Assembly: GCA_903873965.1 (NCBI GenBank)
Contig: CAIQQO010000005.1
Coordinates: 1-64,000, forward strand
Direction of reading: 5' to 3'
DNA from: an uncultured bacterium
Lineage (GTDB): Bacteria > Chloroflexota > Anaerolineae > J036 > Brachytrichaceae
Length of the DNA: 64,000 nt
Position 1 is the stretch's first letter. Each line of letters opens with the position of its first letter. The notes beneath the pieces were generated by a model that was not told the origin of the DNA, did no database searches, and was given only the letters and a program-made list of their open reading frames with translations. Shown here piece after piece: positions 1-64,000 of the stretch. The translations under genes were made by a program, and so were the position numbers.

Positions 1-808
1 AGTCCGTGGGGTATGGGACTGTGCTGAAGGCTTCGGCGGGCAGCATACCCACGCCGACCACATCGAGGATGCGTTGCACAATCTCGCGATAGTAGTACTG
101 GCAGCGCGTCCCGCCGCCAATCAGCATCAATTTGCCCCAGATTTCGGGATGAGAGACGGCGCTGGCAATCGCCAGCCCTACATCGCGCGAGTGCACAAAC
201 TCGATGCGATTGTCGAGTGGCACGTCAAACATGCCGGGATCGAGTTTGATCGCAAACGGCAGCGCGGCTGACAGGCGGAAGATGCACCACTCCAGCCCCG
301 CTGCGCGAATGAGTTGTTCGCACTCCACCTTGTGCCGCGAATAATGTTCCTGTGGCTGCACCGCGTCAAGCACCGTGCGCGGTGGCGGTTGATCCTGCGT
401 GCGCCCGAAGACGTGATACGACGAGGTGAACAATAGCTTAGGCTGTGTTGTCCCGGATGTGGACTTGATGGCCGCGATGACGTTCTGAGTCCCACCCACG
501 TTGATCTCGCGCGCCCAATCAGGCCGTGATTCAGACTCGACGCCGGTGGCCGACATTTTCGGGATGATGAAGGCCATGTGAACGACGACCTCTTGTCCGG
601 TGACGGCTGTCGCGACATCGGCAGGCTGGCGCAGGTCGCCCCACATGACTTCGATGCGATCGCCATAGTTGCGGTGATGTATTGCAAAGGCAGTGCGATT
701 TGCCTGAGTGGGCAGGTCAAAGCAGCGCACGTGATGCCCCGCGAGGATCAGTTCTCGCAGTGTGCTTGTGCCGACGTTACCAAATGCGCCAGTGAGGAGG
801 ATGTTCAT
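1..808 (-). CDS. NAD(P)-dependent epimerase/dehydratase (extended SDR), 3' end outside window
   Basis: The gene reads leftward from the ATG at 806-808 and stays open to the window edge, so only the first 269 residues are visible. The N-terminus MNILLTGAFGNVG is a Rossmann nucleotide-binding loop of the TGxxGxxG type. The catalytic Tyr-x3-Lys of the short-chain dehydrogenase superfamily is seen as HYSRHK near residue 155, preceded by a TSSYHVFG strand that supplies the serine. The family converts nucleotide sugars or other hydroxy/keto substrates with NAD(P)H in the cytoplasm; the substrate cannot be told from the sequence. It lies 13 bp downstream of the co-oriented TetR gene and may share its transcript. 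This gene is absent from simple complete-ORF listings because it is cut by the window. Confidence 0.85.
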   Translation of the reverse strand, partial: MNILLTGAFGNVGTSTLRELILAGHHVRCFDLPTQANRTAFAIHHRNYGDRIEVMWGDLRQPADVATAVTGQEVVVHMAFIIPKMSATGVESESRPDWAREINVGGTQNVIAAIKSTSGTTQPKLLFTSSYHVFGRTQDQPPPRTVLDAVQPQEHYSRHKVECEQLIRAAGLEWCIFRLSAALPFAIKLDPGMFDVPLDNRIEFVHSRDVGLAIASAVSHPEIWGKLMLIGGGTRCQYYYREIVQRILDVVGVGMLPAEAFSTVPYPTD

Positions 809-821
809 TTGATTTTCTCTT

Positions 822-1544
822 TCAATGCTTATGTTTCGCTTTTTTCTTTTTCTTTTTCAATTCGTCTACCAGTGGCGGCGCGAGGGCAAGCGGCGTGGTT
901 CTAGCCAGGGTTAACCCGGCGGATGGGTCGGGCACAGACGCTGGGGCGGTGGACAGGTTAGCCAGAAACTGGCGTACGCTAGCGCCCAGAACCTCGCCCC
1001 AGTCGGCGCCGTCACGGTCCATCACGCCCTGCAGCAGAAGGCCCACCACCAGTGACATGAGCATCTGGGCAGCCAGGCTGGCGTCGACGGCTTTGAACGC
1101 ACCCGACGCAATGCCGTTGCGGATGATATCGGTTAGGAAGGTGCGGTAGCGCCGATACGGTTCGATCGCCGCCTGCCACACCGCCGGTTCGTGACGCGCC
1201 TGCGACCAGAACTCGAACACCAGCACGCTCGGCGTCATGGCTTGACCATCTTTGAACAGTGGGCGCAGTAACGCGCTCATCTGGGCAATGGCTTCATTCG
1301 GGTTCCCGGCATTCAGGCGGATAGCCTGCAGCGAACTGTCCAGCACAGCCAGCCAGCGGTTGAGCAATGCCAGAAAGAGCGCTTGTTTGGTGGGAAAGTG
1401 GTGGTAAAACGCGCCTTTACTCACTCCCGCAGATTGGCATATCTCGGCGACGCCTGTGGCGTCATAACCGTTGCGGGCAAATGCCCCTTCAGCGGTGTCG
1501 AGTAACTGGTCGCGCGTTGCGATTGCCCGTTGCTGTGTGCTCAT
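822..1544 (-). CDS. TetR/AcrR-family transcriptional regulator with lysine-rich tail
   Basis: A 240-residue protein. Residues about 8-55 form a typical TetR helix-turn-helix (RDQLLDTAEGAF, then GVSKGAFYHHFPTKQAL), the signature of ligand-controlled repressors; the rest is a helical ligand-binding and dimerisation domain. An 18 bp imperfect palindrome 10 bp upstream of its start is a probable autoregulatory operator. The C-terminus is odd: it ends in six consecutive lysines followed by AKHKH, a basic tail not usual in the family. The gene is transcribed toward the SDR gene, a plausible target. The effector is unknown. Confidence 0.9.
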   Translation of the reverse strand: MSTQQRAIATRDQLLDTAEGAFARNGYDATGVAEICQSAGVSKGAFYHHFPTKQALFLALLNRWLAVLDSSLQAIRLNAGNPNEAIAQMSALLRPLFKDGQAMTPSVLVFEFWSQARHEPAVWQAAIEPYRRYRTFLTDIIRNGIASGAFKAVDASLAAQMLMSLVVGLLLQGVMDRDGADWGEVLGASVRQFLANLSTAPASVPDPSAGLTLARTTPLALAPPLVDELKKKKKKAKHKH

Positions 1545-1553
1545 GGTAATAAC

Positions 1554-1571
1554 ATACCGACTGGTCTGTAT
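1554..1571. promoter_or_regulatory. Probable TetR operator
   Basis: ATACCGACTGGTCTGTAT is an imperfect palindrome in which 14 of 18 positions obey two-fold symmetry (arms ATACnGAC and GTCnGTAT). It sits between 10 and 27 bp upstream of the TetR start codon, where TetR autorepression sites normally lie. The ACCGACnnGTCnGT core resembles many known TetR-family operators. Binding by the adjacent regulator is inferred. Confidence 0.65.
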
Positions 1572-1671
1572 TGATGATAGTATACACGCGGTTTGTGACG
1601 CTCATCGCATCAAGGTATAGATATGCCATGCGCACTTGCAGGTTCGGAATGGCAGGCTGAAGGCTTTTCAC

Positions 1672-1677
1672 TATAAT
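1672..1677 (+). promoter_or_regulatory. -10 element (TATAAT) for exonuclease gene
   Basis: A perfect TATAAT hexamer whose expected transcription start (about 7 bp downstream) lies only 2-3 bp before the ATG at 1687. No convincing -35 hexamer or Shine-Dalgarno sequence is seen, so the transcript may be almost leaderless. Confidence 0.5.
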
Positions 1678-1686
1678 GCGTCACGA

Positions 1687-2268
1687 ATGGAAAAAAGGAA
1701 CCCAGTCCGCACACTCCCGGAGTCTCTGTGCTATGTCTGTGTGGACGTAGAGACTTCTGGTCCGAACCCGGCAGACTACTCGCTTTTGTCGATCGGCGCC
1801 TGCCTGGTCGAGGACATCAGCACCAAATTCTATATCGAGTTGCGGCCTGTCAGCAGCAAGTATGTCGCTGCGGCGCTGGCGGTGTGTCACCTTTCGCTGG
1901 ATGAACTGTCGCGCACAGGCGTCAGCCCAAAGCAGGCGATGGCGCAATTCGAGGGCTGGTTGGGCGACGTCGTGCCGCGCAACAAGCGGCCGGTGTTCGT
2001 GGCCTTTAATGCCGTCTTTGACTGGATGTTCGTCAACGATTACTTCTTTCGCTATCTGGGGCGCAACCCGTTCGGCCACTCGGCGCTGGATATGAAATCC
2101 TACTTTATGGGTGTGGCGGGTGTGCCGTGGAACAAGACCAGCCTGCAACAGGTGATCGAGCGCTATCACACCGAGCATATACTCACTCACAACGCGCTGC
2201 AGGATGCGCTGGATCAAGCCGAGCTTTTTCTGCGGATTGTGGCTGAACAGAACGCGCACATAGCCTGA
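1687..2268 (+). CDS. DEDDh-type 3'-5' exonuclease (DnaQ/RNase T-like)
   Basis: A 193-residue protein. Exo I is seen as VDVETSGP (Asp and Glu metal ligands) near residue 18, Exo II in FNAVFDWMF near residue 105, and Exo III as HNALQDALDQAE near residue 170, giving the full DEDDh set. The fold trims nucleotides from 3' ends with two metal ions, in DNA proofreading, repair or RNA maturation; which applies is not decidable. The frame is open further upstream to a TTG at 1636, but the ATG at 1687 directly follows a TATAAT and is preferred. It stands alone between a divergent TetR gene and the PrsW-like operon. Confidence 0.82.
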   Translation: MEKRNPVRTLPESLCYVCVDVETSGPNPADYSLLSIGACLVEDISTKFYIELRPVSSKYVAAALAVCHLSLDELSRTGVSPKQAMAQFEGWLGDVVPRNKRPVFVAFNAVFDWMFVNDYFFRYLGRNPFGHSALDMKSYFMGVAGVPWNKTSLQQVIERYHTEHILTHNALQDALDQAELFLRIVAEQNAHIA

Positions 2269-2363
2269 TTCTGCGCTACTGAGCCTGTTCTTCAGGTATA
2301 CTCGCTTTTTGAGGGATGGCTCTGCCTCCCTTTGGGACGGAACACAAAAAAAGGAGGAATACT

Positions 2364-3839
2364 GTGACATCACAACCCTCTGCTGTCGCGTCCGATCGGT
2401 ATGCGAAAGCAGGTTTCCATCGTAAGGGCGTATGGCGATCGGCCGTCATCGCGGTTGTCGCGCTGATGGTATTTGTAGGCGCGGTGGTCGCCATAGATTA
2501 TCTGCTCAAACCACAACTCAATGGCCTTGCCTTGCTGCTGGTCGGCATCGTGCTGGCCGTTGTCCCCGCGGCGTTGTGGCTTACGTTTTTCTATGTACAG
2601 GATCGCGTCGAGGCTGAGCCGGTGGGGTATGTCGGGCGCGTCTTCGTGATCGGGTTTGCGCTGGCCGGCGCCGTGGGCATCCCGTTGACCAATAATGTCT
2701 TTCACGTGCAGGAGTGGTTGTATCGCAGCCCGGTTGCGACCATCATCGGTTCGCTGTTGATCGGCGCAATTGAATCATTCTTGATCTATGCCGCGGTACG
2801 CTATTACATGTTCGATCAACCCGAGTTTGATGAACGCACCGATGGCGTGGTGTATTGCACTGCGGCTGCGCTGGGCTATGCGACGGCCATCAACCTCCAG
2901 TTCATCCTGAACAGCGGCGGCAGCGGGCTGGGCGGCAGCGAGGTCTATATGGCCGAACTGTCGCTTGCCTACGCGGCCTTTGGCGGCGTGATCGGTTATT
3001 TCCTCGGCCATGCCAAGCTCGAACGCGATCCTGTATGGTGGCTGCCGATCGGATTTCTGATCACCGTGCTGTTGAGTGGCTTGTTCTTTGTCGTGCGCGG
3101 TCAACTCGAAACCGGCAGCATTTCTATCGGCGTATCCACTGCGCTTCCCTCGATCAAAGGTCTGTTGCTGGCTGGCACGCTGGCCGTCGCCATCACAGCG
3201 ATAGTGTCACTGCTGGTGCATCGCGATGTCAGCCGCGAGATTGCCGGACTGAATCAGGCTGAGGCTGATCCAACCAAAGGCGATCAACAGGCGAACTGGG
3301 GTGTCACGGCCGTGTTTGTTGTATTGCTGGTTGCTGGCGCCATCGGGTGGCACTTCGTCGTCAATGGCGTCACTGCTTTTGATAAGGGCATGGTGCGCGG
3401 GACTTATCCGGCCAGCTATGGCATCGTGAGCCATCCCAACGAGATCATGCACGTGGCCGATCGTGTGGGCAGCGGCGCGGAGTTTATCATCACCAGTAAA
3501 GACCTGCAGGCCGGGCGACAGGATGTCCGCGCCATCAGTTCGATGCTGGCCGCGCAACGCGCTGCAGATTTCGATAATTACAAGCTGGTCGATACACGCC
3601 CGACGACTGTGAACGGCCGCCAGGCGCAGTTGCAGCAGTTTGCGTATGTCGATACAGGCGGCATGGTGGTGGCTACCATTCCGCGTGTGATTCAGGGTAC
3701 CGACTATATATTTATGATGGACAACCGCGCCGTGGTTGTGACGCTGCTGTCCACGCCGGAAGGCATTGGCGATGTTGATCCGGTGTTTACCGGATTTGTC
3801 AACAGCCTGTCATTGGTTGAGGGCGCTCAACTCAAGTAA
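2364..3839 (+). CDS. PrsW-like polytopic membrane protein with extracytoplasmic PsbP/DcrB-like tail (copy 1)
   Basis: The start is GTG 2364 because a strong AAGGAGG lies 6 bp upstream; the open frame continues back to 2316. About 491 residues: seven to eight hydrophobic helices over residues 25-290, then a final helix near 320 and a soluble tail of about 150 residues. The segment EFDERTDGVVY...ALGYATAIN is the second conserved block of the PrsW/CPBP-related intramembrane metalloprotease family. However, the Glu-Glu motif reads ES, the later Glu is Ile (AIN), and the ligand His is Tyr (LAYAAFG), so it should not be an active protease. The tail resembles PsbP/DcrB-like folds by its pattern, which is inference. 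First gene of a five-gene run. Confidence 0.72.
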   Translation: MTSQPSAVASDRYAKAGFHRKGVWRSAVIAVVALMVFVGAVVAIDYLLKPQLNGLALLLVGIVLAVVPAALWLTFFYVQDRVEAEPVGYVGRVFVIGFALAGAVGIPLTNNVFHVQEWLYRSPVATIIGSLLIGAIESFLIYAAVRYYMFDQPEFDERTDGVVYCTAAALGYATAINLQFILNSGGSGLGGSEVYMAELSLAYAAFGGVIGYFLGHAKLERDPVWWLPIGFLITVLLSGLFFVVRGQLETGSISIGVSTALPSIKGLLLAGTLAVAITAIVSLLVHRDVSREIAGLNQAEADPTKGDQQANWGVTAVFVVLLVAGAIGWHFVVNGVTAFDKGMVRGTYPASYGIVSHPNEIMHVADRVGSGAEFIITSKDLQAGRQDVRAISSMLAAQRAADFDNYKLVDTRPTTVNGRQAQLQQFAYVDTGGMVVATIPRVIQGTDYIFMMDNRAVVVTLLSTPEGIGDVDPVFTGFVNSLSLVEGAQLK

Positions 3840-3849
3840 TGAGGTAGAT

Positions 3850-4734
3850 ATGAACACTTTTTTTGGACGGACACGCGGGGGCGAATCCGCGTCTCATCAG
3901 CAACTCAAATCTGTGCTTGTGACGGCGACAGCGTTGGCCACACTTCTATCGGTGACATTCACGGCAGCGGCTGCCCAGCCAGGCGCAGTGTCTACTGCTC
4001 CGTCGCGTGTTGCCCCGGCGGCGTGTGCGCGCCTGCAGGCTCAGGATGTGTACTGGGTTACGCTGACAGACAGCGGCGATATTGACGAGACCGTGGAGAG
4101 TTATCCGGACGGCACCAGCAAAGTGACTGCCGCGTTCGACTATAACTGCATCCCGAAGAAGACCAAACTGAGCATCGTATGGTCCATTGACGGCGAGCAG
4201 GCGTTTACAGATACGGCCACGCCCAAGGTGACGGACAAGGCCAGCACTTACAGTTATTCGCTTTACATGAAAGATGAGTCAGCGCTGACTGCAGGTGATT
4301 ATGCGGTTGAGTTTTACCTCGGTGAAACGCTGCTCAGCACCGGCCATGTCACGGTCGGCGATCTTGGCCTCAAGGATGTGACGTCCGATACGGTGATGAC
4401 GAATACCGGTGAGTCCGCAAGCGTGACCGTGCAGGGAACGGTGGTCGACTCAAAAAGCAAGCGTCCGATCAATGCTGCGTTGGTTATTGTGTTGAACGAG
4501 GGCGTTGATCCTGAGCAATGGCTCAAAGATGGCACCGATGCCGATATCATCGCCTACGCCAAGACTGATGGCAAGGGGCGGTTCGAACTGGATAATCCCG
4601 TGCCGGCGAATGTCACCCTGCCGTGGATTGTCGGCGCGAAGGGTTACAAGACGATTATTGACAGCGCTGTCACGATCGAAGAAAGCACCGATGATCCATA
4701 CATCATGGATATTACGCTGGAACGATCGAAATAA
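3850..4734 (+). CDS. Secreted protein with C-terminal carboxypeptidase-regulatory/Cna-B-like domain (copy 1)
   Basis: A 294-residue protein starting at ATG 3850, 10 bp after the upstream stop with a GAGG just before it. The N-terminus carries basic residues and a hydrophobic stretch ending in AAAAQPG, a Sec signal peptide. A middle domain contains the phrase FYLGETLLSTG shared with the protein at 8851-9810, and the C-terminus begins VQGTVVDSKSKRPINAA and ends in a beta-sandwich typical of CarboxypepD_reg/Cna-B-like domains. Such domains act in surface or secreted proteins as binding or structural modules. It is sandwiched between two PrsW-like genes, suggesting a joint envelope function. Function unknown. 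Confidence 0.75.
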   Translation: MNTFFGRTRGGESASHQQLKSVLVTATALATLLSVTFTAAAAQPGAVSTAPSRVAPAACARLQAQDVYWVTLTDSGDIDETVESYPDGTSKVTAAFDYNCIPKKTKLSIVWSIDGEQAFTDTATPKVTDKASTYSYSLYMKDESALTAGDYAVEFYLGETLLSTGHVTVGDLGLKDVTSDTVMTNTGESASVTVQGTVVDSKSKRPINAALVIVLNEGVDPEQWLKDGTDADIIAYAKTDGKGRFELDNPVPANVTLPWIVGAKGYKTIIDSAVTIEESTDDPYIMDITLERSK

Positions 4735-4742
4735 GCCAGACC

Positions 4743-6197
4743 ATGGATCAGATAACACACACAGGTGACATACACCCCAAAGCCGCGTATCACCGCAAGC
4801 ATGTGGTGATCTCTGACCTGATTGCGTTTGCCGCATTGCTGGTCTTCGTCGTCATCGTGGTCGTCGTTGACCAGTGGCTCAAACCGGCGTTTGAACCCAC
4901 GATCCTGCTTGTGATCGGCGTTGTGCTGGCGCTCGTTCCCGCACTGCTGTGGCAGTTCATGTTCTATCGCCTCGATTCGGCGGAGCCGGAACCCGTAGCC
5001 AATGTGGCCAAAGTATTTGTTATCGGGCTTGCGCTGGCGAGCGCTATCGGCATCCCGCTCACCGACCAGTTCTTTCACGTCCACGACTGGCTCTATCGCG
5101 ACACGCCAACGCAGGTGCTGGGTTCCATCTTCATCATCGGCGGTGTCGAAGCGTTCATCGTGTTCGCCACTGTGCGTTTCTTTATCTATGATGAGGCGGA
5201 GTTTGATGAGCGCAGCGATGGCGTTGTGTATGGCACTGCTGCGGCGCTGGGTTATGCCACGGCGCTGAACCTGCAGTTCATCCTGTCGAACCGCGGTGCA
5301 GCCATCGGTCCGGCTGAGATCTTCGTTGCCGAAACCGCTCTGGCGCATGCTGCGCTGGGCGGATTGCTGGGTTATTTCCTCGGCAAGGCCAAGATGCAGC
5401 ATGAGCCGGTGTGGTGGATGTCGCTGGGTTTCGTGATAGCCATGACGCTCAATGGCGTGTTCTATCTGCTGCGCGGGCAGGTGGTTGAGGCCTCGACCGG
5501 TATTTTCTCGGGCGGGCAGTTCCCCTCGTTCGCAGGTCTGCTGTTATCCGGCGCCATGGCCGCGGTCATGTCAGGGCTGGCGGCGTATCTGATCCGGCGC
5601 GATGTACACCTTACGATGGCCGGGCTGATGCCGGCGCGCGCCGCAGATGCCGATGTGGGTGATGCAACTTCCACCCGCGTGGTGGTCATTGTTTTTGTGC
5701 TGACACTGCTGATCGGGGCGCTGGTATGGAATGGGGCTGTCAATACAACCACGGCATTTCAAGCTGACGGCATCCGAGGCGCTTACCCATCGTACTTCAA
5801 GGCCACGGCGCAGCCGGATGAATTGCTGCATGTGACCGACACGCTGGGCAGCGGTGCGGAGTTTATCGTGATTGCCGAGCCGTCACCCGCGAGTGAAGCG
5901 ATGCCGGTGCAGGATATCGCCACGCTGGTGACTGCCGATCGCGCCAGCCGTTATCCGGTGTACAAGATCCTGGAGAATGGCAAGGCCAGCGTTGGCGGCA
6001 TACCTGCACTGCGACTGCGCTTCGCGTATGTGGAAACAGGCGGTTTGGGCCGTTCAGCGCCGCAGATGAAGCAGGGCATTGACTATGTGCTGATCAAAGG
6101 TGGACGCGCCATTATCATCACGATGATCACGACGCCCGAGATGTTGCAGGATACAACCACCCTGTTTAGCCGCTTTGTCAACAGCCTGGTTCTATAA
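4743..6197 (+). CDS. PrsW-like polytopic membrane protein (copy 2)
   Basis: A 484-residue paralogue of the protein at 2364-3839, with the same order of helices, the same EFDERSDGVVYGTAAALGYAT block and the same C-terminal extracytoplasmic domain. Here the third-motif histidine is kept (LAHAALGG), but the Glu-Glu motif reads VEAF and the second-motif Glu is Leu (ALN), so the metalloprotease centre is again incomplete. It starts at ATG 4743, 8 bp after the preceding stop, with no clear ribosome binding site, so translation may be coupled. Retention of His in only one copy suggests the two proteins have diverged after a duplication. Confidence 0.72.
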   Translation: MDQITHTGDIHPKAAYHRKHVVISDLIAFAALLVFVVIVVVVDQWLKPAFEPTILLVIGVVLALVPALLWQFMFYRLDSAEPEPVANVAKVFVIGLALASAIGIPLTDQFFHVHDWLYRDTPTQVLGSIFIIGGVEAFIVFATVRFFIYDEAEFDERSDGVVYGTAAALGYATALNLQFILSNRGAAIGPAEIFVAETALAHAALGGLLGYFLGKAKMQHEPVWWMSLGFVIAMTLNGVFYLLRGQVVEASTGIFSGGQFPSFAGLLLSGAMAAVMSGLAAYLIRRDVHLTMAGLMPARAADADVGDATSTRVVVIVFVLTLLIGALVWNGAVNTTTAFQADGIRGAYPSYFKATAQPDELLHVTDTLGSGAEFIVIAEPSPASEAMPVQDIATLVTADRASRYPVYKILENGKASVGGIPALRLRFAYVETGGLGRSAPQMKQGIDYVLIKGGRAIIITMITTPEMLQDTTTLFSRFVNSLVL

Positions 6198-6217
6198 AGC
6201 GCTTGTCATACAAACCT

Positions 6218-8854
6218 ATGTCTTATATGCAAAGCAGACTTAATTTCACGTTATCACTGGTTGTAGCCGCCGTGCTTGTGCTGGGCTGCGGATTGACATC
6301 CGACCTGTCGGGAACAGCAACACCGGATTCGTCATCGGCCGACGGCGTACGGACGCCGACGGCGCGCGCCAGCACCGGCAAGGCGACGGCAGTGAAACCT
6401 ACTACCAATGCCGCCGGCCAGAAGCTGCAGAGCACCTCGACGCCGCCGTCAGGCGTGACGGTGGATTTTCAGGATATCGAGCTCAACGATACCGATGCCC
6501 AGAATTTCGAAAAGCGCTTGCAGGATGTGTCGTCCGGGCTGGTCAGCATTGACGGCGATGTTGAACGTAATGTGTTAATCGAAGCCTATAAGGAACTGGG
6601 CAACTACAAGCCGGTTGGCGGACAATGGCGCTCGGCCGGGCCAAGCGCCATTGCAGGAGTAAACCTGCCGCAGGGACGTATTCCCAGTGCGGGCAAGATC
6701 AACGGCTTTGCCATTGACCCGCGCAATACGAATGTCGTGTATGTCGCAGCATCGTTTGGTGGTATATGGAAGACGACCGATGGTGGCGACAACTGGCAAT
6801 CATTAACCGACCGGCAAGTGCCTATGGTATACGGCGGCATCGAGATCGATCCCAAAAATCCCGATGTGCTATACGCTCTTCTGGGGGAATTCGCGCCAAG
6901 TATGCTGCGCGAATATGGTTACCTCGCCAATGGCATCATGCGCAGCACCGACGCCGGGCGCACGTGGAAGCTGATCGGGTCAGATACATTTAAGGGCGCT
7001 GTTTCCACGGCGCTCGTGTTCGACTCAAAGGGCAACATCTACGCCGCTTCCGGCATCGAGATGTCGATGAAGGCGCCGCCCGGCCGCCCCGACTTTGGCG
7101 TATTCATGTCCAGCGATCAGGGCGATTCGTGGACGCGCCTGCTTGAGTGCGGCAAAGCATGCACCTACCAGTCGGGTGAAATATCCGGCGGCTATGCCAG
7201 CCTTGCCATCAGCAGTGACAACACACTGTATGCTGTGCGTTGCAGCTATGCGTGCGTTGGAACGACCATCCTGCGCAGTCACGATGGCGGGCAGAACTGG
7301 GACGAACTGGATTACAGCAGCGTGCTGAAGGCGTGGGAGAAGGCCAAGAAGGTCAAGCTGCTCAGCAGCCGTTATACGGATGAGCCGGCTGTCACCGGTT
7401 TGGCCATTGCTGTTGCTGCAAGCGATCCGCGGGTGCTGTTGGTTGGCGGCGGCTTGTACTATGACGATGGAACCGGCGGGGATGCCAGCTCTCCGGCATC
7501 GTTCGCGATGCGCAGCGTCGATGGCGGTGACTCGTGGGAGCGGCTTAGCGGCGCAGCGGACTATTGCACGGGCAGCGGCCACAACATGCAGTGTTCGTAT
7601 GACAACATTGTTGCCATTGATCCGACCGATGCGCAGATCATGTATCTGGGTGGTTCGTTCAGCATCGATAAATCGAAGAAGGGTTGGAGCGGCGTGATTC
7701 AACGCAGTGATGATGGCGGCAAGACATGGCTCGACACCAACCCGGTCGCCTCAAAATCCAGTTGGATGCACCCCGACTCACATGGCTTCCGCATCGATCC
7801 GAAGAATCATAACGTGGTGTGGGTAGGCACCGATGGTGGTATCTATCGCACTGCCGATGCCTCGAAAGCGCCGCCCGTCTGGCAACACATCAGTGATGGC
7901 ATCAACACGCTGCTGTTCATCGGCATCGCGTTGCACCCGACGGATAAAAACTACATGATCGGCGGCTTGCAAGACAACGCCATTGCGTTGACGACCGATG
8001 GTGGGAAGACATGGCCGGGCGCTTCGCAGGGCGATATGGGCTATACGGCTGTGGACCCGTTCAGCCCCGATATTGTTTACAGCACATGGCCGGAAGGCGG
8101 TTTTGCGCGCAATGAGCAGGGTGGTACAGGCGGCGCGAATGATGGCTGGGAAGAGCACACCGACGGTCTGGCCGACGATAAAGGCTTTCTGTTTTATGCT
8201 CCATTTGTCGTCGACGCGCAGAATGAAGGCGTGCTGTACATCGCATCGCAACGCGTGTACAAGACAACCGATCGCGGCGATTCGTGGGAGTCGATCAGTC
8301 AGCCGCTCAGCGGCGAGAAAGGCAGCATCCGGTCACTGGCGATATCCCCCAGTGATTCGGAAGTGCTTTACGCAGGCACCACCGAGGGGCGTATCTGGAT
8401 CAGCACCGATGGCGGGGCGCACTGGCAGCGCACAGCGCCGAAGATTCTGCCCACCCGCCAGGTCAACCGTATTGTGGTTGATCCGAGCGACCCACAGGTA
8501 GCGGTTGCCGTGTTTGGCGGGTTTGATGCCCAGACGCCGTATGCGAAAGGGCATGTGTTCCGCACCACAGATGGCGGTAAAACCTGGCAGAACATTTCAA
8601 AGAACCTGCCCGATGCACCCATCGGCGCGATTGCAATCGATGCGCGCGCCAAATACGCCGGCATCTACATCGGCGGGTCGCTTGGTGTGTGGGTGCTTGC
8701 GGGTAACCCGGCGCAGGACAGCGACGCGCAGTGGGCGCCGTATGGCACCAATATGCCTTATACCCTTGTGAGCGATATCGAGCTGAACACAAAGACCGGA
8801 ATCATGGCTGTGGCTACTTATGGGCGCAGCGTCTGGACGATGGAGATGCCATGA
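6218..8854 (+). CDS. Lipoprotein with about ten Asp-box (BNR) repeats, VPS10/sortilin-like beta-propeller
   Basis: About 878 residues. A short basic N-terminus, a hydrophobic run and VLGC give a lipoprotein signal; ATG 6218 and ATG 6227 are both plausible starts and the frame opens at TTG 6203. A Ser/Thr-rich linker follows. The body carries at least nine Asp-boxes of the S/TxDxGxxW type, for example KTTDGGDNW, RSTDAGRTW, RSHDGGQNW, RSVDGGDSW, RSDDGGKTW, KTTDRGDSW and RTTDGGKTW, consistent with one or two large propellers as in VPS10/sortilin or sialidase-like proteins. No sialidase catalytic set could be identified, so a binding role at the cell surface is more likely than a glycosidase. It overlaps the next gene by ATGA. 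Confidence 0.8.
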   Translation: MSYMQSRLNFTLSLVVAAVLVLGCGLTSDLSGTATPDSSSADGVRTPTARASTGKATAVKPTTNAAGQKLQSTSTPPSGVTVDFQDIELNDTDAQNFEKRLQDVSSGLVSIDGDVERNVLIEAYKELGNYKPVGGQWRSAGPSAIAGVNLPQGRIPSAGKINGFAIDPRNTNVVYVAASFGGIWKTTDGGDNWQSLTDRQVPMVYGGIEIDPKNPDVLYALLGEFAPSMLREYGYLANGIMRSTDAGRTWKLIGSDTFKGAVSTALVFDSKGNIYAASGIEMSMKAPPGRPDFGVFMSSDQGDSWTRLLECGKACTYQSGEISGGYASLAISSDNTLYAVRCSYACVGTTILRSHDGGQNWDELDYSSVLKAWEKAKKVKLLSSRYTDEPAVTGLAIAVAASDPRVLLVGGGLYYDDGTGGDASSPASFAMRSVDGGDSWERLSGAADYCTGSGHNMQCSYDNIVAIDPTDAQIMYLGGSFSIDKSKKGWSGVIQRSDDGGKTWLDTNPVASKSSWMHPDSHGFRIDPKNHNVVWVGTDGGIYRTADASKAPPVWQHISDGINTLLFIGIALHPTDKNYMIGGLQDNAIALTTDGGKTWPGASQGDMGYTAVDPFSPDIVYSTWPEGGFARNEQGGTGGANDGWEEHTDGLADDKGFLFYAPFVVDAQNEGVLYIASQRVYKTTDRGDSWESISQPLSGEKGSIRSLAISPSDSEVLYAGTTEGRIWISTDGGAHWQRTAPKILPTRQVNRIVVDPSDPQVAVAVFGGFDAQTPYAKGHVFRTTDGGKTWQNISKNLPDAPIGAIAIDARAKYAGIYIGGSLGVWVLAGNPAQDSDAQWAPYGTNMPYTLVSDIELNTKTGIMAVATYGRSVWTMEMP

Positions 8855-9810
8855 AAGAGCGATTGACGGCGATCATGATCAGAATCGCTTCAGATATCAG
8901 AATTGCTTCGCGGCTTTGTGCGCTCGCTTGTTTATTGGCGATCAGCCTGCCACAGGCCATGCCGGTTATGGCGCGCGGGTCGTCCCCTGCGTCGCTCGGG
9001 CGAGGCGTTCAAGCCGATTTCACCGATGTCACGGCAGAAATCTCTTTGCCCCGCGTCATTGATGTGGGGGCCGCCACATCGCCGCGTACTCACCTGTCCG
9101 ACCCGCATCTCGCCGCCGCATGTACCAAACTCAGTGCCGGCAAGACAGCATGGTTCGCGAGTGATGCTGACGGCAATGTCGATACAGGCCTCTCGGTGGA
9201 CGCCTATGATGAGGGCGTCACTATTCTTGCGCCGGGATTCAAGTACGCCTGCGCGCCAAAAGATGTTGACATCGTGGTCATCATTTACAACGAAAGCTAT
9301 GGCGACCAACCCGCATTGGTAGATAAGCACACCTTGCGCGCGTCGCCAGGCGCAGGCGTTTTCTATTACGGCCTGACCACGCCGGATGGCCAGCCCCTGC
9401 AGAACGGCCAGTGGCGCGTCGCGTTTTATCTGGGTAAGACTGTCCTCTCCACAGGCGAAGTGGTGGTGGGCGGTAAGACATCCATGGACGCCACACAGCA
9501 GGCCGTTTTGCAGGGCACGATCAAAGACCTGCGCACCGGGAAACCCGTAGCCGGCGCGCGTGTATTTATACTCAATCCCGGCGTGACTATCGCGGACTTC
9601 ACGAGCGATGCGCGTAACGAGGCCATCTATGCCCAGACGCGCACCGACGATCAAGGGCAGTACGCTTTGTGGAAGCCGCTCGATCGCAACACCACCTATG
9701 CCATGTTGATTGCCGCCGACGGTTACAAGTTGCGCGGTGCGAATAACCTGACGATTGGCAGTGATGCCGAGACGCCCGTGACACTTGATGTCCAAATCAT
9801 AAAGAAATAA
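8851..9810 (+). CDS. Secreted protein, paralogue of 3850-4734 (copy 2)
   Basis: A 319-residue protein beginning at ATG 8851, overlapping the stop of the lipoprotein gene (ATGA), which indicates translational coupling. A long signal peptide ends near MPVMARGS. The core contains AAACTKLSAG, FYLGKTVLSTG and VVVGGK, each matching the copy-1 protein, and the C-terminal part LQGTIKDLRTGKPVAGA is again a CarboxypepD_reg/Cna-B-like domain. It closes the five-gene envelope cluster. No catalytic motif is seen; a structural or ligand-binding role at the surface is inferred. Confidence 0.75.
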   Translation: MKERLTAIMIRIASDIRIASRLCALACLLAISLPQAMPVMARGSSPASLGRGVQADFTDVTAEISLPRVIDVGAATSPRTHLSDPHLAAACTKLSAGKTAWFASDADGNVDTGLSVDAYDEGVTILAPGFKYACAPKDVDIVVIIYNESYGDQPALVDKHTLRASPGAGVFYYGLTTPDGQPLQNGQWRVAFYLGKTVLSTGEVVVGGKTSMDATQQAVLQGTIKDLRTGKPVAGARVFILNPGVTIADFTSDARNEAIYAQTRTDDQGQYALWKPLDRNTTYAMLIAADGYKLRGANNLTIGSDAETPVTLDVQIIKK

Positions 9811-9869
9811 CGCGGTCAACTCCTGTGAATACTGCGTGAGGCGTAGCGCTAGTGTGACGATAAGAGTCC

Positions 9870-9875
9870 TATAAT
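9870..9875 (+). promoter_or_regulatory. -10 element (TATAAT)
   Basis: A perfect TATAAT 25 bp upstream of the GTG at 9901, in the spacer after the envelope cluster. No clear -35 hexamer is visible. It probably starts a new transcript for the 9901-11566 genes. Confidence 0.45.
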
Positions 9876-9900
9876 CCGAACGTATTGGCAGGACATTACT

Positions 9901-10347
9901 GTGCCATCATCACCCATTGCATCAGACGTTCATAGTGCACCGCTGCGAGATTTTGCTCGTGTCATAGGGCTTGCCGCGATGACGGCTGTCGTTATCGCCT
10001 CACTTACCCTGGCTTTCGGATTGCCGTGGGCGCCATTTTCGCCGCAATTTGCAACAGCGTTGGATCGTTATGCGCCTGTTGTCGATGGCGCGGTTGCCTT
10101 GTTTGCGGTATCCGGGGCGGATGGACCGGTGGGTGAACGCGCGGATCAGACGGATCACCAAACCGACACGGTCTCACCCCAGCGTTGGCGCAGTAGTCAT
10201 CTGCGCCTGTTACCCGCTAAGCGCGCAGTCACCACAATCGACACGGGCTATACGGCATTCGGGAAGCCGCTGTTGTATGCAGTGCTGGCTGTTACGCTGG
10301 CAAAAGGAAGTTATGCTAATCCACCGCATTCACCTCATCCGCAATAA
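9901..10347 (+). CDS. Small single-pass membrane protein, unknown
   Basis: A GTG-initiated frame of 148 residues, with one hydrophobic segment near residues 20-42 (GLAAMTAVVIASLTLAFG) and a polar tail containing ADQTDHQTDT. No family is recognised. A TATAAT lies upstream at 9870 and an AGGAC 7-11 bp before the start. It overlaps the following hydrolase gene by 35 bp in another frame, so either it is real with a coupled downstream start or its last part is spurious. Codon usage does not look unusual by eye. Confidence 0.5.
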   Translation: MPSSPIASDVHSAPLRDFARVIGLAAMTAVVIASLTLAFGLPWAPFSPQFATALDRYAPVVDGAVALFAVSGADGPVGERADQTDHQTDTVSPQRWRSSHLRLLPAKRAVTTIDTGYTAFGKPLLYAVLAVTLAKGSYANPPHSPHPQ

Positions 10348-11074
10348 TCGCTTTGTCGTCCGCGAGTACAATCCTTCCGCGCCGCAGGCCATAGTACTGG
10401 TGCATGGCCACGACCGCGACGGCGCTGATTTCGCCGAAGTCGCGGCTGATCTCTCGCGCGATTTCCGTGTCATCATCCCTGATCTGCGCTTCCATGGTTT
10501 GAGCGATGCGACGCTGTTCGACCACCCCGCCGGCATTGCTGATCTGGCGCAGGACTTGCACGGGCTCATGGCCGCACTCGACATAGCTCAGCCCGCGATC
10601 CTGCACGGTCACAGTCTTGGCGGGATGATTGCACTCGACTACTGGCGGCAGTATCCGGGGAGTGTAAAGGCGCTGATCATCGACGATGCCTTCCCGCACT
10701 TCGTTGAGGGTATGCGGATGTTCGATCTGTTTGCCCCGACAGTCGATCTCGCTGTGCAGGCGCGCATCAACGCGAAGTCGTTTGCCAATGCTGCGGCGGG
10801 GCGCGTGCCTGCGAGCGTGTGGGACTCCATCCTTGCCTTCGACGCGCGTCCGTGGCTGCCGACGATCAACGTTCCGACGCTGGCATTGCTGGGCGACCGC
10901 GGCTGGGTCGACGCAACGAAGCTGCCCGACGTGCTCGATGCGATTGGAACTGCGCTTATTCCCGGAGTACGGGTCGAGATGTTTGCCCATTGCGGCCACT
11001 TCATCGCGCTTGAACAGTCGGCGCAATGGTGCGCGGCCGTGCGCCATTTTTTAGATCAATGCGGACTGCATTGA
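10313..11074 (+). CDS. Alpha/beta-hydrolase
   Basis: A 253-residue protein. The start ATG 10313 is chosen because AAAAGGAAG precedes it and the fold begins just after; the frame is open back to 10049. VHGHDRDG is the oxyanion-hole loop, HGHSLGG near residue 103 is the nucleophile elbow (Ser), an Asp in GDRGW and the His in HCGHF complete a likely triad. These enzymes hydrolyse esters, lactones, amides or haloalkanes in the cytoplasm; the substrate is unknown. It is followed 21 bp later by an acetyltransferase gene. Confidence 0.85.
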   Translation: MLIHRIHLIRNNRFVVREYNPSAPQAIVLVHGHDRDGADFAEVAADLSRDFRVIIPDLRFHGLSDATLFDHPAGIADLAQDLHGLMAALDIAQPAILHGHSLGGMIALDYWRQYPGSVKALIIDDAFPHFVEGMRMFDLFAPTVDLAVQARINAKSFANAAAGRVPASVWDSILAFDARPWLPTINVPTLALLGDRGWVDATKLPDVLDAIGTALIPGVRVEMFAHCGHFIALEQSAQWCAAVRHFLDQCGLH

Positions 11075-11095
11075 CCTCATTCAGGAGTGCATGCC

Positions 11096-11566
11096 ATGCC
11101 CGATATGCTGGTTAAGTTATACAACCTCGCGGATGACTGGGGCTTCCTGGCTGAACAGGCTGCGAAAGGCATCGTCATTCGCAAACCCATTGGCCCGGAG
11201 AAGCACCTGCTGGTCGCCTGGGTCAAACAGCATTTCTCTGATGTGTGGTCGAGTGAAACTGATCAAGCGCTGTCGAATCACCCGGTATCGTGCTTTGTTG
11301 CGGTGCAGAACCAGCAAATCATCGGGTTTGCGTGCTACGACGCTACCGCACTCGGCTTCTTCGGACCCACGGGTGTGCTGGAGGAGAATCGCGGCAGAGG
11401 CACCGGCAAGGCGTTGCTGCTTGCGTGTATGCTGGACATGAAACTGAAAGGATACGGTTACGCCATCATAGGCTGGGTTGGCCCGGCGATGTTTTATGAG
11501 AAAGTCGTTGGAGCGGTGATGATACCGGACTCAACTCCCAGCGTGTGGAAGACGTGGGTTCATTAG
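11096..11566 (+). CDS. GNAT-family N-acetyltransferase
   Basis: A 156-residue protein beginning at ATG 11096, 8 bp after an AGGAG. The acetyl-CoA pyrophosphate-binding motif is RGRGTGKALL near residue 97, preceded by the GPTGVLEENRGRG strand-loop of GNAT motif A, and FYEKVVGA near the C-terminus is the usual motif B. It transfers acetyl groups from acetyl-CoA to an amine, in the cytoplasm; the acceptor is unknown. Probably co-transcribed with the hydrolase. Confidence 0.8.
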   Translation: MPDMLVKLYNLADDWGFLAEQAAKGIVIRKPIGPEKHLLVAWVKQHFSDVWSSETDQALSNHPVSCFVAVQNQQIIGFACYDATALGFFGPTGVLEENRGRGTGKALLLACMLDMKLKGYGYAIIGWVGPAMFYEKVVGAVMIPDSTPSVWKTWVH

Positions 11567-11661
11567 CCTGGCAGCTTGCATGATCGGTTGCTATAACAAC
11601 GGCACGATTGACATGACGCCACCGTAATCGACCTACAATCTCTCTGCGTATACACGTCGCA

Positions 11662-11677
11662 TGTGAATATTTTCACA
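11662..11677. promoter_or_regulatory. Palindromic box of Rex or CRP/FNR type upstream of pyruvate:ferredoxin oxidoreductase
   Basis: TGTGAATATTTTCACA has perfect 6 bp arms (TGTGAA/TTCACA) and fits TGTGA-N6-TCACA, the form shared by CRP/FNR-family sites and by Rex (NADH/NAD+ sensor) operators. It lies about 104 bp upstream of the gene. A second copy with 9 of 10 core matches precedes the hydrogenase operon at 19056. The redox nature of both targets favours Rex, but the sequence alone cannot decide. Confidence 0.6.
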
Positions 11678-11780
11678 ATCCATGATAATGATCACCCAGT
11701 ATGACAACCAATTGTGACTTTGCTAATTTGACAATCGGTCGATAATTTAGATATTAGTAGATATTTCATAGGAGCGCGTG

Positions 11781-14700
11781 ATGATTCGACCTCTTGAAAC
11801 GATAGAGGGCAACGAGGCTGCGGCCTACGTTGCTTATAAAACCAACGAAGTGATAGCTATCTATCCAATCACCCCCTCCTCCACCATGGGCGAGTACGCC
11901 GATCAGTGGATGGCAGAGGGTAAGAAAAACATCTGGGGCAGTGTGCCCGTCGTGAAGGAAATGCAGTCTGAAGGAGGCGCCGCGGGCGCTATCCATGGCG
12001 CACTGCAGGCTGGCGCACTGGCGACGACGTTTACAGCAAGTCAGGGTTTGCTGTTGATGATCCCCAACATGTACAAAATTGCCGGTGAACTCACCAGCAC
12101 GGTGTTTCACATCGCTGCCCGCGCACTGGCAGCCCAGGCCCTGTCGATCTTCGGCGATCACAGCGACGTGATGGCCACCCGTTCGACGGGCTGGGCAATG
12201 CTCTTTTCGAACTCCGGTCAGGAAATCATGGACTTGGCGCTTGTTTCCCGCACCGCCACGCTGAAATCGCGCGTGCCATTCCTGCACATCTTCGATGGCT
12301 TCCGCTCTTCGGCTGAAGTGACCAAGATCGAGATGCTTACCGATGACGACTTGAAGGCGATGGTGCAAGACGACATGGTACAGGCGCATCGCGCCCGCGC
12401 CCTCACGCCTGAGCATCCCGTCCTGCGCGGCGCAGCACAAGACCCCGACGTGTACTTTCAGGGCCGCGAGTCGTCCAATCCCTACTACCTTGCCACTCCC
12501 GGCATTGTGCAGCAGGCCATGGATCAGTTCGCCGGATTGACGGGGCGACAATATCATCTCTTCGACTACGTCGGCGCACCCGATGCCGACCGCGTCATTA
12601 TCATGATGGGTTCTGGCTGCGAAGCCACCGAAGAAACCGTCGAGTTCCTGCTTGCCCAGGGCGAGAAAGTCGGACTACTCAAGATTCGCCTATACCGCCC
12701 ATTCTCCATCGAGCACTTCGTCGCTGCCCTGCCCAAGACTGTCAAGATGGTTGCCGCAATGGATCGCACCAAGGAACCCGGTTCCGCGGGCGAACCCCTT
12801 TATCAGGATGTCATTACCGCCCTGGTTGAAGCCGGCGTCACCGGCGTCAAGGTCATCGGCGGGCGCTATGGACTTGCCTCTAAAGAATTCAATACCGCTA
12901 TGGTCAAGGGCATCTATGATGAGATGAAGAAAGCCCAGCCCAAGAACCACTTTGTCGTTGGCATCAACGATGATGTTACCCACAACAGTATTGACTACGA
13001 TCCCGACTTCAGCACCGAAGCTGCCGATGTCGTGCGCGCCGTCTTCTATGGCCTCGGCGCCGATGGCACCGTAGGGGCTAACAAAAACTCAATCAAGATC
13101 ATCGGCGAAGAAACTCCCAACTATGTTCAGGGCTACTTCGTCTATGACTCGAAGAAATCCGGTTCGCGCACCACCAGTCACCTCCGCTTCGGGCCACGCC
13201 CCATCAAGAGCACTTACCTCATCCGCCAGGCGAACTTCGTGGCCGTGCACCAGTTTGGTTTCTTCGAGCGCTTCAATGTCCTTGAAACCGCCATTCGAGG
13301 CGCGGTGTTGCTCATCAACTCCCCATTCGGGCCAGAGTCGACGTGGGATCAACTGCCCACCCAGGTGCAGCAGCAGATCATTGACAAGCAACTGAAGGTC
13401 TATGTGATCGACGGCTACACCGTTGCCAAGGCCGCCGGCATGGGCAACCGTGTCAACACGGTCATGCAGGCCTGTTTCTTCGCCATCAGCGGCGTGTTGC
13501 CGCGTGACGAGGCGATTGAACAGATCAAAAAGGCCATCAAAAAGACCTATGGTAAGCGTGGTGAAGCAGTCGTGAAGATGAACTACGCTGCTGTCGATGC
13601 CAGCATTGAGAATATGCATGAGTTGCATATCCCCGCATTCGCAACCAGCACGACGGCCATGCCTGATGTGGTATCGAGCGCCGCGCCCGATTTCGTCAAG
13701 AACTTCACCGCCCGCATCATCGCCGGCGAAGGCAACCTCTTGCCCGTCAGCGCCATGCCCGTCGATGGCACCTATCCAACCGGCACCGCCATGTGGGAAA
13801 AGCGCAACATCGCTCTTGAAGTACCCGTGTGGGATACCGACGTGTGCATCCAGTGCGGCAAGTGCGTTCTCGTCTGCCCCCATGCCGTCATTCGCGCCAA
13901 GACCTACAGTCCCGCTCAGTTGACCGGCGCGCCCGCTACCTTCAAGACCGCCGATGCGCGCTGGAAGGAACTGCCCGGCCAGAAATACACCTTGCAGGTT
14001 GCGGTTGAAGACTGCACTGGTTGCGCCTTGTGCGTCGAAGCCTGTCCCGCCAAGAACAAGAGCATCTCAGGTCTGAAAGCGATCAACATGGTGCCCCAGC
14101 TTCCCTTACGTGAAGCCGAGCGCGCCAACTGGGAGTTCTTCCTCGATCTGCCCGAAGTCTCCCGTGTCGATGGTATCAAGTACAACAACGTCAAGAATGT
14201 GCAACTCCTGCAGCCGTTGTTTGAGTTCTCAGGCGCCTGTTCGGGCTGCGGTGAGACGCCCTACGTCAAGCTGGTCAGCCAATTGTTCGGCGATCGCGCC
14301 ATGGTGGCCAACGCAACCGGTTGTACCAGCATTTATGGTGGCAACCTGCCCACCACCCCGTGGACATCTAACAAATCCGGGCGCGGGCCGGCATGGGCCA
14401 ACTCCCTGTTTGAAGACAATGCCGAGTTTGGCCTGGGCATGCGCTTGACTCTGGACAAGCAGACCCAATATGCGCGTGAGCTTGTTGAACGCTTGCGCGA
14501 GCCTATTGGCGTCGAATTGGCCGATGCGCTGCTCAACGCCAACATGAGCGATGAAGCAGGCATTGAGGCGCAGCGCGCGCGCGTTGCAGAGCTGAAGCTC
14601 AAACTAGGCAGTCACGCTCCTGAAATGTCGGGGACTGTAGCTGCTGTGGCCACTGACCTGCGCAGCCTGGCTGACATGCTGGTCAGAAAGAGTGTGTGGA

Positions 14701-15332
14701 TCATGGGCGGAGATGGCTGGGCCTATGACATTGGTTATGGCGGATTGGATCATGTGCTGGCCAGTGGCCTCAACGTGAACATACTCGTCCTCGACACCGA
14801 GGTGTATAGCAACACCGGCGGTCAGGCGTCCAAGTCGACTCCCTTGGGTGCAGTGGCCAAATTTGCCGCGGGTGGCAAGCCAAGCGGTAAGAAAGATCTG
14901 GGCGCGATGGCCATGAGCTACGGCAATGTGTACGTGGCGACGATCGCCATGGGTTCCAGTGACGCGCATACGGTCAAGACGATACTCGAAGCCGAAGCTT
15001 ACGACGGGCCGTCCCTGATCATTGCATACAGCCACTGTATCGCGCATGGCATCGACATGGCGAAGGGCATGAACCAGCAGAAGCTGGCTGTGGACTCCGG
15101 TTACTGGCCGTTGTATCACTACAACCCGACGCTGAAGGAACAAGGCAAGAATCCTTTCGGGCTTGACTCGGCTGCCCCCAAGATACAGTTCAAGGACTAT
15201 GCTTATAACGAAACCCGTTATCGCATGCTGGCGCAGAGCGATCCGGCCACGGCAGAACGCCTCGTCGCCGAAGCGCAGAAGGGCATTACCGAACGCTGGC
15301 GCCGACTTGACCAACAGGCGAAAGCACTTTAA
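11781..15332 (+). CDS. nifJ: Pyruvate:ferredoxin (flavodoxin) oxidoreductase, single-chain
   Basis: An 1183-residue protein, the full length of the single-chain enzyme. It converts pyruvate, CoA and oxidised ferredoxin to acetyl-CoA, CO2 and reduced ferredoxin in the cytoplasm. N-terminal pyrimidine-binding domain (VIAIYPITPSSTMGEYAD), then domains II and III, two [4Fe-4S] motifs near residues 690 and 745 (CIQCGKCVLVCPH and CTGCALCVEACPA), and the C-terminal thiamine pyrophosphate domain with CSGCGETPYVKL, GDGWAYDIG and TEVYSNTGGQ. The start is ATG 11781, with an AGGAG about 8 bp upstream; GTG 11778 is possible. A Rex/FNR-like palindrome lies upstream. Reduced ferredoxin from this enzyme is the natural substrate of the hydrogenase encoded downstream. 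Confidence 0.97.
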   Translation: MIRPLETIEGNEAAAYVAYKTNEVIAIYPITPSSTMGEYADQWMAEGKKNIWGSVPVVKEMQSEGGAAGAIHGALQAGALATTFTASQGLLLMIPNMYKIAGELTSTVFHIAARALAAQALSIFGDHSDVMATRSTGWAMLFSNSGQEIMDLALVSRTATLKSRVPFLHIFDGFRSSAEVTKIEMLTDDDLKAMVQDDMVQAHRARALTPEHPVLRGAAQDPDVYFQGRESSNPYYLATPGIVQQAMDQFAGLTGRQYHLFDYVGAPDADRVIIMMGSGCEATEETVEFLLAQGEKVGLLKIRLYRPFSIEHFVAALPKTVKMVAAMDRTKEPGSAGEPLYQDVITALVEAGVTGVKVIGGRYGLASKEFNTAMVKGIYDEMKKAQPKNHFVVGINDDVTHNSIDYDPDFSTEAADVVRAVFYGLGADGTVGANKNSIKIIGEETPNYVQGYFVYDSKKSGSRTTSHLRFGPRPIKSTYLIRQANFVAVHQFGFFERFNVLETAIRGAVLLINSPFGPESTWDQLPTQVQQQIIDKQLKVYVIDGYTVAKAAGMGNRVNTVMQACFFAISGVLPRDEAIEQIKKAIKKTYGKRGEAVVKMNYAAVDASIENMHELHIPAFATSTTAMPDVVSSAAPDFVKNFTARIIAGEGNLLPVSAMPVDGTYPTGTAMWEKRNIALEVPVWDTDVCIQCGKCVLVCPHAVIRAKTYSPAQLTGAPATFKTADARWKELPGQKYTLQVAVEDCTGCALCVEACPAKNKSISGLKAINMVPQLPLREAERANWEFFLDLPEVSRVDGIKYNNVKNVQLLQPLFEFSGACSGCGETPYVKLVSQLFGDRAMVANATGCTSIYGGNLPTTPWTSNKSGRGPAWANSLFEDNAEFGLGMRLTLDKQTQYARELVERLREPIGVELADALLNANMSDEAGIEAQRARVAELKLKLGSHAPEMSGTVAAVATDLRSLADMLVRKSVWIMGGDGWAYDIGYGGLDHVLASGLNVNILVLDTEVYSNTGGQASKSTPLGAVAKFAAGGKPSGKKDLGAMAMSYGNVYVATIAMGSSDAHTVKTILEAEAYDGPSLIIAYSHCIAHGIDMAKGMNQQKLAVDSGYWPLYHYNPTLKEQGKNPFGLDSAAPKIQFKDYAYNETRYRMLAQSDPATAERLVAEAQKGITERWRRLDQQAKAL

Positions 15333-15344
15333 TGACCAACCGCA

Positions 15345-15366
15345 GGGCGGGCCTACGGGTCCGCCC
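15345..15366 (+). terminator. GC-rich hairpin with TACG tetraloop after nifJ
   Basis: Nine-pair stem GGGCGGGCC/GGTCCGCCC (one G-T wobble) closed by the extra-stable cUACGg loop, 13 bp after the nifJ stop. No T-tract follows, so it is more likely a partial terminator or an mRNA-stabilising element between nifJ and the next gene than a strict terminator. Confidence 0.5.
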
Positions 15367-15395
15367 ACTTAATAATGAAGCGTAAGGGTGAATAT

Positions 15396-15421
15396 GTGTG
15401 TTCGCCCGTGTGTGTTCGCCC
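15396..15421 (+). repeat. 14 bp tandem repeat in nifJ downstream spacer
   Basis: GTGTGTTCGCCCGT followed by GTGTGTTCGCCC, two near-complete copies, lying 20 bp before the DHODH-like start. Function unknown; possibly slippage. Confidence 0.6.
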
Positions 15422-15440
15422 ATAATTTCGGAGAACAACG

Positions 15441-16454
15441 ATGGATTTATCAACTACCTACATGGGTCTTAAGCTGAAGCACCCGATTGTGCCTTCGGCG
15501 TCGCCGCTATCAAGAACATTAGACGGTATCCGCAAGATGGAGGATGCCGGCGCGCCTGCAGTCGTGATGTACTCGCTGTTTGAGGAGCAGATTGAGTGGG
15601 AGAGCCGCGTACTCGATCACTATCTCAGCTATGGCTCAGAGAGTTTTGCAGAAGCCACCAGCTACTATCCCGACCTGGCGCATTACAATATCGGACCGGA
15701 TGAATACCTGAATCTGGTGCAAAGCGCTAAATCTGCGACGAGTATTCCGATTATCGGCAGCCTGAATGGCGTGTCGACAGGCGGATGGGTCGAGTATGCG
15801 CACAAGATTCAGCAAGCCGGCGCGGATGCGCTCGAATTGAACTTGTATTACATTGCCACAGACTTGCTGCGCACCGGCGCGGAAATAGAGCAGATGTACC
15901 TGGACGTGTTGCGCGATGTGAAGAAAACAGTCACTATCCCCGTCGCGGTCAAGCTCAGCCCCTTCTTCAGTTCCACGTCCAACATGGCATATCGCCTGGC
16001 TGCGCAGGGCGCTGATGCACTCGTGCTGTTTAACCGTTTCTACCAGCCCGATTTCGATCTGGAGAAACTCGATGTCGTGCCGCACCTCATGTTGAGCAAC
16101 TCGAACGAGTTGCGCCTGCCGCTGCGCTGGACGGCGATTCTCCATGGGCGCGTGCCCGTCGATCTCGCTATCACCACCGGCGTCCATCGCACCGAGGATG
16201 TATTGAAGGGATTGATGGCCGGCGCGAAGGTCACGATGATGGCTTCTGAGTTGCTTGAGCATGGCCTGGGGCGCATCAACCAGGTGTTGGAAGGAGTGAA
16301 GTCGTGGATGACTGAGCGCGAGTACGAGTCGGTGAGTCAGATGATCGGCAGCCTGAGTCAGGTCAACCTGGCGCAGCCGGCCATGATCGAGCGCGCCAAC
16401 TACATGAAGAACCTGCAATCATGGAGCCCCGACCCAACCGGTATCCTGCTATAA
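15441..16454 (+). CDS. Dihydroorotate dehydrogenase-like FMN protein
   Basis: A 337-residue TIM-barrel protein of the DHODH family. It starts with [21 protein letters not shown], the usual N-terminal flavin strand, and shows the conserved [10 protein letters not shown] segment and the C-terminal ATTGVH-like phosphate loop (here [19 protein letters not shown]). It is the dihydroorotate-dehydrogenase-like type frequently found beside pyruvate:ferredoxin oxidoreductase rather than the pyrimidine enzyme: no other pyr genes are near. The true electron donor is unknown; a flavin oxidoreductase step linked to ferredoxin is inferred. A GGAGAACA precedes the ATG. Cytoplasmic. Confidence 0.85.
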
Positions 16455-16480
16455 GCGCGGAGCATCCTGCGCGTCTCATT

Positions 16481-16529
16481 GACGTAGGGGCAGCCCCGCG
16501 CCGTCCTGGCGACTCGTCTGCCCCACGTC
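16481..16529 (+). repeat. Intergenic inverted repeat
   Basis: Arms GACGTAGGGGCAG and CTGCCCCACGTC form a 12 bp stem with one bulged A around a 24 base GC-rich loop, between the DHODH-like and DRTGG genes. It could act as an attenuator or processing site; there is no T-tract. Confidence 0.5.
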
Positions 16530-16563
16530 GTGTCCTGATCGCCGTCGGTCATCGCCTAATCCT

Positions 16564-16926
16564 ATGAAACTAACCGAGTTAGTACAGATCATCGATGGCA
16601 TGGTGCTGACGAAAGGCGTCAACCTTAACCGCGACGTGCTGGGCGGTTGCGGCGCCGACCTGATGAGCGATGTCCTTGCCTACTCTCAGCCCGATGCCGT
16701 TCTCTTGACTGGTCTGTGTACGATGCAGGTGGTTCGCACCGCCATGATGGCCGATGTTGCCGCCATCATCTTTGTGCGTGACAAGCAGCCGAACGACGAC
16801 ATTGTGCAACTGGCTAATCGCGAAAAAATCCCATTGATCAGCACGGTGCATGGCATGTTTGAAGTGTGCGGCCGCCTGCACTGCGCCGGTCTGCGCAGCT
16901 TGGAGCACGCCTATGATGAGGGATAA
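16564..16926 (+). CDS. DRTGG-domain protein 1
   Basis: A 120-residue single-domain protein. VQIIDGMVLTKGVNLNRDVLGGCGADLMSDVLAY and TGLCTMQVVRTAMMADVAAIIF follow the pattern of the DRTGG fold, a domain named for HPr-kinase-like and CBS-linked proteins and often encoded beside NAD-linked hydrogenases. It has no obvious catalytic residues. It directly abuts the CBS/ATPase gene (stop at 16926, next start 16927) and is one of two DRTGG genes here. A regulatory or assembly role for the redox enzymes is inferred from context only. Confidence 0.8.
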   Translation: MKLTELVQIIDGMVLTKGVNLNRDVLGGCGADLMSDVLAYSQPDAVLLTGLCTMQVVRTAMMADVAAIIFVRDKQPNDDIVQLANREKIPLISTVHGMFEVCGRLHCAGLRSLEHAYDEG

Positions 16927-17919
16927 GTGGCAAACCCAGAGCGTGTAATCACTGACGGCGCGGCTAATATGATCAGCCGCGTTGAAGAACTGGCGTATGA
17001 ACTCACTATTGGCGAGGTGATGTCGCGCGAACTGAAGACCATCGCCCCCGGCACCAAAATGGGCGACGTCATGGAGACCTTTCGCCAGGCGCGCATTTCC
17101 GGCGCGCCCGTGGTCTCGAATGGCGTGCTGATCGGCATTGTCAGCCTGGAAGACCTTATTCGCGCGCTTCGCGAGAGCAACATTGAGGCGCCGGTGGGTG
17201 AGTATATGACGCGCCAGGTGATGACCGTGAATGGCGCCAGCCCGTTGATCGAAGCGCTGAAAGTCTTTGAGCAACGCCACATCGGGCGCCTGCCTGTGGT
17301 GGATGACAACAACAAGCTAGCCGGCATCATCACTAAAGGCGATATCACCAGCGGCGTCATGCGCGCATTGCAATATGACTATCAGGAAGAAGAGGTCCGC
17401 AAGTACCGCGCGCGCCATTTGTTCGAGGACATCATCTCCGACCGCACCAGCCTGACACTGCGCTACAAGATCAAGCATGGCGAGTTCGCGCATGGCGGCA
17501 ACGCGTCCAGCCACATCAAGAAAGCTTTGTTGCGGCTGGGTGCCAGCCCACAGATTGCGCGCCGGTGCGGCATCGCAATCTATGAAGCTGAGATGAACTT
17601 GATCATCCATTCCACCAATGGAGGCATGATCCGAATTGAAATCGAGCCTAACCAGATATTGATGGAGACGCTCGATGATGGCCCCGGCATTGCCGACATT
17701 GCCCTGGCAATGACGCCCGGTTACTCCACTGCCCCCGATTCGATCCGCGAGCTTGGCTTTGGCGCGGGCATGGGGTTGAAAAACATCCATCGCTGTGTGG
17801 ATGACATGTACTTGGATTCCGCGCCTGGGCGAGGCACGCGACTGGAGATGCGCATCTATATGCAATCTGAGGAACAGTTGGGAGAGACAAACCATGCCAA
17901 CACTACAAGAGATCATTGA
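16927..17919 (+). CDS. CBS-pair protein fused to an anti-sigma-type HATPase
   Basis: A 330-residue protein with GTG start immediately after the preceding stop. Two CBS motifs occupy residues about 25-150 (TIGEVMSRELKTIAPG and PVGEYMTRQVMTVNG), which commonly bind adenosine nucleotides. The C-terminal half is a GHKL ATPase of the RsbW/SpoIIAB serine-kinase class: N-box YEAEMNLIIHS, G1 box DDGPGI, and GFGAGMGLKNIH. A dimerisation/phosphoacceptor histidine domain is missing, so it is not a classic sensor kinase. It could sense energy charge through CBS and act on a protein partner; the partner is unknown. Overlaps the next gene by 26 bp. Confidence 0.85.
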   Translation: MANPERVITDGAANMISRVEELAYELTIGEVMSRELKTIAPGTKMGDVMETFRQARISGAPVVSNGVLIGIVSLEDLIRALRESNIEAPVGEYMTRQVMTVNGASPLIEALKVFEQRHIGRLPVVDDNNKLAGIITKGDITSGVMRALQYDYQEEEVRKYRARHLFEDIISDRTSLTLRYKIKHGEFAHGGNASSHIKKALLRLGASPQIARRCGIAIYEAEMNLIIHSTNGGMIRIEIEPNQILMETLDDGPGIADIALAMTPGYSTAPDSIRELGFGAGMGLKNIHRCVDDMYLDSAPGRGTRLEMRIYMQSEEQLGETNHANTTRDH

Positions 17920-18241
17920 TCGACTGGAATTGAAAGTGTTAACCGTGAAGCGCGATTTCACTGAAGTTACGCCCACATCGGGTTATACGTCGGATTTATT
18001 GAGTTGCGTCATGGCGGGTGCGCAAAAACGCTCGGTGTGGGTGACATTGCAGGCGCATGCCAACATCGTTGCCGTGGCGGCGTTGCTTGATCTCAGCGCC
18101 ATCATCATCACCGAAGGCGCGATGCCTGACCCGTCCAGCATTGCCAAGGCCAATGAAGAAGAGATCAACCTGTTTTTCACCACCCGGTCTACCTACACCA
18201 TCGTTGGTGAGTTGTGGGAGATGGGGCTGAAGGCTGAGTGA
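17894..18241 (+). CDS. DRTGG-domain protein 2
   Basis: A 115-residue protein beginning at ATG 17894, inside the 3' end of the CBS/ATPase gene, after a GGAGAG. It matches DRTGG protein 1 in pattern (TSDLLSCVMAGAQKRSVWVT, then LLDLSAIIITEGAMPD) without being a close copy. The stop overlaps the start of the PHP gene (GTGA), so the four small regulatory genes are translationally coupled. No catalytic residues are seen. Confidence 0.75.
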   Translation: MPTLQEIIDRLELKVLTVKRDFTEVTPTSGYTSDLLSCVMAGAQKRSVWVTLQAHANIVAVAALLDLSAIIITEGAMPDPSSIAKANEEEINLFFTTRSTYTIVGELWEMGLKAE

Positions 18242-18990
18242 AATCGTTCATCGCTGAACTGCACGTGCATACGGTGTTGTCGCCTTGCGCTGAGGTCGAG
18301 ATGATTCCGCCGTTGATCGTGCAGGAAGCGCTCGATCAGGGTATCACTATGATTGCCATCACTGATCATAACGCCAGTGCCAACGTGCGCGCCGTTCAGC
18401 AAGCGGCTGAGGGCAGCGACCTGGTTGTTCTACCGGGCATGGAGTTGCAGACACGCGAAGAGGTGCACATGTTGTGCCTTTTCGACACCATCGAGCAGCT
18501 GGAAGCGTGGCAGGCCACGGTGGATGTCTTTATGCCCGGTTTGGCCAATAACCCCGAGTTTTATGGCGACCAGTTTGTGGTGGATGAGAACGGCGACTAT
18601 GTGCGAACGGAGTCGCAATTGCTCATCACATCAGCCAACCTGTCGCTCCATGAGGCAGTGGATGCTGTGCACGCACTCGGCGGGATGGTGATTCCGGCGC
18701 ACGTGAACCGCAATACGTTCAGCCTGTTGACCAACCTCGGCCTGGTGCCCACCGATGTGCATTTCGACGCGCTGGAGATATCACGCCATCTCAGCCCTGC
18801 AGAGGCGCCAGTCAAGTTTCCACAACTGCGCGGGTATCCCTTGATTCAGAGTGGCGACGTGCATCGGCTGGACGAGTTTTTGGGCAGGAATGTGTTCAAA
18901 GTTGAGTCGCCGACTGTCGCTGAGTTGAAACTGGCGCTGGCGCAGCAGGCGGGTCGCAGTATGTTATTTCGTTCGTTGCGTATGGCGTGA
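18238..18990 (+). CDS. PHP-domain metal-dependent phosphoesterase
   Basis: A 250-residue protein with GTG start overlapping the preceding stop. PHP metal-binding motifs are present in order: HVHTVLSPC (motif I), TDHNAS (motif II), MELQTREEVH (motif III Glu and His), HVNR (motif III/IV) and SGDVHR near the C-terminus. PHP proteins hydrolyse phosphoesters such as nucleoside or histidinol phosphates using a tri-metal centre in the cytoplasm. Together with the DRTGG and CBS/ATPase genes it forms the accessory set often found with HydABC-type hydrogenase operons; its substrate is unknown. Confidence 0.88.
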   Translation: MKSFIAELHVHTVLSPCAEVEMIPPLIVQEALDQGITMIAITDHNASANVRAVQQAAEGSDLVVLPGMELQTREEVHMLCLFDTIEQLEAWQATVDVFMPGLANNPEFYGDQFVVDENGDYVRTESQLLITSANLSLHEAVDAVHALGGMVIPAHVNRNTFSLLTNLGLVPTDVHFDALEISRHLSPAEAPVKFPQLRGYPLIQSGDVHRLDEFLGRNVFKVESPTVAELKLALAQQAGRSMLFRSLRMA

Positions 18991-19042
18991 CTTATGGCAC
19001 ATGATTACGTGACATTTGACAGTAAGCGTGTTTCTATGAAAG

Positions 19043-19051
19043 TGCTAGAAT
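19043..19051 (+). promoter_or_regulatory. Extended -10 promoter of hydrogenase operon
   Basis: TGCTAGAAT is a TGn-extended -10 hexamer. The expected start point, about 19058, lies inside the palindromic box at 19056-19071. A TTGACA at 19016 is too far away (24 bp) to be its -35. Confidence 0.45.
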
Positions 19052-19055
19052 GGAT

Positions 19056-19071
19056 AGTGAAAAATATCACA
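19056..19071. promoter_or_regulatory. Second Rex or CRP/FNR-type box, upstream of hydrogenase operon
   Basis: AGTGAAAAATATCACA matches TGTGA-N6-TCACA at 9 of 10 core positions, like the box before nifJ. It overlaps the predicted transcription start, which suits a repressor, as for Rex controlling NADH-linked genes. Lies 75 bp before the first gene. Confidence 0.55.
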
Positions 19072-19145
19072 AACCGGGCGCAATGATGTACAGGCCAACG
19101 AAGCCAATCGAAAGTCAACATAGGCATTGAAGCTTGGGAGTCAGA

Positions 19146-19652
19146 ATGATAAACGTGCAAGACAATATACCAACAACCGATCCCGTCGCCATCCCCGAGA
19201 AGCGCGCTGTGATCGATCAGATTCTTGAAGAGAATCGGAACCTGCCAGGTTCCGTCATGGTAATCCTGAACGAACTGCAAGCCAAAATCGGGTTTGTATC
19301 CCCCGCGATGCAGGGTTATGTGGCGAAGAAGATGCGAGTGCCACTGCAACAAGTGCATGGCGTGGTGTCCTTCTACTCGTTTTTTACCACCGAGGCGCGT
19401 GGCAAGCACACCGTCAAGTTCTGCATGGGGACGGCGTGCTATGTAGGCGGCGCAGATCAATTGATCGAAAAGTCCAAGCAGGTACTCGGCGTGGCGCCGG
19501 GGCATACCACCGCGGATGGCATGGCGACGGTCGAGATATGCCGCTGCGTTGGCGCATGCAGCCAGGCCCCTGTCGTCGTCGTGGATGAAGAAATGCACGG
19601 GCGCGTCCGTCCTAACAAGCTACAGCAGATATTACGGAAGGCGCAGAGCTAG
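19146..19652 (+). CDS. NuoE/HndA-like [2Fe-2S] subunit 1 of NAD-linked hydrogenase
   Basis: A 168-residue thioredoxin-like ferredoxin. The four cluster cysteines are seen as CMGTACY and CRCVGAC, spaced as in the 24-kDa subunit of complex I and HydC/HoxE. It carries electrons between the flavin subunit and other clusters in a soluble hydrogenase/diaphorase complex. The start is ATG 19146; a TTG at 19134 would add four residues. First gene of the hydrogenase operon, 80 bp after the Rex/FNR-like box. A second, distinct copy lies at 22510. Confidence 0.9.
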   Translation: MINVQDNIPTTDPVAIPEKRAVIDQILEENRNLPGSVMVILNELQAKIGFVSPAMQGYVAKKMRVPLQQVHGVVSFYSFFTTEARGKHTVKFCMGTACYVGGADQLIEKSKQVLGVAPGHTTADGMATVEICRCVGACSQAPVVVVDEEMHGRVRPNKLQQILRKAQS

Positions 19653-19712
19653 AGGCAAGAGTCAGGCCTCATGCCCTTGGCATCCGGTCTGTTGCTTCTG
19701 ACTGTGGATTCT

Positions 19713-20261
19713 ATGAGAGAGCTTGCATTGCACCTGCTGGACATCGCTGAGAACAGCGTCGCTGCCGACGCCAGGGATATCGTGATTGCCGTCGATGAGG
19801 ATCCGAAGAAGGATCGTCTGAAGATGAGCGTGGAAGACAATGGGAAAGGGATGGACGAGGACATGGTCGCGCGTGTGACCGATCCGTTTGTCACCAGTCG
19901 TACGACGCGCAAGGTCGGGCTGGGCATTCCCTTGCTTAAGGCGGCGGCAGAAGCGTGTAAAGGCTATCTACGCATCAACTCGGCGCTGGGCAAAGGCACA
20001 CGCCTGGAAGTCGAGTTTCAGCGCAGCCACATCGACCGGATGCCCCTCGGTGATCTGGCCGGCACGTGGTTTGAACTTCTCGTCGCGTGGCCGCAGATTC
20101 ACTGGATTTTCCAATACCGCGTTAACGGCAACGAATTTCTGTTTGATGATGCGCCCGTGAAGCAAGAATTGGGCGGTGTGTCGCTGAGCGAGCCCGCCAT
20201 ATTGACCTACCTGCGCGAAACGCTACAGGCAGGCATCAAGAATATTGAGATTACAGATTAG
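19713..20261 (+). CDS. Stand-alone GHKL ATPase of hydrogenase operon
   Basis: A 182-residue protein. MRELALHLLDIAENSVAA holds the N-box, DNGKGM the G1 box, DPFVTSRTTR the F-box and KVGLGIPLLK the G2 box of the histidine-kinase-type ATPase fold. There is no dimerisation histidine or sensor domain, so it is not an ordinary two-component kinase. A C-terminal extension of about 60 residues follows. Very similar short proteins are commonly placed in HydABC/Hnd operons; the role there is not established, and regulation or assembly is inferred. The start is ATG 19713, by family length. Confidence 0.8.
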   Translation: MRELALHLLDIAENSVAADARDIVIAVDEDPKKDRLKMSVEDNGKGMDEDMVARVTDPFVTSRTTRKVGLGIPLLKAAAEACKGYLRINSALGKGTRLEVEFQRSHIDRMPLGDLAGTWFELLVAWPQIHWIFQYRVNGNEFLFDDAPVKQELGGVSLSEPAILTYLRETLQAGIKNIEITD

Positions 20262-20278
20262 AGATTAGGCATTAGGCG
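20248..20278 (+). repeat. Short TTAG-type degenerate direct repeats
   Basis: GATTACAGATTAGAGATTAGGCATTAGG, overlapping the end of the ATPase gene, is a run of about 7-8 bp units (GATTA-type). The same style of low-complexity spacer, but purine-rich, recurs at 23032 and 27200 in this operon. Confidence 0.5.
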
Positions 20279-20327
20279 GCGTCTTGTGTTGCCGCCATTG
20301 ACCGTCATTAATCCATTGGAGGAAACT

Positions 20328-20699
20328 ATGCCAGCAGTCAAATCGCTCGATGAGTTGAAGAGATTGAAGGAAGACGCGATCGCCAAGCGTAACGCCAAGA
20401 CGACCGCGGGAACTGTCCAGGTGACTGTCGCCATGGGCACATGCGGCATCGCCGCCGGCGCGCGCGAGACGATGCGCGCCATCCTTGACACGATAGAGAC
20501 AGAGGGTCTGAGCGGTGTGGTCATCAAGCAGACCGGCTGTATCGGACTATGCGAACTTGAACCGATCATTCAGGTAGAGGTTGGCGGCGCGCCGAAAGTC
20601 ACTTACGGCAAGGTTTCGGTTGATCAAGCGAAACTGATTATGAAGGAGCATGTGGTCGGCGGTCACGTCGTGACCGAGCTCGTTATCCCGGCCAAATAA
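20328..20699 (+). CDS. HndB-like (2Fe-2S) ferredoxin-domain protein
   Basis: A 123-residue protein after a strong GGAGG (TTGGAGGAAACT). A thioredoxin-like fold with cysteines in MGTCGIAAGA and TGCIGLCELEP, three of the usual four in the C-x-C pattern of HndB/HydD proteins (the first motif has only one). It probably binds a [2Fe-2S] cluster and passes electrons between the NuoE-like and HydB-like subunits. It overlaps nothing and is followed 19 bp later by the HydB gene. Cytoplasmic. Confidence 0.8.
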   Translation: MPAVKSLDELKRLKEDAIAKRNAKTTAGTVQVTVAMGTCGIAAGARETMRAILDTIETEGLSGVVIKQTGCIGLCELEPIIQVEVGGAPKVTYGKVSVDQAKLIMKEHVVGGHVVTELVIPAK

Positions 20700-20718
20700 C
20701 ACACTGGAACAGGTATCG

Positions 20719-22497
20719 ATGAAGTACTATCGCACTCATGTATTAGTCTGCGTTGACCCCGAATGTCTGGGCAAGGGCGCGCACGACATCGAAGATGCAT
20801 TGCAGGATGAACTGGTAGCCCAGGGATTAATCGACGAAGTCCAGGTGCTCGAAACTTCGCGCATTGGCGGCTGCAGCCACGGGCCCGAGATGATGGTCTA
20901 CCCCGATGGCGTGCACTATGTCGGGATGACGGTCGATGACATTCCCTTCCTGGTTGAAGAGCATTTCCTCAAGGGGCGCATTGCGAAGAAATTCCTGCTG
21001 CCCCGTGTTGAAGTGAAAGATGAAGAGTTGAGCGCGCCCACTTCCAAGGAAGTGCGCGTCGTGTTGCGCAACTGCGGCAAGGTTGACCCGGAGAATATCG
21101 AAGATTACATTGCCGAAGACGGCTACCAGGCGCTGGGCAAGGTCCTTGGCTCGATGACGTCCGATCAGGTTATCGAAGAAGTACTCGCTTCTGGTTTGCG
21201 CGGCCGCGGCGGCGCGGGTTTCCCGGCGGGTAAGAAATGGCAGTTCTGCCGTGCTTCCAAGGGCACGCCCAAGTTTGTCATCTGTAACGCGGACGAAGGC
21301 GACCCCGGCGCATTCATGAACCGACGTGTGCTCGAAGGCGATCCGCATGCGGTGATTGAAGGCATGATCATCGCTGCTTATGCCATTGGCTCAAGCCGCG
21401 GTTACATTTATTGCCGCGCTGAGTATCCGCTGGCTGTACGCACGTTGAATATTGCCATTAAGCAGGCGCGCGCGCTGGGGCTGCTCGGTGAAGACATTCT
21501 GGGCAGCGGTTTCTCGTTTGACCTGGAAGTGCGCATTGGCGCAGGCGCCTTTGTGTGCGGTGAAGAAACCGCGCTGATGGGATCGATCGAAGGCAAGCGT
21601 GGCGAGCCACGCCCGCGCCCGCCGTTCCCGGCAGTGAGTGGGTTATGGGCCAAGCCTTCCAACGTGAATAACGTGGAAACCTATGCCAATGTGCCGCAGA
21701 TCATCTTGAACGGAGCCAAGTGGTATGCCAGTATGGGCACCGAGAAGAGCAAAGGCACGAAGACCTTTGCCCTGGCCGGCGACGTCAACCATACCGGCCT
21801 GATCGAAGTACCGCTGGGTATCAATATGCGCGAAGTGGTTTATGACATCGCGCAAGGCATCAAAGACGGCAAGAAACTCAAGGCTGTCCAGATTGGTGGG
21901 CCGATGGGCGGGTGTTTGCCCGAAGAGTACCTGGATCGACCGATCGACTATGAGTCACTGGCAGCCGCTGGAACGATCATGGGATCAGGCGGATTGGTTG
22001 TCATGGATGAAGACACGTGCATGGTAGACATTGCACGCTTCTTCATGGAGTTCATCCAGGACGAAAGCTGCGGTAAGTGCACCCCATGTCGCGTCGGCAC
22101 GCGGCGCATGCTCGAAATCCTGCAACGCATCTGCAAAGGCGAAGGCAAGAATGGCGACATCGAGACGCTCGAAATGCTGTGCAAACAGATCAGAGCCACC
22201 AGTCTGTGCGGGCTGGGGCAGGGTGCCCCGAATCCAGTAGAAAGCACGCTGAAGCATTTCCGCAAGGAGTACGAGGCGCATATCTTCGAGAAGCGCTGTC
22301 CGGCCAAGGTATGCAAGGGCTTGATTCGATACGACATCACCGATACGTGCACCGGTTGTACCGTGTGCTTGCGCAACTGCCCGGTCGGTGCCATTACCGG
22401 CGACCGACGCAAGTTGCATGTCATCGATACAGACACGTGCATCCGTTGCGGTATCTGCATGCAGGTGTGCAACTTTAACGCGATTGAAATCAATTAG
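20719..22497 (+). CDS. HydB/HndC-type NADH-binding flavoprotein with ferredoxin tail
   Basis: A 592-residue protein with the HydB architecture: thioredoxin-like N-terminal domain (about 1-95), NADH/FMN core (GRGGAGFPAGKKW near 160 and CNADEGDPGAFMNR), the N3-type [4Fe-4S] motif (ESCGKCTPC ... SLCGLGQ), and two C-terminal [4Fe-4S] motifs (CTGCTVCLRNCPV, CIRCGICMQVCNF). DEGDPGAFM rather than DESEPGTF is the version found in bifurcating HydB subunits, which split electrons from NADH and ferredoxin. The N-terminal domain keeps only three of four expected cysteines (VCVDPEC and GGCSHGP). It lies in a nine-gene operon with [NiFe] subunits, so it may give a bifurcating [NiFe] hydrogenase. Confidence 0.9.
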   Translation: MKYYRTHVLVCVDPECLGKGAHDIEDALQDELVAQGLIDEVQVLETSRIGGCSHGPEMMVYPDGVHYVGMTVDDIPFLVEEHFLKGRIAKKFLLPRVEVKDEELSAPTSKEVRVVLRNCGKVDPENIEDYIAEDGYQALGKVLGSMTSDQVIEEVLASGLRGRGGAGFPAGKKWQFCRASKGTPKFVICNADEGDPGAFMNRRVLEGDPHAVIEGMIIAAYAIGSSRGYIYCRAEYPLAVRTLNIAIKQARALGLLGEDILGSGFSFDLEVRIGAGAFVCGEETALMGSIEGKRGEPRPRPPFPAVSGLWAKPSNVNNVETYANVPQIILNGAKWYASMGTEKSKGTKTFALAGDVNHTGLIEVPLGINMREVVYDIAQGIKDGKKLKAVQIGGPMGGCLPEEYLDRPIDYESLAAAGTIMGSGGLVVMDEDTCMVDIARFFMEFIQDESCGKCTPCRVGTRRMLEILQRICKGEGKNGDIETLEMLCKQIRATSLCGLGQGAPNPVESTLKHFRKEYEAHIFEKRCPAKVCKGLIRYDITDTCTGCTVCLRNCPVGAITGDRRKLHVIDTDTCIRCGICMQVCNFNAIEIN

Positions 22498-22509
22498 TGA
22501 GGAAACAAC

Positions 22510-23019
22510 ATGAATGGTGAGGTACAGACTGTTCAACAGACAACGTCAGTGACCGTGTCTGAGTCTCGCGTTCGTGAGGTTGTAGGCGCCGCAGTGGCCA
22601 AGTGCGGCGCAACACGTGAAGACTTGGTGCCAATTCTGACGGAGATAAACCATGTGCTGGGTTATATCCCGCCTGAGGCGTTCAACGAAGTCAGCCGGGT
22701 ATTGCACACGCCGATCGGTCAGTTGTTCTCAGTGGCCAGCTTCTATCAGATGCTTTCCACCAAACCGCGCGGTCGGCATGTAATTCAGTTTTGTGAGAGC
22801 GCTCCATGCCATGTGGTGGGTGGCGGCGCTGTGTGGAAGGCTTTGCAGGATGCTGTGCATCTTGTGCCAGGTGAGACCAGCCCCGATGGCAAGTGGACGC
22901 TGCGAACCACCAGTTGCCTGGGTGTGTGCGCAGTCGGGCCGGTGATCACCGTGGATGAGGATATTTACGGCAACATAACGCCAAAACAGGTAAACGAGAT
23001 ACTGGAACGGTACGAGTGA
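22510..23019 (+). CDS. NuoE/HoxE-like [2Fe-2S] subunit 2
   Basis: A 169-residue thioredoxin-like ferredoxin. CESAPCHVVG and CLGVCAVGP give the four cluster ligands; PREDLVPILTEINHVLGYIP-like N-terminal helices match HoxE/NuoE. It is not a close copy of the protein at 19146 and probably pairs with the NuoF-type subunit encoded next. Starts at ATG 22510, 12 bp after the HydB stop, with GAGGAAAC upstream. A 170 bp purine-rich spacer follows. Confidence 0.88.
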   Translation: MNGEVQTVQQTTSVTVSESRVREVVGAAVAKCGATREDLVPILTEINHVLGYIPPEAFNEVSRVLHTPIGQLFSVASFYQMLSTKPRGRHVIQFCESAPCHVVGGGAVWKALQDAVHLVPGETSPDGKWTLRTTSCLGVCAVGPVITVDEDIYGNITPKQVNEILERYE

Positions 23020-23031
23020 GCATCGAAGTGG

Positions 23032-23086
23032 AAGCCGCGAGAGGAGAGGTCAGAAGACAGAAGAGAGAGGACGGAGGACGGAAGTG
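23032..23086 (+). repeat. Purine-rich degenerate repeat spacer 1
   Basis: Run of GAGAGG, CAGAAGACAGAAG and GGACGGAGGACGG type units of 6-9 bp, almost free of pyrimidines, between the NuoE-2 and NuoF-2 genes. The same style occurs at 27200-27318. No gene or hairpin is seen. Confidence 0.6.
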
Positions 23087-23191
23087 ACCGGTGGTGTTGG
23101 GTTTGAGTTCTTCTCACGGTGGTTCGTCTAGCTGAGTATGCTCAGCTGCTGGGTACGCTCAGCCGCAGGGCATTTCAGCCAGGAGGTCATG

Positions 23192-24823
23192 ATGAAAGCA
23201 GTGCGCTCTTTGGTTTTGGTCTCCAGTGATAGCGAGAGCATGGCAAAAGGTGCTCTTGACGTACACGCTCGTCTGCAGCAGGAAATCGCTGCCTTTGGAC
23301 TGAGCGATGAGATAGCAGTAGCCATGGTGTCCGATATTGGTCGCCATGATGCTGCTCCACTGGTGATCGTTTATCCGGAGGCCGTGGTTTACGGACCGGT
23401 GACTCCCAATGATGTTCGCTTTCTGGTGGAAGAGCACCTGTTCAAAGGACGTTTGGCTGCCGGTCTGCAGTTGCCGGCGCGCGAATTGTCCGGGCGGATT
23501 GCCTGGATTTCTGCGCGCAAAGGCACCTTACCGGCCGAACAGCGCATCGTGATGGAGCGCGCCGGGGTGATTGACCCGGAGGATATTGAGGACTATATCG
23601 CTCACAATGGTTATGAGGCGCTTGGCAAGTGCATCACCGAGATGAAGCCCGCCGATGTCATTGCAGAGATCGCGAAGTCCGGATTGCGCGGACGCGGCGG
23701 CGCGGGCTTCCCCAGTGGCGCCAAGCTGAAGGCTGTTGCACAGGCTCCCGGCGCGCCCAAGTATGTGATCTGCAATGCCGACGAGAGCGAGCCGGGTACG
23801 TTTAAGGATCGCTTGATATTGGAAGGCGATCCGCACAGCATCATCGAGGCGATGGCGATTGCCGCCTATGCCGTTGGTGCGAGTGAAGGGTTTATTTACG
23901 TGCGCGGCGAATATATGCTGGCGCAGGCGCGCCTGACGACCGCCATCGTTCAGGCGCGTGAGTATGGCATGCTGGGACAAAGTATTTTCGGGACGGGTTT
24001 CAGCTTTGACATTCACATCCATTCCGGTGCGGGCGCCTATATTTGCGGCGAAGAAACAGCGTTGATCGAATCGATTGAAGGCAAGCGCGGCGAACCGCGC
24101 GCACGGCCGCCGTATCCAACGACCCACGGGTTGTGGGGCAAGCCCACACTGGTGAACAACGTAGAGACGCTGGCCAATCTGCCGGCCATTGTACGCAATG
24201 GAGCTGCCTGGTACAAGAGCTTCGGCACACCCAGCAGCCCGGGCACCAAGGTGTATACCATCCTGGGGCATGTGAACATGACCGGGCTGATCGAAGTGCC
24301 CATGGGCATTACGTTGCGCGAAGTCATTACCATCTACGGCAAGGGTATGCGCAGTGGCTCTGGCTTTAAGCTGGCCCAGACCGGCGGATCGAGTGGTTCG
24401 ATTATTCCGGCCAGCCTGCAGGACACGCCGATGGATTTCGACTCGTTCAACAAAGCCGGTGTTTCGCTGGGTTCGGGCGCGTTGCTGATCTGCGATGAGG
24501 ACACATGCGTGGTCGACCTGACGCGCGTGCTGCTTAAGTTCTTTAAGAATGAGAGCTGTGGCAAATGCGGCCCGTGTCGTATCGGCACACAACGCGCTTA
24601 TCAGTTGTTGACGAACTTGTCAGAAGGCACAGGCACGCTGCACGATCTTGCCGATCTGGAGATGATCGCCGATGGCCTGACGCAGTTATCCAATTGCGGC
24701 CTGGGTCAGACGGCTGCCGTGCCTATTCGGGATATGTTGAAGTATTTCCGGGCTGAAGTGGAGGCCCATATCAAGTTGAAGGTGTGCCCGGCGGGTGCAT
24801 GCACGCTGAGAGTACTCAGCTAG
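23192..24823 (+). CDS. NuoF/HoxF-type NADH dehydrogenase flavoprotein 2
   Basis: A 543-residue paralogue of the HydB protein. AGGAGG at 23181 best fits the ATG at 23192. Core motifs are intact: GRGGAGFPSGAKL, CNADESEPGTFKDR (the canonical NuoF form), ESCGKCGPCRIG and LSNCGLGQ for the N3 cluster. It ends at KVCPAGACTLRVLS, so the C-terminal ferredoxin domain of the first flavoprotein is missing. The N-terminal thioredoxin-like domain (LVLVSSDSESMAKG ... DIGRHDAAPLV) has no cysteine at all and cannot hold the [2Fe-2S] cluster. It likely forms the classic diaphorase with the NuoE-2 and NuoG-like subunits. Confidence 0.9.
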   Translation: MKAVRSLVLVSSDSESMAKGALDVHARLQQEIAAFGLSDEIAVAMVSDIGRHDAAPLVIVYPEAVVYGPVTPNDVRFLVEEHLFKGRLAAGLQLPARELSGRIAWISARKGTLPAEQRIVMERAGVIDPEDIEDYIAHNGYEALGKCITEMKPADVIAEIAKSGLRGRGGAGFPSGAKLKAVAQAPGAPKYVICNADESEPGTFKDRLILEGDPHSIIEAMAIAAYAVGASEGFIYVRGEYMLAQARLTTAIVQAREYGMLGQSIFGTGFSFDIHIHSGAGAYICGEETALIESIEGKRGEPRARPPYPTTHGLWGKPTLVNNVETLANLPAIVRNGAAWYKSFGTPSSPGTKVYTILGHVNMTGLIEVPMGITLREVITIYGKGMRSGSGFKLAQTGGSSGSIIPASLQDTPMDFDSFNKAGVSLGSGALLICDEDTCVVDLTRVLLKFFKNESCGKCGPCRIGTQRAYQLLTNLSEGTGTLHDLADLEMIADGLTQLSNCGLGQTAAVPIRDMLKYFRAEVEAHIKLKVCPAGACTLRVLS

Positions 24824-24839
24824 AACAAAGGAAGAAAAC

Positions 24840-26627
24840 ATGGTAAATCTCAAAATAGATGGTCAGGAAGTCGCCGTTCCAGATGGGACGACTGTCTTGC
24901 GCGCGGCTCAATCCGTCGGCGTCAGTATCCCCACCTTGTGCGATCACAAGGAACTGGCGCCCTATGGCGGTTGCCGAATGTGTCTGGTCGAGGTAGAGGG
25001 CGCACGAACGTTACAACCGTCGTGTACGTTGCCAGCCAGCAGCAATATGGTGGTGTTGACGAACACACCCAAGGTGCGCGAGGCGCGCAAGTTTGTGCTC
25101 TCCCTGATCTTCAGCGAGCGCAATCATTTCTGCATGTACTGCCCGGTCAGTGGCGGTGATTGTGAATTGCAGAACTCTGCTTATGACGAGGGCATGACGC
25201 ACTGGCCATTGCAGCCAAACTGGCAGCCGTTTCCCATGGATGCCTCGCACGAAGACTTCGTGCTCGACAATAACCGCTGCATTTTGTGTCGGCGCTGCAT
25301 TCGCGCCTGCGGCGAACTTGTCGGCAACTTCACACTGGGTGTGGAAGAGCGCGGCGCGAGCACGCTGGTCATCGCCGACCTGGGCATCCCGCTGGGCGAG
25401 AGCACCTGTATTGGTTGCGGCACGTGCGTGCAGGTATGCCCCACAGGTTCATTGATTGACCGCGCCGGCGTCTATCAGGGCCGCGAAAAGGACGTTACGC
25501 GCATCAAGACCACCTGCGTGGGTTGCAATGTGGGTTGCGGCGCCGAAGCGATCGTGCGTGACAATCGTCTCGTGCGTATCGAGGGTGATTGGAATGCGCC
25601 GGTGAATGAGGGCTTGCTGTGCCAGATCGGACGCTTTGAGCCGATGAAGGAAACACGTGAGCGCCTCGTCACACCGCTGGTCCGCAAGGATGGCGCGTTG
25701 CAGGCAGCTACGTGGGACGAAGCATTGGATGTGGTCGCCGGCAAATTGAAGCCGCTGGCTGGCGCGAATGGCACAGGTATTGCCGCAGTCGCCTCGTCGC
25801 GCATGCCTGCCGAAGCCCTGCATGGTTTTGAGCAGTTGTTTGGCGCGAAACTGGGCAGCCCCATGGTGACCAGTCTGGAACCGCAGGTCGCAACACCGTT
25901 GCAGGCTAACGGTCTTGATGCGCTGAAAGCCGCAGACTGTGTGCTTGTGGCCGGCGCAGATCTGACTGTACAACACCAAGTGCTCGGGTTCTTCGTCAAG
26001 CGCAATCTGCCGAAAGGCACCAGGTTAATTGTCGTCGACAGCGTCGCAACCGGCTTGACCGAAATTGCAGACAAGGCGCTGATTGCCCCGCTGGGCGCTG
26101 AAGCGCAAACGCTCGCAGGTGTTGCTGCGGACCCGGCAGTCGCCAAGTTGATGGCAGGCGCAACAAAGCCGGTCATCGTCGTGGGCAAGAGTGTTTACTG
26201 GGAAGCCGCCGTCAAACTGGCCGGCGCACTGAACGCTACGCTGGTGAATGCGCAGGGCGCAGCCAACAGCATGGCCGCTGCCATGTACAAACTGGACAAG
26301 CCATTCGACCCACAGGGACGCCAGGCCGTATTTGTGGCGCTGGGCGATGCACCGGTTTCTTCTGCATTGGCGCAGAAAATTGAAGGTGCGCCGTTTATCG
26401 CCGTACAGGCAAGCTACGTCTCACAGGTAACCGCCATGGCCGATGTGGTGTTGCCGGTGGAGATGTGGGCGGAACAGGACGGACATTATTTGAACATCGA
26501 AGGCCGCTGGCAGGAAGCGCATCGCGGCATCAATGCCCCAGCCGATGTGTGGGCGAACGAGAAAGTATTTGAGGCGCTGGCTGAGCGCGTCGGCGTGACA
26601 CTGGATGGGAGTTGGGATCCCAAGTAA
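24840..26627 (+). CDS. NuoG/HydA-like iron-sulfur subunit with truncated molybdopterin-type domain
   Basis: A 595-residue protein. An N-terminal [2Fe-2S] plant-type domain (CDHKELAPYGGCRMC), the NuoG His-Cys3 [4Fe-4S] motif (HFCMYCPVSGGDC), two [4Fe-4S] motifs (CILCRRCIRAC, CIGCGTCVQVC) and a further four-Cys motif (CVGCNVGC ... LLCQIGRF) precede a shortened molybdopterin-oxidoreductase-like region of about 330 residues. The region shows the fold pattern but no molybdopterin-binding loops could be recognised, as in complex I NuoG. No [FeFe] hydrogenase H-cluster motif is present. It bridges the flavoprotein and the hydrogenase small subunit encoded next. Confidence 0.88.
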   Translation: MVNLKIDGQEVAVPDGTTVLRAAQSVGVSIPTLCDHKELAPYGGCRMCLVEVEGARTLQPSCTLPASSNMVVLTNTPKVREARKFVLSLIFSERNHFCMYCPVSGGDCELQNSAYDEGMTHWPLQPNWQPFPMDASHEDFVLDNNRCILCRRCIRACGELVGNFTLGVEERGASTLVIADLGIPLGESTCIGCGTCVQVCPTGSLIDRAGVYQGREKDVTRIKTTCVGCNVGCGAEAIVRDNRLVRIEGDWNAPVNEGLLCQIGRFEPMKETRERLVTPLVRKDGALQAATWDEALDVVAGKLKPLAGANGTGIAAVASSRMPAEALHGFEQLFGAKLGSPMVTSLEPQVATPLQANGLDALKAADCVLVAGADLTVQHQVLGFFVKRNLPKGTRLIVVDSVATGLTEIADKALIAPLGAEAQTLAGVAADPAVAKLMAGATKPVIVVGKSVYWEAAVKLAGALNATLVNAQGAANSMAAAMYKLDKPFDPQGRQAVFVALGDAPVSSALAQKIEGAPFIAVQASYVSQVTAMADVVLPVEMWAEQDGHYLNIEGRWQEAHRGINAPADVWANEKVFEALAERVGVTLDGSWDPK

Positions 26628-26651
26628 GGGGCTTAGTAAAGGAGCTTAGTA

Positions 26652-27194
26652 ATGGCAAAACCAAAGGTATCTATGGACTGGCTGGCGGGGTGCGCAGGAT
26701 GCGAAATGTCGCTGCTGGACATGGACGAGCGCATTGTGGCAGTCGCGAATCTGGTGGACATTCGCTCTACACCGATTACCGATTTGAAAGTGCCTGATGA
26801 GAGCGGTGTGGATGTCGGTATTCTGTCAGGCGCAGTGAATAACACGTATAACGAGGAAGTGGCGCACCGCATGCGCAGCCGCAGCAAGTGCCTCGTATCG
26901 CTGGGCGATTGCGCCGTGTTTGGCGGCGTCGTGGCGATGCGCAATTTCTTCAAGCTGGAAGATGCGCTGAAGCGGGCTTATGTGGAAACTGAGAGCACCG
27001 ACAGTGAAGGGTTTGTTCCAAGCGACCCGGAACTGTGTATTCCAACCGAAGTGCGCGCTGTAAGCGATATCGTCAAAGTGGATGTGAATGTTCCCGGCTG
27101 CCCGCCCGATGCAGACGTGATTTTTTATGTGCTGAGTGAACTGGGGCAGGGCCGGATTCCGGAACTCAAGGGCGATAAGCTGCACTGGCACTAG
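26652..27194 (+). CDS. hoxY: [NiFe] hydrogenase small subunit, NAD-linked (HoxY-like)
   Basis: A 180-residue protein, the short form typical of group 3 cytoplasmic [NiFe] hydrogenases. The proximal [4Fe-4S] cluster ligands are in WLAGCAGCEMS, LGDCAVFGG and VPGCPPDAD. No twin-arginine signal and no second or third cluster domain, so it is a soluble enzyme. It passes electrons between the NiFe site in the large subunit and the NuoG-like subunit. It starts 25 bp after the NuoG-like gene, with AAAGGAG upstream. Confidence 0.93.
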   Translation: MAKPKVSMDWLAGCAGCEMSLLDMDERIVAVANLVDIRSTPITDLKVPDESGVDVGILSGAVNNTYNEEVAHRMRSRSKCLVSLGDCAVFGGVVAMRNFFKLEDALKRAYVETESTDSEGFVPSDPELCIPTEVRAVSDIVKVDVNVPGCPPDADVIFYVLSELGQGRIPELKGDKLHWH

Positions 27195-27199
27195 GATTA

Positions 27200-27318
27200 G
27201 AGGCTGGAAGCAAGAGGCGAGAGGTCGGAAGATAGAGGTCAGAAGTCAGATAAGACAGAAGACAGAAAAGAAAGAGATGACTGAGACCTTACGAGAATCA
27301 GAGGCCAAGGGTTTCTAG
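27200..27318 (+). repeat. Purine-rich degenerate repeat spacer 2
   Basis: Between the small and large hydrogenase subunit genes lies a run of GAGGTCAGAAG, GTCAGAT and GACAGAAGACAGAAAAGAAAG type units of 6-10 bp, resembling the spacer at 23032. A short frame across it has no family resemblance. No terminator is seen. Confidence 0.6.
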
Positions 27319-27337
27319 CAATAAGGAAGACAGCGTA

Positions 27338-28765
27338 ATGGCTACACAAAAGATCACGATTGAACCTGTAACACGTATTGAAGGGCATGCCAAGGTGACC
27401 ATCCACATGAAAGAGGATGGCAATGTTGATCATGCTTATCTGCACATCAACGAGTTCCGCGGCTTTGAGAAGTTCTGCGAAGGGCGCATGTTCTTTGAGA
27501 TGCCCAGCATCACACCGCGCATTTGCGGTATCTGTCCGGTCAGCCATCACCTGGCTTCGGCCAAGGTGTGCGACCAGATTGTAGGCGCGGAACCACCGCG
27601 AACAGCGAATCTGCTGCGCGAACTCATGCACATGGGCCAGATTGTCCAGAGCCATGGCATGCACTTTTTTGAACTGGCCGGCCCGGACTTGTTGCTCGGA
27701 TTCGATGCTGATCCAGCGATACGCAACGTCGTCGGGCTGATTCAGGCGAATCCGGCGCTAGCGCTCAAGGCCGTCAATCTGCGCAAGTTCGGGCAGGAGA
27801 TCATTCACACGCTCGGCGGTCGGCGCATTCACCCCAACTTTGCCATTCCTGGTGGCGTGAACAAATCGCTCAAGGCGTCTGAGCGCGATGGCATCCTGGC
27901 TGGAATGGCCGAGGCGATGGCAACGACCGTGGCCGGCATTGCGATCATGAAGGATTGGGCCGAGAAGAACCGCGAGGACATCGACAAGTTTGCCGTGTTC
28001 CCCACCGGTTACTTTGGGTTGGTGAATCCGACGGGCGGGCTTGAACTGTATCAGGGCGACTGCCGATTGATCGACCAGAAGGGCAACCTGCTGGAGCAAT
28101 TCTCTGCATCGCGCTATCTGGACTACATCTCGGAGCACGTCGAGAACTGGTCATACCTGAAGTTCCCGTACTACAAGAAGATGGGCTTCCCGGGTGGCGT
28201 CTATCGCGTCGGCGCACTGGGGCGACTGAACGCGTGCGACCGGATCGATACGCCCATTGCCAACGAAGAACTGAAGACGTTCCGCGCGTTGAACCCCGGA
28301 AAACCGGTCGAGAACACGCTGCATTATCACTATGCACGCCTGATCGAGACCTTGTTCGCCATCGAGCGCGTCGGCGAGTTGTTGAACGATCCCGATATTC
28401 TCAGCAACGATATTCTCAACACCAAGCGCGACTTCCATAACGAAGCCGTTGGCGTGATTGAGGCCCCGCGCGGCACGTTGCTGCATCATTACTGGGTGAA
28501 GGACAACGGCCAGATCGAGCGCGTGAACCTGATCGTGTCCACCGGGCATAACAACTGGGCCATGAGCAACGCCGTCGATAGCGTCGCCAAGACGTACATC
28601 AACGGGCAAACCGTGCGCGAAGGACTGCTCAACCGCGTCGAGGCTGCCGTGCGCGCCTACGACCCATGCTTGAGCTGCTCCACCCACGCACTAGGCCAGA
28701 TGCCGATGATCCTTGAATTCATCGACCCGTCTGGCAACGTGACTGAGACCATGCGGCGAGATTGA
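27338..28765 (+). CDS. hoxH: [NiFe] hydrogenase large subunit, NAD-linked (HoxH-like)
   Basis: A 475-residue protein. L0 is [11 protein letters not shown]1 is [10 protein letters not shown] near residue 60, and L2 is DPCLSCSTH near residue 446, giving the four nickel-iron cysteines. The sequence continues after the L2 His with about 21 residues, the part removed by a maturation protease; that protease and the hyp genes are not in the window. It splits or makes H2 in the cytoplasm, coupled to NAD(H) through the diaphorase subunits. The C-x2-C motifs and short small subunit point to group 3 (3d-like), although the HydB-type subunit upstream suggests bifurcation. A REP hairpin follows 9 bp after the stop. 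Confidence 0.95.
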
Positions 28766-28773
28766 GACTATCC

Positions 28774-28817
28774 GCCACGCACTCCCGGAATCTTCCTGAA
28801 TTCTGGGAGTGCGTGGC
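28774..28817 (+). repeat. REP-like hairpin 1 (after hoxH)
   Basis: An 18 bp stem (arms GCCACGCACTCCCGGAAT and ATTCTGGGAGTGCGTGGC, one wobble) with an 8 base loop, 9 bp after the hydrogenase stop. It shares the CACTCCCGGAAT core with the hairpins at 28946 and 53942. It may also help end transcription, though no T-run follows. Confidence 0.75.
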
Positions 28818-28820
28818 AGT

Positions 28821-28943
28821 GTTTTCACTTACTATGCCACGCCGAGCGGGGTTCTGCGCCAGCTGCGGCACTATCTCGCATCTGATGTCGATGTTATTGC
28901 TTACTGTCTGATGCCCAATCACAATCATCTGCTGCTCGATTGA
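28821..28943 (+). pseudogene. REP-associated tyrosine transposase (RAYT, Y1_Tnp) remnant
   Basis: The frame at 28851 reads VLRQLRHYLASDVD, then VIAYCLMPNHNHLLLD and a stop at 28941. CLMPNHNHLLL is the metal-binding HUH motif of IS200-like/REP-associated transposases and the preceding helix is the usual one. Upstream, VFTYYATPSG matches no start and the catalytic Tyr region is missing, so only about 40 residues survive. It lies exactly between two REP-like hairpins, the natural substrates of such enzymes. Confidence 0.8.
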
Positions 28944-28945
28944 CC

Positions 28946-29004
28946 CCCAAACACTGATACACTCCCGGAATCCAAGAAGATGCCGGGAGTGTTTGACGTT
29001 TGGG
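28946..29004 (+). repeat. REP-like hairpin 2
   Basis: Inner stem ACACTCCCGG/CCGGGAGTGT plus ATC/GAT after one mismatch, and an outer stem CCCAAAC/GTTTGGG across a small internal loop. Core shared with the hairpins at 28774 and 53942. It ends 8 bp before the methyltransferase start. Confidence 0.75.
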
Positions 29005-29011
29005 AGCGAAT

Positions 29012-29821
29012 ATGGATCCAATCACCCGATTTAACCGCGAACGATGGGAAGCTTTAGCGCAGGCGAATGTGGCCTATAGCCGCCCGATGCTTGATCTGAC
29101 GCCGGAGACTGCGCTTGAGTTGCTCGATCCGCATGGCATCATGGGATCGGTGAAAGGCAAACGCGTGTTGTGCCTGTGCGCGAGCGGCGGTCAGCAGTCG
29201 GCGGCGTTCGGGTTACTCGGCGCTGAGGTCACCGTGCTGGATTTCTCGCCCACACAACTGCAACGCGACCGCGAGACAGCGCAGCACTACGGGTTGAAAG
29301 TGGAGACGATTGAAGGCGATATGCGCGACCTGTCGCCGTTTACCGCTGCGCATTTCGATATAGTGTGGCATGCGCACTCGATCGTGTTCATCCCCGATGT
29401 GACGCCGGTGTTCAGCGAGGTGGCGCGCGTCTTGAAACATGGCGGGTTGTATCGTTTGTCGTGTCATAATCCGTTCGTACAAGGCATAGAAGAACGCGAT
29501 TGGGATGGCAAGGCTTACCCGCTGTGGCGTCCTTACATCGATGGCGCAGAGGTCGAGAGCGTTGATTCGAACTGGGACATCGGCTATCCCGATGGCACAT
29601 CCCGGCGCGTCGAAGGCCCTCACGAATTTCGCCATGCGCTCAGCCCACTGGTGAATGGCATGGCGCAGCATGGGTTGGTGATGTTGGGGCTTTGGGAAGA
29701 ACTAAGCACGGAGCTTGATCCCCAACCCGGCACGTGGGAACACCTCAAGCGCATCGCGCCGCCGTGGTTTACGTTGTGGGCGCGGCTGTGGCCAGAGGCG
29801 CTGACGCCGGCACGTCCATAG
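29012..29821 (+). CDS. Class I SAM-dependent methyltransferase
   Basis: A 269-residue protein starting at ATG 29012 after GGGAG; a TTG at 29000 is possible. Motif I is VLCLCASGGQQSAAFG with the acidic end of strand two in VTVLDFSP, motif II FDIVWHAH and motif III LKHGGLYRLSCH; residues 20-200 form the Rossmann-like SAM fold. The substrate is unknown; small-molecule methylation in the cytoplasm is inferred. It is isolated, between the RAYT remnant and the ABC exporter genes. Confidence 0.85.
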   Translation: MDPITRFNRERWEALAQANVAYSRPMLDLTPETALELLDPHGIMGSVKGKRVLCLCASGGQQSAAFGLLGAEVTVLDFSPTQLQRDRETAQHYGLKVETIEGDMRDLSPFTAAHFDIVWHAHSIVFIPDVTPVFSEVARVLKHGGLYRLSCHNPFVQGIEERDWDGKAYPLWRPYIDGAEVESVDSNWDIGYPDGTSRRVEGPHEFRHALSPLVNGMAQHGLVMLGLWEELSTELDPQPGTWEHLKRIAPPWFTLWARLWPEALTPARP

Positions 29822-29848
29822 CTCATACAGGCGCATTTCACGGACTGT

Positions 29849-31684
29849 ATGCAGATGAATTTCCGCGGGTTGCTTTCAATCTACCTCAAACCGCAATGGC
29901 GGCGCGTGACGCTGCTGACCGTCTTGTTGTTGTGCGGCATAGGGTTGGCTTTGGTCAATCTGCAGGTCGTGCGGTTTTTTATCGATACGGCGCTGGGCGC
30001 ATCTCATACACAAAGCGCCGTGTCAACATCATTGCTTGTTGGCGCTATCGTATTTTTGATCACTGCATTTGCGCGCCAGGGCATCGGGCTGGCTACCGAT
30101 TACCTTGGCGAGTTGATCGCGTGGAAATCCACCAATGCTTTGCGCGCTGACCTGACGTTGCACTGTCTGCGGCTGGACATGCCGTTCCACCAGTTGCATG
30201 CGCCCGGAGAACTGATCGAGCGCATCGATGGCGATGTGGCCGAGCTGGGTCATCTGCTGTCGGCCTTCATAGCGCAAATTGCCGGCAACGGGTTTCTGCT
30301 GGTGGGCGTGCTGATTGCGTTGTTCAGCGAGGATTGGCGTATTGGCCTCGGCATGACCTTATACGTTGTCACAGCTCTTGCTGTTCTCTCGCGGCTTCAG
30401 AAGCTGGGCGTGCGCGAATGGGAGGCATCGCAGCAAGCTGATGCCGCGCACTATAGCTTCCTCGAAGAACGGCTTCTGGGCACAGAGGATATTCGGTCGG
30501 CAGGAGCGGAGCGCTACATTCTGGCGCGTTTGCATCAACTGACCATGAACATGCTTGGCGCTTATCGCAAGGCGCGCCTTATAAGTAACATGACCAATGT
30601 CGCCACGGGTGGCTTGCACGCGATGGGATATGCCATCGGGCTGGGCATCGGCGTGTGGCTATACCAGGCTGGACAGATCAGCATCGGCGCAACCTACCTG
30701 ATCGTTGCCTATATCGCGTTGCTGGCTGCCCCACTCGATAGCCTGCGTCGTCAGGTGCAGAGCCTGCAGCAGGCCGGAGCCGCCAGTAGACGTGTGGCAG
30801 CGTTATTTGCCGAAAAACCTGCCGTACAAGAGGCGCATAGCAGCGTCGCGGCCACCCTGCCGACCGGCGCATTGGCGGTTGATTTTCAAGGCGTGACCTT
30901 TCGCTATGATCACGCCGCTAGTCTTGCGCTCGATGATGTGTCGCTCCACCTTGAACCGGGCGAGATTGTGGGCGTACTGGGACGTACCGGCAGTGGCAAG
31001 AGTACGCTGACACGCGTCTTGTTTCGGTTATTTGACCCTCAAGCCGGTGTCATTCGACTGGGCGGCGTCGATACGCGCTCGGTAAGCATGAGCGATCTGC
31101 GCGCTCGCATCACGCTGGTGACGCAGGAAGTGCAGCTCTTTGACGCGAGCATACGCGACAATCTGGCATTGTTTAACCGCACGATCAACGATGCTCAGAT
31201 TGAAACTGCCTTGCGTGCGCTGGGGTTGTGGGAGTGGGTGCAGGCGCGCGCAGTGAACGACGCTGTTGAACCGCACACGCCGTCAATGCTTAATCAAAAG
31301 CTTGGTGGAATATCGGCAGGCCAAGGTCAGTTGCTGGCGTTGGCGCGCGCGTTTCTCAAAAACCCCGGGTTGGTGGTGCTGGATGAAGCTTCGGCGCGGC
31401 TTGATCCCGGCACGGAACAGATGCTCGATCAAGCGATCAGTCGGTTGATGACCGGGCGCACCGGCATCATCATCGCGCATCGGTTGCGCACGGTGCAGAA
31501 AGCCGACAGCATCGCGATCTTTGAGCATGGGCGCGTTGTCGAATATGGACGGCGCGAAGCGCTGGCGCACGATCCCGATTCGCGCTTCAATAAATTGATG
31601 CAAACCGGGCTTGACGACTGGCTCGATGGTGAGTCAGCATCTATGGCCGGGGTGACGCCGCGCGCCAACGGGGATGAGGTGTGA
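29849..31684 (+). CDS. ABC exporter half-transporter A (consensus catalytic Glu, degenerate signature)
   Basis: A 611-residue half-transporter with six membrane helices (about 1-310) and an ATPase domain. Walker A is GRTGSGKST, Walker B LVVLDEAS with the catalytic Glu, and the H-loop IIAHR. The signature reads GGISAGQG instead of LSGGQ. It forms a likely heterodimer with the next gene product, whose stop/start overlap. Such exporters move lipids, peptides or drugs out across the cytoplasmic membrane; substrate unknown. ATG 29849 and 29855 are both possible starts. Confidence 0.9.
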
Positions 31685-31686
31685 CG

Positions 31687-33447
31687 ATGAAAACCATGAC
31701 CTTTAACTGGCGCCTCATTCGCCGCAGCCCGTGGCCGTACGTGGTCTATGTGCTGTGCAACATGCTTGGCATCCTCGCTCCGCTGGCGCCGGGGCTGATT
31801 GAAAAGTCGATCTTCGATTCACTTGCCGGTCCAGTCCCGGCTGGGTTGAGCGTCTGGGCATTGCTGGGGCTGTTTATTTCAGTAGAGCTGGCGCGCTTGA
31901 TGTTATCGTTTGGCGACGCGTGGGGCGATGCCACTTTCCGCTACGGTGTTGGCGGCTTGTTGCGCGCCAATATCATGGCCGGCATCTTGAGAAGGCCGGG
32001 TGCGGAATCGCGTGCTGCTGCGTTGACATCAGGCGAGGCGATCAATCGCTTCGATGATGATGTGGGCGAAACCTCCGATTTCCCGCTGTGGCTGCCGAAT
32101 GTCGCCGGACAGGTGTTGTTTACGCTGGCGGCAGTGGTGATCATGGCGCGCATCAGCTTGCCGATAACGGCGTTGGTCATCTTGCCGTTGCTGGGTATCG
32201 GGATCATCACGCACGTGGTGTGGCGGCGCATCATGAAGTACTGGCTGGAGGTGCGCGACAGCACCGGGCAGGTTACAGGTTTTCTCGGCGAGATCTTCGG
32301 CGTTGTGCAAGCCATCAAGGTTGCCAATGCTGAGCAGGATGCGACGGCGCATTTGATCGGGCTGGCAGATATACGTCAGGCCGCGGCGCTCAAACAGGCT
32401 GTCTTGCGGCGAGGGATTGATGCGATCAACGCTGCAACTGTGAGTTTGGGCGTGGGCATCATGCTGCTGCTTGCCGGAGAGTCGATGGTGAACGGTCAGT
32501 TCACCGTTGGCGACTTCGCGCTATTTGTGTATTACCTGTGGTTTACCACCCAGATGCCCTCGATTGTGGGAACGTTTTTCGGCGATTACAAGCAGCAGGA
32601 AGTATCGATCAACCGCATGTACGAGTTGATTCACCCAGAGCCGGCCGAGGCGCTGGTGGCTTCACAGGCGCTGGTCGCAGCGCCGTTCAGTTCTGCGCGC
32701 GATCCCTTGCGTGAGTTGACCGTAAAAGGGTTGACCTACCACTACCCGGACACACCGAACGGCATTTCGAATGTGGGGCTGCACCTGAGGGCGGGGTCAT
32801 TCACAGTCATTACAGGGCGCGTGGGAAGCGGCAAGTCAACACTGGTGTGCGCGTTGTTAGGGTTACTCCCGCGTGATCAGGGCGATATTGACTGGAATGG
32901 TCAGCCTGTTGCGGATGCGGCTGCATTCTTCCGCACCCCCGTTGCCGCGTATACGCCCCAGACGCCGCGCCTGTTTAGCGATACCCTGCGCGATAACATT
33001 CTGCTCGGGCTGGATTGTCCCGATGATGATGTGGCGCTTGCCGTGCGTCAGGCTGTGTTCGAGACGGACCTGGCCGAGATGCCGGACAAGCTGGACACCG
33101 TCATCGGGCCGCGCGGGATGCGCTTGTCGGGTGGGCAGATTCAACGTGTGGCCGTGGCACGCATGCTGGTGCGCGACGCAACACTGCTGGTTTTTGATGA
33201 TGTATCGAGCGCGCTCGACGTGGACACCGAACGCCTGTTGTGGGAACGGTTGTCCCGAACAGGCGCGGCGAGCGGACAGGCGTGTCTGGTGGTGTCGCAC
33301 AGGCGACCGGCGTTGCAACGTGCGGATCATATTCTGGTGCTGAAGGATGGGCGCGTGGAAGCTGAAGGCCGGCTTGATGACCTCCTGCGTACGAGCGTCG
33401 AGATGCGATACTTGTGGGCAATCGCGCTGGAGAAGTCAGAGGACTGA
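31687..33447 (+). CDS. ABC exporter half-transporter B (consensus signature, Asp in Walker B)
   Basis: A 586-residue half-transporter. Walker A is GRVGSGKST, signature RLSGGQIQR (consensus), Walker [10 protein letters not shown] where the catalytic Glu is Asp, and the H-loop VSHR. GAGG at 31676 fits the ATG at 31687; a GTG at 31681 overlaps the upstream stop. Together with half A this gives one consensus ATP site (Walker motifs of A, signature of B) and one degenerate site, as in asymmetric heterodimeric exporters such as BmrCD or TM287/288. Substrate unknown. Confidence 0.9.
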
Positions 33448-33467
33448 TCAAGTTCTTGGAGATATAA

Positions 33468-33971
33468 ATGACATACAACTTACAGCCAGGTTTTATCGGG
33501 ATTGCAGGGTTGAAAGAACGGCACAGACGGCAGTTGGACGCTTTCGAGAGTTGGGCTCAACAAGGCCGTTGGGCTGAGTTTCACCACAGCCACTATGACT
33601 GGTGGGCATTTCCTATTGACGCATCGTCACTGGGGCAAGGTTATATCTATACGGTGTATGAAGGCGAGGTCGAGGTGCTTAGACAGGATACGACGTTTAT
33701 ACGCGATCTGGATCGAGGCGCTGAACTGGTCGCGGCGTCATGGGGCTGGGATATGAAAGCGTGCGCCTATGTTACTCATCCAACGCCTGACCAATGCTGG
33801 CATCACTGGCCGGTGCGATTGTCGAAAGCGGCGAGGTCGATGCGCCTGTTTGGGTTGACCGCGTCCTTCGAATCGCTCAAAACCTATGCCTTGATACTGA
33901 TTGGGCAAGGCGAAGATATGACCTACAACGGCCACGATGTGAGTTGGCCATTCACGGATGATGGCGTATGA
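33468..33971 (+). CDS. Conserved hypothetical protein, unknown
   Basis: A 167-residue soluble protein, rich in Trp, His and Tyr (HHSHYDWWAFPID, HHWPVRLSKAARS). No known family is recognised. The start is ATG 33468, 20 bp after the exporter gene, with AGTTCTTGGAG upstream, so it may belong to the same transcript. No signal peptide or membrane helix. Confidence 0.6.
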   Translation: MTYNLQPGFIGIAGLKERHRRQLDAFESWAQQGRWAEFHHSHYDWWAFPIDASSLGQGYIYTVYEGEVEVLRQDTTFIRDLDRGAELVAASWGWDMKACAYVTHPTPDQCWHHWPVRLSKAARSMRLFGLTASFESLKTYALILIGQGEDMTYNGHDVSWPFTDDGV

Positions 33972-34119
33972 AGGAACTTCCACCTGCATAAGAGCCCTTC
34001 GCATGGGTTTCCTGCGTGAGCCACTCCTTGCGAAGGCCGAAGGTGTCTTTACGATTTCAGCGCCTGTTTGCACAATTGGCGCGAACGGATTACGATACTA
34101 TTGTCAGGAAGAAGCCTAT

Positions 34120-34575
34120 ATGAATCGTGATCAACTGAAACACAAGCTCAAGGAACTACGGCAGACTGAGATCGCGATTCGCTTCAAACACAGAGAAACG
34201 TTACCTGCGCCGAAAGACATGGTGTGGGGACAGTTTTTCACTGCCCGGACTACGGGAGCCGGAGTGCCATGCCCGGCGCGTTACCCGTTGGAGATGTTGG
34301 AAACCCTGACGCGCGAGCAATTGAGCGAGGTGTTTTCAGATTACATCTGTTTCGTCTATTTCCAGCATTACAAGGAAACAGGGATTCCATTTGAGAGCGG
34401 GCGCGGGTATGATCCTCAACTGCTGGCCTTGATGGGGCTTGGCCCCTTTGCGACCAGCGAGGATGTCAAGAAGCGTTTTCGTGAACTGGCGCGCAAGTAT
34501 CACCCCGATGCCGGCGGCGATAACGGCCAGTTTGCTGCGTTGATGGATGTCTATAACAAATTGCGCACCCAGTAA
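34120..34575 (+). CDS. Small J-domain (DnaJ-like) protein
   Basis: A 151-residue protein beginning at ATG 34120, 10 bp after CAGGAAGAAG. The last 50 residues are a J domain: GPFATSEDVKKRFRELARKYHPDAGGDNGQF contains the invariant HPD in the loop between helices II and III. The first 100 residues have no recognised domain. J proteins stimulate Hsp70 ATPase; whether this one has a dedicated Hsp70 is unknown. The frame opens much further upstream (33958), but that extension lacks a signal for translation. Confidence 0.78.
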   Translation: MNRDQLKHKLKELRQTEIAIRFKHRETLPAPKDMVWGQFFTARTTGAGVPCPARYPLEMLETLTREQLSEVFSDYICFVYFQHYKETGIPFESGRGYDPQLLALMGLGPFATSEDVKKRFRELARKYHPDAGGDNGQFAALMDVYNKLRTQ

Positions 34576-34657
34576 CGTCCTGGTTCTCTGTGGCGTTGAT
34601 GGGTGTCGGGTTGTTAATTGATGGAGCGATGGTGTGGTTGTTGATGATGGAGGCGTG

Positions 34658-35503
34658 ATGATAGGACAGGCAGAAGTTGAGCAGTATCAGCAAGAGGGTT
34701 ATGCTGTAGCCCGCGGATTGTTCCCAGAGGCGGAAGTCAATGCTTTGCGCGATCATTATATGCGCTTGCGGACTCAGGGTTCCTATCCCGGCGACTCGTC
34801 CGGCGTGGCGCTGTCCGGCGACGCGGATGACCCGTGGAAACACTATCCGCGTATGATCCACATGCATCGCTGGGATGAAGCTTCATTGCGCTGGTTTATT
34901 GATCCGCGTTTGAATGACAGCCTCACAAAACTGTTGGGCATCAGTCCGTTGGCCGTGCAGACCATGATGTACTTCAAACCACCGGGAGGGCGCGGTCAGG
35001 CTTTGCATCAAGATCAGTACTACCTGCGCGCTCAGCCCGGCACATGCATTGCGGCATGGATGGCAGTCGATACTGTGGACGAAGAGAATGGCTGCTTGAT
35101 GGTGGTGCCGGGCAGCCACACCATACCTTTGCTGTGTACGATTCCCGCTGATACGCGCCTGAGCGTCACCGATGTCACTGTACCGCTACCCGCAGGGATG
35201 ACAGCCGTGCCTGTGCGGATGCAACCCGGCGACGTGCTGTTTTTCAATGGACAGATGATTCATGGCAGCTTGCCCAACGTCAGCGCCACGCGTTTTCGGC
35301 GCGCGCTTATTGGCCATTATGTTGCTGCTGATGCGCAACAGGTGGCAAGCTGGTTCCAACCCACCTTGCGCATGGATGGCAGTGTGGTTGAACTGGGCAC
35401 AAGCGAGGCGGGCGGCGAATGCGGCGTATGGGTTGAACATGAGGGGCGTTTCGAAGTTGAAATGACAACCGTAGCTGCGTTTGCCGGACAAGCCCATGAG
35501 TAA
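34658..35503 (+). CDS. Phytanoyl-CoA dioxygenase-family Fe(II)/2-oxoglutarate oxygenase
   Basis: A 281-residue protein starting at ATG 34658 with GGAGG upstream. The iron-binding triad is visible as HQDQYY near residue 116 and MIHGSLPN near 208, in the usual HxD...H order of the PhyH family, and the RFRRALIGHY strand is the 2-oxoglutarate-binding arginine region. It would hydroxylate a small molecule using O2 and 2-oxoglutarate; the substrate is not identifiable. The stop overlaps the next start by 8 bp, so it probably acts with the dienelactone hydrolase. Confidence 0.85.
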   Translation: MIGQAEVEQYQQEGYAVARGLFPEAEVNALRDHYMRLRTQGSYPGDSSGVALSGDADDPWKHYPRMIHMHRWDEASLRWFIDPRLNDSLTKLLGISPLAVQTMMYFKPPGGRGQALHQDQYYLRAQPGTCIAAWMAVDTVDEENGCLMVVPGSHTIPLLCTIPADTRLSVTDVTVPLPAGMTAVPVRMQPGDVLFFNGQMIHGSLPNVSATRFRRALIGHYVAADAQQVASWFQPTLRMDGSVVELGTSEAGGECGVWVEHEGRFEVEMTTVAAFAGQAHE

Positions 35504-36236
35504 TGAAAGTATGGCACTTACCTCAACAGACGGACTCAAAATTCAGAATGTCAGCGTCCCTTTGATCAACAGTTCGCGCAAGTCGGTTGACGCCTATCTG
35601 GCCGCGCCGCAAGGAACGCCGGCCGCTGAGTCGTTGCCGGGCCTGATCGTGATTCATGAGATGCCGTTGATCAGTGAGAACATCCGCGACATCGCGCGGC
35701 GCTTTGCGCATGAAGGTTACGCGGCTCTGGCCGTGGACTTGATGTCGCAGGCGCCAGTGGCGGTGTGCATGATGCGCGTGATGAATGGCATGATGTTCAA
35801 CCCACTCAAAAATGGCATCGTGGCCGAGCTGCAGCAGGCGCTCGATTTCCTGCAACAGCAGCCGGGCGTACACCCGAAGCGCGTCGGGGTGATAGGCTTT
35901 TGCATGGGTGGTACGTTCGCGTTGCAGATGGCTTGCGTCGATAAAGATGTGAAGGCGGCATCCGTGTTTTACGGCATGAATCCGCGCCCGTTTGAGGTCA
36001 TTGCGCAGGCGTGTCCCATCGTCGGCAGTTACCCCGATAAAGACTTTACCACCGAGGCCGGGCGCAATCTGGACAAGATGCTGGACCGGTACAACGTCCC
36101 GCACGACATCAAGGAGTACCCGAACTCGCTGCACTCATTCTTCAATGACGACAAGCGCAGTTTCAATCCCGAGGCGTCTGCTGATGCGTGGAAGCGCGTG
36201 CTGGCTTTCTTCAAGCAACATATCAGTAAAATGTGA
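35496..36236 (+). CDS. Dienelactone hydrolase-family protein
   Basis: A 246-residue alpha/beta-hydrolase. The nucleophile elbow is GFCMGGT near residue 134 with Cys, the hallmark of dienelactone hydrolase; HEMPLISE and the His in LHSFFND complete the Cys-Asp-His/Glu set. Carboxymethylenebutenolidase activity opens the lactone ring in aromatic degradation, but no other pathway genes lie nearby, so another lactone may be the substrate. Starts at ATG 35496 overlapping the oxygenase stop; ATG 35511 is also possible. Confidence 0.88.
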   Translation: MSNESMALTSTDGLKIQNVSVPLINSSRKSVDAYLAAPQGTPAAESLPGLIVIHEMPLISENIRDIARRFAHEGYAALAVDLMSQAPVAVCMMRVMNGMMFNPLKNGIVAELQQALDFLQQQPGVHPKRVGVIGFCMGGTFALQMACVDKDVKAASVFYGMNPRPFEVIAQACPIVGSYPDKDFTTEAGRNLDKMLDRYNVPHDIKEYPNSLHSFFNDDKRSFNPEASADAWKRVLAFFKQHISKM

Positions 36237-36434
36237 AACTGAGGCGGATGCGACATCCGTGTATCGGTCGGAAGCATAGACATTGAGCGACCGCATGCTG
36301 CTGAAGTCGAATGCGAGTGAGTCGACAGCGCCACAACCGAATCAGTGGATCGATATTGAAGCCACGACGGAGTTGGACTATCGATATTCGGATGAAAGCT
36401 TTCCCCCACTCGCCCAGAATGAAGTCGCAACAGG
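36237..36434. other. Spacer between convergent genes
   Basis: 198 bp between the stops of the dienelactone hydrolase and the ABC ATPase genes. A small hairpin CGGATG-cga-CATCCG (36245-36259) lies 9 bp after the plus-strand stop. A 66-residue frame at 36283 has no family resemblance and no clear ribosome binding site and is not called. Confidence 0.5.
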
Positions 36435-37496
36435 CTATCCAAGCACCAAACATGCATTGCGAGGAAAACTGAGAACAATTTGATGGCCGGTCTGCGGTAC
36501 ATTCAGATCAGGTCGGTTGAATTCATCGACAAGCAGCGACTGATTGCCCAGCCGCACCTGCACCCGTACGATCGAGCCTCGAAAGGTAATATTCTCGACA
36601 ACACATGTCAACTGGTTATCACCATCATGGCGCTCAGACTCATTCAGCGAGATCATCTCGGGGCGTAGCGCAACGTTGATCTGCTGACCGACGCCGGCGG
36701 TCGTAATGGCTTCGGTGGTGAGGGCAATGTTGTCGACCATGATCCGCCCGGCAGCAGCGTCAACCACCGTGGCGGGGAACACGTTAAGCGTGCCGACAAA
36801 CGATGCTGCAAAAGCAGTGCGCGGGAAGTTATAGATCTCGAACGGTGTGCCGACCTGCTCTATGCGACCTGCGTTCATCACCACAATGCGGTCGGAGAGC
36901 GAGAAGGCTTCTTCCTGATCATGCGTCACGTAGATGGTTGTAATGCCCAACTGGCGCTGGATGGCGCGAATCTCGACGCGCAACGAGTCGCGAATTTTGG
37001 CGTCGAGCGCCGAAAGCGGTTCATCCAGCAGCAGCACCTGTGGGCGAATCACAATCGCGCGCGCCAATGCCACCCGTTGTTGCTGCCCGCCCGATATTTG
37101 ATAAGGATAGCGGTCGGCCAGCGCTTCCAGCTTGATTAAGGCCAGCATTTCGCCCACGCGCTTTTTAGTTTCGCGCGCCGGTGTGCGCGCAATAGTCAGT
37201 CCGAAGGCGATATTATCGGCAACGCTCATGTGGGGGAACAACGCGTAGGACTGGAAAACCATGCCCATATTGCGCTGATTGGGCGGCCTCGCCGTAACGT
37301 CGTTATTGCCTAACCGAATCTGTCCTGTTGTAGGATGCTCAAAACCAGCGATCATGCGCAGCGTGGTCGTCTTGCCGCAGCCGCTTGGACCAAGGAACGA
37401 GATAAACTCGCCTTGTTCAACGTGTAGATTGAAGTTGTCGACTGCGGTTTGCAGTGCAAAAACCTTGCGCACATCATTCAGTTCAAGAAATGCCAT
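36435..37496 (-). CDS. ABC importer ATPase of the PotA/FbpC type
   Basis: A 353-residue ATPase: Walker A GPSGCGKTT, signature ISGGQQQRVALAR, Walker B VLLLDEPLSALD and the switch His in THDQEEAF. The C-terminal 110 residues are the TOBE/MOP-like regulatory domain of polyamine/iron importers. It is the last gene of a minus-strand set with two permeases and a binding lipoprotein, so it drives import of an anion, cation or polyamine. The specific solute cannot be read; spermidine/putrescine, Fe(III) and thiamine are the family options. Confidence 0.9.
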   Translation of the reverse strand: MAFLELNDVRKVFALQTAVDNFNLHVEQGEFISFLGPSGCGKTTTLRMIAGFEHPTTGQIRLGNNDVTARPPNQRNMGMVFQSYALFPHMSVADNIAFGLTIARTPARETKKRVGEMLALIKLEALADRYPYQISGGQQQRVALARAIVIRPQVLLLDEPLSALDAKIRDSLRVEIRAIQRQLGITTIYVTHDQEEAFSLSDRIVVMNAGRIEQVGTPFEIYNFPRTAFAASFVGTLNVFPATVVDAAAGRIMVDNIALTTEAITTAGVGQQINVALRPEMISLNESERHDGDNQLTCVVENITFRGSIVRVQVRLGNQSLLVDEFNRPDLNVPQTGHQIVLSFPRNACLVLG

Positions 37497-37518
37497 CGTT
37501 GTTTTTCACCGTTATTGC

Positions 37519-38313
37519 TTATTTAAGGCCAGCCATAGGCGCCTGCCCCGGAATGCGCCGACTTAGCAGTTGAATGGCTGCGGTCGTCCCCCACGTCAAG
37601 GCAAAACTGATCACGGCAAGCGCCGAGGGTTCGTATATTTTGCTGCTGCTGAGCAGGTCCATGTAGGGGCCAAACGCTGGCCATACCAGCAAGGAGGCCA
37701 TCGTGAACTCGCCCATCACGATGGCAAATGTGACAAACGCGCCACTCAGAATCGATGCGCGTAAGTTTGGCAGAATTACGCGAATGATGATCGTCGGCCA
37801 TGTCGCGCCCAGGCTTTGGGCCGCTTCTGTCAATGATCGGATATCGATGGAGCGCAGTCCAGTGTCCACCGAGCGATACAGATAGGGCAGCGCCAAAACA
37901 AGGTAGGCTGCTACGAGTAATGCCGGACTGGATACCAGCATAAACGGCGGGTGACTGTAGATGCGGATCAGCCCAAATACAAGTACGACCGCAGGCACGA
38001 CAAAGGGGAGCAGCGTGATAAATTCCATCACGGGGCGTAGTTTCGGCAGGCGTATGTGTATCCAGTATGCCGTCGGCACAATGAGAATAATCCCAGTCAC
38101 AATCGTCAGGAGCGACATCTCGGCAGAGAACAGAAATGTCTCGCCAAAACGGGGATCCTTTAATACGTTGGCATAGGCCAGCAGGCTGAGTTCGCCGCGT
38201 TTGGCGCGGAGAGAAAAATCAACCGTGGCATAAAGCGGGATGATGAAATAGGCTGCGCCCAGGGCAAACCACAGCCAAGACCATGCTGAGCCAGATGCGC
38301 GTTTCTTCAGCAT
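37519..38313 (-). CDS. ABC importer permease 2 (PotC/ThiP-like)
   Basis: A 264-residue permease with six hydrophobic helices. The cytoplasmic EAA loop reads SLTEAAQSLGATWPTIIIRVILPNLRAS. GAGGAACAT precedes the ATG at 38313. It forms a heterodimeric channel with the preceding permease and is driven by the ATPase at 36435. Confidence 0.85.
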   Translation of the reverse strand: MLKKRASGSAWSWLWFALGAAYFIIPLYATVDFSLRAKRGELSLLAYANVLKDPRFGETFLFSAEMSLLTIVTGIILIVPTAYWIHIRLPKLRPVMEFITLLPFVVPAVVLVFGLIRIYSHPPFMLVSSPALLVAAYLVLALPYLYRSVDTGLRSIDIRSLTEAAQSLGATWPTIIIRVILPNLRASILSGAFVTFAIVMGEFTMASLLVWPAFGPYMDLLSSSKIYEPSALAVISFALTWGTTAAIQLLSRRIPGQAPMAGLK

Positions 38314-38320
38314 ATGTTCC

Positions 38321-39136
38321 TCACTTGATCCAGCGGCTCGTGCGCTGCCCAAGCAGTGTGTAGCCGCCGATCGACAGCGCCATAATCACGATCATTCCCA
38401 GCGACAAACTGTTGCCCAGCCCCGGGTTGTTCAACACATCGCCCGTGATCTGGTTGCCAATCAAAATCGTCACCAGATTGATGGTTCCGCCCGTCAACGC
38501 ATAAGCAGTGGCATATGCGCCAAAGGCATTGCCAAACAAAAGCACCATGGTTGCCAGCAGGTTGGGCAACAGAATGGGCAACGCCACGCGCTGCCAATAC
38601 ACCAACGGCGTCGCGCCGAGGTTTTCTGCCGCTTCGCGCCATTCAGAGCGCAATCCTTCCAGCGCCGGTGTGATGATCAGGATCATCAGCGGGATCTGGA
38701 AGTAAATGTAGGTCAGGCTAAGCCCCAGGAAGTTGTACAGACTAAACCCAGCCTGGTAAATATCGATGCCAAAAACAGACTTCAGCAGCACCGACACTAG
38801 TCCCAGTCGCCCCAGTGTGGAAATAAACGCGAAAGCCAGGGGGACGCCTGCAAAGTTGGAGGCCACGCCGGAGAAGGTAATGACCGCCGACTGCAACCAT
38901 CGCGGCAACCCTCCAAGGACGATGGCATAGGCTATCAGAAAACCGAACAATCCGCCTGCTACTGCTGTTACCAGGCTGAGTTCGATGCTGGTCAGGTAGG
39001 CACTCAGCACAATCGGCTGCGACAGCTGGCTGATATTCTCAAGCGTAAATGCACCTGTGGCATCCTGAAAACTTCCAATGATGATATTCAGCGTAGGCAG
39101 GATAAGAAATGCAAAGGCGAAAATGAGAAACGGCAC
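38321..39136 (-). CDS. ABC importer permease 1 (PotB-like), start uncertain
   Basis: A permease of at least 271 residues with the EAA loop WREAAENLGATPLVYWQRVALPILLPNL. The first in-frame standard start is GTG 39136, which would begin directly at membrane helix 1. The frame is open upstream to about 39260 and encodes a typical permease N-terminus (including KAHKRWSWAWVGVV), yet that extension holds no ATG, GTG or TTG in frame. A CTG near 39238 or ATT near 39253 could initiate. Six to seven helices; acts with the permease at 37519. Confidence 0.85.
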   Translation of the reverse strand: MPFLIFAFAFLILPTLNIIIGSFQDATGAFTLENISQLSQPIVLSAYLTSIELSLVTAVAGGLFGFLIAYAIVLGGLPRWLQSAVITFSGVASNFAGVPLAFAFISTLGRLGLVSVLLKSVFGIDIYQAGFSLYNFLGLSLTYIYFQIPLMILIITPALEGLRSEWREAAENLGATPLVYWQRVALPILLPNLLATMVLLFGNAFGAYATAYALTGGTINLVTILIGNQITGDVLNNPGLGNSLSLGMIVIMALSIGGYTLLGQRTSRWIK

Positions 39137-39353
39137 GACGCCAACCCATGCCCACGACCAGCGCTTGTGCGCTTTGTCGGGGGCTGGCAGCGACTCATGG
39201 GAAGTCTTCTCCGCGCCCTTCGGACCTTCGTATGTCAGTTCTCCGGTGGTAATAGCTGTTTATCCCCTTGGTGCAAACAACGCAGAGCAGGTGCTAGCTC
39301 TACTTTGCGTTGTCTGATCGTGTCATGCGACTTGGCCGCAACCAGCGTGTTTT

Positions 39354-40517
39354 TTACTTAACGTCAAGACCGACGACGGCATCCCAGTTCTTGGTGATGA
39401 CTTCCTTGGCCTTGGTAATCTGATCGAGTGTTGGGAAAGCTGCTTTGGCGTACACTTCAGCCGGGGGCAGCTTGGCCGCAAGATCGGCGGGAATGATGCC
39501 CCGCTTGGCCAGATCGTTGTAACGAATGGGGTGCGCATAACCCTTCAATAAGCCAATCTGACCGGCATCGGAATACAGGTATTCCATCCACAGCTTGGCG
39601 GCATTCGGATTCGGCGCATACTTGCTGATCGCCTGAACATACACACCGGCGATGACGCCACTGGGGGGAACCACAACGGCAATATTGACTGTGCCGCTCA
39701 TGGTGTCTCGGTCGCCCAGCGCGTTATAGTCCCAGCGCAACACGATCGGAGTCTCGCCTTTGCCAATGGTTGCAACATTGGCAATCACAGGCACCAGGTT
39801 GCCGGACTTGTTCAACTTGGCAAAGAAATCCAGACCAGGCTGCGGATTATCGAGCGATCCGCCATTAGCCAGCGCAGCAGCCCACACGGCGCTCCATGCC
39901 TGGTTCGACTGGCGCGGATCACCAGCCAATGCAATCTGACCCTTGTACTCAGGCTTGAGCAGGTCAGCCCAGTCCTGCGGCACATTTTTAATAATATCTG
40001 TGTTGACTTCAAAAGCAAGAACGCCGTAGTAATCGCCATACCACTTGCCGTCTTTGTCTTTCAAAGTATCGGGAATCGTGTCCCATGTGGATACTTTATA
40101 GGGCTGCACCAGATCCTGACTGGCGGCATCCGGTCCAAAACCGAAGCCAACATCGATCGAGTCTGGAGCCTGTGGCCCTTTGTTGTCTTTGTTCGCCTTG
40201 ATGGCTTCAAGTTCCTGCGCGGAACTGCCATCGGGGTTGATCTCGTTCAACTTCAGGCCGTACTTGGCCTTGAATGAGTCAAGTAGTTCGCCATAATTAG
40301 CCCAGTTGCGGGGAAGCGCAATCACGTTCAGGCTGCCTTCTTTTTTTGCGGCGGCGGCCAGGTCATCGAGGCTCGTGGCAGCAGCAGCCGTGGCGGCTGG
40401 CTTAGAAGATTCTGTGGCTTTGGGCGCGGGAGTCGGCGTTGTTGCAGCCCCGCACGCGCTAACCAATAAGGCAAGCGCCGGCAGAACTAATAGAGCACTT
40501 TGATACTTCAACTTCAT
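39354..40517 (-). CDS. Extracellular solute-binding lipoprotein of the ABC importer
   Basis: A 387-residue lipoprotein starting at ATG 40517, with GAGGATCTAT upstream. The signal ends in LLVSAC, a lipobox, followed by an Ala/Thr/Pro-rich linker. The mature part is a family-1 type binding protein (GFGFGPDAASQDLV, WDTIPDTL and WGDYYGVLAFEV segments) similar to iron, thiamine or spermidine binding proteins. It captures the solute outside the membrane for the permease pair. It is the first gene of the minus-strand operon. Confidence 0.88.
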   Translation of the reverse strand: MKLKYQSALLVLPALALLVSACGAATTPTPAPKATESSKPAATAAAATSLDDLAAAAKKEGSLNVIALPRNWANYGELLDSFKAKYGLKLNEINPDGSSAQELEAIKANKDNKGPQAPDSIDVGFGFGPDAASQDLVQPYKVSTWDTIPDTLKDKDGKWYGDYYGVLAFEVNTDIIKNVPQDWADLLKPEYKGQIALAGDPRQSNQAWSAVWAAALANGGSLDNPQPGLDFFAKLNKSGNLVPVIANVATIGKGETPIVLRWDYNALGDRDTMSGTVNIAVVVPPSGVIAGVYVQAISKYAPNPNAAKLWMEYLYSDAGQIGLLKGYAHPIRYNDLAKRGIIPADLAAKLPPAEVYAKAAFPTLDQITKAKEVITKNWDAVVGLDVK

Positions 40518-40833
40518 ATAGATCCTCACTTACACGAACGACAAAATTCTGACTCGGCCACAATGTTTCAAGGCCTAGTGTAGTGTAGCGAAGGTATGTT
40601 AAGAATGTGTGATGTAGCCGGAGTGTTAATGGTGCCCCAAAAACAACTTCTGTGTTGTCGCCTCATTCAGTTGTCCTTCGTTCACCCCATTGTACATGAT
40701 ACATGCTGGAGTAGCTGGTAGCTGCGTCCTGCAGTCCTGCATCGGAAAGCGGGTGGTTGGCTCAATGCCACAGGGGACTCTACATGTTCGGACTGGACCG
40801 GGCATCCATCAGATCGAACAGTGCAGCGGCGCG
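40518..40833. other. Gene-free spacer upstream of the ABC importer operon
   Basis: 316 bp without a gene, between the divergently-placed... both flanking genes are on the minus strand, so this is the promoter region of the importer and the tail of the surface-protein gene region. On the minus strand a TTGAAA (about 40573-40578) and TACACT direct repeats (near 40577-40590) are seen but no well-spaced promoter. No RNA gene or strong hairpin was found. Confidence 0.45.
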
Positions 40834-42414
40834 CTAGCGATTCAGCATCGGCAGCAGAGCGCGCCCGCACGCGGGGCTGAATGGGTTTAGGGGCGGCATG
40901 GTAATCACCACCGGCGGCGCTGCTGCGCTCAATGTTGACGCCACACCCGCCAATCTGTTTTGTGGTTCACCTGCTGGCGCGGCAAGGAACGAGCGCGTCC
41001 CGTTATCCAGCACCTGCACAGCGGGACACAGTGCCGTGCCTGGCGTGCCCAGATCAATACTGGCGCGGTACTGGGCCAGCGTGCCCACAAAGTGCTGCGC
41101 GCTGTAGCTCGTAACGCGCAGATAGTACAGCCCGTCTGCCGTCGCGGGGAGTGTACCCGAGAACATGGGGCAATAGGGATATAGCGGCTTTGCTGGATTA
41201 GGCTGGAAGTCGCATATAAACGTGTCATCTGCCGATAACCCCGACCCCGTCAGGCAAGGCCCGTCCGGCGTCGCACTGATACACACCATTGGATCAAAAC
41301 TGGTGGCAGCGTAAGCCGTGTTTACAGTGATGGTCACGTTCCAGCCCGCCTGCGCGCTGAAGGCATAGCGATCTTCGGCCAGCCACGGGCTTGGCTGCAG
41401 CGAACCGGTATAGACTTGGTGCGCCAGTATCTGCTGATCCGGGTTGCCCCAGTTGCATTGATACACGGCTGCGCTTGCGCCAATCTCAGTCGTGAGTGTG
41501 TAGGTGGATGGCAGGCACAGGTTCCACGCGTTGCTGTACGCCACGATCGCCACGTTCTCGGTGATGGCGCGTCCCGCAGCCATAATCCCACCTGCGCGCC
41601 CATAGTCCAGGATGACCATGCTTGGCACGCTTGACTGGGCCACGGGTGTCATTACTACGTTGGCTGATGGGATCACGGCGCTGATGTTGCCCGTGTTCTT
41701 GTACGACAGCGCGTAGGTGATCACCGCTGCTCCGTTGATGTTGGCCCAGACGTGCGCTGGGCTGGTCAGTGTCAGGCTGGCCGTAGCATTGACGTTGGCG
41801 CTGCATGGGCGCACGGTCATCTTATAACTGCTGCACAGCGCATTGGTGAACACTGATGTGTTCACGATAGAGAACGCCCCGCTCGCTGGAACGAGAAATG
41901 AATAGGTGAACACTCCCGAGGTGCTGAAGCCCATCCCGCCAAGGTAGTTGGCGCAGATACTGGCTGAGTTGAAACTGCCGTTATACGCCGCGCTGTACAG
42001 ATCGCTCGTACAGCCGGTGGCATCAATCGTGGCGGATACGCATTGGGCATCGGCTGTGGCGTTGGTGAAGTCGTACTTTTGATATGGACGCGCAGCCGCG
42101 TCGGCAATCGCGCATGAACTTGCCTGGCCGCAGGCGCCAATGACGCCATCACGGTTCAACATGCCCGTTTCGGTCGGGCTGGTATTAGAAATCGCGCCGG
42201 TCAGCACGAACGGCACCGCGCATGTGTTAGTACTGCCGATGGGGATTGGTGCGGCAGGCAATGCAGGTGACGACACGTGTGTTATCCCATTGGCCTGTCC
42301 ATGACGCACCATCGCTCCGGCAAAGACATAGCACAGGCACACCACCACGATCGCACAACAGATGCCTAAGGCAGAATCTGACCTCTTGCCACTAACCCCT
42401 GTCTGCCGTTTCAC
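40834..42414 (-). CDS. Large surface/secreted protein, unknown
   Basis: A 526-residue protein with a short basic N-terminus and a hydrophobic anchor (residues 18-38), then a long extracytoplasmic part rich in Ser, Thr, Asn and many Cys. Two beta-rich regions are suggested by the residue pattern (around 55-215 and 330-470); a pre-peptidase C-terminal-like domain may be present in the last part (AEDRYAFSAQAGWNVTITV, GLYYLRVTSY), which is inference. Its start overlaps the end of the helical-repeat gene upstream by 4 bp (ATGA-type coupling). No catalytic motif is seen. Confidence 0.65.
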   Translation of the reverse strand: MKRQTGVSGKRSDSALGICCAIVVVCLCYVFAGAMVRHGQANGITHVSSPALPAAPIPIGSTNTCAVPFVLTGAISNTSPTETGMLNRDGVIGACGQASSCAIADAAARPYQKYDFTNATADAQCVSATIDATGCTSDLYSAAYNGSFNSASICANYLGGMGFSTSGVFTYSFLVPASGAFSIVNTSVFTNALCSSYKMTVRPCSANVNATASLTLTSPAHVWANINGAAVITYALSYKNTGNISAVIPSANVVMTPVAQSSVPSMVILDYGRAGGIMAAGRAITENVAIVAYSNAWNLCLPSTYTLTTEIGASAAVYQCNWGNPDQQILAHQVYTGSLQPSPWLAEDRYAFSAQAGWNVTITVNTAYAATSFDPMVCISATPDGPCLTGSGLSADDTFICDFQPNPAKPLYPYCPMFSGTLPATADGLYYLRVTSYSAQHFVGTLAQYRASIDLGTPGTALCPAVQVLDNGTRSFLAAPAGEPQNRLAGVASTLSAAAPPVVITMPPLNPFSPACGRALLPMLNR

Positions 42415-43355
42415 CCCGGCTCCTCGTAATACATCTTGAAGTACCTGGCGATGCGCTCGGGCGAGGCACGCTCGGACACATCCAGAATGGATTGAACAGA
42501 CTCAGCCGGCTCGACGCACGCATCCAGCCGGGCGCGGTATGTCTCGGCGCCGAGTCGATATCCGATGGCTGTCAGCGCCATGAGGATATCATCACGTTCA
42601 CCGCTGTAGCGCTCATTGGTGGCGGACGCACCTGACTGAGTGCACACGGCCAGACGTCGGACCAGTTCGCGCAGAGTTTGTTCGCCGCCCCGTAGCGAGG
42701 CAAAGGCGTATTGTTCCGCGAAGAAAAGCCCCGCGCGCATCAGTTCGGCCATCCACTCATCTACCTGCGGGTGTTGCACATCGATCAAACCCCACAAGGC
42801 GCCCACAATAGGGCCACTGTCGGGGCTATCTTTCACGCGCGAATAGAAGCGCGCCATTGTCTGGGTGGCTTCCTGTATCTGCATTAACCCCAGTGCGACA
42901 CAAGCCAAGCTTTGCCCGTAGGTGTCCAGATTGTTGAAGCATTGCAGCAAGGCCTGTCCACCAGGCTCATCCAGGCGGCGCAGCGCACCGATCAGGCGTT
43001 CGATGACGATATGCCGCACTGCCTCATCGGGGATGGATTGCGAACTCTTCATGCGGCGCACGATGTGCGGCAGGGCGTCCATGCCGAACTCATTCATGCG
43101 TTGTGTCCAGGCTAGTTGCGCCACCCCACGCGACAGCGGCGCCATGCGCACGATGTCTGTCGGGTTGGTGGCCTCAATGATGCGCTTGAAGGCTTCACCT
43201 TCTTCGCCTTCTGCTTTTGCATCGGTTAGGCGATAGACGGATTGCAGCGTCTTGTCGAAGTCTTTGCGCAGACCGGCCAGTCGATAGAATGTTTGAGTGC
43301 TGGGGACGTTGTTGGGAAGCGATTCTGATTGCCGATTGGCATTAGGGTTGGTCAT
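42411..43355 (-). CDS. Helical repeat (HEAT-like) protein, unknown
   Basis: A 314-residue all-helical, soluble protein with regularly spaced helix pairs such as LPHIVRRMKSSQ, VIERLIGALRRL, ALLQCFNNL and GPIVGALWGLID, which suggests HEAT/ARM-type repeats. No family is recognised. A TATAAT lies 15 bp before its ATG on the minus strand and no ribosome binding site is seen, so its transcript is nearly leaderless. Its role with the surface protein gene downstream is unknown. Confidence 0.6.
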   Translation of the reverse strand: MTNPNANRQSESLPNNVPSTQTFYRLAGLRKDFDKTLQSVYRLTDAKAEGEEGEAFKRIIEATNPTDIVRMAPLSRGVAQLAWTQRMNEFGMDALPHIVRRMKSSQSIPDEAVRHIVIERLIGALRRLDEPGGQALLQCFNNLDTYGQSLACVALGLMQIQEATQTMARFYSRVKDSPDSGPIVGALWGLIDVQHPQVDEWMAELMRAGLFFAEQYAFASLRGGEQTLRELVRRLAVCTQSGASATNERYSGERDDILMALTAIGYRLGAETYRARLDACVEPAESVQSILDVSERASPERIARYFKMYYEEPG

Positions 43356-43369
43356 GTTTTGGTAAAGGA

Positions 43370-43375
43370 ATTATA
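43370..43375 (-). promoter_or_regulatory. Minus-strand -10 element (TATAAT)
   Basis: ATTATA on the plus strand is TATAAT on the minus strand, 14 bp upstream of the ATG at 43353-43355. The predicted start point leaves a leader of only about 7 bases. Confidence 0.5.
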
Positions 43376-43528
43376 ACGGCAGGCGCGGAGCGAACACGTG
43401 GGCAGCAACCTCGGTTGTCGTTTCCCGCGTCGACTTCCCGGCCAACCTCCCCAATGCTTCGTCAAATTCCTCGCTGCTTCGCGCTTCAATTCCTCGAATG
43501 GTACCAATAACCACTATGTTTTGAGAAG

Positions 43529-43584
43529 TTGTCAGCCAAGTTGTCAGGAAATGTCAACTTTTCCGGCAACTTTTTCGCTAGAGT
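43529..43584 (+). promoter_or_regulatory. TGTCAG-repeat promoter 1 (cox-like operon)
   Basis: Half-sites TTGTCAG (43529), TTGTCAG (43541) and ATGTCAA (43551), then CTTTTCC and a further CGGCAAC (43564), followed by TAGAGT as -10 at 43579. Spacing is 12 and 10 bp between half-sites and exactly 28 bp from the last half-site to the -10. The same geometry is found at five other places in the window. It drives the coxG-like gene 22 bp later. Confidence 0.7.
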
Positions 43585-43605
43585 AGGGTGCAGTACCTGT
43601 AACCT

Positions 43606-44064
43606 ATGAAAATATCCGGCACTTATTCAATTCAGGCTGAGCAACAAGCGGTCTACGATGTGTTCATGAATCCCGACGCCATTGCCAAAGCACTTCCTGG
43701 CGTAGATCGCCTTGTTCCTATCGAAGACCAACTCAATGCGTGGACCGTTACGGCCAAAATAGGCATCGCGGCTGTCAGCGGCATGTATACGGGCATCGTC
43801 CGCATGAGCGATCTCGCGTCGCCACACCATTTCCGCCTCACCGTTGATGGAGAGGGTCAGGGCAGCATCATCGGGGGGGATGTTCAGGTCGACTTATCGT
43901 ATGACGCAGGCGCGGGCAAAACCACCATTGTCTGGAATGCTGATGCCAATGTGTTTGGCCGCCTGGCTGGGGTGGGGCAGCGGTTGATCTCCGCTGCCGC
44001 CTCGATGCTGGCGCGGCAATTCTTCAGCAGCCTGAGCCGCCAGATACCAGGAGTGGATAACTAA
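43606..44064 (+). CDS. CoxG-like SRPBCC protein
   Basis: A 152-residue protein of the START/SRPBCC fold: MKISGTYSIQAEQQAVYDVFMNPDAIAKALPGVDRLVP is the typical CoxG N-terminus, with the helix-grip pocket closing in the C-terminal helix AASMLARQFFSSLSRQIP. CoxG proteins associate with the cox cluster and are proposed to help the Mo/Cu enzyme or anchor it to the membrane. Start at ATG 43606, about 15 bases after the predicted transcription start; no strong ribosome site. First gene of the operon, driven by the TGTCAG-repeat promoter. Confidence 0.85.
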   Translation: MKISGTYSIQAEQQAVYDVFMNPDAIAKALPGVDRLVPIEDQLNAWTVTAKIGIAAVSGMYTGIVRMSDLASPHHFRLTVDGEGQGSIIGGDVQVDLSYDAGAGKTTIVWNADANVFGRLAGVGQRLISAAASMLARQFFSSLSRQIPGVDN

Positions 44065-44207
44065 AGGAGGGAAATACAGAGGCTTTGAAGGTGAGTATGA
44101 CTGACTGGGCGCAATAAGTCGTTGCCCGGCTTCCGGGATTTTGGAAGCGCAGGGTGGACGACAAAGTCTTATATGGACCGTAAGGTCTAGGCCAAGGAGC
44201 AATAGGC

Positions 44208-44672
44208 GTGAAAGTGTCAATTACTGTTAATGGGAAACTGTATGTGAGGGATATTGAACCTCGAATGCTGCTTGTGAACTTCATTCGCGAGGAACTGGGT
44301 TTGACTGGAACGAATGTCGGGTGTGATACAAGCCAGTGTGGCGCGTGCACCGTGCACATGGATGGTCGCGCGATCAAATCGTGCACATGCTTTGCCGTTC
44401 AAGCCGACGGGCGTCAGGTCACCACCATCGAGGGCATGGCATCCGGCGACACCTTACATCCGATGCAGGAAGCTTTCTGGGAGAAGCATGGATTGCAGTG
44501 CGGTTTCTGCACTCCCGGGATGATTATGGCGACAACAGCCTACCTGAAGGATCATCCGAATCCCACAGAAGCTGAAATCCGGCACGCTCTTGATGGCAAT
44601 TTCTGCCGCTGTACTGGTTACCAGAATATTGTCGCTGCGGTGAAAACCGCTGCTGAGAAGGTAGGAGCGTAA
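44208..44672 (+). CDS. CoxS-like [2Fe-2S] small subunit of molybdenum hydroxylase
   Basis: A 154-residue subunit with GTG start after AAGGAG. The plant-type [2Fe-2S] motif is CDTSQCGAC with a fourth Cys nearby (KSCTC), and the second cluster uses CGFCTPGM and CRCTGY, the classic small-subunit pattern of xanthine oxidase family enzymes. It passes electrons from the molybdenum site to FAD. A small hairpin TGGACC-GTAA-GGTCTA sits 20 bp upstream of the start. Adjacent to the large subunit (2 bp). Confidence 0.95.
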
Positions 44673-44673
44673 A

Positions 44674-47043
44674 ATGGCATCACGTATATTTGGTTCCGGC
44701 ATTAAACGCCGCGAAGATCCTCGCCTGATCACCGGAAAGGGGAAATTCACCGGGGATATCATGCTCCCTCATATGCTGCACATGGTCGTCGTGCGCAGCC
44801 CTTATGCCCACGCCACGATTAAGCACATTGATGTGACTGCTGCGGCTGCCGTTGAAGGCGTCGTCGCTGTCTATACCAATGCTGACATGACGCTGGCTAA
44901 CATTCCGTGCGCATGGCTCATCCCCAACTCCAATCTCAAGCTCGTTCCGCATCCCCCGCTAGCAAAGGAGAAAGTCCGCTATGTGGGTGACGGTGTAGCT
45001 ATTGTGCTGGCTGAATCGCGCGATATTGCGCAGGATGCCGCTGACCTCGTTCGTGTCGATTATGAGGCACTCACCGCTGTGGTCAATCCCGAAGAAGCCT
45101 CCATGGATGGCGCCCCGTTGTTGCATGTCGAAGCGCCCAACAATATCGCCTTTCGCTGGATTGCCAGCAGCGGCGACGCAGGTGTCGAAAAAGCCTTTGC
45201 TGAAGCTGATGTGGTTGTTAAGGAGCGCATTGTCCAGCAGCGTCTGCAGCCCAGTTCGATGGAGACGCGCGCTGCAGTGGCGCAATGGGACAGCGGCAAC
45301 GAAGAAATGACGCTCTGGGTATCCAGCCAGAATCCCCACATTGCGCGCTTTGTTGTCAGCGGTGTCGCCGGATTGCCAGAGCATAAGTTGCGTGTGATTG
45401 CGCCCGAGGTGGGCGGTGGGTTTGGCGCCAAGCTCCCCATCTATCCCGATGAGGTGCTAACCGTATGGGCAGCGCGCAAACTGGATCGTCCGGTTAAATG
45501 GGTCGAGTCGCGCAGCGAGAACTATACAGTCACGACGCATGGACGCGACCATATCGAATATGTTGAGATCGCCGCGACCAAAGAGGGCAAAGTCACTGCC
45601 TTGCGCGGCAAGGTTTATGCCGGGATGGGTGGCTATCTGTCAACCGCGGCGCCCGGTATTCCTACGATTGCGCATGGGCTGATGTACAGCGGTGTGTACA
45701 CGATTCCCAATCTTCGCTGCGAATCGATTGGTGTATTCACTACCACCACGCCAGTCGATGCTTACCGCGGCGCCGGACGCCCCGAGGCGACCTTCTTGGT
45801 TGAGCGCCTGATGGATAAGCTCGCGGATAAACTCGGCATGGATCCCGTGGTCTTGCGCCGCAAGAACCTGATCCCGCCGTTTGCCAATGGTTATACCGTT
45901 GCGATGGGCATCACCTATGACAGCGGTAATTACGAGGGTGCGCTGGCAAAGGCGCTTGGCATAGCTGACTACGATCAGCTGCGCAAGGAGCAGGCCGAAG
46001 CGCGCACCAAGGGCCGTTATATCGGTATCGGCGTCACAACCTATGCAGAGCTGTGCGGCTTTGGCCCCAGCGCGGTAGCCGGCGCGACAGGCTTTCAGGG
46101 CGGTCTGTGGGAAAGCGCCATTGTGCGCGTCTCACCGGTCGGTAAAGTGCAGGTGCTGATTGGCGCGTCGCCGCATGGCCAGGGCGAAGAAACGACTTTT
46201 GCCCAGATCATCTCCGATGAGTTGGGTTTTCCTGTGAAGGACATCGACGTGATTCATGGTGACACCAGCCGCACTCCGATGGGTTGGGGCACCTACGGCA
46301 GCCGCACGACCGCGGTTGGTGGCGCTGCGCTGGTATTAGCGGCGCGCAAGATCAAGGAGAAGGCGCGCGCAATGGCCGCCCATCTGCTTGAGGCCGCCGT
46401 CGAGGATATTGACTACGATGATGGCAAGTTCTTCGTGAAGGGTTCGCCCGATAAGTTCAAGACGATTCAGGATGCGACCTTGATGGCCACGCTGGCGTGG
46501 AATCTGCCGCCCGGCATGGAACCCGGCATGGAGGCCAGCCAGTTCTATGACCCGCCGAACTTTACCTATCCGTTCGGCGCGCACATAGCGGTGGTGGAGA
46601 TCGATCCGGATACGGGCAAGGTGGACTTGAAGCGTTACATCGCGGTTGACGACTGCGGCCCACAGATTAACCCGGTCATTGTCAAAGGCCAGGTGCATGG
46701 CGGTCTCGCCCAGGGCATCGGTCAGGCGTTGTGCGAAGGCGCTGTCTATGATGATAACGGCCAGCTTCTGACCGGCGCCATGACGGATTACGCCATTCCA
46801 CGCGCCGATATGTTCCCCCAGTTCGAAATCGATCACACGGTCACGCCGTCGCCGCATCATCCCATCGGGGTGAAAGGGATCGGCGAAGCCGGCACCATCG
46901 CCAGCACGCCGACGATCTATAACGCCGTGATCGATGCGCTGAAGCCGTTTGGCATCGAGTCGATCAATATGCCTTTGACAGCTCCCCGTGTGTGGGCAGC
47001 CATTCAGGAAGCGCGTGCCAATCACGCAATAGGAGGTCGTTGA
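44674..47043 (+). CDS. CoxL-like form II molybdenum hydroxylase large subunit
   Basis: A 789-residue protein of the xanthine oxidase family with both molybdopterin domains. The active-site loop reads AYRGAGR near residue 362, which is form II; the form I motif AYRCSFR that carries the copper-binding Cys of true CO dehydrogenase is absent. Therefore it is unlikely to oxidise CO by the known mechanism, and its substrate (a purine, aldehyde or other heterocycle) is unknown. The usual molybdenum ligand Glu region near the C-terminus reads GVKGIGEAGTIA, intact. It overlaps coxM by 1 bp. Confidence 0.93.
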   Translation: MASRIFGSGIKRREDPRLITGKGKFTGDIMLPHMLHMVVVRSPYAHATIKHIDVTAAAAVEGVVAVYTNADMTLANIPCAWLIPNSNLKLVPHPPLAKEKVRYVGDGVAIVLAESRDIAQDAADLVRVDYEALTAVVNPEEASMDGAPLLHVEAPNNIAFRWIASSGDAGVEKAFAEADVVVKERIVQQRLQPSSMETRAAVAQWDSGNEEMTLWVSSQNPHIARFVVSGVAGLPEHKLRVIAPEVGGGFGAKLPIYPDEVLTVWAARKLDRPVKWVESRSENYTVTTHGRDHIEYVEIAATKEGKVTALRGKVYAGMGGYLSTAAPGIPTIAHGLMYSGVYTIPNLRCESIGVFTTTTPVDAYRGAGRPEATFLVERLMDKLADKLGMDPVVLRRKNLIPPFANGYTVAMGITYDSGNYEGALAKALGIADYDQLRKEQAEARTKGRYIGIGVTTYAELCGFGPSAVAGATGFQGGLWESAIVRVSPVGKVQVLIGASPHGQGEETTFAQIISDELGFPVKDIDVIHGDTSRTPMGWGTYGSRTTAVGGAALVLAARKIKEKARAMAAHLLEAAVEDIDYDDGKFFVKGSPDKFKTIQDATLMATLAWNLPPGMEPGMEASQFYDPPNFTYPFGAHIAVVEIDPDTGKVDLKRYIAVDDCGPQINPVIVKGQVHGGLAQGIGQALCEGAVYDDNGQLLTGAMTDYAIPRADMFPQFEIDHTVTPSPHHPIGVKGIGEAGTIASTPTIYNAVIDALKPFGIESINMPLTAPRVWAAIQEARANHAIGGR

Positions 47044-47888
47044 TGTGTCCTGCATCCTTTGACTATCATCGTCCGGCTTCGGTTGCCGAGGCCGTTCAAT
47101 TGTTGTCGCGCCCTGGCGCGAAGGCGCTCGCTGGTGGCCACAGCCTGATTCCGGCGATGAACCTGCGCGTGGCTCAACCAGGCGAACTCGTGGATATCGG
47201 GCGACTTGATGTGTTGCGCGGCATTCGTGTGGACGGTAATCGCCTGATTATTGGTGCACTCAGCACGCATGCCCAGATCGCCGCGTCGCCTGAGGTTCAG
47301 AAGCACTGTGCAGCGCTGGCCACGGCCTGCAGCACTGTCGGCGACCCGGCTGTGCGCAACTGGGGCACTATCGGCGGCAACCTTGCTCATGCTGATCCGG
47401 CCTCTGACCCGCCCACAGTCGTGCTGGCCTGCGATGCCGTGATCCACACTCAGGGTGAGAATGGTCAACGCGCCATCAAGGCCGCCGATTTCTTTGTCGA
47501 CGTCTTTACGGTTGATCTGCAACCCGGCGAGTTGATCACCAGCATCGAGATTCCCAGCCAGAGTCATCGGCGCATGGCATACGTCAAGCTGCCGCATCCG
47601 GCTTCCCGCTACGCCGTCGTTGGCGTATGCGTTTCGATGCACACGTCGGGCGGTGTGTGCGATCAAATAGCCATTGCGGTTGGCGGCGCAACAGCCAAGG
47701 CGACGCGCGCGACTGGTGCGCAAAGCGCCCTGCTGGGTTCGTTGCTTGAAGCGGAGGCACTGGAAGCAGCTGCGATAGCGATATCGGCTGATATCGGCGA
47801 TCAGGCTGTCAGTGATATCTATGCCAATGCCACCTACCGCCGCGCTATGGCAGGCGTTCTGCTCAAACGCGCGGTGAAGGCGCTATAG
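47043..47888 (+). CDS. CoxM-like FAD subunit
   Basis: A 281-residue FAD-binding subunit starting at ATG 47043 inside the coxL stop (TGATG). FAD-binding motifs are AGGHSLIPAM near residue 34 and TIGGNLAHADPASD near 108. It accepts electrons from CoxS. Fixed order S-L-M. The C-terminal helical domain ends near RAMAGVLLKRAVKAL. Confidence 0.93.
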   Translation: MCPASFDYHRPASVAEAVQLLSRPGAKALAGGHSLIPAMNLRVAQPGELVDIGRLDVLRGIRVDGNRLIIGALSTHAQIAASPEVQKHCAALATACSTVGDPAVRNWGTIGGNLAHADPASDPPTVVLACDAVIHTQGENGQRAIKAADFFVDVFTVDLQPGELITSIEIPSQSHRRMAYVKLPHPASRYAVVGVCVSMHTSGGVCDQIAIAVGGATAKATRATGAQSALLGSLLEAEALEAAAIAISADIGDQAVSDIYANATYRRAMAGVLLKRAVKAL

Positions 47889-47919
47889 ATTACGAAGGGC
47901 ACATACAGCGCAGGAACCA

Positions 47920-48885
47920 ATGCTAATGTCGAAAGCACTTGAAATGACAACGGTGGATGTTGTGCAGCAGCATCTGCATGAGCAGAACTATATCGCCGAA
48001 CGCAGTCTTGCCACAGCGATCTACCTCGCGTTGCGCATGGGTAAACCGCTGTTTCTTGAGGGCGAGGCCGGCGTTGGCAAAACGGAGGTGGCCAAGGTGC
48101 TCGCGCGCATCCTGGACACCCGCTTGATCCGGTTGCAATGTTACGAGGGACTGGATGCCAACCATGCGCTGTATGAATGGAACTATGCCCAGCAGTTGCT
48201 TTATCTGCGTATGATGGAAGTCGGAAGCGATTCCGATCGCCGAAAAGGTGGGCGCGCAGACGCGATTCCAATTGCAGACCTGCGAGCCGGTTTGTTCACG
48301 CGCGAATTCTTGCAGGCGCGCCCATTGCTCCAGGCGCTTGAAGCAGGGCAGAACGGTTCGCCGCCTGTCCTGCTCATCGATGAGCTGGATCGCGCCGATG
48401 AGGAGTTTGAGGCGTTGTTGCTGGAACTGCTGTCTGATTTCCAGATAACGATACCTGAACTTGGTACTATTCGTGCATCACAGCCGCCGGTGGTGATCAT
48501 CACCTCGAACCGGACGCGCGAGATTCACGATGCCCTGAAGCGGCGCTGCCTGTACTACTGGATTGAGTACCCGACTTTTCAGAAGGAGTTGAAGATAGTG
48601 CGCGCCAAAGCGCCGGACGTGGAACCAATGTTCGCGCGCCACATCACGGCCTTTATCCAGGAACTGCGCTCGATGGAGCTGTTCAAGCGCCCTGGCGTTG
48701 CTGAGACCATCGATTGGACGGCGGCGCTGGTGGCGCTCGATCAGCACGAACTAACGGTGGATGCGGTGCAGGAAACCGTCGGCGTGATTCTCAAGTATCA
48801 GGACGATATTGCGTCGCTGTCGGGCGGTTCACTCAAAACGGCGCTTGACCGCGCCCGAGTCCGCGCGGAATCCGCCGCGAGTTAA
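47920..48885 (+). CDS. CoxD-like MoxR-family AAA+ ATPase
   Basis: A 321-residue AAA+ protein. Walker A is GEAGVGKTEV near residue 47 and Walker B LLIDELDRADEE, with the sensor-1 region IITSNRTREIHDA. MoxR/CoxD proteins act as chaperones that insert sulfur and metal into the molybdenum site, working with a VWA partner. ATG 47920 and 47926 are both possible starts. The next gene encodes the VWA partner. Confidence 0.9.
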   Translation: MLMSKALEMTTVDVVQQHLHEQNYIAERSLATAIYLALRMGKPLFLEGEAGVGKTEVAKVLARILDTRLIRLQCYEGLDANHALYEWNYAQQLLYLRMMEVGSDSDRRKGGRADAIPIADLRAGLFTREFLQARPLLQALEAGQNGSPPVLLIDELDRADEEFEALLLELLSDFQITIPELGTIRASQPPVVIITSNRTREIHDALKRRCLYYWIEYPTFQKELKIVRAKAPDVEPMFARHITAFIQELRSMELFKRPGVAETIDWTAALVALDQHELTVDAVQETVGVILKYQDDIASLSGGSLKTALDRARVRAESAAS

Positions 48886-48888
48886 AAC

Positions 48889-50202
48889 ATGCCTGAACCA
48901 AGCCAGCCACTGAGGCGAAGCGATTCTGATCGCCGAAGCGCGTATCTCGCGCCCGACGCGCCTTATGAGGGTGGCTTTTTGCTGCCCAACCTGCTGCTTT
49001 TCGGGCGCGTCTGCAAAACGCTGGGTATGTCGGTGACTCCCAGCCAGATGATCGAAATCGCGCATGCGCTTGAGTACATCGATCTGGGCAGGCGCGAGGA
49101 TGTGTACCATGCGATTCGGGCGCTGACCGTGACGCACCCGAACGAGTTGCCTTTGTTTGACGAAGCCTTTCGCACTTTCTGGCGCAAACCCACCACGGAA
49201 TGGTCGACGCTCGATATGCAGTCGCTGGGCGAGCAGCGCCGCCAGAAGAAGACGCAGTTTCTGCCTCCGCCCGAAGCCAGTCCTGACAATGACGAGGGCG
49301 CTGCCGGTAACGCAGCGCCAATCGATCCGACACTGATTGCCATCGTCCCCACTTATAGCCAGAGCGAAGCCTTGCGCACGAAGGACTTTGCCGAGATGTC
49401 GGCGGATGAGGTTGCGCAGGCAAAAGGGATGATGTCCCGGTTGCATTGGGGTCTGGGCGTGCGCCGAACGCGTCGCATGGTTCCCGGCAAAGGAGCTGCC
49501 TTCGACCCGCGCGCCACGTTTCGCAATAACCTTCGTTATGCGGGCGAAACTCTGGAGCTGTCGACCCGCACGCGCAGCATCAAGCCCCGTCCCCTTGTTC
49601 TGCTGTGTGATATCAGCGGTAGCATGGAGCGCTATACGCGCCTGCTGCTGCATTTCATGTACACGCTGGCGAATGCCCAATCGTTCGAGATGGCGCCGAT
49701 ACGCCGCGTCGAATCGTTCGTGTTCAGCACCCGCCTGTCTCGCATCACGTTGCAGTTGCGCCACAAGTCCATTGATGTGACGATGAAGCATGTCGGCGCC
49801 GATGTCAAGGATTGGGGCAGTGGCACACGCATTGGCGATGCGCTGCACTTTTTTAATTACCATTGGGCGCGTCGGGTTTTGGGACACGGGGCTGTTGTGA
49901 TGATCATCACTGATGGCTGGGACCGCGGCGATCCGGAGTTGTTGCGCAATGAGGTGATTCGACTGCGTCGCAACGCGCATCGCCTGATCTGGTTGAATCC
50001 GTTGATCGGGTCGCTGAACTATGAGCCATTGACCCGTGGCGCCATGGCGATGCTCCCCTATGTGGATGATTTTCTGCCGGTGCGCAATCTGTCCAACCTC
50101 GCGATGCTGGCGCGAGAGCTGGCGCGGGTGGATTGGCGTCGTCCGGCCTTCGGGAAACCGGGAATGCAACAAGATGGGCGTCGCTCTACAATAGTGGCGT
50201 GA
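48889..50202 (+). CDS. CoxE-like VWA-domain protein
   Basis: A 437-residue protein. The VWA domain MIDAS motif is DISGSM near residue 243 with Thr/Asp ligands further on (IITDGWDRGD). It is the partner of the MoxR ATPase and is needed for maturation of the Mo enzyme. Directly follows it (3 bp). An antisense frame of 447 residues across this gene is a codon shadow. Confidence 0.9.
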   Translation: MPEPSQPLRRSDSDRRSAYLAPDAPYEGGFLLPNLLLFGRVCKTLGMSVTPSQMIEIAHALEYIDLGRREDVYHAIRALTVTHPNELPLFDEAFRTFWRKPTTEWSTLDMQSLGEQRRQKKTQFLPPPEASPDNDEGAAGNAAPIDPTLIAIVPTYSQSEALRTKDFAEMSADEVAQAKGMMSRLHWGLGVRRTRRMVPGKGAAFDPRATFRNNLRYAGETLELSTRTRSIKPRPLVLLCDISGSMERYTRLLLHFMYTLANAQSFEMAPIRRVESFVFSTRLSRITLQLRHKSIDVTMKHVGADVKDWGSGTRIGDALHFFNYHWARRVLGHGAVVMIITDGWDRGDPELLRNEVIRLRRNAHRLIWLNPLIGSLNYEPLTRGAMAMLPYVDDFLPVRNLSNLAMLARELARVDWRRPAFGKPGMQQDGRRSTIVA

Positions 50203-50273
50203 AACGTGAGAAGAGAAGCGTGAGGTGTGTGGCGTGAAATGTATTTGCGCGCACTAAAGGCAGCAGATGAGTT

Positions 50274-51356
50274 ATGCGTGACATCATGGACACCGTTGAG
50301 CAATGGTTACACGAAAGTAAGCCTGTCGCCCTGGCTACTGTCGCTGCCACATGGGGATCATCACCGCGTCAGGCAGGCGCGAAGATGGCCGTGACGCGGG
50401 AGCTGGCGATGGTCGGATCTGTCAGCGGCGGGTGCGTTGAAAGCGCGGTCGCCGAGGCTGCCGTCGAGATAATCGCGGATGGCAAACCGCGCTTACTCAC
50501 CTATGGTGTCAGCGATGATGCCGCATGGGAAGTCGGGCTGGCGTGTGGCGGTAAAGTGTCTGTCTACGTCGAACCGCTGGACCTGGCCTGGTGGCGGGCT
50601 GCAACCAGCGTCATTCGCAACCAGCATGCGCTGGTGACGGTAACCGTCATCGCGGGCGCGCATTCCGGCCAGAAGGTGATGTTTGATCTGCGCGAGAATA
50701 GCATTATCTATAGCAGCAGCACGCTTGAACCAGCGCAACAGGAGGCGCTGATTCAAGCGGTAAAGAGCCAACGCACAACGGGGCGCGCCGTGTTCAACGG
50801 GCTGGAGATTCTGGTCGATGTGGTTCGGCCTGATCCGCGCCTGGTCATCGTTGGCGGGGCGCATGTGTCGCAGGTGCTGGCGAAGTTCGCCTTGATGATG
50901 GGATATGGCGTCATCATCATCGATCCGCGCGCCGCTTTTGCGACGGCAGAGCGTTTCCCCGGCGTTAGCATGCTATCGCATGATTATCCAGACAAGGTGT
51001 TGCCCGGCCTTGCTATTGATTCTGAAACCTACATTGCTGTCTTGACGCACGATCCGAAGATCGACGATCCGGCATTGCGCGCAGCGTTGCCAAGCCCCGC
51101 GCCATATGTGGGCGTCATGAGCGGCAAGCGTTCGCATGAGTTGCGCATTGAGCGGTTGACTCAGGCGGGAGTCAGCGCTGCCTTAATCGGACGCATCCAT
51201 GTTCCGATTGGGTTATTCATAGGGGCGCGCCTGCCGGAAGAGGTGGCATTGAGTATCATGGCCGAAATCGTCGCGACGAAGAACACCTCTTCTTCTTCGC
51301 CCGATACGACATCAAAAATGAGCGCAGAGATGCCTAACCGCAAAGTGCAGACATGA
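50274..51356 (+). CDS. CoxF/XdhC-family Mo-enzyme maturation protein
   Basis: A 360-residue protein with the XdhC N-terminal CoxI-like domain (SSPRQAGAKMAVT and GSVSGGCVESAV near residues 25-60) and the C-terminal Rossmann fold (RLVIVGGAHVSQVLAKFA). XdhC proteins bind molybdenum cofactor and its sulfurated form and pass it to the apo-enzyme. It overlaps the next gene by 4 bp (ATGA). ATG 50274 and 50286 are possible starts. Confidence 0.88.
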   Translation: MRDIMDTVEQWLHESKPVALATVAATWGSSPRQAGAKMAVTRELAMVGSVSGGCVESAVAEAAVEIIADGKPRLLTYGVSDDAAWEVGLACGGKVSVYVEPLDLAWWRAATSVIRNQHALVTVTVIAGAHSGQKVMFDLRENSIIYSSSTLEPAQQEALIQAVKSQRTTGRAVFNGLEILVDVVRPDPRLVIVGGAHVSQVLAKFALMMGYGVIIIDPRAAFATAERFPGVSMLSHDYPDKVLPGLAIDSETYIAVLTHDPKIDDPALRAALPSPAPYVGVMSGKRSHELRIERLTQAGVSAALIGRIHVPIGLFIGARLPEEVALSIMAEIVATKNTSSSSPDTTSKMSAEMPNRKVQT

Positions 51357-52372
51357 AATACGGTCCCGTTCCATTGCGTGAGGCCGTTGGCACCATTCTG
51401 GCGCACCATGTGCTCGATCATGAAGGGCGCAGGATATTTACAAAAGGACGCCTGCTGTCCCCGTCCGACATCGAAACGCTGGCCGCATTGGGGCATACCG
51501 TCATCACTGCCGTGATGCTCGAGGCCAATGACCTTATTGAGAATGAAGCCGCGCGCCGTGTTGGTGAAGCGTTATGCGGCCCGGGAGTGAGTCTGCAGTC
51601 GCCGGGTGTGGGGCGCGCCAACCTGATCGCGCGTGTTGACGGCCCGTTGCGCGTGAACGTCGACGCGCTGAATCGGATCAATGCCATTGATGAGGGGATT
51701 ACGGTGGCTACGCTGCGCGAACACACACTGGTGCGCGCGCGGCAACTGGTGACGCTGGTGAAGGTGATTCCGTTTGCAGTGCCTTCAGCCGCGGTGGCCG
51801 ATGTGGAAGCGATCGCGCGCGACTATGGCCCGGCGCTGGTGGTGTCGGTGCGCCCTATGCGATCGTGTTCTGTTGCGCTCATTGTTTCGGCGCCCGATTG
51901 CGCGCTGGAGCGGTTGCTGGCGGATTTTACCCGACCGACGCAGGCGCGGCTGGAGAAATTGGGCAGCCGCCTTGATGTCATCGTTCACGTTCCCCATCAA
52001 CCGATTGACATTGCCGAAGCGATTCGCGCGCAGCATGCCGCCGGGCGCGATCTCTTGATCCTCGCAGGAATTTCTGCCACGATGGATCGGGATGATATCA
52101 TCCCGCAGGCAGTCCGCGCAGCCGGCGGTACCGTCTCCCAACTGGGTGTGCCGGTGGACCCTGGCAGCCTGCTCATGCTGGCCTGGTTGGATGCCATGCC
52201 CATCATTGGCGCGCCGGGCTGCATGAAATCATTGCAGATGAACGTAATTGATTTGATCCTGCCACGGCTGCTGGCGGGTGAACGCCTGAACCGGGCAGAC
52301 CTCGTCCTGATGGGTCACGGCGGCCTATTTGACGACACGCCAGACCGCCCGATGCCGCGGCGGGAAGAGTAA
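51353..52372 (+). CDS. Molybdopterin-binding (MoeA/MoaB-like) protein
   Basis: A 339-residue protein. The C-terminal two thirds has the molybdopterin-binding pattern GRDLLILAGISATMDRDDIIPQAV with a G-G turn, and GAPGCMKS near residue 282, similar to the MoCF/MogA domain; N-terminal PVPLREAVGTILAHHVL matches MoeA domain starts. It likely delivers or modifies molybdenum cofactor for the operon's hydroxylase. Last gene of the operon, ending at a hairpin terminator. Confidence 0.8.
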   Translation: MKYGPVPLREAVGTILAHHVLDHEGRRIFTKGRLLSPSDIETLAALGHTVITAVMLEANDLIENEAARRVGEALCGPGVSLQSPGVGRANLIARVDGPLRVNVDALNRINAIDEGITVATLREHTLVRARQLVTLVKVIPFAVPSAAVADVEAIARDYGPALVVSVRPMRSCSVALIVSAPDCALERLLADFTRPTQARLEKLGSRLDVIVHVPHQPIDIAEAIRAQHAAGRDLLILAGISATMDRDDIIPQAVRAAGGTVSQLGVPVDPGSLLMLAWLDAMPIIGAPGCMKSLQMNVIDLILPRLLAGERLNRADLVLMGHGGLFDDTPDRPMPRREE

Positions 52373-52401
52373 AACGTGATCAGATCGCTCCGATCACGTT
52401 T
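52372..52401. terminator. Bidirectional hairpin terminator
   Basis: Stem AAACGTGATC/GATCACGTTT (10 bp, overlapping the stop codon) with a 10 base loop, between two convergent genes. A-rich and T-rich flanks allow it to act in both directions. Confidence 0.75.
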
Positions 52402-52407
52402 CACATA

Positions 52408-53871
<1,464 letters not shown>

Positions 53872-53941
53872 TGTTCATTCACCTGGCTGCATTGTACCGC
53901 CCGGCTATGTGAAAAACCTTAGCAAGTGTCGCTCCGCCCAG

Positions 53942-53977
53942 CACACTCCCGAAATCTCAGAAGATTCCGGGAGTGTG
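53942..53977 (+). repeat. REP-like hairpin 3
   Basis: CACACTCCCG/CGGGAGTGTG stem, one mismatch, then AATCT/AGATT and a 4 base loop. Same core as the hairpins at 28774 and 28946. It ends 5 bp before the first TGTCAG half-site of promoter 2. Confidence 0.75.
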
Positions 53978-53982
53978 GACTA

Positions 53983-54038
53983 TTGTCAGCCCAACTGTCA
54001 GGAAATGGCAACTTTTCACCAAAGAGCGTTTGTATAGT
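53983..54038 (+). promoter_or_regulatory. TGTCAG-repeat promoter 2 (SnoaL-like gene)
   Basis: TTGTCAG (53983), CTGTCAG (53995), ATGGCAA (54005), CTTTTC, then TATAGT at 54033 preceded by TG (extended -10). Half-site spacing 12 and 10 bp; last half-site to -10 is 28 bp. Drives the gene at 54088. Confidence 0.7.
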
Positions 54039-54087
54039 GAATGTGTGGTTGAACCTAAGCCGAGAACTCATCAAGTGGAGAGAACCA

Positions 54088-54501
54088 ATGTCAATCGAAG
54101 AGAATAAAGTCATTGCGCGCCAGTGCTTCCTTGAACTCAATAAGTTGTTTGACAAACCAGGCAGTCCAGATACTGCAGACCTGAATTCGATCATGTCGCC
54201 AAAGTGGGCAAAAGAAATCAATAGCTGGTTTCCCGGACTTCGGCAATTATGGCCGGATCATCACATTGACGTCACCGATATGGTTGCGGAGGGTAATTGT
54301 GTGTGGTGCAGGCTGGCCACTAATGCCACGCACATGGGTGAATGGGAGGGCATCCCGGGTAACGGCAAGCACTGGACTAATACTGGTATCTGGTATCTCA
54401 CCATCGTCGACAGGAAGATCGTCGATATCGAAACGCTGTTCGACTCGTTGCCGATTGTCAAGCAACTTGGTGGAACAATTACACCGCCAGCGCCTCAGTG
54501 A
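54088..54501 (+). CDS. SnoaL-like polyketide-cyclase-fold protein
   Basis: A 137-residue alpha+beta cone protein, with ATG 54088 after GGAGAGA. MSIEENKVIARQCFLELNKLF is the first helix of the SnoaL/NTF2 ester-cyclase fold, and the strand-rich part GIWYLTIVDRKIVDIETLFD is typical. SnoaL-like proteins cyclise polyketides or act as small binding domains; here no polyketide genes are near, so binding is as likely. Its 3' end overlaps that of the convergent regulator by 23 bp. It is driven by a TGTCAG-repeat promoter. Confidence 0.72.
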   Translation: MSIEENKVIARQCFLELNKLFDKPGSPDTADLNSIMSPKWAKEINSWFPGLRQLWPDHHIDVTDMVAEGNCVWCRLATNATHMGEWEGIPGNGKHWTNTGIWYLTIVDRKIVDIETLFDSLPIVKQLGGTITPPAPQ

Positions 54502-56923
54502 TCGCCTGGTTCAGTGAAAGCTTTTGTCCCTCCGCCCAGGCGGTTTCGAAATCAGCCGTGGGTAGGGCATCTCGCAGCATGGGCACGCGTTGCTCGTATT
54601 CGGCAAACAGTTCGAGTTCGAATATCCCCTGGGTGTGATGGTCGCGCCGGATCGTCGATGCGGCGCCCAGCAGGCGCACGGCGTGCAGCGGTTGATCTTG
54701 CAAGTGCGCCAGTCCGGCCGCCGATGCCAGTCCTTGGGCGACGCGTTCCAGGCTGTCCATCCGGTGGTGTAAAGGGATATGTTCCTTGAGTGACTGTTTG
54801 ACCAGTGCGACATCTTTCATCTGTAAACCAACTTCGGCCAGGTCGGCGAGTAGCATGCCGAGTGTTTTTGGCATCCCGCGCTGTTGCGCGAGTAGCATAC
54901 CTTCCTCTATCATCAGGCGCGCCAGTGCCGGTTCACCGCGGAGCATCGTGATGTGACTCATATACACGAGCGAAACAGCCACAATGCCCGGATCATGGGT
55001 TTCACGGGCAAGCTGGATACTCTCGGTTTGCGCAGTTAATGCCTCATCCGTGTTGCCCATCATGTACAGGCGGGTGCTAAACTGACTCAGCGCCCATGAC
55101 ACGCGATCCTTGTGCCCGATTTTGCGCGCCAACTGGAGGACGCTTGTCAATAAAATCACGGCCAGCGTGTTATCTGGTGATAGAAAACCGAGGTACTGAT
55201 CAGCCTCCATGATCAAGTCTTCAGCATTCAATTGATGCGCCAGTGCCGATGCCGCGCGATAGTTTTCCAGTCCACTCACAGCATCGCCCTTGTCATAGTT
55301 CACCCTGCCCATCATGGTGAGAACACTGCAACGCGTGGCAGTGGCTGTTGATGGATTCGACAGAACGATCGTTTCCATCCAGTGCGTTAACTCGTTGCCA
55401 TGGCCGAGGGTGGTCCAGACACCAAGGGCACCCGAGATCAACTGCCATCCTAGCTGCCATGCGCCGATGTGCGCTGCCCAACCCAGCGCAGCGCGTGTGT
55501 TGTCCAGTTCAGCCGCCACAACGGCGCTCCAGATCCAGAGCCACATGCCACTTTCGAATCTCATCAGCCCGGCTTGCGCAAGATCGGCATAATACGCCAG
55601 GTGGCGATCCCGAATCACGTTAAGGTGCGTGGCATCTGCGCTGCTGTGGGTCGCGACATCAACGGCGTATTGTCGAATGGTCTCCAGTAATCGATAGCGC
55701 GTCTTGCCGGTTGTATCATCTATTGTGGCGATTACCAGCGACTTGTTCACCAGTTGGTCGAGGTACTCGATTGCGCCTGCGCCATGAATGGCTTCGGCTG
55801 CATCCAGCGTCCAGCCGCCCGCGAATACTGAAAGATCGCGCAGTAACGTGCGCTCTTCTTCGGGCAACAGGTGATAGCTCCACTCGATCGCAGCGCGCAG
55901 CGTCTGATGGCGCGGTAATGCCGTGCGGCTGCCGCCTGTGAGCAGGCGGAAGATGTCGTCCATGCGCGCCGCAAGGTCTTCTACTGAGAAGGCGCGTATG
56001 CGCGCTGCGGCCAGTTCGATCGCCAGCGGTATCTCGTCAAGCCGCCGGCAGATATGTGCCACCCAGTCGCTATTCGCTGGGGTAACAACGAAGCTGGAAT
56101 TGACCGCACTCGCGCGCTCGGCAAACAGTTGCATGGCCTTATCCATCTCCAGTGGGGGCACGCGCCAGGTGACTTCGCCGGGGATGTTCAGCGCTTCGCG
56201 ACTGGTTGTCAGCACTTGCAGCCGTGGGCAAGCCTGCAGCAGTTCGGAGGCGAGTCTGGCGCATGCGTCGATCACATGTTCGCAATTGTCCAGGATGAGC
56301 AATGTCTGACGCTCCTGCAAATACTCGGTGAGGACGGTCAGCGCAGAACGGCTCATGGTTTGCAAGCCGAATAGGGATGCGACTGTGTTGGTCAGCGGTT
56401 CGGAGTCTGTGAGGGACGCGAGATCGACGAACCAAACGCCATCGCGGCGTTTTCCCAGTGAGTTGCGGCCGACCTCAATCGCCAGCCGGGTTTTGCCTAC
56501 ACCGCCGGAGCCAGTCAATGTCACAAGCCGGTGTGTATGGAAGAGGTCCATCACCTCGGCCACTTCGTGCTCGCGACCGATGAAGCGCGTGAGTTGCACG
56601 GGTAAATTGTGTTGTGTAGTGGCATCATGCAATGGAAACGAGTCGGAAGTGAGGGTTACAGCAGCGCTTGCTATTCTTGCCAGGGCAACGAATTCTCTGG
56701 CGCTATCGGAATCGAGCTTAAGCCCCAGTGCTTCTATAAATTTGGCTTCGACTATGTCGGGATCAGGCGACCGCTGCCCGTTTTCCAGGCGCGTGATCTG
56801 CGACTCGGAGTAACCTACAGCGATGCCCAACTCGCGCTGTGTTAATCGCGCGCGGCGCCGCAAATGCTTCAACATCTCGCCAAAGGTCTTGATCGAATCT
56901 CTTGCCTGGTCCGTCCTGCCCAT
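54479..56923 (-). CDS. XRE-HTH / NB-ARC ATPase / TPR regulator 1
   Basis: An 814-residue regulator starting at ATG 56923 (a TTG at 56932 is less likely; the second regulator starts at the equivalent ATG). Residues about 10-65 are an XRE-type HTH (LTQRELGIAVGYSESQITRLENGQR). Residues about 95-380 are an NB-ARC signalling ATPase: TRFIGREHEV, Walker A GSGGVGKTRLA near 140, Walker B LLILDNCEH. The rest is TPR-like helices. Such proteins switch on an ATP-bound state after sensing a ligand. The 3' end overlaps the SnoaL-like gene, and its promoter region is shared with TGTCAG-repeat promoter 3. Confidence 0.88.
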   Translation of the reverse strand: MGRTDQARDSIKTFGEMLKHLRRRARLTQRELGIAVGYSESQITRLENGQRSPDPDIVEAKFIEALGLKLDSDSAREFVALARIASAAVTLTSDSFPLHDATTQHNLPVQLTRFIGREHEVAEVMDLFHTHRLVTLTGSGGVGKTRLAIEVGRNSLGKRRDGVWFVDLASLTDSEPLTNTVASLFGLQTMSRSALTVLTEYLQERQTLLILDNCEHVIDACARLASELLQACPRLQVLTTSREALNIPGEVTWRVPPLEMDKAMQLFAERASAVNSSFVVTPANSDWVAHICRRLDEIPLAIELAAARIRAFSVEDLAARMDDIFRLLTGGSRTALPRHQTLRAAIEWSYHLLPEEERTLLRDLSVFAGGWTLDAAEAIHGAGAIEYLDQLVNKSLVIATIDDTTGKTRYRLLETIRQYAVDVATHSSADATHLNVIRDRHLAYYADLAQAGLMRFESGMWLWIWSAVVAAELDNTRAALGWAAHIGAWQLGWQLISGALGVWTTLGHGNELTHWMETIVLSNPSTATATRCSVLTMMGRVNYDKGDAVSGLENYRAASALAHQLNAEDLIMEADQYLGFLSPDNTLAVILLTSVLQLARKIGHKDRVSWALSQFSTRLYMMGNTDEALTAQTESIQLARETHDPGIVAVSLVYMSHITMLRGEPALARLMIEEGMLLAQQRGMPKTLGMLLADLAEVGLQMKDVALVKQSLKEHIPLHHRMDSLERVAQGLASAAGLAHLQDQPLHAVRLLGAASTIRRDHHTQGIFELELFAEYEQRVPMLRDALPTADFETAWAEGQKLSLNQAITEALAV

Positions 56924-56985
56924 TGCGTTCAATCTCCCACCTGAAAATCAGATTCTACTCTTGTATAGCGGATAGTGCAGTTATT

Positions 56986-57041
56986 TTGTCAGCCCAACTG
57001 TCAGGAAATGGCAACTTTTCTGATTGAGTGAGTAGTAGCAT
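56986..57041 (+). promoter_or_regulatory. TGTCAG-repeat promoter 3 (divergent from regulator 1)
   Basis: TTGTCAG (56986), CTGTCAG (56998), ATGGCAA (57008), CTTTTC, and TAGCAT at 57036. Half-site spacing 12 and 10 bp; 28 bp to the -10. It lies in the divergent spacer 63 bp from the regulator start, so it may control both directions. Confidence 0.65.
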
Positions 57042-57136
57042 CATATTCACTCGCTCACAATCGCATAGTGAACATGGGTGAAGCCGTGCTATTACTGAGA
57101 CAGTCGTCTATATATGAGTTCCGGAGGATAACAAAA

Positions 57137-57475
57137 ATGGCAAAGGTCTATGAAATCGCGCATATCGTGCTAAAGGAAGGCGTCAAAGGTGAGGATTTCG
57201 AGAAATTCTGGCTGCAGGAGTATGGGCCGCAGGGGGCGTTAATTGACTGGACATCCCATCTGGTGAAGGCCGATCGAGGCGAGAGGGCAGGCCAGTATAT
57301 GGTGATGTGGGAGATGCCCAGCGTCGAGTTGCGGGATCGCCTATTAACACCACCGCATGAGTTCACCGACGAGATGTGGCGCCGGCTGGGACCGAACATC
57401 CATATCCTGGGCGAAAAATTCGATCAGTATGTGGCAGATTATCAGTGGACTCATTTTATCGAACTGGGAGGCTAA
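57137..57475 (+). CDS. Small dimeric-barrel-like protein, paralogue 1
   Basis: A 112-residue protein starting at ATG 57137 after GGAGG. It shares with the proteins at 60233 and 62419 the phrases VKGEDFEKF, KADRGERAGQY and MWEMPSVELR. Length and strand/helix pattern suggest a ferredoxin-like dimeric alpha/beta-barrel of the NIPSNAP/EthD/antibiotic-monooxygenase group, which is inference. Its active site, if any, is unknown. Convergent with regulator 2. Confidence 0.7.
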   Translation: MAKVYEIAHIVLKEGVKGEDFEKFWLQEYGPQGALIDWTSHLVKADRGERAGQYMVMWEMPSVELRDRLLTPPHEFTDEMWRRLGPNIHILGEKFDQYVADYQWTHFIELGG

Positions 57476-57561
57476 AACCAATTCGCGACACGACTCGTGT
57501 GATTCAACCGGCAACCCTGAAGGGAGCAACACCGTATTCTGTCCAAAGTCTGGCGCGACGA

Positions 57562-60063
57562 TCACGCCGTCAGTGCCAGGGCGATGGCTTGATGCAACGA
57601 TAGCGCCTGCCCTTCCGCCCAGGCGGTTTCGAAATCCGCTTGGGCGAGGACAGCGCGCAACGCCGGCAAGCGTCGGTTATATTCGGCAGACATGTCGGAT
57701 TCAAATATCCCGTGGGTATGGTGCTCGCGCCGGATGGCAGAGGCAGCGCCAAGCAGGCGCACGGCTGGCGCGAGTTGGCCGCGCAACTGGGCCAGACCGG
57801 CAGCTGCTGTCAGCCCCCGCGCGACACGTCCAAGGTCGTCAATTTGATGATAGTAAGGGATGATCTCAGGCAGCAGGCGCTTTACCAGTGCACCATCCCC
57901 TTGGCCTAGTCCAACCTCTGCCAGGTTTTCCAAGTCATACCCCAGCCAGCCGCGCAGGCCTTCTTGACGATTGAGAAGAATGCTTTCCTCGAGTACCGCG
58001 CGCGCCTCGGGGTAGTTTCCCTGTTCCAGAAGCAGTCGCCCCATGGGGCCAAGTGCGCCCGCAATTGCGCAGGAGTTTCCGGTTTTGCGCGCCAACCTCA
58101 CGCTCTCGGTCAGCGCTGAGTGGGCTCGATTCAGGTTGCCCTGCAGGCGCAAACGTGCGCCGAGCATGGATAACGCCAGTGATTCGCGGCTCTTTCGTTC
58201 GGTCTGGTGCGCCAATGCGATGACGGCATTCAACAAGCGGATGGAGATGTCATCATCCAGTGTCAAGAATCCAAGGTACTGGTCCGCCTCAAGGATCAGT
58301 TCCTCGTCTTCAATGCGATGCGCCAGCTCGGATGCGGCGCGATAGCGGGCAATACTTTCAGGCACGTCGCCTTTTGTGTAGCACAGCCGCCCGATTACGG
58401 TCAAACTATGACCGCGCTGAATGTCACTCACCTTGGGGTTGGAGAGGACATTCGCGTCACTCCATCGTATCAACTCATCCCCGTAACCCAGCACTGTCCA
58501 GACGCCCAGAATGCCCGTGGTTAACTGCCATCCCAGTTGCCAGTCACCGCTTTGCGCCGCCCAGGCCAGGGCAGCGCGCGTGTTATCAAGCTCAGCCGCC
58601 AGGGACGCATTCCAGACCCAGTGCCATGTTTCATCCAAGATATTGAGCCGCCCAGACTGTGCAAAATCGGCAAAGAATTTCAGGTGGCGTTGCCGGATCG
58701 CGTATAGGCGCGCTTTTGCAGCGTCCGTAGACGTAGCCGCCTCGCTGGCGTACTGGCGGATCACCTCCAGCAACCGATAGCGCATCGTACCGGTGGCTTC
58801 ATCGATCGCCGCAATGACCAGTGATTTGTTCACCAGTTGGTCGAGTTGCTCCAGAACACCGTCGCCGAGAACAGCTTCGGCAGTTTCCAGCGTCCAGCCG
58901 CCCGCAAAAACCGATAATCCGTGCAGCAGGGCGCGTTCATGCTCGGGCAACAAGTCGTAGCTCCACTTGATGGTGGCGCGCAGGGTTTGTTGACGCGGCA
59001 AGGCTGTGCGGCTGCCACCCGTGAGCAGGCGAAAAACGTCATCCATGCGCTCGGCGAGTTCCTCTACAGAGAAAGTGCGCATGCGCGCGGCGGCCAGTTC
59101 AATAGCCAATGGCATGTAATCCAGCCGCTGACAGATGTGGGCGATCCAGCGGCGGTTTGTGGTGGTTACGGCAAAGGATGGTTTGACGGCGCAGGCGCGT
59201 TCGACGAACAACTGTACTGCTATGTCCATCGCGAGCGGGGGGACGCGCCATGCGACTTCGCCGGGGATATTGAGGGCTTCACGGCTGGTGGCCAGCACAT
59301 GCAGGTGTGGACAGGCTTGCAGTAGAGCGGTAACCAAGTTGGCACAGGCATTGATCAGATGCTCGCAGTTGTCGAGAATGAGCAGGACGTGGCGATCGAG
59401 CAGATGCTCGGTGAGTGCGGTCAAAGCCGGTCGGCTCATGGTGGGTAAACCAAACACAGCGGCGATGGTATTAGGCAGTGGGACGGGATCGTTGAGGGGA
59501 GCCAGTTCAACCAGCCAGACGCCATCGTGGTATAGATTGAGCAGGTTGGAGCCAACTTCGATGGCCATGCGGGTTTTGCCAACGCCGCCGGAGCCGGTCA
59601 GCGTCACGAGGCGGCATGCTTGAATGTAAGCAGCGACTTCGCCCACTTCGTGCTCGCGGCCGATGAAGTGTGTCAATTGGGCGGGCAGATTGGTGTGCCC
59701 GTGAGGGTATGGCGGCTGGGCGGGCGCCTCTTGGTCGATACCCGGGTGCGCCATCTCGCTACTCGCTGGGGCAGGCGCATGGCTGGCGCCAGCAGGGAGA
59801 GATGCGTTGGCAACGGCGGCTTTGGCGAGGGTGATCAACTGAATGGCGGTATCGTGGTCGAGTTGCAGCGCATCGATAAACTGAGCCTCGACTGTAACGG
59901 GATCGGGAAGGCGTTGGCCGCTCTCGAGGCGCGTGATCTGCGACTCGGAGTACCCTACGGCCATGCTCAGCTCGCGTTGGGTTAATTGCGCGCGCCGACG
60001 CAAATGCTTCAGCATTTCGCCAAAAGTGGTGATCGAATCTTTCGCTTGTCCAGTCCTGCCCAT
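57562..60063 (-). CDS. XRE-HTH / NB-ARC ATPase / TPR regulator 2
   Basis: An 833-residue paralogue of regulator 1 (near-identical N-terminus: LTQRELSMAVGYSESQITRLESGQR). XRE-HTH about 10-65, a linker with Pro-rich segments, NB-ARC with THFIGREHEV and GSGGVGKTRMA, Walker B LLILDNCEH, and TPR-like C-terminal helices. The two regulators are interleaved with their small-protein genes and have the same orientation, consistent with a tandem duplication. Its start is 63 bp from TGTCAG-repeat promoter 4. Confidence 0.88.
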   Translation of the reverse strand: MGRTGQAKDSITTFGEMLKHLRRRAQLTQRELSMAVGYSESQITRLESGQRLPDPVTVEAQFIDALQLDHDTAIQLITLAKAAVANASLPAGASHAPAPASSEMAHPGIDQEAPAQPPYPHGHTNLPAQLTHFIGREHEVGEVAAYIQACRLVTLTGSGGVGKTRMAIEVGSNLLNLYHDGVWLVELAPLNDPVPLPNTIAAVFGLPTMSRPALTALTEHLLDRHVLLILDNCEHLINACANLVTALLQACPHLHVLATSREALNIPGEVAWRVPPLAMDIAVQLFVERACAVKPSFAVTTTNRRWIAHICQRLDYMPLAIELAAARMRTFSVEELAERMDDVFRLLTGGSRTALPRQQTLRATIKWSYDLLPEHERALLHGLSVFAGGWTLETAEAVLGDGVLEQLDQLVNKSLVIAAIDEATGTMRYRLLEVIRQYASEAATSTDAAKARLYAIRQRHLKFFADFAQSGRLNILDETWHWVWNASLAAELDNTRAALAWAAQSGDWQLGWQLTTGILGVWTVLGYGDELIRWSDANVLSNPKVSDIQRGHSLTVIGRLCYTKGDVPESIARYRAASELAHRIEDEELILEADQYLGFLTLDDDISIRLLNAVIALAHQTERKSRESLALSMLGARLRLQGNLNRAHSALTESVRLARKTGNSCAIAGALGPMGRLLLEQGNYPEARAVLEESILLNRQEGLRGWLGYDLENLAEVGLGQGDGALVKRLLPEIIPYYHQIDDLGRVARGLTAAAGLAQLRGQLAPAVRLLGAASAIRREHHTHGIFESDMSAEYNRRLPALRAVLAQADFETAWAEGQALSLHQAIALALTA

Positions 60064-60125
60064 ACCTTATACGCTCCCGCCCTGAACCGGATTTTACTCC
60101 GGTATTAGCGTCTTTGTGTCTGTAA

Positions 60126-60181
60126 CTGTCAGCCCAGTTGTCAGGAAATGTCAACTTTTCCGACGTAGCGATCTATATGAT
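60126..60181 (+). promoter_or_regulatory. TGTCAG-repeat promoter 4 (divergent from regulator 2)
   Basis: CTGTCAG (60126), TTGTCAG (60138), ATGTCAA (60148), CTTTTCC, then TATGAT at 60176, exactly 28 bp after the last half-site. Half-site spacing 12 and 10 bp. Drives 60233-61703 and is divergent from regulator 2. Confidence 0.72.
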
Positions 60182-60182
60182 G

Positions 60183-60205
60183 AACACAGGATTTCAATCC
60201 GTGTT
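60183..60205 (+). promoter_or_regulatory. Leader hairpin with T-rich tail, possible attenuator
   Basis: AACAC-A-GGAT / ATCC-GTGTT pairs (one bulged A) close a TTCA loop, starting 2 bp after the -10 region, and are followed by TATTTTG. A further TTGTCAG half-site lies at 60210-60216, between the hairpin and the ribosome site. Confidence 0.4.
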
Positions 60206-60232
60206 TATTTTGTCAGCAAAGGAGAGTCGATC

Positions 60233-60568
60233 ATGGCAAAGGTATTTGGTTTCGCACCGCTGGAACTCCGCCCCGGAGTCAATGGTGAAGACTTCGAGAA
60301 ATTCTTTAATAACGAATATGCGCCCTTCGGCCAAAAACTGGGTTGGAAAGGGTATGTACTTAAGGCTGATCGTGGAGAGAGGATTGGCAAATATGCCGTC
60401 ATCTGGGAGTTGCCCAGTATTGAATTGCGCAACCGACAGCTTCCGGCTCCTGATCAGATTTCCGAGGAAGTATTGCAACTGCTGGGCCCTGAGTTTGATG
60501 AGGCCAATAAGAAACTGGATACACTCGTCGTCGGCTGGCCCTCCACTGACTACGTTGAGATGGTCTGA
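60233..60568 (+). CDS. Small dimeric-barrel-like protein, paralogue 2
   Basis: A 111-residue protein starting at ATG 60233 after AAAGGAGAG. VNGEDFEKFFNNEYAPFGQKLGW, KADRGERIGKYAVIWELPS and the C-terminal GWPSTDYVEMV match the barrel domain of the HD-GYP fusion at 62419 and, less closely, the protein at 57137. Fold inference as for paralogue 1. Co-transcribed with the Gfo/Idh/MocA gene 28 bp downstream. Confidence 0.72.
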   Translation: MAKVFGFAPLELRPGVNGEDFEKFFNNEYAPFGQKLGWKGYVLKADRGERIGKYAVIWELPSIELRNRQLPAPDQISEEVLQLLGPEFDEANKKLDTLVVGWPSTDYVEMV

Positions 60569-60596
60569 TACCCCTCTGGATGGAACAAGGAGCGTT

Positions 60597-61703
60597 ATGC
60601 AAGACAAAGTCCGCGTCGGAATGATTGGAACGAGTTGGTACTCGGATAATATCCACCTGAATCTGCTAAAAAGCCATCCCGGGGCAGTCACTGCCGCCAT
60701 CTGTGGACGCAACCGCGCGCGCGCCGAAGAGATGGCGCAGAAGTATTCGATTCCCAACGTGTACACGGACTACAGCGACATGATTCAGCACGGGAATCTC
60801 GACGCGATTGTCGTGGCCGTACCAGATGATATGCATTATCCGATGACCATGGCTGCACTGGATGCCGGCCTGCACGTGTTATGCGAAAAACCACTGGCGT
60901 TTAACCTGGTGCAGGCAAAGGAGATGTTGGCAAAGGCCGAATCCGCAGGGGTCAAGCATATGACGTGTTTTACCTATCGCTGGATGCCCCAGTTCCGATA
61001 TATGCAGCGGTTGGTGGCAGAAGGTTATATCGGCAAGGTCTATAACACCAGTTTCAACTATATCGCCGACTATGCTCGTCACACCACCTATCAGTGGAAG
61101 TGGGATCGGCAGCATGGTCTAGGCGCGCTAGGCGACCTCGGATCGCACATGATCGATATGGCGACGTGGATCGTGGGAGATATCACCCGGGTGCAAGCCA
61201 CTTTGAACGTCCGGGCGAACAAGCCGCACCCGGAGGGCAAGCCGTACGAGTTATCTAATGACGTTGCCAACCTTTCACTACAATTTGCAAACGGCGCTGT
61301 GGGAAGCATCTACGCGACGGCGGTAGCGAACATTGGGGACCGTGGACAAGCGCAGCAGATTGTCCTGCATGGCGAAAAAGGCACGCTGGAACTGGAGAGT
61401 GACTTGGCCACTTATACGGTGCGCGGGCTTCACGACGACGAAAAGGCGTTGCACGCCTTGCCGATTCCGGAAGACGTACTGCAAGGCGTCGACCAGAGTA
61501 CATCCACTTGGGATCAACTCTTCAAGATTTTCACCGAGCAGCCAGCCAGCACGCGGCTGTTTATCGACTCAATCCTCACTGACAAATCCATCACCCCCAG
61601 CTTTTACGATGGCGTGAAAACGCAGGCCGTGATTGAAGCGGTCTTCGAGTCCGACCGAACTGGCTGTTGGGTGGACGTCGAGCAGTTGGCGAACGCGAAA
61701 TGA
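60597..61703 (+). CDS. Gfo/Idh/MocA-family oxidoreductase
   Basis: A 368-residue NAD(P)-dependent dehydrogenase starting at ATG 60597 after AAGGAG. The Rossmann fold begins VRVGMIGTSWYSDNI and the conserved EKPLAF carries the catalytic Lys; GALGDLGSHMIDMATWI is the usual signature of the C-terminal domain. It oxidises or reduces a sugar, inositol or similar alcohol; the substrate is not known. It belongs to the small-protein transcript and is the only clear metabolic enzyme in this region. Confidence 0.9.
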   Translation: MQDKVRVGMIGTSWYSDNIHLNLLKSHPGAVTAAICGRNRARAEEMAQKYSIPNVYTDYSDMIQHGNLDAIVVAVPDDMHYPMTMAALDAGLHVLCEKPLAFNLVQAKEMLAKAESAGVKHMTCFTYRWMPQFRYMQRLVAEGYIGKVYNTSFNYIADYARHTTYQWKWDRQHGLGALGDLGSHMIDMATWIVGDITRVQATLNVRANKPHPEGKPYELSNDVANLSLQFANGAVGSIYATAVANIGDRGQAQQIVLHGEKGTLELESDLATYTVRGLHDDEKALHALPIPEDVLQGVDQSTSTWDQLFKIFTEQPASTRLFIDSILTDKSITPSFYDGVKTQAVIEAVFESDRTGCWVDVEQLANAK

Positions 61704-61733
61704 AGAAACCATAAGCCTTGCCGGTGCGCATGC

Positions 61734-61799
61734 AGACCTTTGAGGTGAAGGTTTGTAGGCGACGATGCTTGCAAGTCCACACCCGAAAGGTCTACAACC
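61734..61799 (+). repeat. Overlapping inverted repeats in spacer
   Basis: AGACCTTT (61734) pairs with AAAGGTCT (61786) and GGTTTGTAG (61750) with CTACAACC (61792); the two right arms overlap by 2 bases, so the structures exclude each other or form a knot. They lie 30 to 96 bp after the Gfo/Idh/MocA stop, before promoter 5. Confidence 0.4.
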
Positions 61800-61814
61800 C
61801 CAGACCCTTTAAAA

Positions 61815-61870
61815 CTGTCAACCCAACTGTCAGGAAAAGTCAGCTTTTCCGTCAATCAGGCTTGTATGAT
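61815..61870 (+). promoter_or_regulatory. TGTCAG-repeat promoter 5
   Basis: CTGTCAA (61815), CTGTCAG (61827), AAGTCAG (61837), CTTTTCC and TATGAT at 61865. Half-site spacing 12 and 10 bp; 28 bp to the -10. Drives the gene at 61907. Confidence 0.7.
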
Positions 61871-61906
61871 CACCTTGAACTCATTTCTAAATTCTGGAGG
61901 ACTATT

Positions 61907-62197
61907 ATGATCGTAAATCGACGAACGTTTATTCTTAGGCAGGGACGGCGGCAAAGCGCAATTGAAGCCATCAAGGCTACTTACGCCAGGGATCCAAGCA
62001 CTGTGAAACTGCGCTGGTACACATCCGATATCGGGCCATTTGACCAACTGGTCATGGAAATGGAATTTCAGGACCTGGCGGAGTACAACAAGTACTGGAC
62101 CGCATTCGATCCGGGCGAGGACTTCTGGAAGGGGTGGTTCGACCTGACCGCTACAGGCGGCACGAACGAGATCTGGGAGGTGGTTTACCAGAATTAA
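61907..62197 (+). CDS. Small NIPSNAP-like protein
   Basis: A 96-residue protein starting at ATG 61907 after GGAGG. The pattern MIVNRRTFILRQGRRQSAIE, PFDQLVMEMEFQDLAEYNKYW suggests a single NIPSNAP-type ferredoxin-like fold; it is not a close copy of the three barrel paralogues. No catalytic residues known. It stands alone between TGTCAG promoters 5 and 6. Confidence 0.65.
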   Translation: MIVNRRTFILRQGRRQSAIEAIKATYARDPSTVKLRWYTSDIGPFDQLVMEMEFQDLAEYNKYWTAFDPGEDFWKGWFDLTATGGTNEIWEVVYQN

Positions 62198-62317
62198 AAC
62201 CGGCGGATGTGTGGCTGCCTCAAAAGACGCATACCCGATGCGATATAGCGTGTCGATGTCTTCAGGCGTGAGCATGGATGGACCGTGTCCTATTCCGGAA
62301 GCACTTGTCATGATTTC

Positions 62318-62381
62318 CTGTCAGAATTGTCAGAATTTTGACACTAAATGTCACCTTTTCCCCGACAGGAATTTGTATGAT
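62318..62381 (+). promoter_or_regulatory. TGTCAG-repeat promoter 6 (HD-GYP fusion)
   Basis: CTGTCAG (62318), TTGTCAG (62327), a degenerate TTGACAC (62338), ATGTCAC (62348), CTTTTCC, then TATGAT at 62376. Spacing of 9, 11 and 10 bp, and 28 bp from the last half-site to the -10. More divergent than the others. Confidence 0.65.
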
Positions 62382-62418
62382 GGTTTCAGATGACCGTAAG
62401 GAAATAAAGAAGCCCATC

Positions 62419-63360
62419 ATGACTAATATATTTGGTTACACCCCGTTAGAACTCCGCCCTGGCATTCTGTGTGAAGATTTCGAGGAATTCGTCACTGCTG
62501 AATACGAATCCTTTGGACGTAAACTGGGTTGGAATGCGTATGTGGTTAAAGCAGATCACAGTGCAACGCCATGTAAGTACGCCGTCATCTGGGAAATTCC
62601 CAGCGCCGAATCTCAGCATCGGTATGTGACTTCAGCGGGTAAATTGACGGATGAAGCAAAACAACTACTGGGTCCGGAGTTTGACCTGGCCAGCCAGAAA
62701 CTGGTCAAGTTGACTACGGGCTGGCCGTTTATCGACTACATCGAAATTGTGGATCATGCAGCGCTGGCGATGGGTTCAGGTAACGCGCCACATGTGGCGC
62801 ACATCCACGAACCCATGATCGAAGCATGGTCGAAGGCGTGGGTATTGCGCGACAAGGAAACCATGGAGCACACGCAACGCGTTATCGACATCACCGTGAA
62901 GCTGGCGCGCGCGATGGGGGTCGATGAAACCATGATTGTGAATGTGCGCCGTGGCGCCATGTTGCACGATATTGGAAAGATGAATATTCCTGATGAGATT
63001 ATGCATAAGCCAGGTTCGCTGACTGAGACGGAGTGGCTTGTCATGCGCCAGCACCCGGTGTCGGCGTACAACATCCTCGCGCCGATTCCTTTCCTGAACA
63101 GCGCGCTTGATATTCCGTATTGCCATCACGAACGCTGGGATGGCAAAGGCTATCCGCGTGGGTTGAAGGGAGAGCAGATCCCCTTTACGGCGCGCCTCTT
63201 TTCCATCGTCGATGTATGGGATGCCCTGCAGTCCGACCGTCCCTATCGCTCCGCGTGGGCGATGCCGGAAATCGTCGCATACCTGCGCCAGAACTCTGGC
63301 ACTCAGTTTGACCCGCAAGTGGTGGACTGCTTCCTCACTCTGATTGCTGAAATCGCGTAG
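62419..63360 (+). CDS. Fusion of small barrel domain and HD-GYP domain
   Basis: A 313-residue protein. Residues 1-112 are a third copy of the small barrel domain (GYTPLELRPGILCEDFEEF, KADHSATPCKYAVIWEIPS). From about residue 145 it is an HD-GYP domain: MLHDIGKMNIPDEI near 180, HHERWDGKGYPRG near 238 and DVWDALQSDRPYR near 266. HD-GYP domains hydrolyse cyclic di-GMP or related molecules with a metal pair. The barrel would then be its sensor or partner-binding part, which is inference. It links the whole regulon to a second messenger. Confidence 0.88.
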   Translation: MTNIFGYTPLELRPGILCEDFEEFVTAEYESFGRKLGWNAYVVKADHSATPCKYAVIWEIPSAESQHRYVTSAGKLTDEAKQLLGPEFDLASQKLVKLTTGWPFIDYIEIVDHAALAMGSGNAPHVAHIHEPMIEAWSKAWVLRDKETMEHTQRVIDITVKLARAMGVDETMIVNVRRGAMLHDIGKMNIPDEIMHKPGSLTETEWLVMRQHPVSAYNILAPIPFLNSALDIPYCHHERWDGKGYPRGLKGEQIPFTARLFSIVDVWDALQSDRPYRSAWAMPEIVAYLRQNSGTQFDPQVVDCFLTLIAEIA

Positions 63361-63447
63361 GGGGCGCTGCCAACGGATGGGTTGCGAGTGTCATGCCATC
63401 CGTTGCGCAGCGATAGGAAAGCAGCGAGCGTTTATGGCCAATACTGG

Positions 63448-63453
63448 CATAAT
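63448..63453 (+). promoter_or_regulatory. -10 element (CATAAT), leaderless start
   Basis: CATAAT six bases before the ATG at 63460, so the predicted transcription start coincides with the start codon. No ribosome binding site is seen. Confidence 0.4.
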
Positions 63454-63459
63454 GTCTGT

Positions 63460-64000
63460 ATGACGCAACCCGCCCAAGCTGCCGGACTGCGCGCCTATGG
63501 GCGCGCGTTGGCAGCGCTTAAACGCGATACCCGGATTTTTCTCGTGGCCACGGCTCTTTATGCCATTGGCTTTCCGGGTATTTCTACTGTCCTGCTGGGG
63601 TTGTACATCCTGCGGCTGGGCTTCGACCTCCCGTTTGTTGGCATCGTGATCGGATCGGGGCAACTGGCTGCTGTGCTGATGGCCTTGCCGGCTGGCTGGG
63701 TCGGTCGACGCTTCGGATTGCGCACGTCGCTGATTCTTGGCCTGGTTGGAACAGCGTTGGGAGCAGCGGCTATGTTCAGCGTGGAACTCGCGCCCAAGCC
63801 GCTCTGGGGTGCCTGGCTCATCGGCTGGTGGATCGTGCTGTTCTTCCCCGCAACGCTCTACTTTGTTAACGGCGTCCCCTATCTGATGGGTGTTTCCGAA
63901 CCGGCGGAACGCAGCCATGCCTTCTCGTTTCTGCAGGGGTTGCAAGGCTTCGGCGCGTTCACGGGCAGCCTGCTCGCCGGTGTGCTGGTGGATCTGCTCA
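63460..64000 (+). CDS. MFS transporter, 3' part outside window
   Basis: ATG 63460 opens a frame running to the window end (180 residues). Six hydrophobic helices are visible, with the MFS motif A between helices 2 and 3 as GWVGRRFGLRTS. Likely a small-molecule exporter. Its substrate is unknown. Confidence 0.85.
   Translation, partial: MTQPAQAAGLRAYGRALAALKRDTRIFLVATALYAIGFPGISTVLLGLYILRLGFDLPFVGIVIGSGQLAAVLMALPAGWVGRRFGLRTSLILGLVGTALGAAAMFSVELAPKPLWGAWLIGWWIVLFFPATLYFVNGVPYLMGVSEPAERSHAFSFLQGLQGFGAFTGSLLAGVLVDLL

Follow-up and report, generated by a model that had tools for sequence, protein, structure and literature searches.

Two genes for STAND-type regulators alternate here with genes for small proteins, next to a gene in which one of these small domains is joined to HD-GYP, and the question is what holds such a cluster together: a signalling module whose products act on one another, or a common promoter. 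The locus occupies positions 53984-63360 of the window (the whole stretch of 64,000 nucleotides that was analysed), and belongs to a genome (G000) of 5.19 Mb, assembled to 75% completeness and split over 497 contigs. It was compared with a set of 396 genomes of the same GTDB class, 28 of which are from the window's family.

Gene content of the locus

The genes found, in order, are the following:

54088..54501, forward strand: SnoaL-like (NTF2 fold) protein, 137 aa (PF07366, E 3e-15)
54479..56923, reverse strand: R1, XRE-HTH/NB-ARC/TPR (STAND) regulator (gene call, Pfam, alignment)
57137..57475, forward strand: barrel 1, 112 aa, NIPSNAP-like fold by homology to barrel 2 (alignment, model of barrel 2)
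57562..60063, reverse strand: R2, XRE-HTH/NB-ARC/TPR (STAND) regulator (gene call, Pfam, alignment)
60233..60568, forward strand: barrel 2, 111 aa (AlphaFold pLDDT 88.5; best PDB match the NIPSNAP-like 5kak, TM 0.66)
60597..61703, forward strand: Gfo/Idh/MocA-family oxidoreductase (Pfam/NCBIfam profile search)
61907..62197, forward strand: NIPSNAP-like protein, 96 aa (PF07978, E 4e-4, just below cut-off)
62419..63360, forward strand: barrel-HD-GYP fusion, 313 aa (Pfam, sequence motifs, alignment, model)

This order agrees with a previous sequence-only reading, in which small proteins alternate with the two regulators (SnoaL, R1, barrel 1, R2, barrel 2), each regulator running towards one small gene and away from the next, as coordinates and strands confirm. 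The genes that it listed are all present, but it omitted the oxidoreductase, which is probably co-transcribed with barrel 2, and the NIPSNAP-like gene, which has a promoter box of its own. The tails of the SnoaL and R1 genes overlap by 23 nt, and ATG 56923 is a more likely start for R1 than TTG 56932.

The Pfam scan supports the XRE-HTH, NB-ARC and TPR architecture proposed for both minus-strand regulators (HTH_31, NB-ARC, TPR). The NB-ARC domain scores 35.2 bits in R1 and 17.2 bits in R2 (cut-off 23.5), and TPR_2/TPR_12 are above cut-off in R2 and weaker, below cut-off, in R1. The Walker A/B and GxP-type motifs of the NOD (GSGGVGKTR, LLILDNCEH, PLAIELAA) are conserved across 14 aligned regulators. 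The DNA-binding domain is an N-terminal HTH_31 of the XRE type, the only one retrieved by the Pfam scan, which detected in R1 and R2 neither a BTAD/SARP domain nor a C-terminal LuxR-type HTH. In MalT, a LuxR-type HTH is found at the C-terminus. The NCBIfam AfsR model matches only the middle of R2, far under its cut-off, and the score of the MalT model is also far under cut-off for the regulators. The two proteins had been described as near-identical, which does not hold: they share 61% identity over their full length, with 77% in the HTH, 68% in the NOD and 53% in the sensor (pairwise alignment). The genome has about 14 XRE-NB-ARC-TPR genes, full or partial.

Among the small proteins, SnoaL matches PF07366 clearly (56.6 bits, cut-off 28.4), and the NIPSNAP-like protein scores 21.0 with PF07978 (cut-off 22.3). 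A single barrel domain is present in three copies, two of which are 44% and 53% identical to barrel 2, and the last gene does join this domain to HD-GYP, as had been claimed (HD_5 match, 131 bits). No Pfam or NCBIfam family was found above cut-off for the barrels in the profile search, PF07978 (NIPSNAP) giving no match, and a PDB sequence search with the barrel gave no credible match either. The predicted fold of barrel 2 is a ferredoxin-like alpha-beta barrel, nearest to 5kak (Foldseek E 4e-5, TM 0.66), and the structural neighbours of the model include 1vqs, LsrG, SnoaB and olivetolic acid cyclase. The barrels would therefore share their fold with the NIPSNAP/ABM dimeric alpha-beta barrel proteins, as predicted for barrel 2, although they match no family above cut-off.

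A TGNCA-repeat box with fixed promoter geometry

Before each small gene we identified a box of 33 bp, formed by three TGNCA direct repeats with a 10-12 bp period (TGTCAGCCCAACTGTCAGGAAATGGCAACTTTT or a near variant), and further boxes ahead of the fusion and of an upstream operon:

43530..43584, forward strand: TGNCA-repeat box (43530-43562) and -10 TAGAGT (43579-43584) of the cox-type operon (genome search, box alignment)
43606..52372, forward strand: cox-type operon with coxG, coxS, coxL, coxM, coxD-like ATPase, coxE, xdhC and a molybdopterin-domain gene (profile matches; operon predicted from co-directional genes)
53984..54038, forward strand: box and -10 TATAGT, SnoaL gene (sequence, box alignment)
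56987..57041, forward strand: box and -10 TAGCAT, barrel 1, in the R1 divergent region (sequence, box alignment)
60127..60181, forward strand: box and -10 TATGAT, barrel 2, in the R2 divergent region (sequence, box alignment, G010 conservation)
61816..61870, forward strand: box and -10 TATGAT, NIPSNAP-like gene (sequence, box alignment)
62319..62381, forward strand: variant array of four TGNCA repeats (62319, 62328, 62339, 62349) and -10 TATGAT (62376-62381), fusion gene (sequence, alignment)

A TGTCAG promoter ahead of each small gene had been suggested before, and a genome search with a reversed-pattern control places it far above chance: the 5.19-Mb genome contains 9 exact boxes and 2 with 2-3 mismatches, against 0 for the control, giving 12 boxes in all when the four-repeat variant ahead of the fusion is counted. 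In the alignment, TANNN(T/C) is found exactly 16 nt after CTTTT in 12/12 own-genome boxes, and TANNNT is at +16 in 24 of 41 sites from all genomes, with all other offsets between 8 and 25 together accounting for 4. Setting this hexamer at -12, the repeats would begin near -61, -49 and -39, and the -35 position would be taken by AACTTT, a poor match to TTGACA. A lone TGNCA-22-TANNNT unit does not discriminate as a genome-wide probe (450 matches vs 410 in the reversed control), so specificity resides in the array only.

The box at 43530 lies directly 5' of coxG, the first gene of a complete form-II cox-type molybdenum hydroxylase operon, about 10 kb before 53983. In this operon coxG corresponds to PF06240, coxE to PF05762, and the coxD-like ATPase is MoxR-like. 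CoxL presents the motif AYRGAGR (form II type) and scores 777.5 bits with TIGR02416, under the CO dehydrogenase cut-off of 991, indicating a form-II type enzyme; an aerobic CO dehydrogenase of form I is ruled out on the same grounds.

Other boxed loci in the genome include a second SnoaL gene (contig C233), a SnoaL gene followed by an ABM-like protein (C382), homologous secreted proteins (C56, C228) and a TPR gene (C115), and one further C56 box has no clear gene. The start or -10 is doubtful for some targets, namely the C115 TPR gene, C56:8356 and the GYD remnant on C485 of the sister genome G010. A third regulator, R3, adjoins both C56 boxes. We also observed secreted proteins of about 170 aa with the motif NGTDNFYNPDNPxVVxSGKF and no Pfam family, with the box or a variant upstream (L045 8723-9259, L049 326-1617).

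Association of the box with XRE-NB-ARC genes

The box is present in 14 of the 396 class genomes, all within the window's family (control, 0). Twelve of these are outside the window's genus and have one box each; in 11 an XRE-NB-ARC gene starts within ~250 nt of it, and in the twelfth (G020) it is still found ahead of the 71-aa gene that follows the box in genera g6 and g7. In these two genera this conserved gene, divergent from an XRE-NB-ARC regulator, is predicted to be driven by the box. The 71-aa protein (MFTYLDATYAKLRYEEML...) belongs to no known Pfam family (loci L101-L105, L111, L131, L132, L134, L140). In the window's own genus several XRE-NB-ARC genes (G007-G009) are without a box.

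Most of the 80 candidate regulator loci in the collection match NB-ARC only, with no XRE domain, and are unusable for operator tests. Among XRE-NB-ARC genes, at least two TGNCA repeats at 9-12 bp spacing are found upstream in 21/35 (0.7 expected from dinucleotide shuffles), and at least three in 9/35 (0.0 expected). On the divergent strand, the TGNCA-to-TANNNT distance shows two peaks, at 27 (9/38 genes) and 37 (10/38), with 0-2 elsewhere; the other strand of these 38 genes shows no such peak, and 14 of them have no anchored site. The 27-nt distance is kept in three genes of other families (G053, G418, G500), of which the G053 gene is divergent from an SRPBCC-like gene and that of G418 from a SnoaL-like gene (families named from sequence). 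XRE-NB-ARC paralogues, some in distant families, have variant TGNCA arrays with unchanged geometry, and those with differing HTH carry differing repeat flavours (TGTCAG, TGTCAA, TGACAC, TGGCAA). HTH distance correlates with operator distance (Mantel r 0.64, p 1.5e-4, n=12 regulators of two genomes), a correlation to which shared ancestry can contribute. Two paralogues, L051 and L062, have near-identical TGTCAA arrays (AACCAGTCAACTTTTC) and are divergent from similar secreted repeat proteins, which suggests a second sub-regulon.

These data bear on whether the box could be read by another DNA-binding protein or by an ECF41-like sigma factor, with the XRE-NB-ARC genes being only targets or bystanders. 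The box does lie in the intergenic region of the regulator itself, which could make the regulator a target; ECF41 promoters begin with TGTCACA, and sigma factors of this kind with SnoaL-type extensions are known. However, the -10 points to the small gene, away from the regulator, and is TATAAT-like instead of CGTC, the repeats are tandem, the operator variants track the HTH of the adjoining regulator, and in single-box genomes the sole box sits at an XRE-NB-ARC regulator, so that we regard this alternative as improbable. An ECF41-type promoter proper, TGTCACA-n16-CGTC (PMC3426412), is ruled out by the TANNNT -10 and the tandem repeats.

Variation in the sister genome G010

The boxes of G010 stand ahead of SnoaL genes and of both barrels, of genes for a NIPSNAP-size protein, a luciferase-like monooxygenase and a large secreted protein, and also of a GYD-domain remnant, a coxD/coxE fragment and a shortened copy of the window's NIPSNAP-like gene (63 aa, truncated, following the box at 6159-6213 of G010:C205, L126). 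At barrel 2, the window and G010 are unrelated in sequence ahead of the box and near-identical from the box into the gene, the pattern expected of a functional promoter. Fragments of cox, Gfo/Idh and SnoaL genes are rearranged in G010, and copies of the box lie at the junctions or close to them (L127 = G010:C302 744-4600; L125; L095), which may mean that boxes act as recombination points or that the contigs are misassembled.

The paralogy of boxed SnoaL and barrel copies, together with the cox fragments meeting at boxes in G010, would also fit a repeat that is mobile or prone to recombination, was spread along with duplicated small genes and plays little part in regulation. We consider this very unlikely, since genes as unrelated as coxG, the HD-GYP fusion and the 71-aa gene are boxed at a fixed -10 spacing, the G000/G010 conservation extends from the box into the gene and not to the other flank, and the variants differ in sequence while keeping the geometry.

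The orthologous site of G010, adjoining the equivalent 6-phosphogluconate dehydrogenase, has a single regulator, 75% identical to R2, with SnoaL genes on either flank in place of the window's SnoaL and barrel; the cargo varies while regulator and box persist. Also in G010, one boxed barrel gene converges with an R4-type regulator, and the R2 orthologue has another barrel at a distance of a few kb. Barrel genes do recur beside NB-ARC genes in another genome, and the refuting outcome named beforehand did not occur. In the whole collection the barrel amounts to 5 copies in the two genomes and one distant copy (G537, L250 8664-9071), which neighbours an alpha/beta hydrolase and is preceded by two TGACA repeats, and has no NB-ARC gene nearby. 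The neighbour of the regulator is interchangeable: barrel, SnoaL, SRPBCC or 71-aa protein are found beside the same regulator type. We rejected the barrel as defining partner, given its confinement to two sister genomes and one distant locus without NB-ARC. The conserved pair is regulator and operator, not regulator and barrel.

The model first put forward for the locus, with the barrels as ligand-binding partners of the TPR sensors and the fusion completing one c-di-GMP-linked signalling module, can appeal to this recurrence, to the complete HD-GYP motif and ~26 GGDEF domains of the genome, and to the precedent of MalT, known to be held by partners of which MalY is one (PMC10427625). It is nevertheless rather unlikely, considering the interchangeable neighbours (SnoaL, barrel, SRPBCC, 71-aa protein), the barrel homologue without an adjoining regulator and the recovery of the fusion from this genome only, and promoter sharing suffices to explain the clustering. 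The repeated TGTCAG promoter signature, common to genes of the window and to the XRE-STAND regulators of related bacteria, favours an activator regulon over a closed module, and points to a candidate regulon that was previously undescribed.

Comparison with known systems and proposed mechanism

We found no operator or regulon described for XRE-NB-ARC-TPR regulators in the open-access literature. The closest parallel is with the large SARPs of Streptomyces, including AfsR (SARP-NB-ARC-TPR), which use tandem direct repeats with a period of ~11 bp over a poor -35 (PMC10936776, PMC10972967), the AfsR sites being 11-bp direct repeats (PMC10936776). R1 and R2 resemble them in a direct-repeat operator of ~11 bp period overlapping the -35, but have an XRE HTH_31 and no BTAD/SARP, and their TGNCA sites, usually three repeats, would cover ~-61 to -34, whereas AfsR/SARP sites are centred at -29.5. 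With MalT, a multimerising activator, they share the STAND core and a TPR-like sensor; the HTH is N-terminal and of XRE type in R1/R2, and C-terminal and LuxR-type in MalT. Lacking both BTAD and LuxR HTH, the R1/R2 system appears to operate like SARP/AfsR and MalT while being a member of neither group. ECF41 sigma factors resemble it in having a TGTCA element and, as neighbours, small target genes of redox type (PMC3426412), but rely on a single -35 element, a CGTC -10 and a sigma factor, in contrast to tandem repeats, a TANNNT -10 and an NB-ARC regulator.

We consider it likely that R1 and R2 are STAND activators that bind the TGNCA repeats, with the barrels, SnoaL, the oxidoreductase, the cox-type operon and the HD-GYP fusion as targets. 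Whereas domains, boxes, promoter geometry, co-localisation and conservation are read directly from the sequence, we infer that R1/R2-type proteins bind the box, activate from it and switch by ATP, and likewise the metabolic role of the regulon. A signal would meet the TPR sensor, upon which NB-ARC would exchange ADP for ATP and the protein self-assemble; the HTH domains of the assembly would lie side by side on the tandem repeats, just upstream of and over the poor -35, and the bound regulators would recruit RNA polymerase to the -10 at its fixed distance. The ADP/ATP switch, multimerisation and side-by-side binding are proposed by analogy with AfsR (PMC10936776) and with TPR-sensor STAND proteins such as MalT/PH0952, which have an ADP/ATP switch (PMC6468293). 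The TGNCA sites could serve repression as well, but repeats at ~-61 to -34 and a weak -35 favour activation. As the operator type is common and the sensors have diverged, R1 and R2 probably route two signals to one regulon.

The targets beyond the regulators' neighbours fit one theme (SnoaL, ABM/NIPSNAP/GYD, CoxG, luciferase-like monooxygenase), and the regulon looks like one for the oxidation or turnover of an organic compound, either catabolic or detoxifying. The TGNCA motif places a cox-type molybdenum hydroxylase under a predicted regulator that can be tested, and offers a direct way to examine in vitro a bacterial STAND activator whose DNA-binding domain is of a different type. Chloroflexota encode many XRE-NB-ARC-TPR proteins, and through a motif whose promoter geometry is fixed, their regulons can be read from sequence.

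The barrel-HD-GYP fusion

It is doubtful that the SnoaL/NIPSNAP-fold proteins are instead ligand-presenting partners, with the regulator switching on its own sensor cargo, the interchangeable cargo setting specificity and the fusion relaying the ligand signal to c-di-GMP. In the activator regulon that we favour, the fusion, a predicted c-di-GMP phosphodiesterase, reads as one more promoter target. It retains all metal and GYP motif residues (HDIGK, HHERWDGKGYP and the downstream D), and its model, folded without alignment, is poor outside the barrel core (pLDDT 44). The homologue search across the genome collection retrieved it from no genome other than the window's own. Given the ~26 GGDEF domains, c-di-GMP is likely made in this bacterium, and with the complete HD-GYP motif an effect on c-di-GMP as an output of the regulon is plausible. 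The fusion shares its motifs with HD-GYP c-di-GMP phosphodiesterases, but has a NIPSNAP-fold barrel as its N-terminal part, where these have REC, PAS or GAF domains.
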